Shown here piece by piece: positions 1-64,000 of a stretch of 64,000 nucleotides of DNA. The translations under genes were made by a program, and so were the position numbers. The notes under the pieces are model-generated. The model was not told the DNA's origin, did not search any database, and saw only the letters and a program-made list of their open reading frames with translations. How positions within the stretch are numbered: position 1 is the first letter of the stretch; each line of letters starts with the position of its first letter. This DNA comes from Nicotiana tabacum. Its lineage: Eukaryota > Streptophyta > Magnoliopsida > Solanales > Solanaceae. Where the stretch lies: assembly GCF_000715075.1 (NCBI RefSeq), contig NC_134095.1:47408806-47472805 (forward strand), given 5' to 3'.

Positions 1-1942
1 GCAAGGGATATGCCGCATTCGCGATGAGGAAATGTCTGAGCAGACAGTTTATAAATTAAAATCGAGGGTTTAAGTCCAATATCATAAAAGTCATTGGAGA
101 GCTCGGGAGAAGGTGGAATTTGAAGGAATTTTTAATGGAGCAATTGAGGTAAGTATTCTTCACTCATATTTGGTTTAATCTCATGATTTCATTTTGAATT
201 TCATCATTTAATTTGAGAAATTAGAGTGGAAATTGGGGGGAAATGGAAGAAAATTTTAGATTTCTTTTGGGGATTTGAATGGGCAATTAAGGTCGGATTT
301 TGATGAATTTGATATGGTAGACTCGTGGGAGGATGAGGATTCCATTGATGTGACTTTTATCGGATTCTAAGACGTGGGCCCGGGGGCCGAGTTTGAGCAA
401 TTTCGGGATTTTTTATGTAAATTGCATATTTTCAAGTGGGCTTTGTTCCCTTCGCATATTTTAATGGTTATGTACCGATTGTGGCTAGATTTGGAGCATT
501 CGGTGGTCGATTCGTGAGGGCAAAGGCATCACGGGCTAGAGTTTGGAAAGGATCGAGGTGAATAATGATTGTAAATGTTGTCCTGAGGGTATGAAACTCC
601 GGATTGCACATCGTTATGCTATATTGAAGTTACGCACATGCTAGATGATGAGCTTGGGGTCGTGCACTGTTGGGGATTGTGACTTAGTCCATCCCGAATG
701 ATTTTTTTACCGTGTATTTGATTGAAAATTGTTTGCTATCATCATGTTTTGGGTTGTAAGCCATATTTGGGCCTCGTGCCAACTATTTGAACCCTTAGGG
801 GACTTTTTTTGATATTTCCTCACTATTTTGATTTTATACTTGAACTTAGTCATGCTATATTCTACTGTTTCCATAACTCAGCCATGTTTACTCTGCTTTA
901 ACACATTAAAATGATATTTTAAATGATATTTTGGGCTGAGCATCATGTTTTACTGTTGCCGAATGGCTTATGAAATTCTGACTGAGTAAGGCTGAGGGCC
1001 TGTATTGTGAGGATACTTTTAGGTCGGCCTGCACGCCATAGCAGTGATACACTAATTATGATTATGAGGCCGAGGGCTTGAGACTTGTACGCCACGAGGT
1101 GGCTTGTTGATATGAGGCCGAGAGCCTATGTGATGATGCCATGAGATGGCTTGATATTGCGCTTGGGCCGTTAGGGGCCCCTCCAGGAGTCTGCACACCC
1201 TCAGTGAGCGCGGGTACCCATTGTGATGTGAGATATAGCTCGAGGGGCTGGTGTTTTTCCATGTTATTGCCCGAGGGGCTGTTTCTGTTGGTATTTGTGC
1301 TCGAGGGATAGAATTTTTTTGTGCTTATCTGTTCTAGCTGCTTTTTATTTACTTGTTTAGCTATAAAAAGGTAATTTAAAGAAGTTTAAACTGAGTTAAG
1401 ATGTTTTTAAGAGATTTCACAGCTTCATTACTTTTTACTGGCTTTTACTGCTTCTTTATAGCATGTTGACGTGCCTTTACGTGATTTCTTATCTCTCAGT
1501 CTTCATTTATTATTATTACTCAGAGTCGGAGTACTCACATTACTCACTGCACCTTGTGTGCAGATTCAGGTATTTCTGAACCCGGTAGCGGGTGTTGGTT
1601 GTTCAGAGGCAGAGTCATCAGAGTTTAGCAAGGTAGCTGCCGGTGATCGCAGCACTGCTTTTCTCCCTCCTAATTTTATCAGATTGTATTTAGTGCACAT
1701 TTCAGACTTTCCGTGTATATAGACCTTAGTAGATGCTCGTGACTTGTGACACTCCGATGTCGGGCTATATTTATTTCTGCACTTGTTCTATTTCGCTAAA
1801 TTTACACTTGTTGGGGATTTATTCTTATAAATGACTTAAATTGACTTATTAAATTATTAAAAATGAATTCGAAAATTGTGTCGGCTGGCCTTGTCTTCAC
1901 GAGAGGCGCCATCGCGACTGGGTCCGGTTTGGGGTCGTGACA
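1..1942 (+). repeat. Truncated Ty3/gypsy-type LTR remnant
   Basis: The right end reads ...ggggtcgtgaca, the ACA-3' terminus expected of a plant Ty3/gypsy LTR, and the block switches abruptly at 1943 into different sequence. The interior is non-coding and GC-mixed, with repeated short phrases such as gaggccgag and ctcgaggg at about 1060-1310, as seen in long plant LTRs. The left end lies outside the window, so I cannot tell a solo LTR from the 3' LTR of a full element. Short ORFs inside (for example 1471-1722) show no protein family signal. Confidence 0.6.
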
Positions 1943-2328
1943 AGAAGTTTCTCTTAGCAGCCCGTAGGTACAGAAATGGCGCTCACATTGAACATATAGT
2001 ATCTCTTGATGCAAATGGTTTGTCTCACAGAAGCAATGAGTATGTTGGGAAGTGAAGGTAAAATGATCTACTTATTTTAATGTAGGAAAGCATCATTTAT
2101 AAGTACTTAAAAAGGGATGGTCAGAGTTATAAAAATGTTTGGTTTAGCAATGCAAAAGTTTACACAATAAACAGTACTTATAAACAGGCAAAATTTTATA
2201 GCATAATTAATTTTTCTTATACAGCAATACAAACAATTGAAAAAGGTTTCGCGATTTTTAAATTTTCTCAAAATAGATAAAACATATTAGCAAAATAGTT
2301 AATATTATGCACAAGATAGTTTACTTAC
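1943..2328. other. AT-rich stretch, no gene recognised
   Basis: This stretch lies between the LTR remnant and the last recognisable RPA-like exon. It is AT-rich and has no convincing coding signal. It may be decayed 3' sequence of the RPA-like pseudogene, but I could not match any of it to that family. Confidence 0.4.
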
Positions 2329-3191
2329 TTCCATGGACTCCACTAATTCGCCAATTGTTTTAACTTAAACAACGCCTTTTGCTAATTTATCCGAGACGGA
2401 GTAACTTTTTTGAGAGATTGTTTGAGTCAACCTTTCAGAGTAATTATCTCGAACAGAAAGTAAACTGTATTAAAGAAAGAGTAAAACAAACAGATGTATA
2501 GTTCAAAAAATAGATTTAAGTATAGTTGGTGGGTAAAATATGTATATTAAACCGTGTTTTAAACTCCTTAGATTGAGAAAAATTTGGATTAATCCACAGC
2601 TTCGATGTATTTCAAGTATTGCGCACAGAATATGAATTTGCGAAACAACATATATATAAGATGTAATGAATAACTTTTCACCAAATAAAGACATGTTAAT
2701 AATATAATTTTACCTTGAAAATTATGTGCTTTTATAAGCTGCATAACAACAACAATAGGTTGATTGTTAGAATTTAGCAGGTGAGGTACAATTTCATCAA
2801 TAAATTCACCCCAGAATGTAGTAGACAACTTGTTCCTCCTATCAAATAAAAATAGATATATAAATTTTAGTTAATTGAATTGCCAAATCCATTAATAAGC
2901 AGTGGATTGAGTGTTTATTCTTACTCATCATCTTCTAGTTCGACATTCATAAACTTCCTAGAAACTTCAGCTTGGATGTGCGTTTTTACCTCACTAAAAC
3001 CGACGATTTCTCCAATCACATCTAAAGAATAAGAAGATATTAAAATAAGAGGCGGAAAAAATCATTATTAGAATTTTGAAGTAAAAGTTATTTTTACCGA
3101 ATAATTCAGTTCTCGTCCACATCAACCTTATTCATCAATTGATCATATGGCCGCAGATCAAAGATATTCATTGGGAAAAGTGGATCAGATG
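2329..3191 (-). pseudogene. RPA-like (replication protein A, DUF223 type) pseudogene, 3' part
   Basis: Read on the minus strand, several exons match plant RPA 70-kDa-like proteins, which bind single-stranded DNA through OB folds. They are: the exon ending at 3098, with FDLRPYDQLMN; 3021-2925, with DVIGEIVGF; 2838-2714, with WGEFIDEIVPHLL and VVMQLIKAH; about 2629-2552, with SKLWINPNF; and about 2452-2329, with ERLTQTIS and SYSVSDKL. The boundaries at 3098, 3021, 2925, 2838, 2714 and 2329 have GT/AG signals in matching phase. It is broken: a one-base insertion near 3110 shifts the frame before ELF, the fourth exon has TGA where W is expected, and the fifth exon has an in-frame TAA. The 5' part lies 22 kb away at 25286-25467. 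Such RPA-like copies are often carried by plant Helitrons, but I see no Helitron ends. Confidence 0.75.
3187..3191. repeat. Target site duplication (left), agatg
   Basis: agatg directly precedes the TG end of the Ogre-type element at 3192 and recurs directly after its CA end at 25286-25290. A 5-bp duplication is usual for Ty3/gypsy integration. Confidence 0.95.
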
Positions 3192-6100
3192 TGTCACACC
3201 TCCTTTTACATACCCGCGCGGGCACAAGGGAGTTTTTTTTCAATTAAAGGACAATCGAAACAGGATTGGTTTATTTATTTCAGAGTTGCCACTTGGGAGT
3301 TTTAGGGTGTCCCAAGTCACCAATTTTAATCCCGAACCGAGGAAAAGAATGACTCCATATTACAGTCTGCGTACCAGAAATCCGGACAAGGAATTCTGTT
3401 AACCCGGGAGAAGGTGTTAGGCATTCCCGAGTTCCGTGGTTCTAGCACGGTCGCTCAACTGTTATACTCGGCTTATTTATCTGATTTTAAATACAATTAT
3501 GAACCATGTGCAAATTTTATCTTTTACCGCTTTATTATCATTATTTTTTAGGAATGTGAACATCGCTAAAAAAACATGTCTTTGGACTGCGTCACATGAA
3601 ATGCACCCACAATCCGGAACATATTTTATTTGACGTTTTGGGATTTGGATTTGGGTCGCATGAAATGCACACCCAAGTTTAAGAAAATAGATTATTAAAT
3701 ACGCACCTAAAGAAACTATCGTGTTATTATTTTGGGAGGGCCGTGAAATTCGCTAAACGGCACGTCCCGAATTCTAAATACTTTGATATATACATACAAT
3801 AGAGGGCCCCGCAACTTTTGTTCATTTTGTTCGTCGAGGCTCGTCTCATCCTTGTTTTTAAAGGGATATCCTATAGCAACTACGTTTCTTGTCGCGCTTG
3901 TCTCTACTAATTGAAAACAGTAGATAGCCCTAGTTAATTACATGCTTGCAAGTTATCTATAATAGAATTCCGAGTGCTTGTGCAAAATCAGAAGCACGGC
4001 CACGTACACAGTCAGCCGAGCAAAAATTAAGGGCCCAAATCCAGCCCATGCGTGATGTACCAGACCTGGGCCATTGTTTGTTCGATGCGGGCCTGCTTGG
4101 TCTGTTTCGACCTGGGTTCGACCTTCGTGAGGTTGAGATTGCAAGCTCTGTGTTCTTTATCTTAAAACATGGTTTACCAGTTATATGAAGCAGTTTATCA
4201 GGAGGGAAAGAACTTAACTAGTAGTGTACGATTTTAATGCTTGGCATACATTACAGAATTATACTACACCAGTAAGCTAAATCTAAGATACAACCTAATG
4301 CATTGGGCATACTTTTATCACCAACCTATATACACAGTCTAACATTCAACTACCATACATTGACATTTATTAGGCACGAGGACTATCTCCAGTATCCAAA
4401 ACAAGAATGTAAACTATTATACATTATATGAGGCCTAACATAATAGTCTATGCATATATAAGCATCTGCAGATCTTCTCTTTTACATTCATGCTCAAACC
4501 TTTCAAGTTACAGTGGTAGTATATTTGTGTACCTGGTATAGAGGAGCAAAAGAAGAAGAAAGATGATCAGCTGAGTGGTACACAGAAAGCATAGCAGCAG
4601 GTAAACAACACAACACAGCAACAAACAAAACAGCCACAATGGAGAAGCTCAACAAGTGATCGAGCAATGGACAGACAATCCCAGAAAACAGAGCAGGAAA
4701 CAACAGCCCAGAATGTTGAATGTAACAGCAATCCAGTGATCCCAATAACCCCAAAAGCTCAACAAATAACCACTACAGTTCCGATAGTCAAAACTCAAAC
4801 CAACAGTACACAGAAAGCTCAGTGTAGTAACAATCACAGCAGAAGAACACAGACTTCTCTTAATGGAACAAATAACAATCCCAGTTAGGATAACCAACTT
4901 GGTTTCTTTGTGCAGTTTTTGGACAGTGTTCAATTACAGTATTTCTGGAAATTTCCTTCTGTTTTTTTTCGGTTTTCTTCAACTCACAAGACCTCTCCTC
5001 AAGATTAAAATTTCCAGCCCCTTCTAAATTCTGAAAATAGCCTATTTATAAGCCAAACAACCAGTGCAGTCAAGCTGCCTGGATCCTGCCAATTTGCAGA
5101 CTGCCCATACCTATTAAATCCCACGCCTAAGCATCTTTTTGATGCCAGCCATTTGTTCCCCACGCTTGGCCTTATTCTTTAATCAAGAGTTATGGGTTCA
5201 TTTAAGTATTCATTTTAAACCCCCATACTCTTGTGTCTTGTTCCCCATTTGCATTAGTTTAATCCTAAATTAGTACCCTACTTGTCAGCTCACTTAAACT
5301 AAGCTTTTTCCTGTTTTTCACGAACCCCAGACTACCCTTGTTAACCTTGATTATTACTGCCCTAAACCCCTTGCAGCATCAGGGCATTTTGAACTTCTGA
5401 AAGTTCAATTCAAGACTGCCCTAGCCTGATTCTTCTAATTTGTTTACAATGTAGTTACAAGCTAGTAGTCACAGCTAATGTCAAGCATCCAATTAACAAT
5501 CAACAGGTTCATTCACTTACGTGAAGTTGTACGAATTAGAATATTTGAACATTCAGTCGTAGGAAGTTAATCGACGACATTTATCAAGTCGACTATACTA
5601 ATTATAACAGGTAACAATCAGTCGTTCATATAAACCAATACATACAGGGACCTGAAGGGCTTCGGACAACTTTGGTCAATCACTGGGAACCTATATAAGT
5701 TATTTATGCGACGACTATCCTAATCGGACATGTTTATCATAGGATACGTTCAAATCACACACAGAAAACAATCGACCAAATAAAAGGTCTTTGACAGAGA
5801 TGGAAGAAATCCGAATGAAAAATAACAAAAATAGCAAACAAACACAACGAAACATGCTGACAACTTAATTAGCAGTTGAATAAAACAAAAAGGAAAAGAA
5901 AAACTTACCGAGAAATGTCCAAACAAAATTGATCCAAATCTGACTCAACTCTGACCCTTTGAGGCCGAACAAACTTTAATCAGGGTGTTCTTACATGAGA
6001 ACACCTTGATTAAGGTCTATTAGACCTCAAACCCCCGTTAAGGCTAGCCGGATTCCCCAGGTTCATGTGTTCTAAGGTCTGGATTTTCAGATCTGGTTTT

Positions 6101-7185
6101 TTAGAAGTTGTGGGTAGATTCGGACCAAACCAAGCCTGGTTTGGTCACGAAGAGGGTCAGGGGAGTGTCTGGTATGAAGATGGTGAGGTTTGGTATAGGT
6201 CCGGGTTCTACTCGAATCTTCAAATGAAGATTCGAGATGAAGGAAGGGGATTCGAGGCTAGGGGGTAATAGATCCATGTTCAGGAGAGTGAGGGGGTCCT
6301 GGGGTGTTCAGGAGGTGGTCACCGACGTTCATGCCGCCGGGTTCTGGTGAAGGGGAAACTAGGGCGGCTGCTAGGGTTTCGGGGGTTTCAGGGCTTGGTG
6401 AGGAAGGAGCTGAGTGAAGGGGGGGTTCGACTAGGGGGCGTGGGGTGTGATAGAAAGCTTATATATGGTCTAAGGGTTTAGATCTGAGCCGTTGGATCAG
6501 ATGATCTCAACGGCTTGGATCTGATGGTGAGGGGTGAGACGAGGTCGTTTGGTATTAAAACGGGGTCGTTTGGGTTTAAGTGATGGATTGGGTTGGACCG
6601 GCTAAACAGGTCGGGTCATGGGTGCGGATGTGGACCGTTGGATCAAGAGGCTTAGACGGCTCAGATCGACTTTCCTGAAACGGCGTCGTTTGAATTGGTG
6701 CTTGGGCAGGCCGGATTTGGACTGGACTTGAGTGCCGATTTTGGGCCTATTTCGTTTCATTTTTGGGCCCAAACCGATTTTCAACTCTTTTCTTTTTGTT
6801 TTTTTTCTAATTTTAAAACAAAAAATGAAAAATAACAAATAAATAGTAAAACAAATGAAATTAAAACAAACAACAATGTAACACTTCAACACCATTATCA
6901 CACCAAATTAAAATGTTCAAGTAAGTTAAATCACAACCTAGAACGAACAATGCACATATATTTTGAATTTTCTTTTAACTACTGAATTACGGTTTGATTA
7001 CTATGACAGACATACCTTGTGTTTTGACTGATAAGATCAAAAAATGCAAACAAAATGGGATGAACCACAAATGACTAGCAGTACATGTCATGAAAAATTG
7101 GAAAATTTGTACAGCGAGGTCACTGGTCACTATTTTTGTTTTCTTTTGGAGTGCTTGTCCGTGAAGCAAAAATCACGTGCTTACA
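3192..7185 (-). repeat. 3' LTR of Ogre-type element (3,994 bp)
   Basis: The block begins tgtcacacctcc and ends cacgtgcttaca, and it recurs at 21296-25285. The differences I saw are scattered single substitutions and homopolymer length changes. No coding sequence is supported inside; short ORFs such as 3946-4188 are duplicated in both LTRs and match no family. It holds a long hairpin (5977-6012), several near-palindromic cgtcgttt motifs (about 6540-6690) and an inverted pair agccgttg/caacggct near 6488-6514. Confidence 0.95.
5977..6012. other. Long hairpin inside the LTR (left copy)
   Basis: An inverted repeat of about 15 bp per arm (taatcagggtgttct / agaacaccttgatta) has one mismatch and a 6-base centre. 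The right LTR carries it at 24080-24115, where a T-to-C change closes one more base pair. It could be a terminator-like or packaging-related structure, or a transcription-factor palindrome; no function is shown by sequence alone. Confidence 0.6.
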
Positions 7186-7198
7186 GCTGCCCCTCTTT
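7186..7198 (-). other. Polypurine tract of Ogre-type element
   Basis: On the minus strand this reads aaagaggggcagc and directly abuts the TGTAAGC start of the 3' LTR. It is purine-rich and in the exact position needed to prime plus-strand DNA synthesis. Confidence 0.85.
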
Positions 7199-7318
7199 GC
7201 ACGAAGACACGAAGGGTTTTCGCGCAAAGATAAAGCGAGCGATTTTTGCCCATCTGAATACTCCGTGTGAAGCATGTTTTTGAAAAAGATTTGACCGAAC
7301 CTTTGCTTCAGAGGTTTC

Positions 7319-7357
7319 CTACATATCCTGGGCTAAACAGGAGTCAGGTCAATGTAG
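7319..7357 (-). other. Stem-within-stem RNA motif, copy 1 (next to PPT)
   Basis: In element sense (minus strand) the outer helix CTACAT (7357-7352) pairs with ATGTAG (7324-7319). The inner helix TCCTG (7342-7338) pairs with CAGGA (7330-7326) around a 7-base loop. The 5' bulge reads TGACCTGAC. Compared with the CTACGT/ACGTAG outer helix of copies 2 and 4, both strands have changed together, so the pair is kept. Confidence 0.6.
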
Positions 7358-7918
7358 TTCGGGAAATTTTGGTAGCTGGGACTACCGTGTGACTGTAGTG
7401 CTTGCTGCTGTTGTGCACTGTTGCCTGCTGCTGTAGGATGCTACTGCTCACTGATCTCCTTGTTACATTGTTCTTGAAAGGAAAAACAATAAGCTAAGCT
7501 AGACTATGGATCATGAGGTCTCATCTATCTTCAACTTGTTCTTGTTGCCTTGCTTTCTTGTCGGCTGATGCTTTCCTCCGATGCCTTTATTTTGTGAACT
7601 TGGGGGATGATACTGGTCCTTCGCTTTTTCCGAATGCCAGATTTTATCACTTCGCTTGATCTGCTGGGGACATGGCCCTCTTCTTTAAGCCTTTCAATGG
7701 TTTCTTCAGTGGTATGGCTTTCTTCACCAAAATTGTTATGTTGAGCATGCTATAACGTTCCCCAAACTGCTTCTTTTGAGACGCGTTCCTTCTTTCTTTT
7801 GAATCGCGCGTTTGCCTTTGCAGCCTTCTGCTTCTTGATGTTGGGGGTTTTATTGTTTCCTGCTTGGGGATCTCTGTTGTAACCTTCCGCCTTCAGGTGG
7901 GGTTACTGATTCCAGAAT

Positions 7919-8756
7919 CTAGAACTTAAATGTATTCCCGCATTATACTGGTGGGCGACCTAGAACTTAAATGTATTCCCACATTATACTGGTGGGCGAC
8001 CTAGAACTTAAATGTATTCCCGCATTATACTGGTGGGCGACCTAGAACTTAAATGTATTCCCGCATTATACTGGTGGGCGACCTAGAACTTAAATGTATT
8101 CCCGCATTATACTGGTGGGCGACCTAGAACTTAAATGTATTCCCGCATTATACTGGTGGGCAACCTAGAACTTAAATGTATTCCCGCATTATGCTGGTGG
8201 GCGACCTAGAACTTAAATGTATTCCCGCATTATACTGGTGGGCGACCTAGAACTTAAATGTATTCCCGCATTATGCTGGTGGGCGACCTAGAACTTAAAT
8301 GTATTCCCGCATTATACTGGTGGGCGACCTAGAACTTAAATGTATTCCCGCATTATACTGGTGGGCGACCTAGAACTTAAATGTATTCCCGCATTATACT
8401 GGTGGGCGACCTAGAACTTAAATATATTCCCGCATTATACTGGTGGGCGACCTAGAACTTAAATGTATTCCCGCATTATACTGGTGGGCGACCTAGAACT
8501 TAAATGTATTCCCGCATTATACTGGTGGGCGACCTAGAACTTAAATGTATTCCCGCATTATACTGGTGGGCGACCTAGAACTTAAATGTATTCCCGCATT
8601 ATACTGGTGGGCGACCTAGAACTTAAATGTATTCCCGCATTATACTGGTGGGCGACCTAGAATTTAAATGTATTCTCACATTTTACTGGTGGGCGACCTA
8701 GAACTTAAAAGTATTCCCGCATTATACTGGTGGGCGACCTAGAACTTAAATGTATT
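7919..8756. repeat. 41-bp tandem array, about 20 copies
   Basis: The unit contains ctagaacttaaatgtatt, cccgcattatactgg and tgggcgac and repeats head to tail every 41 bp from 7919 to about 8756. Copies are nearly identical. The variants I saw are a tatgctgg form at about 8190 and 8272, an acatt form at about 7981, and divergent last units near 8674-8715. The array lies in the 3' UTR of the Ogre-type element, a known birthplace of plant satellite repeats. There are no variable spacers, so it is not a CRISPR array. Confidence 0.97.
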
Positions 8757-9508
8757 TGAAATTGTTTCCCCGTTCTTCCGAGAAAATTTTCGACAATCGG
8801 CAGAAAATTTTCTGCCCTGATTTTTGGTGGTTTCCCTGGCGTTGCGTCTTGCCGCCATCATCAATCCTTTGTTTTCCTGCAACAGACAAAAGGATTTAGT
8901 TAGTTTTAATCGTGGTGGTAGGAGGTGCCTTTCCGGCGGATGATTTTTCCTCTCTTCCCTTTTTCTTGCTCTATGTCCCCATAATTGGTTGGTGGACAAA
9001 ATTGCTTGCTGGGGGTTTCTAGCCTGCTGGGGCTGGTTTTCAATTTATCCCCTTTCCTGCTTTCTCTTTAAGTACATGTTGTGGGAGTCTATTTTACTCC
9101 CGAAACCACTCCCTTTAGGAGCTTACTTTCTCCAAAACTGCCAGGCGCGATCATTGCATTGCCTGGGGCCGGCCTTTAAGTCTGTTTGTGTTATCCTGCA
9201 TTGACTGAATTCCCCTTCGGTCTCTGGTAGTAAGCTTTGAAAAAATTCTTTTCAAGACAAATTTTTAGGAAGAGAAATAAAAGATAGAAAAAGGAGAAAA
9301 TCTTTCTGAACCAATATTTGGTGGGAGAAGAAATTCAGAAGAACTTATCTGGAGGACATGACTGGTCCCCGTGATCATGACATGCACCATAGATTCCCGA
9401 CCCAGTCTATTCGTATCAATCGATTTGCCCGATGGTCTGACTTGCTGGGGATGATAAATGAGTGTCCATTTCGTTGCGAATGTGGTCGCTTTTTGTTGAT
9501 CTGTCTTG

Positions 9509-9762
9509 TCGCCTCATAGTGCCCTTCGAGGGGTTTTCACTAATGAGACTCTCTCTTTTCTCTCATCTCCCAGCGCCTTATGGTGCCTGTGAAGGTTTTC
9601 ACCAATAAGACTCTCTCATTTCATATCTCTCATCTTACGTCGCCTTTCAGTGCCTGTGAAGGTTTTCAACGATAAGACTCTCTCATTTTATTCTTCATCT
9701 TACGTCGCCTTTCGGTGCCTGTGAGTGTTTTCACCGATAAGACTCTCTCATTTTATTTTTTA
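9509..9762. repeat. Imperfect 60-71-bp tandem repeats, four copies
   Basis: Four diverged units each contain a variant of gtgcctgtgaaggttttcac followed by gataagactctctc, at about 9519, 9579, 9651 and 9716. Divergence and unequal unit length suggest this array is older than the 41-bp one beside it. Confidence 0.8.
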
Positions 9763-10195
9763 TCGAGGAATTGGGGTGTTGTCGATACGACCCTCTCTTC
9801 TGGAGATTCCTTTGACCATCAATTCATTCCCCGTCTTACGATCATCTTCTTTGCTGGGGATCGGTGCATTATTCTCGGCCTTATTTGCCTGACTTGGCAT
9901 CTCTTGGATATTGATCGGGAGGTCTTTTGGACGTCGATGTTGGTTTTGGGGTGGGGTTAAAGAAAGGCTATAAAAATGAAAATAATTTGATGGGTGATGT
10001 GCTACAACTTTTGGAATCAAACCTTTGTTGGAACTTAAAACATAACCTCTGCCCCAGTTTTCATGCTTGGGGAATCTTATTTTTACACTTAGGTTGAGCT
10101 ACGTGCGTTACGCACACTGTGCCTATTATGCACACTATGTACATTATGCATCCTATATACACTGTGATGCACACTATGACCGAGCCGTGAGGCGC

Positions 10196-10231
10196 CTACG
10201 TATCCTCTTTGAGGAATCAGGTCAAACGTAG
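10196..10231 (-). other. Stem-within-stem RNA motif, copy 2 (after integrase)
   Basis: In element sense the outer helix CTACGT (10231-10226) pairs with ACGTAG (10201-10196). The inner helix TCCTC (10215-10211) pairs with GAGGA (10207-10203) with a 3-base loop. The 5' bulge is TTGACCTGAT and a single T separates the 3' arms. Confidence 0.6.
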
Positions 10232-10257
10232 TTCCCACGGTTTTGTATTTCTTATGA

Positions 10258-10394
10258 TTTTATCTTTTTTTTTCTTTGTTGTTGTTTTTTTTTCCTTTCT
10301 TTCTCCTTCTTTTCATTTTCCTTTAAAGATTTTCTTTTCTTTTCTTTTCTCTCTTTTTTTCTTTTCTTTTTTTCTTCTTTTTTTCCATGTCTTT
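10258..10394. repeat. Polypyrimidine tract (T/C-rich)
   Basis: This is almost pure T and C on the plus strand (purine-rich in the element transcript), about 330 bases downstream of the integrase stop in transcript order, up to about 170 bases from it at its near end. It is low complexity; the ORF across it is not credible. Confidence 0.8.
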
Positions 10395-10561
10395 TCCATT
10401 AGTGATTCCAAAAGAGGGGTATGAAAGAATAACTTAAGGCTCAAAAGGGGAAGCAAGGGTTAAAAGTGTTTGGATAGAAGAAAGAATTGCCTCCGTCATC
10501 TCATTATCCAATAAATGCCAAATACAAACAAACGAACCAATAATTGCCATAATTAAAGAAA

Positions 10562-11866
10562 TTACGCATAATATCTCTTGACTGCATCAGAATTGATAGC
10601 CATGTCGACACATCTCCCCTCGATATCTGTCAAACACAAAGCACCGTTGGACAATACTCTGGTCACGATATAAGGCCCTTGCCAATTTGGGGCGAATTTG
10701 CCTTTTGCCTCGACCTGATGCGGGAGGATCTTCTTCAATATCTGCTGCCCTACTTCAAACTTCCTAGGGCGCACCTTCTTATTGTATGTTCTTGCCATTC
10801 TCTTCTGGTATAGCTGACCATGACACACTGCCGCCAATCTTTTCTCGTCTATCAAGCTTAACTGTTCCAACCGAGCTTTGACCCATTCATCATCATCAAT
10901 CTTGGCTTCAGCGACAATCCGGAGGGATGGAATTTCGACCTTGGCCGGTATTACGGCTTCAGTTCCGTACACCAACAAATAAGGAGTTGTACCTATGGAA
11001 GTCCGGACAGTAGTGCGGTAACCCAACAAAGCAAAGGGTAATCTCTCGTGCCATTGTCTGGATCCTTCCACCATCTTTGGCAGTATCTTCTTGATATTCT
11101 TATTGGCTGCTTCGACCGCTCCATTCGCCTTGGGACGATATGGGGTGGAATTGCGATGGGTAATCTTGAATTGTTGGCATACCTCTCTCATCAGGCTACT
11201 GTTAAGATTCGCACCGTTATCCGTGATGATCACTTTTGGGATTCCAAATCTGCAGATGATATGGGAATGAACAAAGTCCACCACTGCCTTTTTGGTTACC
11301 GACTTGAAGGTTTTAGCCTCAACCCATTTGGTGAAGTAATCAATGGTCACAAGAATGAACCTGTGGCCGTTGGATGCTGCTGGTTCGATAGGGCCAATGA
11401 CATCCATGCCCCATGCTACAAACGGCCAGGGTGCTATCATCGTATGTAACTCTGTTGGCAGAGAATGGATCAGATCTCCATGTATCTGGCACTGATGGCA
11501 TTTCCTTACGAAAGTGATACAGTCGTGTTCCATGGTGAGCCAATAACACCCTGTTCGAAGGATTTTCCTTGCCAATACATATCCGCTCATGTGTGGCCCA
11601 CAAACTCCAGCATGTACCTCTTCCATAACCGTCGTGGCTTGACCGGCATCTATACATCTCAACAATCCTAAATCTGGGGTTCTTTTGTACAACACTCCTC
11701 CGCTGAGGAAGAAACCATTCGACAAACGCCGAAGGGCTCTTTTTTGGTCTCTAGAGGCCTGTTCTGGATATGTCCCCATTCCGAGGTATTCCTTGATATC
11801 ATGAAACCAGGGTTCACCATCTGGCTCCTCTTTTACGGCATTACAGTAAGCGTGCTGATCACGGAC
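10562..11866 (-). CDS. Integrase domain of Ogre-type pol
   Basis: This part of pol inserts the cDNA copy into the genome. It shares the RT-RNase H frame but is separated from it by a TAG at 11869-11867. The sequence right after the TAG (VRDQHAYC) belongs to the same polyprotein, so the stop is a lesion and not a gene boundary. Counting from the methionine at 11779, the HHCC zinc site is H56, H63, C94 and C97, and the catalytic core is D126 (GMDVIGP), D187 (ITDNGA) and E223 (GAVEAANK), which gives DD35E spacing. A C-terminal tail follows (VGQQILKKILP, WQGPYIV) and the frame ends at 10562. I see no chromodomain, which fits Tat rather than chromoviruses. Confidence 0.92.
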   Translation of the reverse strand, partial: VRDQHAYCNAVKEEPDGEPWFHDIKEYLGMGTYPEQASRDQKRALRRLSNGFFLSGGVLYKRTPDLGLLRCIDAGQATTVMEEVHAGVCGPHMSGYVLARKILRTGCYWLTMEHDCITFVRKCHQCQIHGDLIHSLPTELHTMIAPWPFVAWGMDVIGPIEPAASNGHRFILVTIDYFTKWVEAKTFKSVTKKAVVDFVHSHIICRFGIPKVIITDNGANLNSSLMREVCQQFKITHRNSTPYRPKANGAVEAANKNIKKILPKMVEGSRQWHERLPFALLGYRTTVRTSIGTTPYLLVYGTEAVIPAKVEIPSLRIVAEAKIDDDEWVKARLEQLSLIDEKRLAAVCHGQLYQKRMARTYNKKVRPRKFEVGQQILKKILPHQVEAKGKFAPNWQGPYIVTRVLSNGALCLTDIEGRCVDMAINSDAVKRYYA

Positions 11867-14039
11867 CTACATGTGTAGAGGATCAACATACATTTTGTCA
11901 GGGTGGTGCAGCATTGATGCTAAGGTGGCCAAGGCATCCGCAACCTCATTGTGAACTCTCGGGATATGTTTGAACTTCACCGACCGAAATCGCTTGCTCA
12001 GATCATGCAAGCATTGTCGGTATGGTATGAGCTTTAGATCTCGCGTTTCCCATTCACCCTGAATCTGATGTACCAAGAGGTCCGAGTCTCCCAAGACCAA
12101 GACGTCTTGGACATCCATGTTCGCAGCCAAGCGCAGACCCAGAATGCAAGCTTCATACTCGGCCATATTATTGGTGCAATAGAAGCGTAGTTGAGCCGTA
12201 ACAGGATAATGGCGTCCTGTTTCAGAAATGAGTACTGCTCCTATTCCAACCCCTTTTGCATTTGCAGCTCCGTCGAAGAAAAGCTTCCAACCCGGTTCCT
12301 CAGTTAATTCCATCTCATTTGTATGCATTACCTCTTCATTGGGAAAGTACGTTCTTAAGGGCTCGTACTTTTCATCAACGGGATTCTCTGCCAAATGATC
12401 GGCCAGCGCCTGGGCTTTCATGGCTGTCCTCGTCACATAGACGATATCAAACTCTGTGAGCAGAATTTTCCATTTTGCTAACCTTCCCGTGGGCATAGGT
12501 TTCTGAAAGATGTACTTCAATGGGTCCAAACGGGATATGAGATAAGTAGTATATGAAGACAGGTAGTGCTTCAACTTCTGAGCTACCCAAGTTAGGGCGC
12601 AACATGTTTTCTCGAGTTGAGTGTACTTGACCTCATGTACTGTGAATTTCTTACTAAGATAGTAGATGGCCTGCTCCTTCCTTCCTGTGTCATTATGTTG
12701 CCCCAGTATACAACCAAATGAATTTTCCAGGACCGTCAGGTAAAGAATTAATGGCTTCCCAGGCTTAGGCGGGACCAATACGCGTGGATTAGACAGATAC
12801 CCTTTGATTTGGTCGAAGGCCTCCTGACACTCTGCCGTCCAACCTACCGCAGCATCCTTTCTCAGCAGCCGGAATATGGGCTCACAAGTTGCTGTGAGTT
12901 GAGCGATGAACCTGCTGATATAATTGAGTCTACCCAGCAAACTCATTACCTCTGTTTTGTTCCTTGGCGGTGGCAAATCTCGGATGGATTCAATTTTGGA
13001 TGGGTCTAACTCAATCCCCCGTCGACTGACGATGAATCCTAGCAGCTTTCCTGATGGAACCCCGAACGCGCATTTGGCCGGGTTAAGCTTGATATCATAC
13101 CTTCGGAATCTTTGGAAAAATCTCCTTAGATCTGCTACATGGTCCTCCTGACGCCAAGATTTGATGATCACATCATCGACGTACATCTCGATTTCTTTGT
13201 GTATCATGTCATGGAACACAGCAGTCATTGCTCGCATGTACGTTGCCCCGGCGTTCTTCAATCCGAACGGCATTACCCGATAGCAGTAGGTTCCCCATGG
13301 CGTAATAAACGCTGTCTTTTCCGCATCCTCCTCATCCATTAGGATCTGATGATAACCCACATAGCAATCCACAAAGGATCCGATCTCGCGCCCCACGCAA
13401 TTATCGATCAGGATATGAATGTTGGGTAACGGAAAATTGTCCTTGGGACTTGCTTTGTTGAGGTTGTGGTAGTCGACGCACACCCTGATTTTTCTATCCT
13501 TCTTTGGGACTGGTACCACATTGGCCAACCACTCGGGATATCGAGTGACCCGAATGACCTTCGCCTGCAACTGCTTAATCACCTCTTCTTTGATCTTTAC
13601 ACTCATTTCTGTTTTAAATTTCCTTAGTTTTTGCTTGACCGGAGGGTATGCCGGGTGAGTGGGCAGTTTGTGAACCACTAAATTGGTGCTTAATCCAGGC
13701 ATATCATCATATGACCATGCAAAAACATCCTTGAATTCCGTGAGGGTTTTGATCAATTCTTCCCTGATATTCGGCTCAATGTGGATGCTAATTGTGGTTT
13801 CTTGGACGTTATCAGCGTCTCCTAGATTCACAGCCTCAGTGTCATTTAGGTTGGGTTTGGGTTTTTCCTCAAATTGGTACAGTTCTCGGTTTATCCCTTC
13901 GAAGGCTTCACCTTCGTCACATTCAGATTCATTGTCATAAACGTCCTCTTGCATAATTGAGTCGGATTCAGATTGATTTATTAGACTAGGTCGAAGATCC
14001 GCTGTGCATACCATGTCATTAGAACCAGTTAAAAGAGAA
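11867..14039 (-). CDS. Reverse transcriptase and RNase H of Ogre-type pol
   Basis: This is pol exon 2: reverse transcription of element RNA and removal of the RNA strand. The open frame begins within the intron at 14062 (no ATG there), but the probable exon starts at 14039, after a pyrimidine-rich AG acceptor. Numbered from 14062, the RT runs about residues 150-330, with FVDCYVGYHQ near 229-238 and the YVDD catalytic box at 294-297. A first RNase H-like or tether region follows (about 410-520). The second, archaeal-type RNase H has D597 (FFDGAA), E635 (NMAEYEA), D659 (LGDSD) and D709 (NEVADAL). Two RNase H-like regions are typical of Tat elements. The frame ends at a TAG that interrupts the normal run into integrase. 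Confidence 0.93.
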
Positions 14040-14215
14040 CTGTTCAGAAAGAAAAAGAACAAAACAAAAATTAAAATAGGACAAAAAGAGAGAACTTTAT
14101 TAAACTTGCGGGATAAAAGGGTTCACACTTTTACAAGACAAACGTAAAATTTGGATTACACCCTGGAATAATCCGAACAAAACAAACAAAAAAAACATAA
14201 ATCAAAGCCTACTAC
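14040..14215 (-). other. Probable 176-nt intron joining protease to RT
   Basis: The donor is TTG|GTAGTA at 14216/14215 and overlaps the protease stop. The acceptor is a polypyrimidine run ending GAACAG|TTCTC at 14040/14039. Exon 1 ends with two bases of a codon and exon 2 supplies the third, so splicing removes the stop and fuses protease to RT in frame. Ogre elements are known to carry an intron at exactly this place; the exact junctions here are my inference. Confidence 0.8.
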
Positions 14216-15798
14216 CAAGACTCCCCTCGGACCGGAAGAGGAGTAACAGTCCAATTGTTGGTTTTGGCCTCAGGCCCCACAAACTGTATCTCTGCTCTGC
14301 TGGAACCTTCTCCAGCTTCTACCATATTGACATCCGCGAATAGCCTCTCAAAACTCTGATTCAGGTCCTCATTTATACCGATGAATGGTCCTAGAATCTT
14401 TGGGACCGGTGACCCCTTGGCACTTGCTTTAACAAAAGACCTTGAGAGACGTGGCACCGGCTTAGGCAGAAACCAGACCCTCTTCTTCATTTTTCGCGCT
14501 TGCATCCTATCTGCTGCGGTTGGTTTGAACCCCAATCCGAAAGTTTCCAGATTTTTAGGTAAGGTGACAGATTGGACAATCCCCTGAAGCTCGACTCCTA
14601 GGCTCTTTCCCGACACAAATCCATTACCCAGCATTTCCGAGACCATCATGACTGTTGCGGCAGCTACCCTAGGGTGTGGGATGATCTCTCCTTCAGAAAT
14701 TTTGTTGGCCGACCCTGTGTCGAAAATCTGGTAGACCCAAGGACCTTTGTCATCAGCGGTCTCTATGAAAGGTACAATGGCTCCGCCCATGGTGCACGTT
14801 GTATCCTCGCCGTGTAACACGACCTCTTGTCTTTCCCACTCGAACTTCACTATCTGATGTAGGGTGGAGGGCACCGCTTTGGCTGCATGAATCCATGGTC
14901 GTCCCAACAGTAGGTTATAAGATACTGTGGCGTCCAACACCTGGAATTCCATGGTAAACAGGACCGGACCAATGGTCAGTTCAAGTACAACATCCCCTAC
15001 AGTGGCTGTTCCATTTCCGTCAAACCCTCGGACACAGATACTGTTCTTGTGGATCCTTCTGTGGTCGATCTTTAACTGGTTTAGGGTAGATAGTGGACAA
15101 ATATTGGCGCTTGAGTCGTTATCCACCAATACTCGAGTTACCACCGAGCCTTCATATTTGACAGCTAGGTATAAAGCTTTATTATGCTCTGTACCTTCCA
15201 TTGGTAGGTCATCATCTGAGAATGTTACCCTGTTCACCTCGAAAATCTTGTTGGCAATGGTTTCCAGGTGGTTTACAGAAATCTCACTGGGTACATGAGC
15301 TTCGTTCAATATCTTCATCAGGGCCCGCCGATGCTCCTTAGAATGGATCAGTAATGATAGCAGCGAGATCTGGGCCGGTGTTTTCCTCAGCTGTTCGACC
15401 ACGGAATAGTCCTGCACTTTCATCTTCCTCAGGAACTCCTCAGCCTCTTCTTCGGACACAGGTTTCTTGGTTGCAACTGGGTTGGTTCTTCTTAGCTCCA
15501 CCGGAGCAAAACATCGACCTGATCGAGTCAGTCCTTGCGCTTCACAACTAACTTCTTCTACCTGTTTTCCTTTGTACATCACCACCGCCTTTTCATATTT
15601 CCAAGGCACAGCCTTGCTATCAATCATCGGCAGCTGGACTACAGGCTTTACGGTGACCAGTTCTCTATATGCCCCCTTTAACACAACAGCAGGTGCGGGC
15701 GGAACCCCTGATATTACCAACTTGTTTGGCTCAGGTTTGCTTGTTATGGCGGACGGGCTCTTTCCCAATATCACTACTGGCTTGACGCTTTCTCCCTG
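14212..15798 (-). CDS. Aspartic protease region of Ogre-type element, altered active site
   Basis: The region is in frame with gag, directly after the gag stop. The first codon of the downstream open frame is GTG, not ATG, so the protein could only be made as a gag-pro fusion. The protease core is VLVDNDSSANICPLSTLNQL near residues 216-235 of the open frame, followed by LLLGRPWIH about 75 residues on, typical of Tat proteases. The family's DNGS/DSG active-site glycine is Asp here (codon 15117-15115, GAC where GGC would be expected), which should abolish activity. The C-terminal part ends PVRGESW at a TAG that overlaps the predicted splice donor. Confidence 0.87.
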   Translation of the reverse strand, partial: QGESVKPVVILGKSPSAITSKPEPNKLVISGVPPAPAVVLKGAYRELVTVKPVVQLPMIDSKAVPWKYEKAVVMYKGKQVEEVSCEAQGLTRSGRCFAPVELRRTNPVATKKPVSEEEAEEFLRKMKVQDYSVVEQLRKTPAQISLLSLLIHSKEHRRALMKILNEAHVPSEISVNHLETIANKIFEVNRVTFSDDDLPMEGTEHNKALYLAVKYEGSVVTRVLVDNDSSANICPLSTLNQLKIDHRRIHKNSICVRGFDGNGTATVGDVVLELTIGPVLFTMEFQVLDATVSYNLLLGRPWIHAAKAVPSTLHQIVKFEWERQEVVLHGEDTTCTMGGAIVPFIETADDKGPWVYQIFDTGSANKISEGEIIPHPRVAAATVMMVSEMLGNGFVSGKSLGVELQGIVQSVTLPKNLETFGLGFKPTAADRMQARKMKKRVWFLPKPVPRLSRSFVKASAKGSPVPKILGPFIGINEDLNQSFERLFADVNMVEAGEGSSRAEIQFVGPEAKTNNWTVTPLPVRGESW

Positions 15799-17670
15799 TT
15801 ACTGTACCTTCGTTCCCCCACTGGTTGAGACTTCCTTCGGGGCGGCTTGGATCATCATCACTGTTTGTGAGGGTTTTCTCAATTCTCCTCCCTCATACAC
15901 CAACTCAATCATGTGAGTCTCGTGGTGCGCTGGCAGTGGGTTTTGGTTGATGTTAGGAGCTTCCGGTGTCTGGACCTCGATCTTATTGGTGTCGATAAGA
16001 TCCTGTATGGCATGCCTTAACTTCCAACACTTCTCGGTGTCATGCCCAAGCATCCCTGAGCAGTATTCACAACTTATTGATCGATCCAAATTCTGAGGTG
16101 GGGGATTTGGTTCTCGAGTCTGGACAGGACTAACCAAACCCAATTGCCTCAGCTTGTGGAACAAAGCGGTGTAGGTTTCTCCCAACTCCGTGAAAGTTCT
16201 CTGTTTCCGCAACCTGTCATTCCTAGCATCTGGATTTCCCCGAAAACCTGCCCCTGGAGGGTTTCTATATGCCCTTGGTGGAGGATAGGTGTTTTGTGGT
16301 GGTTCATATATGTTCTGGGGAGCCAGCGCGCGCCATTGCGGGCAAACCGGAGGCTGGGTGTATGCTTGGGCCTGGTGTACGGAACAATGTGGTTCTCGAG
16401 GTGGATAGAAATTTTGTGGTGGGTTGTATGGGTAGTTTGACCTGTGAGGTCTGGGTTGGTTGTAGTGCGGCCTGCCAGCCCTGGACCAACTGCCTTCCTC
16501 GATCGTGGCAACCTCTTCTTTCTTTCTTCTCAGCGCACCTCTCGTGCCGCTTTGAATAGCCTGTGTTGTGGCTTTGAGTGCCGAATAGTTCAAGATTTTG
16601 TCAGACCTCAGACCCTCTTCTATCATGACCCCTATCTTGACCACCTCGTTGAAAGATTTTCCAACTGTTGTCACCAAGTGACCAAAGTAGGTTGGATCCA
16701 ATGTTTGCAAGAAATAGTCCACCATTTCTCCCTCTCTCATGGGAGGATCGACTCTAGCTGCTTGTTCTCTCCAGCGGAACCCGAACTCGCGAAAACTTTC
16801 CCCGGGTTTCTTCCCAGTTCTTAATAATGTGAGACGGTCAGGGACTATCTCGAGATTGTACTGGAAATGACCTGCAAAAGCCTGCGCCAGATCATCCCAA
16901 GTATACCACCTACTGGAATCCTGCCTGGTATACCATTCTAGTGCAGATCCGCTCAGACTTTGGCCGAAATAAGCTATCAGCAGCTCATCCTTGCCGCCTG
17001 CCCCTCTCATTTTGCTACAGAATCCCCGCAAATGTGCCATGGGATCACCGTGCCCTTCATATAGATCAAATTTAGGCATCTTGAACCCAGCCGGGAGTTG
17101 GACGTCTGGGAAAGGGCATAGATCTTTGTATGTTACGCTGACTTGGTTGCCCAGCCCGTGCAAGTTCCTGAAGGACTGCTCCAGGCTTTTGAACTTTCTC
17201 AATACTTCATCTTGTTCAGGGGCCTTAGCCGGCTTTTCAATCTCTGCCGGCACTTCCAAATGTGGATTGTAAGCCTGTGGTTCGGGGGCATGAAATGTAG
17301 GCTCAGGGGGGTAGTACTGTGTATCGTGAGCCTGAAACAATGGCTCACTGGTCGTTCTTTGCAAAGGGGCTGATGTTGGTCCCACAAAAATGGGAATATT
17401 GGGTGTTGGGAGAGGTTGATGGGGTGGTGGAGCTTGGGAATCATGAGGGCTTCTTTCTTGATGATAAAGGGGATTTGGGCGGCTTGTGGAAGGGCCAGAG
17501 TGAGGGTATTCCGGCGTGTATCCCAGTGTTTCAGGGCTCTTTTGTGTTTTGGCTATGGCTAGCTGCATTGCACTCATCTCTAGTCCCATCCTTTCAATCT
17601 TTTCCATCGCTTCTTTCAACAACTGGCTCATCGGCCTCTCTTCCTCATTACTATTCTCTGAGGTAGTCAT
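15799..17670 (-). CDS. Gag of Ogre-type element (623 aa)
   Basis: This is the structural protein that packages element RNA. The ATG at 17670 starts MTTSENSNEEE. A proline-rich N-terminal third (about 50-145) is followed by the retrotransposon gag core (about 195-350, with FDLYEGHGDPMAHL, ALEWYTRQ and YFLQTL) and a zinc knuckle at 534-548 (C534, C537, H543, C548; CX2CX5HX4C). The frame stops at a single TAA (15801-15799) and continues open into protease in the same frame. That TAA is either a lesion or a readthrough site; the flanking codons (CAG TAA CAG) give no decisive readthrough context that I know of. Confidence 0.93.
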   Translation of the reverse strand: MTTSENSNEEERPMSQLLKEAMEKIERMGLEMSAMQLAIAKTQKSPETLGYTPEYPHSGPSTSRPNPLYHQERSPHDSQAPPPHQPLPTPNIPIFVGPTSAPLQRTTSEPLFQAHDTQYYPPEPTFHAPEPQAYNPHLEVPAEIEKPAKAPEQDEVLRKFKSLEQSFRNLHGLGNQVSVTYKDLCPFPDVQLPAGFKMPKFDLYEGHGDPMAHLRGFCSKMRGAGGKDELLIAYFGQSLSGSALEWYTRQDSSRWYTWDDLAQAFAGHFQYNLEIVPDRLTLLRTGKKPGESFREFGFRWREQAARVDPPMREGEMVDYFLQTLDPTYFGHLVTTVGKSFNEVVKIGVMIEEGLRSDKILNYSALKATTQAIQSGTRGALRRKKEEVATIEEGSWSRAGRPHYNQPRPHRSNYPYNPPQNFYPPREPHCSVHQAQAYTQPPVCPQWRALAPQNIYEPPQNTYPPPRAYRNPPGAGFRGNPDARNDRLRKQRTFTELGETYTALFHKLRQLGLVSPVQTREPNPPPQNLDRSISCEYCSGMLGHDTEKCWKLRHAIQDLIDTNKIEVQTPEAPNINQNPLPAHHETHMIELVYEGGELRKPSQTVMMIQAAPKEVSTSGGTKVQ

Positions 17671-18193
17671 GCTTGTTGCTATCGGTCCTTTGGATCTGGT
17701 TTGGTAGGAGTGTGTTGCCAGAGTTCTTTAACAACTAACTTGTCTGGTATCAGACAACAACAAACTTTTGTTAGCGTTAGAGTTTAACAGATTTGATCAT
17801 AACACATAGAGGATGCAATGCTCCTAGGCAGCTAACCGTTTCTACATGCTTTGCTTCAAACAACATGCGTCATCCCGTCTTGCTCATTTACCCCCTTTTT
17901 ATTTATTTTTGTATTTTCTTTTCTTTCTTTAATAAAAGCGGTCGAATCTTATGGGGATTGCCTACGTATCACGTCCCCGCGCGAATCAGACCAAGCGTAG
18001 TTCTGCCTCAAAGTAAAGACACATAGAAATTCTTCTGGAATCACTTAATTTCATTATCAAAATTTGCTATTACACATTACTTCAAATAAAAATAGCAAAA
18101 GTACAGACTCCGCGGTTTTAAACTTGGTTTGAAGAAAAGAAAACAACATATGGGAAAACAACAAAAGCCAAATAAACAGGACTTGACCAAAAA
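17671..18193 (-). other. ORF1-gag spacer of Ogre-type element
   Basis: About 520 bp lie between the ORF1 stop and the gag start. I see no coding sequence. The spacer holds one copy of the stem-within-stem motif (17962-18000) and a T-rich tract at about 17890-17935. Confidence 0.7.
17962..18000 (-). other. Stem-within-stem RNA motif, copy 3 (ORF1-gag spacer)
   Basis: In element sense the outer helix CTACG (18000-17996) pairs with CGTAG (17966-17962). The inner helix TCGCG (17984-17980) pairs with CGTGA (17973-17969), with one G-U wobble that exists only in the element-sense strand (it would be A-C on the other). The bulge ends in CTGAT. Confidence 0.58.
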
Positions 18194-20239
18194 CTAATTC
18201 TCCAACTTAAGGGCCCGCGAGGCATCATTCGGCCTTTCCGCGGCTCTAGGTGTAAGGTCTCTTTGCAGGATCTTCAACTCGTTCATAATCCGGTGGACGC
18301 AGCCCATGATGGAAACAAGGAGGGTCTTCCGAGGTGTTCGCTCACATGCCAGGCATTTCATGTAGATGTAATGCCCGATTTCGTCAATCCTTGCTCGAAT
18401 GTTATCCCTTTCACTGAACAACTGCCTGATTTGTCGGTTCTTTAACCCCAGTGCCTGAGCATTGTCGGCAAGTCGATCCTGGAACAACTCCATTTGTCTT
18501 TCCATGCAGGCCATTGCATCGTAGCACTGTCTTCTGTCGGCCTGGGCGTCTCGTGCTTGTTTGATGATCCGATCATGTAGAGTGGAGTTCGTCTCCCTTA
18601 ATATCCCGACGCTCATTTCATAATCCCTTATGACCTGTTGCAAACGCTGCTTCTGGGCCTTTGTGTACTTTGCCCATCTGACCTTCATCCTTGCTATGCA
18701 AGCTTTTGATTGTTCTAATTCTTCTTGGCTTTTGATGACCTGATTTCTCAAACTTGCTATCAATCTTTCGTTAGAGCGATGCTTCTGTCGGTCAACGTTA
18801 CTCTTACTGGCTTGGCGAAGGCGGGCCTTCAAGGTTTGGTTTTCTTGGGCTAGCTTGTTTCTTTCAACCTGCTCCGAGGCGACTTGCACATTGTTCTCAA
18901 ATACAAGCCTTTCGACTTGTTGCTTTAGCTTCCCGATTTCAACCCGGTAACCTTCCTCCCTTTTTAACCATCCCCATTGCTCTTGTGAATCATCTGTGAA
19001 GTGTTGGACGTGGGCCCTTTTAGCAGGTCTTTACTGAATCTGAAACCTTCTTTCGAACCAAGCATCGTACTTTGGGTCTACCTCACCTTTAGCTAGTTCT
19101 CGCACCATGGTCTTGGGCTCCAAGAATCTACATTCATGCCACAGTTTTCTAATCTTCCCCTCGGGGAATATGACTCCCGGGCTTAATTCCAAGGCATGCT
19201 TGCTCAGATCTTCATCAGTAGGGACTACTTGAAACCTGCCCAATTGTCGTAATACCCGATGAGGGGCATATGGCTGGATGCTGCGAAGCCCCATTAAGAG
19301 AACATGACATTCTTCAGCCGACATGTAGATCACCTCAGTATCAGTCAACCAACCGAATGCCCATTCAATTTGGTCAGCTGTTGTTGACCTTAACCATGTA
19401 AACCATGCTTCGACACCTTCAGGAAATCTGGCGCCTGTCATGCGCTTCTTGAATCCGCTGATACAATTCCTCTCGGTCAACCCGTGGTTCATGTATCCTA
19501 CTCGGTGATGGAGATGTTCCTACATCCATAGCTGAAGTAACAGGTTGCAACCTTGGAAGAACTTGCCTCCTTCTCGGCATATAGTCAGAGCCCGGTAGAT
19601 TTCGGACAAAATCAAAGGAACCACAGTACTATTGGTTCTTTTGATTTCCACGTCGGCCATCCCTACCAGACCTATCTCTATCTTTTTATCCTTCCTTGGA
19701 CAGACCATGACTCCCAAGAACGCTGTGATAAAAGCCAAAATACGTCTTGCTTCCCATTTGTTTCTGTTCCCGCCGTGAGTTAGCCCAAGGTTCGGTTCCT
19801 CGAAACCCTGCGGGGCTCCGTACCGCTGATACAAGAAATGGAGATCACAACATCCTCTCGATAAATCGTCATGTTGTATCTTCCGACTGATGCTTAGTAG
19901 ATCCAGAAACGCATGCGGAGACACTGGCCTTGGCGAAAGCAAATATTGCCCTCTTAACCTCTCATTCAATCCCGCATATCCGGCGACTTCCTCAAGTGTC
20001 GGTGAAAGTTCAAAGTCAACAAAACGGAATACATTGCGGGTTGGGTCCCAAAATGGTATTAGAGCTTCAAGAATATCTGTTCTCGGCCTAACACCCAACA
20101 AATTTACAAAACCTCCCAATATTCTTCCTACTACCCCTTTGCTATCGGCTTCCAAGTCATTCCACCACATGTGGAGTTGTAGAGGGACCTCGCTGAGGGC
20201 CGAGAATGGTTCATTTTGCTCTGTGTTCATCCTGCACAT
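18194..20239 (-). pseudogene. Extra ORF1 of Ogre-type element, two premature stops
   Basis: One long frame of about 682 codons runs from the ATG at 20239 to 18194, interrupted only by TAG at 19522-19520 and TAA at 19033-19031. Homologous-looking sequence continues in frame across both. The N-terminal half (LQLHMWWNDL, LEALIPFWDP, FELSPTLEEVAGYAG) resembles the plant mobile-domain or DUF7745-like proteins found as an additional ORF upstream of gag in Ogre elements; the family name is from memory. The C-terminal third (about 455-660) is a charged coiled coil with long heptad-like stretches. The function is not established. It lies upstream of gag in the transcript, separated by a 520-bp spacer. 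Confidence 0.82.
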
Positions 20240-20422
20240 TTATTAAGGTGACCTTTTAGGCGAAAACAAAAACCTTTATTTTGACTCTAAACAAAAAATC
20301 TTTGAAAACAAAAACAAACAATATATGTATTTATATACATGTGTATATATATGTACATATATGCTTTATGGTATATCATTATTGGTAAAATGAAAAAGGG
20401 AGTTGGACCCGATGAGGGTTGC

Positions 20423-20461
20423 CTACGTATCCCACATCCGGTGAGAATCAAACCGACGTAG
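20423..20461 (-). other. Stem-within-stem RNA motif, copy 4 (5' leader)
   Basis: In element sense the outer helix CTACGT (20461-20456) pairs with ACGTAG (20428-20423). The inner helix TCTCAC (20446-20441) pairs with GTGGGA (20435-20430), with one U-G wobble valid only on the element-sense strand, around a 5-base loop. The bulge is CGGTTTGAT. Confidence 0.6.
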
Positions 20462-21273
20462 TTCGGGTAATAAACTAACTAGTTTATTTATTTATCATTA
20501 TTTTTTTTTTATTTCTTTTTTTTTTTGGAAAATAGAGTAAAATAAAATAAAAACTCATTCCTCATTCTCAGCTTGCTATTTTTCTCTTTTCTCTTTTCCT
20601 TTGTTTTTAGTAAAACAAACTCATAAATATACCCATTTTCTCTTCTATCTGCATTTTGTCATTTGTTTTTATTTATTATTTTTTTTTGTAAAAATTTCCC
20701 AACATTCAAAACCGGTCATCATGCATGTTTGAAGCAAATAAATGCACAAGCAGTGAGTAGGATGCATCAGGATGGCCTTTTCTATTTCAGGTTGCTATTC
20801 CTAGACGGACCCAACCCCTGTGTTGAGTCCCCTAAGTCAAAAATGCACATGATGCAAATAAGCATTCCTACTAGGGATCCGGCATGAAGTTGAGTTATTC
20901 TAGGTTCAGAACCTGGGTGTTTGTTCTAGACCTAGCTTACCCGAGCGGACAGCTCGAGCCGAGGGGGGGCAGCGTACCGGGAATACAGAAGCTTCACCGG
21001 CTTAGCAACTTGTCCGAACCTCGTTCTAAATTGGGATTTGACACTATACAGAAAAGAAGTCGTACGAAGTATGCCCTTCTTCATGATTTAGAAGACTCAG
21101 AGAGAAGATGGGTTTCGGCACAATTTATATACAGTTCACGTAATATCAAAGCAGTAAAAGGCAACCAATTAGCACATTAAGCACAGATCATGTAACAAAA
21201 TCAGATAAAGCTGAACATAACAATTTATTCTAAGCTCGAATTTCTATCCCAGAACCAGTAGTTCTGGTTTTTA

Positions 21274-21291
21274 TCCCCAGCAGAGTCGCCA
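21274..21291 (-). other. Primer binding site of Ogre-type element
   Basis: On the minus strand tggcgactctgctgggga lies four bases after the 5' LTR end. Its TGG start and position are those of a tRNA primer site. It is not the initiator-Met site. Ogre elements are reported to use tRNA-Arg, but I cannot verify the tRNA here. Confidence 0.8.
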
Positions 21292-21295
21292 GAGC

Positions 21296-24200
21296 TGTCA
21301 CACCTCCTTTTACATACCCGCGCGGGCACAAGGGAGTTTTTTTCAATTAAAGGACAATCGAAACGGGATTAGTTTATTTATTTCAGAGTCGCCACTTGGG
21401 AGTTTTAGGGTGTCCCAAGTCACCAATTTTAATCCCGAACCGAGGAAAAGAATGACTCCATATTACAGTCTGCGTACCAGAAATCCGGACAAGGAATTCT
21501 GTTAACCCGGGAGAAGGTGTTAGGCATTCCCGAGTTCCGTGGTTCTAGCACGGTCGCTCAACTGTTATACTCGGCTTATTTATCTGATTTTAAATACAAT
21601 TATGAACCATGTGCAAATTTTATCTTTTACCGCTTTATTATCATTATTTTTTAGGAATGTGAACATCGCTAAAAAAACATGTCTTTGGACTACGTCACAT
21701 GAAATGCACCCACAATCCGGAACATATTTTATTTGACGTTTTGGGATTTGGATTTGGGTCGCATGAAATGCACACCCAAGTTTAAGAAAATAGATTATTA
21801 AATACGCACCTAAAGAAACTATCGTGTTATTATTTTGGGAGGGCCGTGAAATTCGCTAAACGGCATGTCCCGAATTCTAAATACTTTGATATATACATAC
21901 AATAGAGGGCCCCGCAACTTTTGTTCATTTTGTTCGTCGAGGCTCGTCTCATCCTTGTTTTTAAAGGGATATCCTATAGCAACTACGTTTCTTGTCGCGC
22001 TTGTCTCTACTAATTGAAAACAGTAAATAGCCCTAGTTAATTACATGCTTGCAAGTTATCTATAATAGAATTCCGAGTGCTTGTGCAAAATCAGAAGCAC
22101 GGCCACGTACACAGTCAGCCGAGCAAAAATTAAGGGCCCAAATCCAGCCCATGCGTGATGTACCAGACCTGGGCCATTGTTTGTTCGATGCGGGCCTGCT
22201 TGGTCTGTTTCGACCTGGGTTCGACCTTCGTGAGGTTGATATTGCAAGCTCTGTGTTCTTTATCTTAAAACATGGTTTACCAGTTATATGAAGCAGTTTA
22301 TCAGGAGGGAAAGAACTTAACTAGTAGTGTACGATTTTAATGCTTGGCATACATTACAGAATTATACTACACCAGTAAGCTAAATCTAAGATACAACCTA
22401 ATGCATTGGGCATACTTTTATCACCAACCTATATACACAGTCTAACATTCAACTACCATACATTGACATTTATTAGGCATGAGGACTATCTCCAGTATCC
22501 AAAACAAGAATGTAAACTATTATACATTATATGAGGCCTAACATAATAGTCTATGCATATATAAGCATCTGCAGATCTTCTCTTTTACATTCATGCTCAA
22601 ACCTTTCAAGTTACAGTGGTAGTATATTTGTGTACCTGGTATAGAGGAGCAAAAGAAGAAGAAAGATGATCAGCTGAGTGGTACACAGCAAGCACAGCAG
22701 CAGGTAAACAACACAACACAGCAACAAACAAAACAGCCACAATGGAGAAGCTCAACAAGTGATCGAGCAATGGACAGACAATCCCAGAAAACAGAGCAGG
22801 AAACAACAGCCCAGAATGTTGAATGTAACAGCAATCCAGTGATCCCAATAACCCCAAAAGCTCAACAAATAACCACTACAGTTCCGATAGTCAAAACTCA
22901 AACCAACAGTACACAGAAAGCTCAGTGTAGTAACAATCACAGCAGAAGAACACAGACTTCTCTTAATGGAACAAATAACAATCCCAGTTAGGATAACCAA
23001 CTTGGTTTCTTTGTGCAGTTTTTGGACAGTGTTCAATTACAGTATTTCTGGAAATTTCCTTCTGTTTTTTTTCAGTTTTCTTCAACTCACAAGACCTCTC
23101 CTCAAGACTAAAATTTCCAGCCCCTTCTAAGTTCTGAAAATAGCCTATTTATAAGCCAAACAACCAGTGCAGTCAAGCTGCCTGGATCCTGCCAATTTGC
23201 AGACTGCCCATACCTATTAAATCCCACGCCTAAGCATCTTTTTGATGCCAGCCATTTGTTCCCCACGCTTGGCCTTATTCTTTAATCAAGAGTTATGGGT
23301 TCATTTAAGTATTCATTTTAAACCCCCATACTCTTGTGTCTTGTTCCCCATTTGCATTAGTTTAATCCTAAATTAGTACCCTACTTGTCAGCTCACTTAA
23401 ACTAAGCTTTTTCCTGTTTTTCATGAACCCCAGACTACCCTTGTTAACCTTGATTATTACTGCCCTAAACCCCTTGCAGCATCAGGGCATTTTGAACTTC
23501 TGAAAGTTCAATTCAAGACTGCCCTAGCCTGATTCTTTTAATTTGTTTACAATGCAGTTACAAGCTAGTAGTCACAGCTAATGTCAAGCATCCAATTAAC
23601 AATCAACAGGTTCATTCACTTACGTGAAGTTGTACGAATTAGAATATTTGAACATTCAGTCGTAGGAAGTTAATCGACGACATTTATCAAGTCGACTATA
23701 CTAATTATAACAGGTAACAATCAGTCGTTCATATAAACCAATACATACAGGGACCTGAAGGGCTTCAGACAACTTTGGTCAATCACTGGGAACCTATATA
23801 AGTTATTTATGCGACGTCTATCCTAATCGGACATGTTTATCATAGGATACGTTCAAATCACACACAGAAAACAATCGACCAAATAAAAGGTCTTTGACAG
23901 AGATAGAAGAAATCCGAATGAAAAATAACAAAAATAGCAAACAAACACAACGAAACATGCTGACAACTTAATTAGCAGTTGAATAAAACAAAAAGGAAAA
24001 GAAAAACTTACCGAGAAATGTCCAAACAAAATTGATCCAAATCTGACTCAACTCTGACCCTTTGAGGCCGAACAAACTTTAATCAGGGTGTTCTCACATG
24101 AGAACACCTTGATTAAGGTCTATTAGACCTCAAACCCCCGTTAAGGCTAGCCGGATTCCCCAGGTTCATGTGTTCTAAGGTCTGGATTTTCAGATCTGGT

Positions 24201-25285
24201 TTTTTAGAAGTTGTGGGTAGATTCAGACCAAACCAAGCCTGGTTTGGTCACGAGGGGGGTCAGGGGAGTGTCTGGTATGAAGATGGTGAGGTTTGGTATA
24301 GGTCCGGGTTCGACTCGAATCTTCAAATGAAGATTCGAGATGAAGGAAGGGGATTCGAGGCTAGGGGTAATAGATCCATGTTCAGGAGAGTGAGGGGGTC
24401 CTAGGGTGTTCAGGAGGTGGTCACCGGCGTTCATGCCGCCGGGTTCTGATGAAGGGGAAACTTGGGCGGCTGCTAGGGTTTCGGGGGGTTTCAGGGCTTG
24501 GTGAGGAAGGAGATGAGTGAAGGGGGGTTCGACTAGGGGGCGTGGGGTGTGATAGAAAGCTTATATATGGTCTAAGGGTTTAGATCTGAGCCGTTGGATC
24601 AGATGATCTCAACGGCTTGGATCTGATGGTGAGGGGTGAGACGAGGTCGTTTGGTATTAAAACGGGGTCGTTTGGGTTTAAGTGATGGATTGAGTTGGAC
24701 TGGCTAAACAGGTCGGGTCACGGGTGCGGATGTGGACCGTTGGATCAAGAGGCTTAGACGGCTCAGATCGACTTGCCTAAAACGGCGTCGTTTGAATTGG
24801 TGCTTGGGCAGGCCGGATTTGGACTGGACTTGAGTGCCGATTTTAGGCCTATTTCGTTTCATTTTTGGGCCCAAACCGATTTTCAACTCTTTTCTTTTTG
24901 TTTTTTTTCTAATTTTAAAACAAAAAATAAAAAATAACAATAAATAGTAAAACAAATGAAATTAAAACAAACAACAATGTAACACTTCAACACCATTATC
25001 ACACCAAATTAAAATGTTCAAGTAAGTTAAATCACAACCTAGAACGAACAATGCACATATATTTTGAATTTTCTTTTAACTACTGAATTACGGTTTGATT
25101 ACTATGACAGACATACCTTGTGTTTTGACTGATAAGATCAAAAAATGCAAAAAAATGGGATGAACCACAAATGACTAGCAGTACATGTCATGAAAAATTG
25201 GAAAATTTGTACAGCGAGGTCACTGGTCACTATTTTTGTTTTCTTTTGGAGTGCTTGTCCGTGAAGCAAAAATCACGTGCTTACA
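21296..25285 (-). repeat. 5' LTR of Ogre-type element (3,990 bp)
   Basis: This is the partner of 3192-7185, with the same tgtcacacctcc...cacgtgcttaca ends. It carries the element's promoter, since transcription runs leftward, but I could not pick a TATA box with confidence. Confidence 0.95.
24080..24115. other. Long hairpin inside the LTR (right copy)
   Basis: This is the same inverted repeat as at 5977-6012, but the centre reads ctcacatgag. The stem therefore extends by one Watson-Crick pair, leaving a 4-base loop. Confidence 0.6.
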
Positions 25286-25290
25286 AGATG
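25286..25290. repeat. Target site duplication (right), agatg
   Basis: This is a direct copy of 3187-3191 abutting the ttaca end of the 5' LTR. Confidence 0.95.
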
Positions 25291-25467
25291 TTTCAGCCAT
25301 TGTTGTCCGTTGAGTAAATGTGAGCCTTAAGTTATGTTTTGTGATTTTGAACTTCTCTTATTTTGACAAACGATGAAGTTCACCATAACATATAATCCAA
25401 GTTCATTAAATTGTGTTTTGAAAAGATGCAGCACTGACTCGCCAATAGAAGCTTGTATCCAATCGCC
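25286..25467 (-). pseudogene. RPA-like pseudogene, 5' part of the exon split by Ogre
   Basis: On the minus strand an AG acceptor at 25469-25468 precedes GDWIQASIGESVLHLF, then GLYVMVNFIV, and after a one-base frameshift LRLTFTQRTTMAETSD. The frame then continues, across the 22-kb element, at 3191 with PLFPMNIFDLRPYDQ. This is the OB-fold region of plant RPA-like proteins. Upstream exons were not recognised. Confidence 0.72.
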
Positions 25468-25844
25468 CTTCAAAGAAATCACATGAAATACATACATATA
25501 GTTGAACTTACAACGAACAACTCAAATATATTTTTCTAAAGATAAGTCAATGTGAAAATTCATCGAGTTAATAAGTTGGAAAGAATTGCATTCGGATGTT
25601 ACATTCTGACAGTTGGCTATCTAACAGGTCCCTCTAGCGTTTACTGAATGCTTTAGTTTGATGGTAAAATTTTTGAACTAAAAAGAAACTCTGTTTAAGC
25701 AAAAGTCAGGCAAATATGCAAATAGTGACAAAAGTTCATACCTTCGTTATCCGAGGAATATTTAGGCGGTATTAAAAATGGAAGAAGAACAGAGCTAATC
25801 CAGATTTGTAACTTAAAACAGAGAAGCAAAACAAATTAGTAAGA

Positions 25845-26020
25845 CAAAAAAAGTGATTTGTAGTATCTTCTAATCTTGTAGAACTAATTCAATCGAGAAA
25901 ATAACGTTAATAAATGTATGAAGAATATAACAACAAATCCAGATTTTGCAAGTTAAAAAATAGAGAAACAAAACGAATTAGCATGTAAAAAAAATTAATT
26001 TTTAATACCTTTTCATATCG
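25845..26020. repeat. Diverged direct repeat, copy 1 (partner 26245-26415)
   Basis: Both copies share gtatctt(c/g)taatcttgtag, then ccagattttgcaa, then aattaatttttaatacc in the same order and at similar spacing. Copies are diverged by substitutions and small indels. Confidence 0.7.
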
Positions 26021-26244
26021 GAGAACAACAGTTTTGATATTTTTTCTCCGGTAATCAAAGAACTTTGTATTTTTAATATTGTTTCGATAAAAACAGGTAG
26101 AGATTAAAAAGAAGGCAGAAATAAGCAAAATAGCAAAAAAGTTAAGAGCATTCAAAGAGGGAACGGCTAAGTACAAAAACAGTGCAAGCAAAAAGAAAAC
26201 CAACATATATATATATATATATACTGTTGCAATGAATATATTGT

Positions 26245-26415
26245 AAGACAAAAAAGTGAATTGTTGTAGTATCTTGTAATCTTGTAGAACCAATCGAGAA
26301 AGTAGCTTTAAAAATGTGTGAAGAACATAACAGCAATTCCAGATTTTGCAACTTGAAAATAGAGACGCAAAACAAATTAGTAAGTAAAAAAATTAATTTT
26401 TAATACCTTTTCATC
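26245..26415. repeat. Diverged direct repeat, copy 2 (partner 25845-26020)
   Basis: This is the second copy of the segment described at 25845-26020. A further partial unit (catcttgtagaaccaattcaa) follows at about 26412. Confidence 0.7.
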
Positions 26416-26770
26416 TTGTAGAACCAATTCAATGAAAAAAGTAGTGTCTGAATTGTAACGATCCGGGACTTTCGACGGACGAACAATCCGAACTTTCAAC
26501 TTCCATTGCATTTTCGAAATTGTTATATCCTTGATGAAATTAGTGTGAGTAGCCATAATTTGCGGAATCCTTTTGTTTTGTTGAATTTCTAATATACGCT
26601 TGCCTTTGGTTTATGTATAGAGTATCAATGGAAGATATATAAGTTGGTATAGTCAGTTTTGAGCAGTTCAAGATGGTTACCGATCGTGCGTAGGTTTAGA
26701 TAGCATAGCTTTAGATAAAATAGATACCGTAGGTTTAGATAAAATCTAAAAAACGTGTATATTCACGTTC

Positions 26771-26946
26771 ACTTGTTTAAAAAAAGAAAAACCTAAAAGA
26801 CTTAGTTGACAAAAGCAGATTATTGAATAATGTAGGATTCCCCAAACAGAACATGTAAATACGGTTACTTGTTTAAAAAAAGAAAAACCTAAAAGACTTA
26901 GTTGACAAAAGTAGATTATTGAATAATGTAGGATTCCCCAAACAGA
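26771..26946. repeat. 96-bp tandem duplication
   Basis: gtttaaaaaaagaaaaacct through aggattccccaaacagaa occurs at 26775 and again at 26871 with one or two differences, so the duplication is recent. Confidence 0.9.
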
Positions 26947-27657
26947 AGTCTAATAGGATGCTTCTAACGTAGTAATTCTTTAAAAATAAATTAACTGTCG
27001 TTTTTATTTGATTTTTTCCCAAATAATATATTAGTTCCTATTTTTGTGGAGGTACGTCCTAAAGGGCCAAATGTCTTATTTTCGTGCTGCCACTTGTCAA
27101 AAAAAGGGGCTTCTGCCTTTCCTTTTATTAATAGATAGATGAAGTATGTATTTTACACTTTTACCCATAATAATGATGGCATTTTTAAAAGTTTTGGGAA
27201 ATGGGTAGTTAATGATAAGGGTAAAACAGAGAAAAAAAGATTGTCTTTCTCTTAATTTGATATAGTGGACAAGTAAAAGTAAAAGTGTATTTTTAGTATA
27301 GTGAACAAGTAAAAATAAACAAGAAATATATTTTAATACATAAAAAAAAAATTAACTTAGTAGCTGATACAACAAGGACAACCGGCAAAAAATTTAGGAA
27401 AATTATCAGCTATGCCCATTTATAAGTACCTCATTACAAAAATTGGTCAATTGATAAAATATTACTAATATTAGCGAAATTAGCCAATTAGCTATTTGTA
27501 GCAAAAAAATACCAAATTTTTGCTTTGTTTTGAGTGGGTGTGATTAGAATAGATTGCGCACAACTTAAGGAACTTGAATCTCGGTTTTGGGATGATTTGG
27601 TGAAGTTTTGAGGTGATTTGAATTGAAAATTCGAAGTAAAAGCTGAACATGAAAAAA

Positions 27658-27745
27658 ATGATATGTGTATCACACTATGTATCATTTGTGTATCACATAT
27701 GTATCATATTTGTATCAATTGTGTATCACATGTATATCCATATAT
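27658..27745. repeat. gtatca-rich degenerate microsatellite
   Basis: GTATCA recurs about every 10-17 bases here (gtatcac, gtatcatttgtgtatcac, gtatcaattgtgtatcac). The coding potential is an artefact of the repeat. Confidence 0.7.
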
Positions 27746-28486
27746 ACCTGTGTGTGAGATACATGCGTGATACATGTGTCGCAGAAGACTTTTTTGATCT
27801 CGATTTAATTATGAATTTTGATACAAAACCAGTCCAAATCACCTCTCATTTTCCTCAAATTTTGTATATTGACTTATTTATATATTTTCAATGAATTTCA
27901 ACTATACCCATTGAAAAAATTCCTTTTTTGTTTAGATTTTTGGAATATTGTATAGATTTTTGTATTTCATCACCTTATTTGATATCCCGTCCATGAAATT
28001 TCCTTTCCGTCTTGTATCTAATGTTGTTAATCACGCTTAAAAATATGGGAGGTGATTTTTGCATGTGATTCTTTGAGAGAAAGAACACTATTATTTGGTT
28101 TTTCAATTTTTGTTAGCTAATTTTGATAAATCTGTGACTAATTGCCAGAGGTTGGTAAGTTGAGATTTATTTTGGACTAAGTTTCGTAAATTTACCTAAT
28201 TCACTGCGGAAAAGTGAGCTCAAAGATCCACATTGTAAAAGGCCCAAATCTGGGTCCACATTAGACTTTTTCTTTTATTTTTGCCCAAAAAACAACAATT
28301 AGAGGTTTCATACACGAGATTCTGGTCAACTTTATGAACATAGACCGTAAAACGTCAAGATTCAGACATTTTATTGGCCCTACATTCGAGGAAACTAATA
28401 CTTACCGCTGAGAACTGACTTCCAAAAAAGTAGTTGCACAAACTACGTCGTTATTTTCCCACTTCTCTTTTACCTTGGCCTCCTAG

Positions 28487-28493
28487 TATAAAA
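28487..28493 (+). promoter_or_regulatory. Possible TATA box of sulfate transporter gene
   Basis: tataaaa lies in AT-rich DNA about 2 kb upstream of the ATG. If the ~1.7-kb intron inferred in the leader is real, this is a sensible place for a promoter. The support is only motif and position. Confidence 0.3.
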
Positions 28494-28767
28494 CACACAA
28501 ATCATTTCTTTTCTTTTCTATTCTTTTACCCTATTGTCTTCTTGTTTACACTCAAAAACCATTTTCCCAACACATGCATTCATCTGGGCATCTTTCTTGA
28601 TTTGTTACATTTTTTATCCCTCATTTTCTTGTTAATTAATTAACCAAACAGAAGATAGCAAAATTGCAACACATTGAACTTAGACGTGGGAATTCTTTTT
28701 TGATGTCCAGAAGTTACAAGGACCATTGAGTGTGCGAACAAAAAGGCACGGTAGTTACTTAATCTGA

Positions 28768-28807
<40 letters not shown>

Positions 28808-30458
28808 CCTTTTCTTGATATCTTTTTGAGTATCTTTAATCGTTTCAAGTATGTTTTTTTTTAATTATTACCACCTTTTACACTTTTCTTTAGTTCAATT
28901 TATTGTATGGTTAGTTTAGTTTAATAGGTATATATGGCCCTGCATGTGGAGTATGACCTAAGTGGGGGACCTTATCTTCTATATATCACTATCAATGGTG
29001 TACATGAAAGGCGTATGGAATGAAAAGGAGAGTGCTATATGCTAAATGGAAAACAAAATGTCTAGTGAATATCTTGAATTTTATTAATTAATTTGGTTTT
29101 AGGATTATATTTTTATTAGTTGATCCCCATTTCTAGTTTAAGGGTGAAAACTAAAAAAAGAGGAGAACATAGTAGTCAGTGTCATTGATGGACCCATTGT
29201 ACTGAGATTTGTCCCTTTACTCATTTTTATTGTTAATAGTTGGAGAAAATTGAAATGTCTTGAGATTTATCAAAGAGGTTCCGTGAATTTCCTTCAGAAA
29301 TTTTACACTTTCTGTTCTTTTTATATTTCTAGTAGTTTTTTATGGAGAGGGGTGGGGGTGGGGTAGGGTGGATTTTAGTTATTTTTGAGTTATTCTATCC
29401 TTGTTTTGGAATTTAATATTCCTTCTCTTATAGTAGAGAAGAAAGGGGTTGGGAATGGAGACTGGAGAGGAGATGAAAAAAGGGAGTATTATAAGCTAAG
29501 AAACTTATCATGCTTAACTTGTAGTAATGTAATTGCAGAAGTTACCAGCACAACTGTGTTGTTTGTTCTTTCTTTATGTGTATCCCTGCTTATACATTAG
29601 TTCATGAAAAAAATCAGCTAAGTTTAATTTGATAAGGTGTAAAAGGACCTTTCTAGAATGTCCACATCAAATAAGTTTTCCATGTTGCTAAATACTTCTC
29701 AGTCAAAAAACGACAATCCGTTGCACTAAGCTCCCATATGCAAGGACCGGCCTACATTGACTCTATTGTATTTCCAAATACCTAGACAGAAAAGAGAATA
29801 TAGCTTGAAAATTGTAGTTGTTATTTTTACATTTTGGATATCAATCTTGTGGGATTATATTGGATATGTTGTTGTTAATGATGTCAATCTTGTCGTCGTG
29901 AATCTATCATATTAGTTGTGATTTCTAGAAATACTAACAGTAAAAAAAGATCCAAATTCTCACTGTAAACAAACCAATGTAGTGGACGTCCATTTTCTGT
30001 TAGATAAAATACAAAAAAAGGGTTGCTTTTAGTTTCCAACACCTGTATATATGTACTAAGCAAAATGATCAAGATCATGCTTAGTTGCATATAGCAGTAA
30101 GCCTTTCTTCAAGATAATAAAGCTTGATGCTCGAATTTTCTGACAATTTGAAATGTTATGTAATGTATTGTCATTGATCCTTCTTTAAGGCCATCATTGT
30201 TTTTGTCGTCATCTTTCTCTTATTAGTTACTATCAAGTTTTAGTGAATGTAGCACTGAATAATGCTAAGATTTGGAGGAATTGGAGCGTATTTTTTTAGT
30301 GCTGAGTAGAAGCTAGTTAATTTGAGCACCAGACTTTATGAGGTGTCAAATGCATTTTGTTGATTTGGCTTGTGTTGGAATTTTGTATTTCTCTTACTGA
30401 TGTAATAGAAATTATATTACCTCTGCCTTACAGGTGAATTAGCCAATTCTAATCTAAG
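28494..30458 (+). other. Probable 5' UTR with long intron, sulfate transporter gene
   Basis: An AG acceptor (ctgccttacag at 30423-30433) lies 25 bases before the ATG with a pyrimidine-rich run in front. A possible donor is cacg|gtagtt at about 28750/28751. A (CT)n-(TA)n microsatellite (28768-28807) would be just inside this intron. No protein-coding signal is seen across the stretch; an ORF at 29385-29600 matches nothing. Confidence 0.45.
28768..28807. repeat. (CT)n followed by (TA)n microsatellite
   Basis: About 11 CT units run directly into about 9 TA units. Confidence 0.95.
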
Positions 30459-33400
30459 ATGGGTCGATCTAGCGTTGAGGCAATAGAAACAAAAGAAATG
30501 GACTACCAAAGTTTGCCATCCCCTCAACACCAACAAGCACCATATATGCACAAGGTTGGAGTCCCACCGAAACAGAACCTATTCGATGAATTTAAGACTA
30601 CTGTAAAGGAAACATTGTTTGCAGATGATCCTCTACGCTCCTTTAAAGATCAGTCAAGGTCTCGCAAGTTTGTCCTTGGTTGGCAGGCTGTGTTTCCCAT
30701 ACTAGATTGGGGTAGAAGCTATAATGTTTCTAAGTTTAGAGGTGATCTTATTGCTGGTCTGACTATTGCAAGTCTCTGCATTCCTCAGGTATATTTAAAG
30801 CATGCACATAGGACTTGTGTAAATCAATTGAACAAGTATAGACTTTTATGTTTCATGAGTTTGACCATATTGCAATTGGTTTAACAGGACATTGGCTATT
30901 CAAAACTCGCAAACTTAGCTCCTCAATATGGGCTATGTAAGTGTACATTTGCTGAATTAGTATACATTTAGTAAAAGTATAATGAACCCTCTTTCATGCA
31001 TGTTTTTCTTTAAATTTTCCAGACTCCAGCTTTGTTCCACCTTTGATTTATGCCTTCATGGGTAGCTCAAGAGATATAGCGATAGGACCTGTTGCTGTTG
31101 TATCACTATTGCTAGGGTCTCTGCTTAGCAATGAAATTGATCCAACTACAAATCCAAATGAATATCGGAGGCTTGCATTTACAGCTACTTTTTTTGCTGG
31201 CATTACTCAAGCTACTATTGGAATCTTAAGGTATCCAAGAGTTGCCAAGCTTAAGAGCTTGTAGTTGTACACTTGTAGTTTTGATTTTCTTCATCTCATT
31301 CGATGCAAGCATTTATTGCTTTCTTTTCCCTTTCTGACTTGCCAACGGACAGCTAGCTTTAACTACTACTTTGGTTCCTTTTCAGATTGGGATTTTTAAT
31401 CGACTTCTTATCTCATGCTGCTGTTGTCGGTTTCATGGGTGGTGCGGCCATTACAATTGCCCTCCAGCAACTTAAAGGTTTTCTGGGCATCAAGAAGTTT
31501 ACTAAGGAAACTGATATCATTTCTGTGATGAAATCAGTATGGCGTTCGGCTCACCATGGAGTGAGTTATCTTGTCCTTCTAGGTATCCTTCTTAAGTGGT
31601 TTTATCTGCATAAACGACTAATAGCACCTTCTTCTTTTTTCAAAACACTTGCAGTGGAACTTGCCGACAATTCTCATTGGAGCAACCTTTTTAACTTTCC
31701 TTTTGTTCGCTAAGTACACTGTAAGATTTCTAACGTTTGTCTATAACTTAAGTTGAAGTGCTTTGACAGCTTTTGTTGATTCCTAAATGATTTTGAAATT
31801 CAGGGAAAGAAGAACAAAAAGCTGTTTTGGATACCTGCAATTGCTCCTCTGATCTCTGTCATTCTTTCCACCTTCTTTGTCTACATAACCCATGCCGAAA
31901 AAAAGGGAGTCGAGATTGTAAGTGCTTACTTTAGGTGCTTCTTTGGTATCATTAACTTTTTTTCCTGATAAGTTTCTGGTATCATTTAACTTGAACTTAA
32001 TGAGAACATTTTCATTCATTTCTGTAATGACCTTACCAGGTGAGAGACATTGAGAAAGGAATCAATCCTCCTTCTGTCAGCGAAATCTATTTTACTGGTG
32101 ATTATCTCCTAAAAGGGCTAAAGATTGGTATTGTTGCTGGAATGATTGCATTGACGGTAAGAAAATTGGTTAATCAAAGTCGAAACAGGAGCTTTTATGT
32201 TCTTCCACTCAATTGTCGTACTCCTACCTTCCCGTTCATAGGAAGCTGTTGCAATTGGAAGAACATTTGCTTCAATGAAGGACTACCAGTTAGATGGAAA
32301 CAAAGAAATGGTGGCACTTGGAGCGATGAATGTTGTTGGCTCAATGACATCATGCTATGTGACAACAGGTAGGAAAGATGAATAAAGTTCTATTAAAACT
32401 TATTTAACCATCCGATACCTAGGCTTCAAATAAATGCAGCCTAAGGAATCAATGTTTGATTGATCTGTTAATGTGTTTCATCATATATACTCTGATTCAT
32501 CGTTATCTTATGTCTTAGTATTAACGAAAAGAAATAATACAAGGATTTGAATTCATTTCTCTTGGGATTCTTTAACTAATTGATCAATTCACTCTTGCAG
32601 GTTCCTTCTCTCGATCAGCAGTAAATTACATGGCTGGTTGCCAAACTGCAGTTTCCAACATTATCATGTCTGTTGTTGTGTTCTTGACATTGTTGTTCAT
32701 AACCCCCCTTTTTGAGTACACTCCAAATGCAATCCTCGCTGCCATCATTATCTCTGCTGTCATTGGATTAATAGACTATGAAGCCGCAATTTTGATTTGG
32801 AAGATCGACAAATTTGATTTTGTTGCTTGCATGGGAGCATTTTTTGGTGTGGTTTTCGCCTCGGTTGAGATAGGTCTTTTAATTGCAGTAAGTATTTTTC
32901 TGAGGAAGGCTTAACAATTTCGTAAGAGAAATCCGCAATAGTTTAATGATTGAATCTCATTGTCTTTATTATTAAATAGGTCTCAATATCATTTGCTAAG
33001 ATTCTCCTTCAAGTCACAAGGCCACGAACAGCTATTCTTGGCAAGATCCCTAGGACAAATGTATATAGGAACATTCAACAATATCCCGAGGCAACACAAG
33101 TTCCCGGTGTACTAATTGTGAGAGTTGATTCTGCTATCTACTTTTCAAATTCTAACTACACGAGAGAGAGGTAAGCCATTATTTCTTCTATCTTCAATCG
33201 GAGTAGATAGACAGACAGATAGATAGATAGATAAAAGAGTTTGTAATTCATGAGGATGAACTTGTTTTCCAGGATACTGAGATGGGTAACGGATGAGGAC
33301 GAGCAACTAGAATCCGCTGGCTTTCCTAAAATTAGGTTCTTGATTGTTGACATGTCACGTAAGTGGGGAACGATTAACTTTTAAAAAAACTTCAAGCAAT

Positions 33401-33794
33401 ATATATGCTACCACACTTCTTGCAAATAATACTTAATTATTTCATGTTTTTCTACTTACTCTTTTGCAGCGGTGACTGACATTGACACCAGTGGCATCCA
33501 TGCCTTTGAAGAGTTGCACAGAAGCCTACAGAAGAGAGAAGTTCAGGTAAAGCTTAATAATCATACCCAAATATAGTATCTGAACTAAAATAAAACCATA
33601 GGTCTCTTGATATCTTACCCTTCGTCTGTTTGTGCGCGCACGGACAGCTTGTTCTCTCAAACCCTGGAAGGCAAGTGATCGACAAGCTGCACGCATCCAA
33701 TTTCGTGAGCCAAATTGGCGAGGACAAGATCTTTCTCACTGTTGCAGATGCCGTGCTAACATGTTCCTCGAAGTTCCCTGACGAAGTAGTCTAA
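30459..33794 (+). CDS. SULTR1: Group 1 (high-affinity) sulfate transporter, 13 exons
   Basis: This is a plasma-membrane proton/sulfate symporter of the SLC26/SulP family. Exons are 30459-30788, 30888-30936, 31023-31230, 31386-31560, 31655-31720, 31804-31917, 32040-32156, 32242-32368, 32601-32887, 32980-33170, 33273-33358, 33470-33546 and 33648-33794. All junctions are GT/AG and in phase, giving 657 residues, the usual length. A hydrophilic N-terminus ([12 protein letters not shown]) precedes about a dozen membrane segments from [13 protein letters not shown] (about 97) to about 500, then a STAS domain with [27 protein letters not shown] followed by DIGYSKLA and the [18 protein letters not shown] block point to group 1, which handles root uptake, rather than groups 2-4. 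No lesion is seen. Family regulation is by sulfur starvation; a single GAGAC core at 29458 in the leader intron is weak evidence for that here. Confidence 0.95.
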
Positions 33795-34430
33795 AGTGGT
33801 AAATAGCATACAACCATGGAAACTCACTCACCCCTATGCTGGGACTGGGAGAAAGAAAAATCAGCTAGAGAGAACCAATTTGCATATAGCAATGTGTAGT
33901 GAATCAAAAAGGGACGTTGGATCCTAATTATCAGTGATTGGTGGGACCTTAGAAAGTGATGGCATTCTAATCCAGAAGCAGAAAATGGTTCATATATAAG
34001 CCAATTGTTATAATGCTCTTGTTGAGTTGTTAAAGTTCTCTGTATGTTAGCTACAGTTCAGATTGTATAGATAGTTCAAAACTTTCTTCTCAATGAGGGC
34101 TTGCTAAAACCAATGTTGGAATTACCAGGAATGCATGCCATCCCATTATATACCATTCATCAACAATAACCAAGAGGTTAAAGTTTGAAATAATGACTCA
34201 ATTAACTATGGCTCAATCCAAATTTAATTGGAGCCAGCTTTATGAATCGTTTGTGATGTTTCCATTCTATTCAAGTGTTTTTCATTCCAATAGGAAATGA
34301 TTTGACTTTTATCACAAATTAAAGTTTCTCCAAAATTAGAGGTTCTCTACATCTAATACATATATTTAGACATATACTAACCATGCTAAAAGAGCTCTCG
34401 ACAAATATGGACCTAATGTAAATAAAGATG
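33795..34430 (+). other. 3' flank of sulfate transporter gene
   Basis: This holds the 3' UTR and downstream DNA. No other gene is seen. I could not fix a poly(A) site. Confidence 0.5.
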
Positions 34431-34435
34431 TGCTA
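34431..34435. repeat. Target site duplication of element A, tgcta
   Basis: tgcta precedes the TG end at 34436. tgtta follows the element at 40050-40054 (one mismatch) and tgcta follows the second LTR at 57530-57534. Confidence 0.75.
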
Positions 34436-34755
34436 TGTAAGGTTTGGAGTTGATCGGCAGCTGAAATTAGAAATAGGGTATGAATTAGGAAAGAACGGGA
34501 AAGGGAAATAGGGTTATGAATTAGGAAAGAAGAGTATGAGTAATAAGGGACAAATGGCAGGAGGAGGAGCATTGGATAAGTACAGGTGGAGATTAGTAAT
34601 TGTAGGTGATATAATAAAATGAATAGCACAGATTACAAGGGAGCTGGGTTGATCGGAGGGCTCAGATTAAAGGACAACCCAACTAAATAGTTAGTAGGGC
34701 CAGCCCACTAATCAATTTCGAGCCGGTATTTTTCTTAACTGAATTCTCACCCTCT

Positions 34756-34798
<43 letters not shown>

Positions 34799-35015
34799 AT
34801 TTCTCAACTTTGCCATTCTTCTTCTTCCTCTTTCTAAATTTTCAATTTCTCTTTCAGGTTTCATCCCACCATTGCAGCTGATCAACAAGCTCAATATGGA
34901 TTTTAATTCAATTGTTGCAATTCAATTCCATTTCATTGTAATAGAATTTCTCGATTGAATTCAATAAAAATACAGTTTGGGCTCGATTCTACTTCTTAAT
35001 TATTAGTACATTACA
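34436..35015 (+). repeat. 5' LTR of element A
   Basis: It begins tgtaaggtttgg and ends agtacattaca. It is 30 bp longer than its partner mainly because of an expanded (CT)n tract at about 34750-34796. Confidence 0.9.
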
Positions 35016-35018
35016 ACT

Positions 35019-35030
35019 TGGTATCAGGCA
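35019..35030 (+). other. Primer binding site of element A
   Basis: tggtatcaggca matches the TGGTATCAG core complementary to the 3' end of initiator-Met tRNA and lies three bases after the LTR. Confidence 0.8.
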
Positions 35031-35043
35031 AATTCCTGGCCCA

Positions 35044-35995
35044 ATGACGATTACAGAAACAAGGTCAAAAAGTACAGAAGAATCAGTTAAGAAATTAGAC
35101 ATGCAACTCCAGAATTACATGGAGACTAATGATGCTAGATTGGAGGATTTGGCCAAGAAGATGGATCTTTTAATGGAGAAATTGATCCCCAATCAAGAGG
35201 AAATTTTGGGAAGTGTGTCGGGTCTTCAATTAGATGCTTTTGGAAGCAGGGTACACAAGAGTGACTAATTCGAGCAAGCTAGATTCCAAAGGAGCAATCG
35301 CCATGGTCGATTTGAGTTCCCATTTTATTATGGAGTTGATCCCTGCTCGTGGCTGAGGAAAGGGGAGAGATACTTCCACAACAATCGAATCCTTGACCCT
35401 GAGAAGAAGTTGGAAGTAGCTGTCATGCACTTAACAGGTAAAGCTGAGGCATAATTTTTCTCATATCATGTTAGCAAAGGTATAATCAAATGGCATGAGT
35501 TTACTGAAGAAATTTGCAAAAGACTTGAAGGAGCTAGTAATAGTAAAGTCAACTTAATTGGAGAATTTTAAAAGGTTGAACAAAAAGGAACAGTAGATGA
35601 ATATTGTGAAAGATTTGAAGAATTGAAAGTCTAGATTTTGATAAGGAATCCCACCATTCCTGAAGATTTCTTCCTAGAATTCTTTATGGAAGGTCTCAAG
35701 GAAGAAATAAGGCATACAATTAAGATGCTTAACCCTTTTACCCTAAGTCAGGCTGTGGATAAGGCTCAACATCAGGAAAGGCTAATCCAAGTACAAAATA
35801 AGAAGGAGAGAAGTTAGTAGGGAAGAAGTAATATTACAGGTTCTAATCAGACTAATGGGGTAATAGTTAAGGGAGCTAACTCTTCAATGGGAGGCCAGGG
35901 TAACAAGCTCTTTGAATTGAGGAAAGCTCAAGGGCTATGTTATAAGTGTGGTGAAAAATATCATGTTAGGCATCAGTGTCAATCCAAACAGCTAA
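35044..35995 (+). pseudogene. gag pseudogene of element A
   Basis: An ATG at 35044 opens 74 codons with a short coiled coil (MTITETRSKS onward). The frame then continues through multiple stops with gag-core motifs: DPCSWLRKGERYF, then KWHEFTEEICKRL, then EEIRHTIKMLNPFTL. A CX2CX4HX4C zinc knuckle (CYKCGEKYHVRHQC) sits at about 35939-35980. Several stops sit where W, Q or Y codons are expected in the family. Confidence 0.82.
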
Positions 35996-36059
35996 ATGCT
36001 ATATCTGTTTTAATTGATCCGACTGAATTGGAACGAAGTGAAGGGACATGAGGTGATGT

Positions 36060-39000
36060 TAGAGAAGTGGAGGAGATGCCAGAGGAAGAAATTATGGATG
36101 AAGCAATTACTCTGAATGCACTTTCAGGTACTGAAGTCCCAAATGCCATCAAGTTGAGAGGAGAGGCTAAAAGGAACAAGATCACTATTTTGTTAGATTC
36201 AAGGAGTACCCATAGCTTCTTGGATCTGGAGACTGCTAGGAGGATTGGTGCCAGATTATTGAGGCAGTCCCTATGAGAGTGACTATAGCAAATAGGAACC
36301 ATATTACAAGCCTATATTCTTGTCCTAGATTCAAATGGAAGATACAAGGGTGGACTTTGAAGATGTTGTGAGGCTTGTTAGATTGGGGGGAAATGATATG
36401 ATATTAGGTGGTGATTTGATGAAGGGACATAACCCTGTACTGTTGGATTTCATTGAATACAAGGTTTAGGTGACACATAAAGGGAAGAGAATGGAGCTTA
36501 AGGGCATCTACGGTCAAGGAGAATTGAAGAGTATGACAGCATTAGGAGTGAGACAACTGTTGAAGAAAGGGTAGGCTATTTGGGCACATCTCTTACACTC
36601 TCAGCCCAGGAGATACCAATGACAAAAGAAATACACGCGGAAATTAATGAAGTACTTGCAGACTTCAAGGATGTCTTTGTTGAGCCCAAATCCTTACCAC
36701 CAAAAAGAAACCATAATCATCACAGTCCCCTGAAAAGTAATGCAAATCCAGTTAGCCTGAGACCATATAGGTATAACTATTTTCAAAAGAATGAAATTGA
36801 AAAACAAGTTATGAAATGTTGACAAGTGGCATAATACAACCAAATCACTCCCCCTTCTCTTCTCCAATATTATTGGTCAAAAAGAAAGATGGTAGTTGGA
36901 GATTCTGTATAGATTACAGGGAACTTAACAAACTGACAGTAAAGGATAAATTTCCCATTCCTTTGGTAGATAACTTAATGGATAAATTAAGTGGTATTTG
37001 TATATATAATAAAATTGACCTTAGAGATGGCTATCACCAAATCAGAATGGATGATAAAGACATATACAAAACTGCTTTTAGGATACATTTAGGACACTAT
37101 GAGTTTAGAGTCATACCTTTTGGCTTGACTAATGCCCCTGCAACCTTTCAGAGCCTCATGAACCACATTTTCAACCCTTTCTCAAAAAATTTGTACTAGT
37201 TTCTTAGATGACATTCTAGTATACAGCCCCAACAACCACATTCACATATTACACATCAGAAAAGTTTTAGAAATTTTGAGGAAGGAGCAACTATATGCTA
37301 AGCTATCTAAGAGTTCATTTGGACAGAATAAGGTAAAATATTTGGGTCAAATCATTTCAGGGGAGATGGGGGAAGGGGTGGCTACTGATCCTTCAAAAAT
37401 TGAGGCTATGGTTAACTGGCCTAGACCAAAAACTATCAAACACTTAAGGGGTTTCTTAGGGCTCACAGGTTATTATAGGAGGTTTGTCAATTCTTATGGG
37501 GTTATCAGCAAACCCCTGACCAATCTCCTTAAGAAGAACTCCTTCCAGTGGTCAGAGGAAGCATAGATAACCTTTCAGCAACTTAAGTCTGACCATGTCA
37601 TCAGCCCCAGTTTTGGCCCTAGCTGATCTCATTAAACCTTTCATTGTGGAGATTGATGTCTGCTCCATAGAGATGTAAGCAGTCTTATTACAGGAAGTCA
37701 GACCCTTGGCATATTTCAACAAGGTATTGTCTTAGAACAATAGGGGATTATCAACCTATGAAAAAGAGTATCTAGTTGTACTAATAACAGTGGATAGATG
37801 GGGACACTATTTGATAGGTGGCTACTTTATAATTAGGACAGAACATTAAAGTCTCAAGTGCTTACTGGAGCAAAAGATTACCACTGCCCTTTAGCAAAAA
37901 GGTCTCACCAAACTCCTTGGACTGGACTATAAATTCCAGTACAAGAAAGGTACTAAAAACAGAGTTGTTGATGCTTTTTCAAAAAGAGAATAAGAAGAAC
38001 CTATGCTATATGCCATTACTACTTCTGAACCCACCTGGATGCATGAGGTAATTCAGGGTTATGAACATGACTCTGTGGCTCAACAATTGTTGCTTGAGTT
38101 AATTACAGATCCTTCAGACAAATCTGATTACACTCTTCAGCACGACATTATCAGACATGACCAAAAGATATGGATAGGGAGGGGAGCTGGTCTGAGAACT
38201 AAGATCTTTGAAGCCCTTCATCAGTTTCCTCTTGGGGGACATTCTGGACAATTGAGAACTTATAAGAGGATCAAAATGGGCTTTTACTGGCCTAACATGA
38301 AGACTGACATCTCTAAATGGGTGTCTGAGTGTGATACATGTCAAAGAGTAAAAAATAAAAATGTACATACTCCAGGATTATTACAGCCTCTTCCCGTCTC
38401 AGAAATGTCATGGCAGGATATCTCCATGGATTTCATATAAGGTTTACCTTCTTCTAAGCACAAGAATGTGGTATTGGTAGTCATTGATAGATTGACCAAA
38501 TATGGACACTTCCTAGAATTAAAGCATCATTTTTCAGCTAAGAAAGTAGCTGAGTTATTCTTGTAGGACATCTATAGACTACTTGAGCTTCCTAAGTCAA
38601 TTGTGACTGATAGAGATGCAGTATTCACCAGCCAATTCTGGCAGCAGCTCTTCAAGTCAATAGGAACCAAACTTAATATGTCTACAACTTATCACCCTCA
38701 GTCAGATGGTCAAACTGAACGACTTAATAAATGTTTCGAAACTTATCTGAGGTCTATGATTTTTGCATTTCCTAAGAAATGGATCAAGTGGTTACTCTTA
38801 GCAGAGTGGTGGTACAAAACCAACTACCACATCTCACTCAAATCTATACCATTCCAGGCACTATATGGATTTCCACCCCCACAGGTTCCACTAAGATCAC
38901 TACCCCATTCTACACAACTTGTGGATTCTTACTTGGCTAAAAGTCAACAGATGTTGATGATTCTTAAGGAACACTTAGTCCAGGCCCAAGCCAGGATAAA

Positions 39001-39465
39001 ATTCTATGTAGATTGGAACAGGTCTGACAGAGTTTTAGAGGTGGGAGACTTTGTTTATTTGATATTACAACCCTATAGACAATCATCAGTAGTTGTACAG
39101 TGAAATTGTATATTGAGTTCCAAATACTATGGGCCATACAAAGTGCTACAAAAGATTGGATCAGTGGTTTACTGTTTAGAGTTGCCGTCAAGCTCACAAA
39201 TCCATCTGTCTTTCATGTCTCTCAACTGAAGAAGAGGGTGGGACCTTTTATTGTACCTCAACAGCAACCTCCTAGCTGTAATGACAGTGGTCGAGTTCTG
39301 GTACAACCAGTTGCAATTTTGGACCGTCGTATCATCAAGGCTAATAATGCAGCTCAAGTGAATGTTTTGGTATATTGGGCTAATTTGGGCCCAAATGAAG
39401 CAATGTAGGAAGACTGAGGGCTATATAAAGAGCCGCTTTCCTGACTTTATCGCTCAATCTTGACC
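36060..39465 (+). pseudogene. pol pseudogene of element A (protease, RT, RNase H, integrase)
   Basis: Protease is near 36181-36225 with LDSRSTHSFLD, where the usual LDSGST glycine is Arg. RT is about 36816-37560 with [18 protein letters not shown] and [11 protein letters not shown]; the FLDDILVYS box at about 37200 is out of frame with the sequence before it. RNase H is at 37600-37990 with several stops. Integrase is at 38000-39100 with an HHCC-type zinc site (GGHSGQL...CDTCQ), TDRDAVFTS and YHPQSDGQTERLN. The C-terminal tail carries FHVSQLKKRVG and the chromodomain-like end. Many stops are TAG or TAA where relatives have CAG, CAA or TGG. Confidence 0.87.
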
Positions 39466-39499
39466 TTGAGGACAAGGTCAGTGTTGATCGGTGAGGTAT

Positions 39500-40049
39500 T
39501 GTAAGGTTTGGAGTTGGTCGGTAGCTGAAATTGGAAATAGGGTATGAATTAGGAAAGAATGTGAAAGAGAAATAGGGTTATGAATTAGGAAAGAAGAGTA
39601 TAAGTAATAAGGGACATGTGGCAAGAGGATGAGCGATGGATAAGTACATGTGGAGATTAGTAATTGTAGCTGAAATAATAAAATGAACGGGGAAGATTAC
39701 AAGGGAGCTGGGTTGATCGGAGGCTCAGATTAAAGAACAGCCCAACTAAATAGTTAGTTGGGCTAGTCCACTAATCAGTTTTGAGCCAGTATTTTTCTTA
39801 ACCGAATTCTCACCCCCTCTCTTCTCTCTCTTCATTTCTCATTTCTGCCATTCTTCTTCTTCCTCTTTTTAAATTCTTAATTTCTCTTTCAGGTTTTATC
39901 CACCATTGCAACTGATCAACAAGCTCAATAAGTATTTTAAGTCAATTGTTGCAATTCAATTCTATTTGATTGTAATAGAATTTTTCGATTGAATTCAATA
40001 AAAATACTGTTTGGGCTCGATTCTAATTTTTTATTACTAGTACATTACA
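39500..40049 (+). repeat. 3' LTR of element A
   Basis: It begins tgtaaggtttgg after a purine-rich tract (gatcggtgaggtat) and ends agtacattaca, as in the 5' LTR. Confidence 0.9.
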
Positions 40050-40121
40050 TGTTATCATCTACAAGAAAGAACATTTTGTTAAAGGATAAAGATCATTATC
40101 ATCTACCAGAAATTATTCATA
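40050..40121. repeat. Flank segment X, copy 1 (duplicated at 57530-57601)
   Basis: tgttatcatctacaagaaag onward for 72 bp matches 57530-57601 with a few substitutions, and in both places it runs at the same base into element protease sequence (attttgttagattcaagg). It marks the breakpoint of a tandem duplication. Confidence 0.85.
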
Positions 40122-42848
40122 TATTTTGTTAGATTCAAGGAGCACCCATAGCTTCTTGGATCTGGAGATTGCTAGGAGGATATGGTGCCAAATTATTGAG
40201 GCAGCCCCTATGAGAGTGATGTAGCAAATGGGAACCATATTACAAGCCTACATTCTTGTCCTAGATTCAAATGGAAGATACAAGGGTGGAGTTTGAAGAT
40301 GCTTTGAGGATCGCTAGATTGAGGGGAAATGATATGATATTGGGTGGTGACTGAATAAAAGGACATAACCCTGTATTATTGGATTTCATTGAGTACAAGG
40401 TTTAGGTCACTTAAAGGGAAGAGAATGGAGCTTAAGGGCATCTACAATCAAGGAGAATTGAAGAATATGACAGCAGTGGGAGTGAGAAAACTGTTCAAGA
40501 AAGGGCAGGCTATTTGGGCACATCTCTTCACACTCTCAGCCCAGGAGATACCAATGACAGAAGAAATACCCGCAGAAATTAATGAAGTACTTGCAGACTT
40601 CAAGGATGTCTTTGCTGAGCCCAAATCCTTACCACCAAAAAGAGGCCATGATCATCACAATCCCTGAAAAGTAATGCAAATCCAATCAGCATGAGACATA
40701 CAGCTATAACTATTTTCAAAAGAATGAAATTGAAAAACAAGTTATGAAATGTTGACTAGTGGCATAATACAACCAAATCAGTCCCCCTTCTTTTCTCCAG
40801 TATTATTGGTCAAAAAGAAAGTTGGTAGTTGGAGATTCTGTATAGATTACAGGGAACTTAACAAACTGACAGTGAAGGATAAATTTCCCATTCTTTTGGT
40901 AGATAACTTAATGGATGAATTAAGTGGTTCTTGTATATATACTAAAATTGACCTTAGAGCTGGCTATCACCAAATCAGAATGGATGATAAAGACATATAC
41001 AAAACTGCTTTTAGGATATATTTGGGACATTATGAGTTTAGAGTCATATCTTTTGGCTTGACTAATGCCCCTGCAAACTTTCAGAGTCTCATGAACCACA
41101 TTTTCAACCCTTTCTCAAAAAATTTGTACTAGTTTCTTAGATGACATTCTAGTATACAGCCCCAACAACCACATTCACATATTACACCTCAGAAAAGTTT
41201 TAGAAATTTTGAGGAAGGAGCAACTATATGCTAAGCTATCTAAGAGTTCATTTGGACAGAATAAGGTAAAATATTTGGGTCAAATCATTTCAGGGGTTTC
41301 AGGGGAAGGGGTAGCTACTGATCCTTCAAAAATTGAGGCTATGGTTAACTGGCCTAGACCAAAAACTATCAAACACTTAAGGGGTTTCCTAGGGCTCATA
41401 GGTTATTATAGGAGGTTTGTCAGATCTTATGGGGTTATCAGCAGACCCCTGACCAATATCCTTAAGAAGAACTCCTTCCAGTGGTCAGAGGAAGCATAGA
41501 CAACCTTTCAGCAACTTAAGTCAGCCATGTCATCAGCACCAATTTTGGCCCTAGTTGACTTCACCAAACCATTTATTGTGGAGATTGATGTTTGCTCCAC
41601 AGGGATGGGAGCAGTCTTATTACAGGATGTCAGACCCTTGACATATTTCTGCAAGGCATTATGTCAGAACAACATGGGATTGTCAACCTATGAAAAAGAG
41701 TATCTAGTTGTACTAACAACAGTGGATAGATGGAGACACCATTTGATAGGGGGCCACTTTATAATCAGGACAAATCATCAAAATCTAAAGTACTTACTGG
41801 AGCAAAAGATTACCACTACCCTTAAGCAAAAAGGCCTCACCAAACTCCTTGGACTGGACTATAAAGTCCAGTACAAGAAATGTACTGAAAATAGAGTTGT
41901 TGCCGCTCTTTCAAAAAGAGAATAAGAAGAACATATGCTATATGCCATTACTACTTCTGAAACCACCTGGATACAGGAGGTAATTCAGGGTTATGAACAT
42001 GACCATGTGGCTCAACAATTGTTGCTTGAGCTAATTACAGATCCTTCAGGCAAATCTGATTACACCCTTTAGCAGGGCATTATCAAACATGACCAAAAGG
42101 TATGGATAGGGAGGGGAGCTGGTCTGAGAACTAAGATCTTTGAAGCCTTTCATGAGTCTCCTCTTAGGGGATATTCTGGGCAATTGGAAACTTATAAGAG
42201 GATCAAAATGGGCTTTTACTGGCCTAACATGAAGACTGACATCTCTAAATTGGGTGGCTGAGCGTGATACATGTCAAAGAGTAAAAATTGAAAATGTACA
42301 TTCTCCGGGATTATTACAGACTCTTCCCATCCCAGAAATTCCATGCCAGGATATCTCCATGGATTTCATAGAAGGTTTACCTTCTTCTGAGCACAAGAAT
42401 GTGGTATTGGTAGTCATTGATAGATTGACCAAATATGGACACTTCCTAGAATTAAAGCATCATTTTTCAGCTAAGAAAGTAGTAGAGTTATTCTTATAGG
42501 ACATCTATAGACTATTTGGGCTTCTTAAGTCAATTGTGGCTGATAGAGATGCAGTATTCACCAGCAAATTCTGGCATTAGCTCTTCAAGTCAATGGGAAT
42601 CAAGCTTAATATGTCTACAACTTATCACCCTCAGTTAGATGGTCAAACTGAACGACTTAATAGATGCTTGGAAACTTATCTGAGGTCTATGGTTTTTGCA
42701 TGTCCTAAGAAATGGATCAAGTGGTTACTCTTAGCAGAGTGGTGGTACAACACCAACTACCACAACTCACTCAAATCTACACCATTCCAGGCATTATATG
42801 GATTTCCACCCCCACAGGTTCCACTGGGATCATTATCCCACTCTACAA
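40122..42848 (+). pseudogene. Element B: 5'-truncated pol (protease to integrase), left part
   Basis: This segment is collinear with element A from about 36187 on: protease remnant, RT (40749-41132, with [14 protein letters not shown] and [11 protein letters not shown]), RNase H (41527-41925, with IDVCSTGMGAVLLQ and STYEKEYLVVL) and integrase (to about 42843). It shares with A the Arg in the protease site, the frameshift before FLDDILVYS and the TAG after EEA at about 41497. The frame breaks at 42848 within integrase and resumes at 56393 after the nested insertion. Confidence 0.87.
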
Positions 42849-44035
42849 TGTTACATACAGTAAGTTTAACAACCTTGACACCAATATATATATATGTGGG
42901 ATCTATTGAGTGGGATATTTTTTTTGTCTTAATTTATTAATTATGCACATAATATTTCCATATTAACATTTAAGTGCAAAGATGGGATCTCATCCTAATG
43001 GTGGTAACTTCCTAATATGAAAATATTCATGTGTCACACATTTTAAAAAAATAAATAAATAAATTGACGTCAAACCTCTAACCATGCAAACAATCCTCAT
43101 GATATACTATTACACCTTAATTTTACTTTACAATATTTATGAAAAGTGAATTTTAAAGTTAATTGAAATTTTATCTCAATTAAGTGATTTTTCAACAACA
43201 AAAGTTATTAATTAATAAATACTTATGAAACCAGTAAAAATTCTCAGTCTTGAAAAAAAAATGATTTTATATAGTTATTAATATTATTACTTTCAAATAT
43301 GTTTTAAAAGTATACACATAATATGAGAAACGTTAATGAGATTTGCTTCATTATAAATTATTATGAATTGTTATTTTTTTCACAAAAAAGACGATTATCT
43401 TTTTTTTACCATTTTAAAAATTAAGTAGACAAAAATTTATACTCTTTATATGAGATTAAGAAAATTATAAGTTGAGAAAATATATGTATTTTTACATAGA
43501 TATAGAAAATATAGATATTTTTATATGGATATTTTAATAAAATAATAGTGTATGAATTTATTTTACATGGTACCACATGACCGTAATAGTACGGTGTATA
43601 AAGTATATTAAAAATAAATAAAATTTTAAGTAATTTGAGATAATTCTTAATTATACGAGATAAATCGGTAATTATCTAAAATGGTTGGGATAAGACGCTA
43701 CGTGGCAGCAAGCCACCCATGAAATTGTGACTCACGCACTCATTAACATATATGGCATGGTAAAAATGGAATTTCTTGTGACTGTAGAAGACTTCTCAAA
43801 ATTAAAAACCTGATATTTATGTCATTGACTAAGAACGATCCAAAATGGAAACTCCTGTCACAAAATTTTTCCTCCATATCTTGTCATGTAGCTGATCTCT
43901 CTTCCAAACAAGCTCAGATAATGAGGCTCAGCTTGAAGCCATCTTAAATTGTCTAAATCCATTTCGACAAGGTTTAAATAGAAATTCAAAGAACATCTAT
44001 GACTACTACTTGTTGTGGTGGAGAAATACATAAAT
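42849..44035. other. AT-rich left arm of the nested insertion, no gene
   Basis: There is no coding signal or recognised repeat beyond AT-richness. It lies between the insertion's left end and the LTR of element C. Confidence 0.5.
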
Positions 44036-44597
44036 CGGGAAAAATTAAGTTTATGTATGGAATTCATTATAAGATGACACGTCATGACACGTGGACCAGT
44101 CAAAGAAGAATAAGTGATGAAAAATAATCAAAGAAGGCACGAGCTTCAACAGGTACGGACAGATGTTTAGAGAAAAAGTAAGGAAGATAGATACTTGAGC
44201 CTTTTTATGATGGGATGGAATGAATCTGATAGTAAATAAGGTATAGATACGTACTATGAGCATTAAATATAGAAAACGTTAAGGAATCTGTATTGAATCA
44301 AATATGATTGCTGATTATAACGTTATATTAAATGTCATTAAATGCCATTCATAGACAATAATGGCTCAATTATGGTAGAAACAAAACGTATTACCTTGAA
44401 ATAGTTATAAAAAGAGAAGACTGGTCATTTGTAAGGATACGAAATATCATCGGAATATACTAATTTACTTTGCTTTCTTCTGTTCATCTTATTATTATCA
44501 AAATCAATTTCCTTTATTCATTTTATTTTTTGATTATCAGTAACTCGAGTTCTTCTAAAATAAAGCTTTGACGAAAATTCATATTTTTGGTTAAACA
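44036..44597 (+). repeat. 5' LTR of element C
   Basis: gaaaaattaagtttatgtat through ttttggttaaaca recurs at about 54339-54901. A TATA-like ttataaaaagag lies at about 44404-44415, well placed for an LTR promoter. Confidence 0.85.
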
Positions 44598-44668
44598 AAT
44601 TGGTTCTGTTACCGTGAATCTGATAATCGTTTACCTTCTTAATCAATTTTTTCATCAAAAAACTTACC

Positions 44669-46175
44669 ATGTCGAATAACAACGACAACAACCAAGAAGA
44701 TCCTCAACATCAGGAGAATGATGCGGGTGATAGGACTCCACTTCCCTCACCGCGTGCTTCACAATGTCAGTCACGAGAAGGAACTTCAGATGGCTCTGAA
44801 ACAAAAAATGGGGTTGCAAACTAAAATAGATTCGAGGAAAATCTAAATGCTGGAGTTGCAAACGAACAAGCACTCGATGATGCCTTAAAAAATCTCATTG
44901 CTCAACAAGTTAGCAATGTTCTCCGAGCTTTTACCAGCCAATTGGCAATTGCACTACCAACACCGACTCCGAATCAGAATACTTTGGAAACCCCACGTTC
45001 TGGGCTCGTTAACTCAGGCACTGGTGGAACTCCAAGCGAATCTCGCGATGGCGAACCAGGTTACATAGTTAATTCTGATTTACAAAATTTCGTTCTAGCC
45101 TTGCAGAAGCAGCTCAAGGATCAAAGCGATCGCATAGAGCAAATACCTGGAGTGCCGCCTGTAATCAAAGGAATAAACATGGATAAGTACTCACAACAAC
45201 CATGGAAGCCTAGTGCTGCTTCGGTGTCGATCCCAAAAAAGTTCAAAATGCCTGATATTCCAAAGTATGATGGCACAACTGATTCACGAGACCACGTGAT
45301 TGCATTCACAACTGGTGTGAAAGGCAACGATTTAACCAAACAAGAAATTGAATCAGTGTTGGTCAAGAAATTCGGTGAAACACTCACCAAGGGAGCAATA
45401 ACATGGTATTCCCTTTTACCTAAAATTCTATAAATTCTTTTGCTGAGCTTGCAGATTCCTTTATCAAAGCATATTCGGGAGCTCAAAAAGTTGAAAAAAG
45501 AATGGAAGATATTTTCAAAATCAAGCAAGGAGATTCAGAGCTGCTTAGAGAGTTCGTGGATAGGTTCCAGTGTGAAAGAAAGACGTTACCACGCGTACTT
45601 GATAACTGGGCAGCTATGCCTTTGCCAGTAATTTGAATGAGAAAAGCTTAGAAGCTATGAGATGACTCAAGGAAAGTCTGCGTGAATTTCCAGCAACAAC
45701 CTGAAATGATGTTTATAACAGATACAACACGAAGCTGAGGATAGAAGAAGACATTATCTCCCGATCTCAGAAAGAGGAAAAGGTAAGTTCGAGACATTTA
45801 GAAACCGAAAAAAAGTCTAGTAAAAGTAGATACGAACCATATATGGGCCCAACAGGAAAAGACTCACGATCAAAGTAGGATAATTCAAGGTACAATCACA
45901 GATCGAGAAATAGAGAGTCGGGTTCATCATCAAGGTTTGGAAACGATCGAAACACATGAGAAACCCGAGATGATGATAGAACTTGAAGGCAAGATTCGGT
46001 GGTTATAATTTTAATGTCAACACTTCAGAGTTAGTAGAGGTATTACGAGGCATGGGAGATAAGATACGGTGGCCAAAATAAATGAGATCGAATCCAAACA
46101 GGCGCAATCCTGATCACTAGTGCGAATTTCACAACGATCATAGTCATAAAACGGCAGATTGTAGATTATTACAAG
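44669..46175 (+). pseudogene. gag pseudogene of element C
   Basis: The ATG at 44669 starts MSNNNDNNQED. A TAA at about 44822 interrupts the frame, which continues with KFKMPDIPKYDGTTDSRDHV and GAITWYSLLP of the gag core, then shifts at about 45430. The knuckle CEFHNDHSHKTADC (about 46120-46161) is a CX2HX4HX4C type seen in Tat gags. Confidence 0.8.
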
Positions 46176-46396
46176 GTGAAGTTGACCATCTATTAAAGCA
46201 AGGGTATCTCACCGAATTATTTAGTGAGAAAGGTAAGCAAGCATACATGAAGAACAGGCAGGAGCCCCCTAAACCTCCTTCTCCAAAAAGGACCATCAAT
46301 GTTATAAGCGGGGGCGAGGAAATCAATGGCGTGACGTATACCGCAACTAATAAGGTCTCTAAAGTTACAATCACCCACGAGAAGTGGATCTGACAT

Positions 46397-49300
46397 GTGT
46401 TGGAGGAAGAAAGTATTACATTTGATGATGCAGATGCGGATGGCGTGTTAACTCCACATAACGATGCACTGGTAATATCTCTATTTGTACATGATACTAA
46501 TATGAAACAAGTTTTGATTGATCCAGGTAGTTCCGTGAACATTATTCTGTTAAGAGTACTAAACGAGATGCAAGCTAAAAATAAACTAGTACCAAAGGCG
46601 CATACTTTGTCTAGATTCGACAATTCAAGCGTTGTGACGAAAGGGGAGGTAACACTTACTACATTCGCAGAAGGGATTGCCAAAGATACAAAATTTCAGG
46701 TGGTAGAGATGGAAATGGCTTACAATATGATTCTCGAGAGACCGTGGATCCACAAGATGGATGTCGTTCCGTCTACCTTACATCAAGTTATTAAATTTTC
46801 ATCACCATGGGGAATATGTCAAATTCGTGAGGATCAACATACATCCAGGAACATCAACTTCATAGCAGATTCAAATACGAGAAACGAAGAAAAATAGCAG
46901 TTACAGAATCCAGTTGAGGATTCCACAACACAAGACTCAACTGAACAAGGACGAAGATGTGGACTCAAGGTCCGATTCCATTCAAGAACCAGAGGAAAAT
47001 AAAAATATCAAAACAATGATTGAAGAACTGGAGGCTGTAGAGTTATTTACACAATGGCCTGAAAGGAAAGTCTATATTGGGGACAACCTAAGCCACGACA
47101 CTAAAGGTAAGTTGATTGAATTTTTAAAAACTAACGTGGATTATTTTGCCTGGTCCTATTATGATATGACAGGAATACCACCGAAAGTAATGACCCACAA
47201 GTTAAATGAAGACCAATAATATCCACCTGTCAAACAAAAGAAGAGAAAGCAAAGGACTTTAAAAAATGAGATGATTCAAGATGAGGTTCAAAAACTATTA
47301 AAAATTGGTCTATCCATGAGGTAAAGTATCCTAATTGGTTAGCCAATACGGTTGTAGTACCGAAAAAGAATGGTAAATGGCGAGTTTGTGTAGATTACAC
47401 AGACCTTAACAAAGCTTGTTCTAAAGATTCATTTTCATTACCACCTATAGATCAACTGATTGATGCTACTGCAGGGTATGAGTTGTTAAGCTTTTTAGAT
47501 GCATATTCAGGATATAACCAGATCAAAATGGATCCCCTAGATGAAGAAAAAACTTCATTTATAACTGACAGGGGGACTTACTGTTATAAAGTAATGCCCT
47601 TTGGTCTCAAAAACGCTAGTGCAACGTATCAAAGATTGGTAACTAAAATGTTCCAAGAACATTTAGAGAAAACTATGGAGGTCTGCATAGATGATATGCT
47701 CATTAAAACTCAACATTCAGGGGATCATATATCGCACTTGTCTGATACGTTTCAAATCTTACAAAAATTCAATATGAAGCTAAATCCCGAGAAATGTGCA
47801 GTCGGCGTTTCGTCAAGTAAGTTTTTGGGTTTTCTTATTTCTAACCGTGGTATTGAAGTAAATCTCGTGCAGATTAAAGCCATTGAAGAAATTTCTGACA
47901 TGCTTACAAGTAAAAAAGAAGTGCAGAGATTGACAGGAAGAATTGCAGCCTTGGGGAGATTTATTTCCATGTCATCAGAAAAATGTTTTAAATACTTTTC
48001 AGCTCCTAAAAAGCAAGATCAGTTCAAATGGACTGAGGAGTGTCAACAAGCACTCAAAAACTTGAAGACATACCTATCAAATCCGTCGTTGCTCGCAAAA
48101 CCGAAGGTTGGGGAAAGGTTGCTCATTTATCTGGCTGTATCAGAAGTAACGGTGAGTGCTGTTTTAGTTCGTGAAGACCAAGGTAAACAGTCTTCGATAT
48201 ATTATGTTAGCAAATCATTGTTAGATGCGGAGATGCGGTATCCTTAATTAGAAAAGCTTGCACTCACATTAATCATGGCATCTAGAAAACTAAGGCCTTA
48301 TTTTCAATGCCACCCTATTTCCGTAGTAACTGCTTATCCATTGCGCAATATATTGCACAAACATGAGTTGTTAAGTAGGTTAGCTAAATGGGCTATAGAA
48401 TTAAGTGAATATAACATCATATACCAGCCTAGAACCGCTATAAAATCTCAGGTATTAGTAGATATTTTGGTTGATTTTAGCCAAGGAATGCAGTTAGAAG
48501 CAGAAAAGGAATTACAGGTGTTCAATGGGTCTAATCCAGGAATTTGGACCTTATTTACTGATGGCTCATCTGAAGGGGGCAGGCTTAGGAATTATTTTGG
48601 TACCACCTACGGGTGAAACCATTCGACAAGCCATAAAATGTCATTCTATAACTAACAATGAGGCAGAATATGAAGTTGTGATTGCAGGTTTAGAACTAGC
48701 ATGTGAACTCGGCATTAATCAGATTGTAATCAAAAGCGATTCGCAGCTTATAGTTAACCAAATGTTGGGGACTTATACAGCTAGGGAGGCACGAATGCAG
48801 TAGTACTTAGAGAAGGTACGAGATTTAATTAGGCAATTTCAAACCTGGAAAGCACGCAGATACTAAGAGATGAAAATGTCGAGGCAGATTCCCTAGCCAA
48901 TCTTGCATCTGCGGCAGACGTGGCAAGCAATGAAAATGCCTCCGTAATTCATTTGTTTCACTAAGTACTCGATCCAGACAAAAATGAGGTAAATTTCAAT
49001 AACTTAACCTAGGATTGGAGGAACGAGATTGTTGTTTTTTTTGTAGTATGGTACTATCCCTGAAGACAAGAAAAAAGATCACGCACTTCGAAAAAAGGAT
49101 GCTCGATATTGTTTAAAGCAAGGCAATCTTTATCGAAAAATATTCGGTGGTCCCTTAGAAAGATGCCTCGGTCCTTCTCAAACAGAATATGTAATGAGAG
49201 TGATACACGAGGGGCATTGTGAAAATCACGCAATAGGGAGATCGTTGGTAAGAACCATGATTAGAGTAGGTTATTATTGGCCTAAAATGGAAGAAGAAGC

Positions 49301-50246
49301 GGAGAATTTCGTGGCTAAATGTGATAAATGCCAAAGGTACGGTAATAACATGCATAGACCTACAGAGTTGCTACATCCGGTCATCGCACCGTGGCCTTTT
49401 ATGAAATGATGGATAGATATCGTGGGTCCACTACGACAAGCCAAAGGACAGGTAAAATTCTTTGTACTCACTGACTACTTCACTAAATGGGTAGAAGCAG
49501 GAGCATTTAAGCAGGTGCGAGAAAAAGAAGTTAGAGATTTCATTTGGAGAAATATCATATGTCAATTCGGGGTCCAAAGGAAATTGTGTGTGATAATGGC
49601 CCGTAATTCATAGGCGTACAAATCACAGAATTTTTTCAAAGTTGGCAGATCAAGAGGATTACGTCCATGCCTTATCATCCGGTGGGTAATAGACAAGCAA
49701 AATCAACAACTAAAGTCATTGTCAACAATTTGAAGAAACGATTGGAAGAATCTAAAGGTAATTGGCCAGAATTATTACCTGGTTTAATGGGCGTACCGCA
49801 CAAAAACAAAAACAAGCACGGGCGAAACACCGTTCTCATTGGTATATGGAGCTGAAGCTTTAATTCCAGTTGAAATAGGGGAGCTAAGCACGAGGTACAC
49901 GCAAGCATCAGAAGAATCCAATGAAGAAGAAATGCACATAAACCTTGATTTACTTAAAGGAAAAAGGGAAGCTGCACTAATAAGAATGGCAGCACAAAAG
50001 CAATTCATGGAACGATACTACAATCAAAAAGTACGACTAAGATACTTCAAGACTGGGGACTTCGTACTCAAGAAAGTTTTTCAATCCACGAAGGCGGCCA
50101 ATGCGGGTAAATTAAGTCCAACCTGGAAAGGACCCTACAAGATTCATGGTATTGCAGGGAAAGGAGCATACGAGCTAGAAACAATGGATGGAAAGATATT
50201 ACCTTCACATTGGAATGTCGTTCACCTGAAGATATGCTATTTCTAA
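46397..50246 (+). pseudogene. pol pseudogene of element C (protease, RT, RNase H, integrase)
   Basis: Protease has LIDPGSSVNIILL at about 46514-46553. RT (about 47330-47900) has VCVDYTDLNKACSKDSF, FLDAYSGYNQIKMDP and VCIDDMLIK; the catalytic box reads CIDD where the family has YIDD or YVDD. An RNase H-like region runs to 48480, then the archaeal-type RNase H (48540-48960; NNEAEYEVVIAG and IKSDSQLIVNQ). Integrase (49194-50246) has an HHCC zinc site (HEGHCENH...CDKCQ), DIVGP after a TGA where W is expected, and an intact C-terminal end at 50246. At least five frameshifts or stops separate the pieces. Confidence 0.87.
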
Positions 50247-50568
50247 GGAGTGCCCACGGTCAGGTATCTTCATTTTAAAATTCTACTTTTTGAATTATTA
50301 AAATTTTACTAACGATTTTAGATGATAGGAAAAAAACTAGCCCGTACTAAATAATGAATCATGACCTGCAAGGCACGTGGAATAAATTAAAATTCCCGGT
50401 CTAGGGTTACACTTATTCTGATAGAAATTGATACGGGTTAAGTAGTCTTCATCTTTAATCGTACCTCCGAGTCTCATGTGTTTTATTCCTTTATAGGAAG
50501 AGGACCAAATAAGAGGAGTAATCAAGTGCTCGAGACTTCATACTTCAAAGCTCAAACACTTGGGGGAC

Positions 50569-50940
50569 TGTATAATATACATAGACATATGTATAAAGAA
50601 GGCAAAGAAGATTGGGGAATAATCAAAGTTCAAGCATGAAAAATTTACTCATTGAATGAGTCAAGTGCAGAGCAAAGGCCAATGAAAGTCACGAGCTAAG
50701 GCCAAAGCAAAACCTTATCATAGTTAGGTTTAAGGCAATGTACTGAAACGGGTTATAAATAGAAACCTTGTGTTTTTGAAATTTTTTGAAATCTGTTGTA
50801 AAAACAGTTACGAAAAAGTTATAGAAGTTATTTAAATACATGTAAAGTGTTATTTAAAACTTGGCAAAGTTCAAATAAAAACTTGTCAAAGTTATTTCAA
50901 GAAACATGTGTATTCCTATTTCTTTTGTCGTATATTAACA
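50569..50940 (+). repeat. LTR-like segment between pol and antisense gene of element C
   Basis: A PPT-like run (cacttgggggac, 50557-50568) is followed immediately by tgtataatatac. The segment contains a TATA-like ttataaatag (about 50754-50763) and ends tattaaca. This is the architecture of a PPT-LTR junction, yet the flanking element continues to a second PPT and true LTR at 54317-54901. It may be a decayed LTR of another element or a duplicated terminus. Confidence 0.4.
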
Positions 50941-51299
50941 CCATTATGAAGTTGAGACGTCTTCTTCATTAAGTGTTGAATATAAAAGGGCCCTTTTTTA
51001 TAAAATTCATGATTGATTTAAGCATTCATGGAGTTAAAAAAATATTTTGCAAAATAAAAAGTGCAATCTATTGAATAAGTCCTTCAAATATAAAGGCAAG
51101 AATGAGCAAAACATAAGTTCAAAAGTAACTACAAAAACTTCTTATTATTAAAAAGTTTAGACTAAGTATGAACTTAGTCATAAACTAATAGTTACTTAGA
51201 CAAAATGCCCCGAAAAAGGTCTGGGGACTTAATGTTTTCAAAACCCTCAAAAAGGACCAAGGGTTGTAACCATATTCCACCAAAGAAAAAAGGAAAAAA
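50941..51299. other. Non-coding spacer in element C
   Basis: This is AT-rich sequence between the LTR-like segment and the 3' end of the antisense gene. I see nothing else in it. Confidence 0.5.
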
Positions 51300-53983
51300 A
51301 AGAGTCACACTTCATTAACTTGTTACTGAGGAGTTGAAGAAGGAACCAAAGCAGGGTCATCGGCAACAGCAAGCTCAACTTGACTTGAAGGAATTGGAAT
51401 ACCCATATCATCTTCAACATTTCCAGAAGCTTCAGCCATGGGAGAAGGAAAGTCTTGGCTCTGCTGAGTCTTTTCAATAGTCTCTTTGATTTTGGCTAAC
51501 TCAACTTCCAAGTTAAATTCTCTTGGCTAACTTACACAAGGGTATCATGGCGAGTATTCAAAAATGCCCAACTCACTTAAATTGCGATTTTGTCTTCAAG
51601 AATCTCGTAATCTCTTTCCCAGTCAGCAATTTCATTTTTAAGCTTCTCATTCTCAACTAAGGCAGAATCATAAGAAGTTTGAAGAGAAGCATGTGAACTT
51701 TCCAAGGAACGAACTTTATCAGAAGATTCCCGGAGGTCTTATTGAGTTTGGGTCAGAGTCTGCACGAGTTCACCGGCATACACTTCTTTCTCACTTTAGA
51801 GAGCCTTTAACTCTCTGATCTCTTCACTAGCCTTGGAAAGTTGATCAGAAAAAGAGGTTTCGAGAAGATTCTTGTCCTTACCAGCTTGATTTGAAGAAGC
51901 CTTTTTAACCACCAACTCTGAAGTTAAAACCCTTACCTGCTGCTCTAAGGTACATTTGCTCTCTCCTAATATTTCCATGTCGATCTGAAGACTTTCATAC
52001 TGTTCCTTCCAATTGTCCACTTCCACTTGGTAATCATGCATTAATTGCTCTGAGAGGGAAACCATCTTCATCATCTCCGTACCAATTAGATTGATCTAAA
52101 AAAAAGGGAAGAAAGAGGAAAGAAAAAGTGAGAACCCTAAAAATAGAAAAAGGGCAAATAAAAGTTTGAAAAAGTTACCTTTAAAGAAGATTGTACTATA
52201 TCGTTCATCAAGGTCAAAGAACTATGGCTATCAAGCTTAGCTCTCTCAACTGGACCAATCAAAGGTTTCAATCATACGTCAGCTCGACCTGATTTCCTCA
52301 AAAGGTTACCCTCAGCAGGAACTTCGATGGTAACTTGCCTCAAAGCTTCACCTCTGCTCGAGGAACCAACCTTAGTGTAATGGACAGTTGAAGGAGGAAC
52401 AGTTGAAGGAGGGATTGTAGAAAGAGTAAAATAGCTTAGGGAGTCATCTGGGGAGGAGCAACAACGGTAACAGTCACGAATGGCAAAGAGGGTATCAAAG
52501 GAACGGTGTAAAAAAAGAAGAAAGGGGTGCTTCATTAGAAATTGGCCCTAAACTTTCACTACCAAACCCGCGGGCAAAAAGCTGTTCAACAGAATCATGA
52601 GCAGCAGCGGGAGTATCATCATCAGAAATCACCAACAAAGCTTCAACAGGCTCAGTGGAAGGAATAGAATGAGGGGGAGATGCTTCATCATCTGAAATAA
52701 GTCTTCTTCTAGCCCTTGGCCTTTTTATCAGAGAACCCCCGTCTTGTTCTTCTTCCTCCCCAGAGTCTTGGTCGACAGTATCTCTTTCCTTTTTGATGAA
52801 GAACCCAAAATTATCTCTTGGGCCCTATCTAAAGAAATTCTAGAAGCTGCGACGGCCTCAGCACTTACGCCTCGAATGGGAAATCCTGACAAAAAGAAGG
52901 ATCAAAATAATTTTTGAAGAAAACAATAAGTAAGGTAGGAAAAGAAAAAAAAACTCTTACCGTGAGTTTTCACTTTCCAATCAAATCGATGAGAGAGATT
53001 TTTCAAAGACCTACCGTCCATTTGAGCGGTACGTAATAACTTTTCTACCCAACCACGGAAATTGGGAATCTCATCGATAATTCCCATGGTTGCTAAAAAG
53101 AAAAGGAAGGAAATTAAAATGGCGATCATCAAAATTAAAAAAAAAAGGTACGAGAAAGTTAAAAAAAACTCACGTGCAAAATTCCACTTCTCGGGAAAGG
53201 GAACATTTCCATCACCCACTAAACCAACAGTGGGGGCAGCAACAAATCTGGCGTACTAGCCACAATCTTTATCATCTTCTGGGTTGACTAGAACTCTTTT
53301 ACTTCTTGCTACTAAAGTAAAGATTCCTTGGCGAAAGAGCTTGGGAAAAAAAGGTGGATTAAATGAGAGAAAGTAAATGGAACACTAGCCATGTTGGTCA
53401 AGTGCCTCAAACAGGCGGCAAACCTCCACACAATAGGGCCAATTTGTCTTAAGCAAACATCAAAAAAATGATAGAATTCAAGTATAATAGGGTCGATAGC
53501 AGGCTTAAAACCCAACGTGAAAGGGTAAGTGTAAACGCAAGAAAACCCAGTTAAATAGGAGGTGATTCTTTGGTTCGCATTAGGGATTATAATGGGAAAG
53601 TCATGGCTCCAAGGGCAATCTCTACGAACTATTGAAATCAGACCTTCAGTGATTTGAGTCGGGTAGATATCAACACGATCTAATGAAGACAGTTGATTTC
53701 TAAGGGATTTTCTATCATTGTAGAAAGATAGTTCCGCAGGAACAATTTCATCCGCTAAAGGTTCACAAAGAGGTTCAGTGGGTTCTTTACTTCTAGATGA
53801 AGACCTTTGAGAAAGAGAACCTCTGGTTCTAGATGTAGGAGTAGAACTCGATGAAGGAACAGAGGAAACTCGTAATGAAGAAGACCCTAAACTATGAAGC
53901 CTTCCTTCTCTCATACTTCTAATATGAGCAAGAGAAAGGTTGTCAACAATGGAGACTCTCCGAGGGTTAGGGTTTGAAGAAGA
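51300..53983 (-). pseudogene. Spliced antisense gene in element C (putative gypsy-type transposase/coiled-coil protein)
   Basis: It is transcribed opposite to gag-pol. The ATG at 53983 starts MSSSNPNPRRV. Exon 1 (to 53174) has a serine/arginine-rich N-terminus, then GFSCVYTYPFTLGFKPAIDP and WRFAACLRHLTN, the signature of the putative gypsy-type transposon domain found in plant antisense ORFs. A frameshift near 53312 and a TAG near 53258 break it. An intron follows at 53173-53093; exon 2 is 53092-52961 (IIDEIPNFRGWVEKLL); an intron follows at 52960-52886; exon 3 starts at 52885 (FPIRGVSAEAVAASRISL) and shifts frame once. Further exons (about 52090-51300) encode a coiled coil. The introns have GT/AG ends and keep frame. 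The function of this protein class is unknown. Confidence 0.75.
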
Positions 53984-54316
53984 CATAATAGTACGAGGAA
54001 GAAGAAACTTTGAATTGAATATTCTGAACTTTTGTGAAAAAGACAAAGGTAAAAAGTTAAATTTATAATCAGAAGCAACCGTCAAAGGAAAATGTGCAAT
54101 GATGGAAACGTCATAAGGAGAACTGTCGCCTCGTAATTGGTGAAGCCATAAAAAAGCCTTAAAAGGCGCTGAAAGGTTGTCGAGCCAATCAGAAAATGCC
54201 ACGTGTCATGGACGTTAAATGGAAGAGATAGATGAAGTATCGGTTCTAGAGAAGAATTAATGGCGGCAAATATTCCCGCTTTAATGAGGTCCACTATTCT
54301 ATTGATGAATAAATGG

Positions 54317-54329
54317 CAAGTGGGGGGAC
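54317..54329 (+). other. Polypurine tract of element C
   Basis: caagtggggggac lies directly before the 3' LTR of element C and resembles the run at 50557-50568. Confidence 0.7.
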
Positions 54330-54338
54330 TATTTGTAT

Positions 54339-54901
54339 TGAGAAAAATTAAGTTTATGTATGGAATTCATTATAAGATGACACGTCATGACACGTGGACC
54401 AGTCAAAGAAGAATAAGTGATAAAAAATAATCAAAAAAGGCATGAGCTTCAACAGACACGGGCAGATGTTCAAAGAAAAAGCAAGGAAGATAGATACTTG
54501 AGCCTTTTTATGATAGAAGGGAATGAATCTGATAGTAAATAAGGTATAGATACGTACTATTGGGCATTAAATACAGAAAACGTTAAAGAATCTGTATTGA
54601 ATCAAATATGATTGCTGATTATAATATTATATTAAATGTCATTAAATGCCATTCATAGACAATAATGGCTCAGTTATGGTAGAAACGAAACATATTACCT
54701 TGAAATAGCTATAAAAGGAGAAGACTGATCATTTGTAAAGATACAAAATATCATCGGAATATACTGATTTATTTTGCTTTCTTCTGTTCATCTTATTATT
54801 ATCAAAATCAATTTCCTTTATTCATTTTATTTTTTAATTATCAGTAACCCGAGTTCTTCTAAAATAAAGCTTTGACCGAAATTTATATTTTTGGTTAAAC
54901 A
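54339..54901 (+). repeat. 3' LTR of element C
   Basis: This is the partner of 44036-44597. Here the start reads tgagaaaaatt, against cgggaaaaatt on the left, so the left TG end appears mutated or the true start is a few bases upstream. Confidence 0.85.
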
Positions 54902-56392
54902 AAACCTCCAGTTAGGAATTCTTTCTCTTTCCCTTTTAACCATTTTAAAAGGTGTGGAAAAGCAAAGGAGTATATACTAAACGGAAAGCTTGTATATTTT
55001 CCTTTTATACAAGTCATAATAAATGTGCCCAACCAACATAAGCGTAAATATAAATATTTTGTCATGCAACTATGGTGGTCCTACGAATCTTGCCTCAACC
55101 ACTTTATTGGATCAATAAAGCGATAATGAATTTCAAAGTGACAGAATCGGCTCAGGTATGTTAAGGTTATTCCTCCTTCCTTTTTGGCATGATTTAAATG
55201 GAACACGAGTAAATACACAACTTCTATAAATTACTCTATTAGTAGAAATGCTAGAGATGCTTGATTCTTGATTTCCCATAAGTGTTATTATTCTATCGTC
55301 TGTTCATGAGTCTCAGAAAATACGTAAGTTGATAAAGTTTACTTCATGATATTACTCGAAGGCATAATGCTCTTATGATATTCCAAGAGATTTATTGACG
55401 TACTTCTCATGCATTTCATTTATGTGCATTGACTTATGACCAGATGACGTTATATACGCGTACATATGTATATGGAATATGGAAAAAGGTTACGGCATTA
55501 TATATGCATCACCACCTGATCAGCTGGTATACGTTGATGATTTTGCCCACAGTGGCACCAGATGGCATTATATATGTGTATATATACAGATGGCGTTATA
55601 TACACGTATATATATAAATATATGTATATGAGATATGAGAAAAAGGTTACGGCGTTATATACGCACCACCACCTGATCAGCTGGTATACGTTGATGATTT
55701 TGCCCATAGTGACTGAGATAATATGATGGGATGCCCTCAGAGGCTTGATGATATTATGTACGTACAGACCTATGCATTACATGACATTTACAGACATATG
55801 CATGACATTATAAATATTTCACGATTTACAGAGCTATCCAGACTTACAGGTTGAGTCCTTTACTCCATGTTCCTTCCATGTCCTTTATATACTTATTTAC
55901 ATGCCTTACATACTCAGTACATTATTTGTACTGATGTCCTTTTGTTGGGGACACTGCATTCATTCCTGCAGGTATAAATTATTAGTTTGACGAGCCCTCA
56001 TAGTAGACAAGATCAGCATTCAGCGAAGGATCGGTAAAACTCCACCTCATTCGGGGTGCAGTCGAATTTATAAGTCATCATGTTAGAGTATTCTATACAA
56101 ACTTATGGGTAGGCCGGTACCCTGTCCTATTCGATGTCAAATAATCTTAGAGGCTTTGTAGAGAGAGGTTCATTTTGTACAGTATGTCAGAGGCTTTGAC
56201 GGCTCATATGTATTCATATTTTAAGAACAATAGTTTATTGATCAGTGTTGCCCACTTATAGTTATACATTACGAGTTGTGGCCATGTTGGCCCATGATAG
56301 TTACAAAGAAAAAAAAAGAGTTGCAGAGTGGTTCGCTCGGGTCAATGCGGCACCGAGTGCTAGCCACGCCTCCCAAGGTTTGGGGCATGACA
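54902..56392 (+). repeat. Right arm of nested insertion, LTR-like remnant
   Basis: No gene is seen. From about 55850 the sequence has the style of a Ty3/gypsy LTR 3' half and ends tttggggcatgaca, where element B resumes. It contains a diverged direct repeat (about 55488-55560 and 55650-55712, gatcagctggtatacgttga core). Confidence 0.55.
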
Positions 56393-56942
56393 TACACAAC
56401 CTGTGGATTCTTACTTGGCTCAAAGTCAACAGATATTGATGATTCTTAAGGAACACTTAGTCCAGGCCCAAGCCAGGATAAAATTCTATGCAGATAGGAA
56501 CAGGTCTGAAAGAGTTTTAGAGGTAGGAGACTTAGTTTATTTGAAATTACAACCCTATAGACAGTCATCAGTAGCTGTACGGAGAAATCTTAAATTGAGT
56601 TCCAAATACTATGGGCCATACAAAGTGTTACAAAAGATTGGATCAGTGGCTTACTATTTGGAGTTTCCGTTAAGATCACAAATCCATCCAATCTTTCATG
56701 TCTCTCAACTGAAGAAGAGGGTGGGACCTTTTATTGTACCTCAGCAGCAACCTTCTAGCTGTAATGACAATGGTCGTGTTCTGGTACAACCAGTTGCAAT
56801 TTTGGACCGTCGTATCGTCAAGGCTAATAATGCAGCTCAAGTGAATATTTTGGTACAATGGGCTAATTTGGGCCCAGATGAACGTGGGAAGACTGGGGAC
56901 TATATAAAGAGTCAATTTTCTGATTGTATCGCTCAATCTTGA
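56393..56942 (+). pseudogene. Element B: 3' end of pol after the nested insertion
   Basis: This continues the frame broken at 42848: TQPVDSYLAQSQ-like sequence, then GDLVYLKLQPYRQSS, FHVSQLKKRVGPF and the chromodomain-like LDRRIVKANNAAQVNILVQW. It is better preserved than the same region of element A. Confidence 0.87.
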
Positions 56943-56978
56943 CCTTGAGGACAAGGTCAATGTTGATTGGGGAGGTAT

Positions 56979-57529
56979 TGTAAGGTTTGAAGTTGGTCGG
57001 TAGCTTAAATTAGAAATAGGGTATGAATTAGAAAAGAACGGGAAAGGGAAATAGGGTTATGAATTAGGAAAAAAGAGTATAAGTAATAAGGGACACGTGG
57101 CAAGAGGAGGAGCGTTGGATAAGTGCAGGTGAAGGTTAGTAATTGTAGCTGATATAATAAAATAAATGGTAGAGATTACAAGGGAGCTGGATTGATTAGA
57201 GGGCTGAGATTAAAGAACAACCCAACTAAATAGTTAGTTGGGCCAGTCCACTAATCAGTTTTGAGCCGGTATTTTTCTTAACCGAATTCTCGCCCTCTCT
57301 CTTCTCCCTCTTCATTTCTCATTTTTGCCATTCTTCTTCTTCCTCTTTCTAAATTCCCAATTTCTCTTTCAGGTTTCTTCCACCATTGCAACTGATCAAC
57401 AAACTCAATAAGCATTTTAATTCAATTGTTGCAATTCAATTCTATTTGGTTGTAATAGAATTTCTCGATTGAATTCAATAAAAATACAGTTTGGGCTCGA
57501 TTCTACTTCTTAATTACTAGTACATTACA
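56979..57529 (+). repeat. 3' LTR of element B
   Basis: This is a 551-bp copy of the 34436 and 39500 LTRs, from tgtaaggtttga to agtacattaca, preceded by a purine-rich tract (ttggggaggtat). Confidence 0.9.
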
Positions 57530-57671
57530 TGCTATCGTCTACAAGAAAGAACATTTTGTTAAAGGATAAAGAACATTACCGTCTACAAGAAATTATTCAT
57601 ATATTTTGTTAGATTCAAGGAGCACCCATAGCTTCTTGGATATCTAGAGACTTCTAGGAGGTTAGGGTGCA
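57530..57671. repeat. Flank segment X, copy 2, plus a 70-bp protease stub
   Basis: 57530-57601 repeats 40050-40121. It then enters element protease sequence at the same breakpoint (57602 onward, gattcaaggagcacccatag), but this ends after about 70 bp. Unrelated DNA then follows, with another tgctatcgtctac at 57692. Confidence 0.8.
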
Positions 57672-58847
57672 ACTACACGTATATTCATATGTGCTATCGT
57701 CTACTAGAACCTTATTTTCTTACCATTGTGCTTATTTTTAAATAAATCCATGTAAAATAACTTATTCCTTGTGAGTTTCGGTTTAACTCGTTTCTTATTT
57801 ATTTTCATTTAGATATATTGTAATACCTACGAATTGATGTGTATGGAGTATTCGTTTTAAATCTTAACATACGTAAGTTCTTCATCGGATGTGATCATTA
57901 GTAATCTCATCCAATCGTTTATGATAGCACACAAATCTTAACATACGTATTTATTATTTTTATGAGATTTATCTTGTGAATATGTTGAACCATGGAGGCA
58001 CAAGACTTGCTCTTATAAGACATTTCTAAGTCTTACAAATTTCATACAAGCAAAAAGTAGGGGGAAGGAAGAACATTGAGTAATTTTTATAGTCATAGTA
58101 TTTTAACGTTTGTAGGTACGAGAGATATATCAAACATATGATTCAATGAGATTGATTTACAATAAAACTGTTTATAACGATATCATATTCCTACTATCTT
58201 TCGCCAATAACGTTTTTGGAAGATAAGAGGAAGGAAAATATCAAATTTGCAACTACTTGTGGAAGAATAGAAATTGAGCCGTAGGTGTCATTTTTTGAGT
58301 CATAAAATCTTGTATAACTAATTTAATGTGTAGTTGAAATATTCAAATCATCATGATAACAATCTCTCTAGTAGTAACTAATATAATATTCTATATTTAG
58401 TTTAAATTTCAGTATAACTAATACAACAAATAGTTTCAGTATTAAACTTTTTTTTGTTGATTTGATGCGTACAGTATTAAACTCTACATTGTAGATATAG
58501 ATATAATATTAAAGAGAATTTATTTATTAATTTATAGCATGTAACGGGATGTGGAATAAGAAAATGTTTTTGGTAATACTTAAATAAAAGCATCTAAGAT
58601 GGAATTGCCAAAATTTTGGGGTTATTTTTTTATTAGCTTGAGAATAAAAAACGAAAAAACATGGAATAAAAAAATAGTATCGGAAAATTATATTTTTCGG
58701 TCACTATAATTTGTGTGTGAGTTAGTGAATTTTTTTATGATTTTTATGTGAAAAAATAAAATTATATGACTTTGGTGAAAAAAAGTGATAGCTATATTAT
58801 CATTTATGCAATTTACCGTCAATTTTGGGAGAGAGTAAAAACAAGCA
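57672..58847. other. AT-rich intergenic DNA, no gene
   Basis: There is no coding sequence or clear repeat apart from tgctatcgtctac at 57692-57704, which matches the flank of the retrotransposon array. Confidence 0.6.
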
Positions 58848-59049
58848 TATCACCAAAGGATGTGGTGCAGTGGATGAGACTGCTCTTTCCTTAACCAGAG
58901 ATCTTGGGTTCGAGCCCTTGATATGAAAACATACTTGGTAGGAAGTGCTTCCTCCCGAATGAAGCCCTACGCGGCACGAATCCGGATATAATCGGGCTCA
59001 AATGTGAGCACGGACACCGGGTTGGAAACCCAAAAAAAAAAAAAAAAAA
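58848..59049 (+). mobile_element. tRNA-derived SINE with poly(A) tail
   Basis: A ~200-bp non-coding element has a pol III A-box-like tggtgcagtggatgag (58863-58878), a B-box ggttcgagccc (58907-58917) and an 18-base poly(A) tail (59032-59049). It is flanked by aaaacaagca on both sides (58838-58847 and 59046-59055). Solanaceae SINEs with such tRNA-related heads are known; I cannot assign the family. It sits about 110 bp upstream of the MnmE start codon. A minus-strand ORF across it is meaningless. Confidence 0.88.
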
Positions 59050-59164
59050 CAAGCACGGTTGCTCGGTCACGTGCAACGCACGTGACAGAAATAGGAAAGT
59101 TCATCAACACATGGTTTATCAGTTTTGAGCAAACCCCAAATTCTAAAACCCAAAAGCCACAGTA

Positions 59165-62100
59165 ATGGCTTTGCTACCTGTATTCCGCCATTTCCTTACC
59201 CACCTACGTTCCCCTTTGCCCCCACCCATAGCCTCCTCCATCTTCCCAAAATTGTCAATCCCAATTCACTCAACTTTCTCTTCTCTATTCCCTCTTTCTT
59301 CTTCTTCTCAACCCACTACTCCCAAACCTCATGCTACTGCTAAAGGTGACTTCTTTCATCTTCCCATTTGCTTAAAACAACTGGTTTGTAATGCTAAAGC
59401 TTCTATATTTTTATTGCAGAGAGTACTGTATTGCTGAAATATTTAGTTTTTAAAATTTCAGTCTTTCTATTGCAGAGAATTCTGTAGTGCTGAAAGAATT
59501 CGGTTTTAATGCTAAAATTTCAATCTTTTTATTGCAGAGGGCACTATAGTTCTGAAGAAATTGGGCTTTAATGCTAAAGTCTTAATGTTTTTATTGCAGA
59601 GAATACTGTGGTGCTGAAAGAATTGGCTTTTAATGCTAAAATTTCAAAAAATAAAAATAAAAATTGCTGTACAATGCTGTAGTACTGACAGAATTGGTTT
59701 TAACGCTAAAGTTTAAATTCTTTTTATTGAAGAGAGTACTCTACTACTGAAAAATGTGGTTATTAATGTTAAAGTTTCAATCTTTTTATTGCAGAGAGTA
59801 TCTAGTGCTGAAAGAATTGGTTTTTATGCTAAAATTTCAAAATCTTTTGTTGTAGAGAATGCTGTAGTGCTGAAAGAATTGGTTTTTAATGCTAAAAATG
59901 CAATCTTTTTATTGCTGGGAATACTGTGAGTGCTGAAAGAATTAATATTTTATGCTAAAATTTCAATATATTTGTTATAGAGAATGCTGTAGTGCTGACA
60001 GAATTGGTTTTTAATGCTAAAAGTGCAATCTTTTTATTGCTAAGAATACTGTGGTGCTGAAATAATTGATTCTTAGTCTGAAGTTTCAATCTTATTTTAT
60101 TGCAGAGAGTACTCTGGTGCTGAAGCAAGATGAGAGGTTATTTGGGTCTGGAACAGTGAGCCCTCTTGACCCAGCTGTGAATACTAGTACCATTGCTGCT
60201 ATTGTCACTTCTTTGGGTGGTCCAGCAGCTGCAGTTGGGATTATTCGGTTATCTGGTCCGTCTGCAGTTCCTATAGTTGGTCGTGTTTTTCATCCCAAGT
60301 TGAACAAGAAGAAAAGGAGTTCTTCCGATTGGAGGCCTAAAAGCCATGTTATAGAGTATGGTGTTGTTTCTGACTCTAATGGGAATGTGATTGATGAGGT
60401 CTAATTTGATACTCTTGTTTTTCCCTTCTTATTTCGGTGCATTTGTTCTTCAATTTTGACATGAATTGTACTACATTGGAAATATTGAACGGTTTGGTGC
60501 CTTTGTTGCTTCATATCTGAATTTAACCCTTACTGGTTACTACTTCTCCTTACTATCTCTAGTACTTTTATCTGTTCTTCTTATTTTCATATCTTTTGGG
60601 AACTGGGTATGTTTTTAATTCTATAACCCCTTAGATAAGGTGAGGGAAAGGTGTCTGTAGAATGAAAAGGAGTGAGTGTTTCAGAGCAAAACTTCCTGTT
60701 CTATAGCTTATTAAAATTCCTACTGGTTACATATTTTTCATGCCTTTTTCTTCTTCTTTTTTATAACAGCGGTGTTCGGGCCAGCTTAATGTGTTTTATG
60801 CCTTTACTTTGAAGAAATAAAGAGATAGTAAAGTATTCAATGTTTTATAAGTTGGTAATCTTGCGTAGTCTATATATTGCTTGGAATTAAGTTCGGTTGT
60901 GTCTTCAACTCACATTTTGGATGCCCAACTATAGGTTCCGATGGAAATCCGTGTCAGGTGTCTGTGATAAATAAAGTACGTGTACCTATACATGTTCTTT
61001 TTTTAGCTTGTTAAATATATTACGCATCATAGACATACCTTTTTATTGATAAATTTGGCACATAGGCAATTATCTAAATTTTTAGATTTTCAATATATTG
61101 TCTAGTTCTTTATCATAAAATTACTGAATGAATTCCATGCGTAGAACAGGTGTTGAGAAAAGAATTTATGAAAATTTGATCATCGTTAAGGAGCTTGGTA
61201 ATGAATGCCTCTAATGACATTCATTTGGATCTGCTTTTATTAAAAGGAAGACCTTACTGAAATTTGGGACTCGCTTGGGTGAATCTTTTCTTTTTGGGTG
61301 GGCGGTGGGGGAGGAGAAGGGAAATCGAGGGTGTCTTAGTGCCCTTCTTCAAATTATGTGGTTGGTTAGAGCCCAAATGAGATAGTATCATCTGTTTGGG
61401 CTCGTCTCAAAGTTATTTTGAATTTGTCATTTGTGCATTATTTAAGAGAAAACAAATGGAGGAAAACGAGGCACCAATTTTTAGAATATATATGCAAATT
61501 TTGCTGCGCTTGTATGATCGTCCTTCTATTTTTATTTCTGAACAAGTTTATCATTTATCCATTACTTGAGAGAGAAAAATAGGGGAAAGAAAGCACCAAC
61601 ATATGGAATTTATGCAATCTTTCGTACATGATGTCATATTACATATGGGCTAGGTGCATTGTTTTCTAGATTTTGATGTAAGAAAGAAGGGATAAGTAGG
61701 AAGCAAGGTGGTCAATGTGCTAATAGTGTCCGGACTCCAGGAAAAAAAATTCATCCAAGTTAATGCCATTGTGAATAGTGGTCTGAAACTGTATGTATGA
61801 ATATTTTCTTGGAGTCAATAGTTTGAATATTTTTCTTGCTTAGGTTCTAGTGATTCCTATGCTGGCCCCAAAGTCATACACTAGAGAAGATGTGGTTGAG
61901 CTTCAGTGTCATGGAAGTGAAGTGTGTCTTCAACGTGTTTTGAGGGCTTGTTTGGAGGCTGGTGCGAGGCTCGCGGAGCCAGGTTAGCATCATCCTTATA
62001 TTCTTTAATTGATTGTTTTAATGTCTAAACCTGCAGCAGCTAAGTTTTTGGGAAGAGTTGGTTTCTATAGATTGAAAACTGTTATGAAGATTCATTTGTC

Positions 62101-64000
62101 TGTACATCATTGTATAGTTTCATTGCATTGATAAAGCTTTAGTTACTAGGCTATATTACACAGCAACTGTCACCTTTTTCTGTGCAGCGATAGAAGAGGT
62201 GAGAATCTTTCTGCTCCAACTCACCTCTTTTTATGTTCTCACTTTTACTAGGCGAGTTCACTCTCCGGGCCTTTTTAAATGGTCGTTTGGATCTCTCTCA
62301 AGCTGAGAATGTGGAAAAGTTAATATCGGCCAAGTCAGTGGCTGCTGCAGATGCTGCATTGGCAGGAATCGAGGTGCTCAGCTGTATAAAATCACTTTCT
62401 AATTAAAAGAGTTTTTGACCCCCTTTAAAGGAAAAGAATGTTGACCTTCTATACATCAATAAAGAATAAATTCAGCACTATATTTTTTTTTTGCCTTTTA
62501 TCTTAGTGCTAGGGAATGATGCTGAACAATGTGTTCCTTTTGTCAGGGGTTTTTTTCTTCTTTGGTCAAATCACTAAGAACACAGTGCATCGAGTTGCTA
62601 GCTGAAATTGAGGCTCGCCTTGATTTCGACGATGAGATGCCACCCATTGATCTAAATCTTATTATGAACAAAATATATGGGATGCTGCATGATCTGGATG
62701 ATGCACTGGAAACTGCCAACTATGACAAGCTTCTGCAGTCAGGACTACAGGTTTTATATTGCACAAATACTGACCAAGTTCTTATTCAAGGCTAGTGGAT
62801 GTTGTCTCTAGGAACTAATTATTAAAAGCAAAAAAGAGAAAGAAACAAAGGACACATGTCTTAAATTTATCATAGAATTTGAGATTAGCTTATAGCACAT
62901 CTAGCTTTTTAGCTGGCATCCAAAGAATGGCCTTTTTACCCTGCTTTCAACTGATAATTAAGATAACATGATTTTTAATGAATATCTTGCAGATTGCAAT
63001 TATTGGTCGACCAAATGTTGGGAAATCAAGCCTTCTTAATGCATGGAGCAAAGTATATTCCAAAATTATATCCATTATTTACCATCTCATCCTTTTACTT
63101 GATTATTTTCCTGATTAGTTATCACTACTTCTCTTAACAGTGGCATAGACTCTTGAAACATCAACTAAATCTGAAACAAAATGTAGACCAGTAAATAGAA
63201 ATCCCATCTGTAAGACTGTAACTGGAGACACATACTAAGAGAGGTTCCATGCAATGGCCAGCTCTCTTTTTTTTATAATTTTCGCAGGATGTGACTTGCA
63301 CCATTACCTCTACTTGAGACATTTCTAGGGATCAATTGAAGAACTCTTTCATCACCTTGCTTCATATTGCCATAGACCAATTTGCTCCTTTTGGTATAGA
63401 AAGTATACATAGTGGCTGAATCGCTAGTTTCACAATCTAAATTATATACATTTAGCCAGCAATAGGCTGTGCTAGTTTCAGTTGATCATGATGAGTTTAT
63501 CTACAAGCCACAGTTCAGAACTTCTTCCCAAACCCACAACTATAAGATGGTGTAAAAAAAAAATAATGAGCCATTTCAATCCCCTAATATATAATTGGTT
63601 CTCCCTTAATTTGTCACTTAAAATGAAATAACTTGTGTTCTTAGGAGTGCAAGTCATTTTCCTCTACAAGTATTTTAACTCGTATTGCGTTCCAGTTGCT
63701 TCTTGAACATGTAAACATGATTGTATATCTTTACTCTATCAAAGCCCTACCACTACTGCTGCTACTAGTAGTAACAAGGCCAAAAAACTTTATAAAATAT
63801 TTTTCATGACAAATATTTTTCTCAAAAAATAAAATGTCATATTAAGCACACTTCCTCACTCTTTAGAATTAATCTAGTTTAAAGTGTCTGCTTCCTGTGT
63901 TATTATCTTTCTGGCATTCATTTCTAATCACGTGCCTTATATTAGCGTGCAGACTGATAGAGCAATAGTTACAAATATTGCTGGTACTACGCGGGATGTT
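59165..64000 (+). CDS. mnmE: MnmE/TrmE-type tRNA modification GTPase, organellar, 5' part
   Basis: This GTPase acts with MnmG (GidA) to modify the wobble uridine of organellar tRNAs. Exons are 59165-59345, 60106-60398, 61844-61982, 62252-62373, 62547-62750, 62993-63052 and 63953 onward, running off the window. All junctions are GT/AG and in phase, giving 349 residues so far. Residues 1-70 are rich in S, P and L, as in a plastid or mitochondrial transit peptide. The folate-binding N domain follows ([22 protein letters not shown], then [14 protein letters not shown] and [19 protein letters not shown]). A helical part follows, then the G domain with the P-loop [13 protein letters not shown] (exon 6) and switch [10 protein letters not shown] (exon 7). 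No lesion is seen. Intron 1 is an array of decayed exon-2 acceptor copies. Confidence 0.95.
59383..60105 (+). repeat. ~61-bp tandem array in MnmE intron 1 made of exon-2 acceptor copies
   Basis: About 11 diverged units each carry tttttattgcag (or a variant) followed by agagtactgtagtgctgaaa, which matches the true exon-2 boundary (tttattgcag|agagtactctggtgctgaag at 60105/60106). Acceptor AGs survive at 59419, 59475, 59537 and 59599 and in several later units; others are lost (ttgctgggaat, ttgctaagaat). Confidence 0.9.
60399..61843 (+). other. MnmE intron 2 (1,445 bp)
   Basis: This is an AT-rich intron between GT at 60399 and AG at 61843. I see no nested gene or recognisable repeat. Confidence 0.8.
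63053..63952 (+). other. MnmE intron 6 (900 bp)
   Basis: This intron lies between exon 6 (ending ...AWSK) and exon 7 and splits the G domain between P-loop and switch I. Nothing else is recognised in it. Confidence 0.8.

Follow-up and report, generated by a model that had tools for sequence, protein, structure and literature searches.

LTR retrotransposons form much of large plant genomes and, to our knowledge, few cis-acting RNA signals have been defined for them. The stretch of Nicotiana tabacum DNA analysed here (the window, 64 kb) raised the question of whether a short motif, present four times in the non-coding sections of one Ogre-type element, is such a signal, how it folds and what it could do for the element. 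The initial annotation had described the motif as a hairpin enclosed by an outer helix, of no named family, and had suggested a role tied to ORF boundaries.

Host element and motif copies

The following features of the element were identified in the window:
21290..25285, minus strand, 5' LTR, paired with the 3' LTR by identity
3186..7185, minus strand, 3' LTR, 98.9% identical to 21290-25285
21274..21291, minus strand, primer-binding site TGGCGACTCTGCTGGGGA, presumably for Arg-tRNA
7183..7197, minus strand, polypurine tract (PPT), adjoining the 3' LTR
18194..20239, minus strand, ORF1 region in three open pieces, two of the three with Pfam DUF7745/PMD
15799..17670, minus strand, gag ORF (Pfam Retrotrans_gag)
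11867..14062, minus strand, RT - RNase H - second RNase H ORF (Pfam RVT_1, RT_RNaseH, RVT_3)
10562..11779, minus strand, integrase ORF (Pfam rve, Integrase_H2C2)

Pfam placed RT_RNaseH at 434-538 and RVT_3 at 596-714 of the RT ORF, with the integrase as the next ORF. In Ogre/Tat elements a further RNase H (aRH) separates RH from integrase (PMC6317226), and judged by this domain order the element is a dual RNase H member of the Tat clade. A gap (intron) dividing the protease and RT reading frames is another Ogre/Tat criterion; a possible counterpart here is the 149 nt that separate the ORF ending at 14212 from the ORF starting at 14062, and the upstream ORF had no Pfam match.

A covariance model search of both strands of the 64-kb window returned exactly four copies with E-values from 8e-19 to 4e-15, which match by construction as the model was trained on 36 copies including these four; the next best match had an E-value of 2.3. 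All four were on the minus strand, with GAACTAC starting at 20464, 18003, 10234 and 7360:
20400..20464, minus strand, copy 1, leader (E 6e-17); P1 CTACGT/ACGTAG 20461-20456/20428-20423; pseudoknot GGTT 20454-20451 / AACT 20404-20401; P3 20446-20441/20435-20430; P4 ACCC 20419-20416 / GGGT 20410-20407
17940..18003, minus strand, copy 2, ORF1-gag spacer (E 7e-18); P1 CTACG+C/ACGTAG 18000-17996/17966-17962, sixth pair lost; pseudoknot GGTC 17992-17989 / GACC 17943-17940; P4 AATC 17959-17956 / GATT 17948-17945
10177..10234, minus strand, copy 3, some 330 nt beyond the end of the integrase ORF (E 4e-15); P1 CTACGT/ACGTAG 10231-10226/10201-10196; pseudoknot TGACC 10224-10220 / GGTCA 10181-10177; P3 TCCTC/GAGGA; P4 GCC 10193-10191 / GGC 10186-10184
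7292..7360, minus strand, copy 4, pre-PPT (E 8e-19); P1 CTACAT/ATGTAG 7357-7352/7324-7319; pseudoknot TGACC 7351-7347 / GGTCA 7296-7292; P4 AACCT 7316-7312 / AGGTT 7302-7298

The first base of copy 4 was 163 nt from the first base of the PPT match. The number and places of the copies, the outer-helix variants listed above and the inner helices (TCCTC/GAGGA, TCCTG/CAGGA, TCGCG/CGTGA and TCTCAC/GTGGGA) were as initially described.

Architecture of the fold

Read in genomic-RNA sense, each motif is very probably a double pseudoknot of about 75 nt. Two parts of the fold had been overlooked initially: a pseudoknot (P2) forms between the bulge and a strand that lies 14-22 nt beyond the outer helix, and the linker between the outer helix and this downstream strand folds as a fourth hairpin (P4). 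The domain would thus run from P1 (5-6 bp) through the bulge strand of P2 (4-6 bp), a UGAU joint and hairpin P3 to a single U, the P1 3' strand, hairpin P4, a C and the P2 3' strand. P1 begins with C-G and is preceded by a nearly invariant GAA, the P3 loops vary (AAA, GAAA, TTTAGCC and others), and the joint between P4 and P2 is one or two nt. Immediately before the 3' strand of the pseudoknot, at least 90% of the 36 rows had a C. Nested folding of single copies gave no support (z -0.78 to +0.20), and RNAalifold on the four copies gave no useful support and predicted a different inner helix. An extra closing helix of the GAA with an NTC anchor (CCCGA/TCGGG in the leader) was dropped as inconsistent across classes by eye.

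Covariation and pairing

The 36-copy alignment with 15 pairs showed 93.5% of 522 cells paired compared to 22-46% when the strands were slid by 1-3 columns, and 66 cells were altered on both sides. Three of five measures (the fraction of cells paired, the number of changed cells and the covariation score) were reached by none of 500 shuffles. The other two fell within the shuffles: the number of pairs with changes in both partners was reached by 153 of 500, and that of further pair types by 329 of 500. All five pseudoknot pairs changed on both sides and 92.7% of the pseudoknot cells were paired.

In larger sets, from which a chance match at window position 57824 had been removed, 93 copies, two of them mis-anchored, gave 372 pseudoknot cells, of which 358 were paired in register, with slid controls at 68% or below. 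With both mis-anchored copies left out, P4 had 3 bp or more in 87 of 91 copies (21% of shuffles) and 5 bp or more in 38 of 91 (1.4% of shuffles). Copies selected by the 5' half alone had a P4 of 4 bp or more in 15 of 20 cases against 27% in the shuffle comparison. A pre-PPT sample of 20 copies, selected by the motif 3' half so that both pseudoknot strands were free, showed 97 of 100 pseudoknot cells paired and 17 copies fully paired; its fourth pseudoknot pair was G-C in 12, A-U in seven, G-U in one and A-C in none. The 4-mer swap test of the pseudoknot gave 9 of 20,000 for pairs formed and, more weakly, 637 of 20,000 for fully paired combinations, and offered no support for P4 (4,149 of 20,000).

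Some results ran the other way. When 20 copies were fetched for a changed base in pseudoknot pair 3, none showed the predicted partner change. Pre-PPT copies L127, L128 and L129 miss at least two of the five pseudoknot pairs as read by eye, and the leader copies of L034 and L048 have only three of the four core pairs. An R-scape-like tree-aware test on 54 rows, with the two mis-anchored ones kept in and the chance match at 57824 again removed, placed proposed pairs at ranks 1, 2, 3, 6, 7 and 13 of 1,225 column pairs; the best three had E-values of 0.08-0.5 and three pseudoknot pairs 2.6-7.4, values that are not significant against all 1,225 column pairs with the tree taken into account. The absence of statistically supported covariation, which the initial annotation had named as grounds for giving up a structured RNA, was not what the pair counts of the 36-copy alignment showed, but the tree-aware test was borderline.

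Departures from Watson-Crick pairing in the sense strand were G-U in 34 cases and A-C in 15 over the 93 copies (19 and 11 over distinct helices), an excess which suggests a modest strand signal, drawn from related copies. This bears on a reading in which the motif is a palindrome acting at the DNA level, for example as a transcription-factor site, with no role in RNA. P1 contains the palindromic TACGTA and varies little across the 36 copies, as that reading would have it, but P3 and the pseudoknot covary, the P4 hairpins are varied and the sense strand favours G-U over A-C, and we regard it as highly improbable. Overall, the earlier proposal of a structured RNA under selection was upheld and strengthened by comparison of the copies.

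Abundance and conservation in relatives

Genome counts and relatives were taken from one plant genome of 4.0 Gb. The 5' half pattern had 21,337 exact matches compared to four for the reversed control, the pre-PPT 3' half pattern 9,298 compared to none and the leader pattern 706 compared to none. The abundance of the motif exceeds chance. Identity within positional classes was 0.74-0.81 against 0.45-0.63 in the flanks (0.44-0.57 when shuffled), and identity between classes was 0.57-0.64. By these identities the copies at the four positions are ancient paralogues, and every position stands out from its flanks as a conservation island.

The four classes recur, which upholds the earlier observation of one copy per non-coding section. 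All four copies were inside the stretch read in six elements, namely that of the window and the gag-only or pol-truncated L033, L034, L036, L038 and L045, and L032 had three with a fourth cut by the stretch end. The exceptions were L035, with two classes and with neither a leader nor a spacer copy in the 2.6 kb read before its gag match, and L031 and L046, with three classes and no pre-PPT copy in the stretch read. The pre-PPT copy was 162-183 nt from the PPT in all 16 elements where both were seen (no PPT was recognised in L038), and the post-integrase copy was 133-331 nt past the last integrase match in all 11 elements with a full-length integrase end and this copy.

The motif was kept in diverged Ogre-type families, in gag-only elements and in a family without detectable coding sequence between two copies. 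Leader and spacer copies remain without an ORF1 match between them, for example in L031, L033, L036 and L046. L020, L021, L022, L026 and L030 keep the spacer and post-integrase copies with no significant gag/pol similarity and no sense frame above 90 codons in between.

Outside the plant genome, none of 50 viral-contig loci chosen for a half-motif match carried the whole motif by scan, and the best covariance model E-value was 0.049. Separately, the open frame that spans copy 3 yielded a peptide matching five short predicted proteins in metagenome contigs, which shows that this sequence exists elsewhere.

Comparison with known structured RNAs

Rfam gave no match at gathering in the window, only sub-threshold chance matches, in line with the earlier statement that the motif has no named family. 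The motif shares the nested order P1-P2-P3-P1'-P4-P2' with HDV and HDV-like (R2) ribozymes, which are found in non-LTR retrotransposons (PMC3774820), and could on this ground be a self-cleaving ribozyme of that type or its catalytically dead descendant. It differs, however, in having no P1.1/L3, the P3 loops being variable and including GAAA, and no catalytic joint, the P4-P2 joint being one or two nt; its P1 starts with C-G behind the nearly invariant GAA, and it is not at the RNA 5' end. No Rfam HDV match was found at E up to 10 in two 101-nt stretches of the window and five copies of 136-141 nt, or in five 3-kb loci with the limit set at E 1. Four cleavages would also be expected to cut the genome RNA. 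Membership was rejected, and a ribozyme origin is almost certainly not the explanation.

Plant RNA viruses use exonuclease stalling to make sub-genomic RNAs. The motif could similarly halt plant XRN4 or another 5'-3' exonuclease. Each knot would then shield the downstream body, or RNAs starting there would remain, such as gag mRNA and 3' non-coding RNAs. Dianthovirus-class xrRNAs (PMC6299227) are likewise short, pseudoknotted cis-RNAs, also in intergenic positions, whose pseudoknot is backed by covariation and has near-invariant nucleotides directly before its 3' strand, and the leader, intergenic and 3' non-coding positions of the motif and the near-invariant C 5' of its pseudoknot 3' strand are parallels. 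Helix layout and conserved letters appear to differ, by eye from the descriptions, and Rfam gave only sub-threshold chance matches, with no xrRNA in the window, window stretches, copies or loci searched; stalling is rated quite unlikely.

Among LTR retrotransposons, the Ty1 5'-terminal long-range pseudoknot (TIPIRT domain) is a comparable case: breaking either stem greatly lowers helper-mediated retrotransposition of mini-Ty1 (PMC5454406). In Ty1 a single pseudoknot with long loops spans 326 nt at the 5' end, whereas the tobacco motif is a domain of about 75 nt found four times along the element, with the short hairpins P3 and P4 in place of the loops. With regard to a possible cis requirement of the Ty1 type, natural deletion derivatives here keep the copies. 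Ty3, an LTR element of the Ty3 group, has two predicted pseudoknots in its genomic RNA (PMC11381356), inside GAG and POL coding sequence and not as a repeated domain in non-coding sections. Plant retrozymes, also structured RNAs in non-autonomous retrotransposons, carry hammerhead ribozymes (PMC4918200), a different fold, and Rfam gave no hammerhead match here.

Literature searches for literal motif strings returned apparently only chance matches, and nothing on the motif was found among the listed matches on Ogre structure or packaging, plant LTR pseudoknots and structured plant-genome RNA (in both cases titles and abstract starts, most subscription papers lying outside reach). A word search of the available text of a paper on new plant RNA classes (PMC12218528) showed no mention of retrotransposons.

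Possible function

Since crippled relatives without some genes still carry the fold, it probably works as an RNA-level signal that the element needs in order to multiply. The proposed link to ORF boundaries was weakened, as leader and spacer copies outlast any detectable ORF1 between them and spacer and post-integrase copies any detectable gag or pol; retention in diverged families, gag-only elements and the family without detectable coding sequence favours a cis-acting RNA signal instead. A translation element for ORF1 and gag, by internal initiation or shunting, would fit the window, where P1 stops some 180 nt short of the first ORF1 piece and 290 nt short of gag, but two of the four copies are downstream of all coding sequence and copies remain where ORF1 or gag is undetectable, which makes this reading improbable.

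An element for nuclear export or stability, bound by a host protein, would help long RNA that is unspliced, or spliced only in part, to exit the nucleus or avoid decay. Pea and Medicago Ogre RNA is spliced in only a subset of transcripts (PMC6317226), the steady motif core beside a diverging gag-RT ORF is as expected with a constant host partner, and a copy past the integrase match in 11 of 11 elements also agrees; copies are nevertheless kept in elements without pol and its intron region, and we consider this reading unlikely.

The explanation we prefer, tentatively and at less than an even chance, is that the four paralogous copies kept in the leader, in the ORF1-gag spacer, after integrase and 160-185 nt before the PPT act in cis as an identity tag of full-length genomic RNA. 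A trans-acting protein of the element or of the host would bind the tag, and packaging into particles or reverse transcription would depend on it, which would explain copies in non-autonomous derivatives without ORF1 and pol. Packaging or replication as the specific function is possible but doubtful; a role of the Ty1 pseudoknot in encapsidation could not be demonstrated (PMC4974528), which counts against packaging here. A broader statement comes close to an even chance: the motif would be a new double-pseudoknot RNA class of HDV-like topology whose role is not that of a ribozyme. It would have over 30,000 half-motif matches in a single plant genome and four copies per element, and would serve either to mark genomic RNA for the particle or to stall exonucleases and so yield sub-genomic RNAs.

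A compact, sharply bounded domain present four times per element and kept after gene loss offers a handle on RNA recognition, export, packaging and protection, and the series of natural deletions, in which ORF1 is lost but the leader and spacer copies stay, points to a cis-acting RNA function testable with small reporters. Finally, the ORF between gag and RT was only about 45% identical between autonomous families and the motif core nearly the same, which would fit a host partner or Pol better than Gag.

Host element and occurrence of the motif

The four motifs that the initial annotation had located in the window were confirmed in place, and a covariance model containing nested helices only recovered these four and nothing else in the window better than E 2.3. 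Copies 1 to 4 are the leader, spacer (between ORF1 and gag), post (after integrase) and pre-PPT (before the polypurine tract) copies of one LTR retrotransposon with the following features:

3186-7185 and 21290-25285, minus strand: LTRs of 4.0 kb each, 98.9% identical
21291 to 7197, minus strand, in order: primer-binding site (PBS, 21291), ORF1 region (DUF7745/PMD), gag, ORF without Pfam match, RT with two RNase H domains, integrase, PPT (7197)
18194-20239, minus strand: ORF1, split into three open pieces, two of them with similarity to DUF7745/plant mobile domain

The ORF without Pfam match lies at the expected place of the protease. Dual RNase H before integrase is the criterion for the Tat clade, Ogre/Retand type, in the excerpted text of PMC6317226; judged from predicted domains, it places the window element there, and Ogre in particular is suggested by the ORF1 ahead of gag and the gap before RT. 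An array at 7919-8756, with a 41-bp unit repeated about 20 times (self-alignments 94-98% identical), was found in the 3' non-coding part of the element, between copies 3 and 4, and a perfect hairpin, CCAGAAC-TACTG-GTTCTGG (21249-21267), in the leader just downstream of the PBS.

The 4.0-Gb genome assembly contained 21,337 exact matches to the 5' half pattern (4 for the reversed control), 9,298 to the pre-PPT 3' half pattern (control 0) and 706 to the leader pattern (control 0), and the occurrence of the motif is not due to chance. The half-motif matches come to about 31,000 because the three patterns target different classes and should hardly overlap. Stretches of 9.9 kb read around 20 loci, from 100 places listed among the 5' half matches, gave 53 covariance-model matches at E 3.1e-10 or better, 30 of which had served to build the model, and one more (E 0.0011) truncated at the edge of a stretch. 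Translated motif sequence is present in five short proteins predicted from metagenome contigs; all other counts are from one genome. The GAA triplet upstream of the outer helix was not absolutely invariant, with GAG, AAA, TAA or GGA instead in four copies (L036:1450, L034:8578, L038:2034, L039:932; L numbers are loci taken at motif matches).

Pseudoknot pairing and covariation

In every class, a strand downstream of outer helix P1 is complementary to the bulge before the UGAU joint (TGACC/GGTCA, TGACT/AGTCA, GGTC/GACC, GGGTT/AACCC, TAACC/GGTTA, GTGGCC/GGTCAC, GCGACC/GGTTGC), with which it forms pseudoknot P2. A sequence-only MAFFT alignment of 36 copies, hand-picked to span the classes, showed both-side changes at all five pseudoknot pairs with 92.7% of cells paired, and 93.5% of 522 cells paired over the whole structure compared to 22-46% with slid partners. 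The paired fraction, doubly changed cell count and covariation score were each reached in 0 of 500 shuffles, and two further measures did not exceed shuffles (153/500 and 329/500). The four core pairs formed in 358 of 372 cells over 93 copies (73 from a scan of the window and L001-L050, another 20 fetched separately); in L034 and L048, only three of the four formed in the leader copy. Since the 5' half pattern that picked the post copies held one pseudoknot position to G, a separate pre-PPT sample was drawn by the 3' half with both pseudoknot strands free, 20 being taken through the listed places. The pseudoknot was paired in 97 of 100 cells of this sample, and its fourth pair was G-C in 12, A-U in 7, G-U in 1 and A-C in none.

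Two tests gave results against the structure. In the first, it was predicted before fetching that copies in which pseudoknot position 3 is a pyrimidine would show a complementary change in the partner. From 100 places listed in a further search, 20 copies were picked for bulge variety; all matched the model (E 3e-13 or better), and none had a compensating change at pair 3; they mostly resemble mutated copies carrying a single mismatch. The CACGTGTCC bulge recurred at 9 of the 100 listed places, and pair 3 is therefore open in a subfamily. Two or more of the five pairs were missing in L127, L128 and L129. These and L122 and L124, all pre-PPT, had bulges such as ATGTCC or ACGTCC with poor pairing, and several had a second GGTCAAA-like string about 40 nt further on.

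The second was a custom test modelled on R-scape, using the G statistic with APC, 54 distinct rows and 60 nulls in which substitutions were redistributed over a tree. Proposed pairs took ranks 1, 2, 3, 6, 7 and 13 of 1,225 column pairs, but none was significant against all column pairs (E 0.08 to 7.4), we think because most changes sit on the few deep branches separating the classes. Spacer-type copies also occur with a longer bulge; among the places listed for these, GTAATGGTC prevailed on C2, C4, C7, C9, C12-C15 and C17 and GCAAAGGTC on C3, C5, C8, C11 and C16, possibly reflecting two subgenomes with different families.

Fourth hairpin and comparison with the HDV ribozyme

The linker between P1 and the 3' strand of the pseudoknot folds into hairpin P4, with stems AACC/GGTT, AATCT/AGATT, AACCTTTG/CAAAGGTT, AATCTTTG/CAAAGATT, AGCCTC/GGGGTT, ACCC/GGGT, AGCTC/GGGCT and GCC/GGC. 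Stems of at least 3 bp were present in 87 of 91 copies (21% of shuffled linkers) and of at least 5 bp in 38 of 91 (1.4%). Stems of at least 4 bp occurred in 15 of 20 copies chosen by the 5' half only, with the partner position free (shuffles 27%). Swapping fixed 4-mers gave no significant result (4,149 of 20,000); registers differ among the hairpins.

The motif has the helix order of the HDV double pseudoknot as outlined in the excerpt of PMC3774820. However, its P3 loops vary, P1.1 is impossible in copies with a GAAA loop and P4 is joined to the last strand by one or two nucleotides. Rfam gave sub-threshold chance matches only, none of them HDV, and no Rfam family matches the motif.

Positions and gene-poor derivatives

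The four positional classes recurred between elements, as expected from the claim of one copy per non-coding section, but fewer copies were seen in the stretches read of L031 and L046 (three each) and L035 (post and pre-PPT only, though read 2.6 kb upstream of its gag match). All four were within the stretch read in L033, L034, L036, L038 and L045, while L032 had three in full and part of a fourth at the edge of its stretch; the remaining stretches span only one half of their element. In all 16 elements where both were seen, 162-183 nt separated the pre-PPT copy and the PPT (no PPT was recognised in L038), and the post copy lay 133-331 nt past the last integrase match in 11 elements including that of the window, leaving out L045 with its pol remnants.

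In the window and L048, ORF1 lies between the leader and spacer copies. These two copies were 750-980 nt apart in L031, L033, L036 and L046 and 470-1,280 nt apart in L032, L034, L038 and L045, and no ORF1 match turned up in the interval. In L020 (the same place as L046), L021, L022, L026 and L030, the spacer-to-post interval of 1.2-1.35 kb had no sense frame above 90 codons and no significant match to the seven ORFs of the window (best E 0.01). These loci and L046 form a repeated derivative family that retained the spacer and post motifs, and in L046 also the leader motif. The role at ORF boundaries suggested by the initial annotation is made less likely, as copies persist in gag-only derivatives and in one with a middle without detectable genes.

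Conservation and putative function

Within a class, the 75-nt motif was 74-81% identical across families, compared to 57-64% between classes; neighbouring 75-nt windows were mostly near the level of shuffled sequence, with flank excess in identity near the pre-PPT copy (0.55-0.63) and upstream of the spacer copy (0.59). By these comparisons, the four copies look like ancient paralogues inherited by position and not spread recently within one element.

Among the papers listed in searches on Ogre elements, plant LTR pseudoknots or plant structured RNA, none seems to describe this motif. Cis-acting pseudoknots in retroelement RNA are already known; to our knowledge, no small double pseudoknot repeated at four places is known there.

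Comparison supported the fold, the recurring positions, the sharp boundaries and the persistence in gag-only derivatives and in one without detectable genes in its middle; from these would follow a cis-acting role that is not tied to neighbouring ORFs. The motif may mark genomic RNA for recognition in reverse transcription or packaging. The closest parallel is found in Ty1, which needs a 5' pseudoknot to retrotranspose efficiently and one stem of that pseudoknot also for RNA stability (excerpt of PMC5454406); a role of the pseudoknot in encapsidation could not be shown, according to the portion available of PMC4974528. The main rivals to such marking are an exonuclease-stalling RNA, likened to the intergenic xrRNAs of plant viruses (PMC6299227, in part), and an export or stability element with a host partner. 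Relative to the window element, L037, L039, L040, L041 and L050 were 33-46% identical in the ORF between gag and RT and mostly 71-79% in integrase (one piece 50%). A near-constant core beside this diverged ORF would slightly favour a host or Pol partner over Gag.
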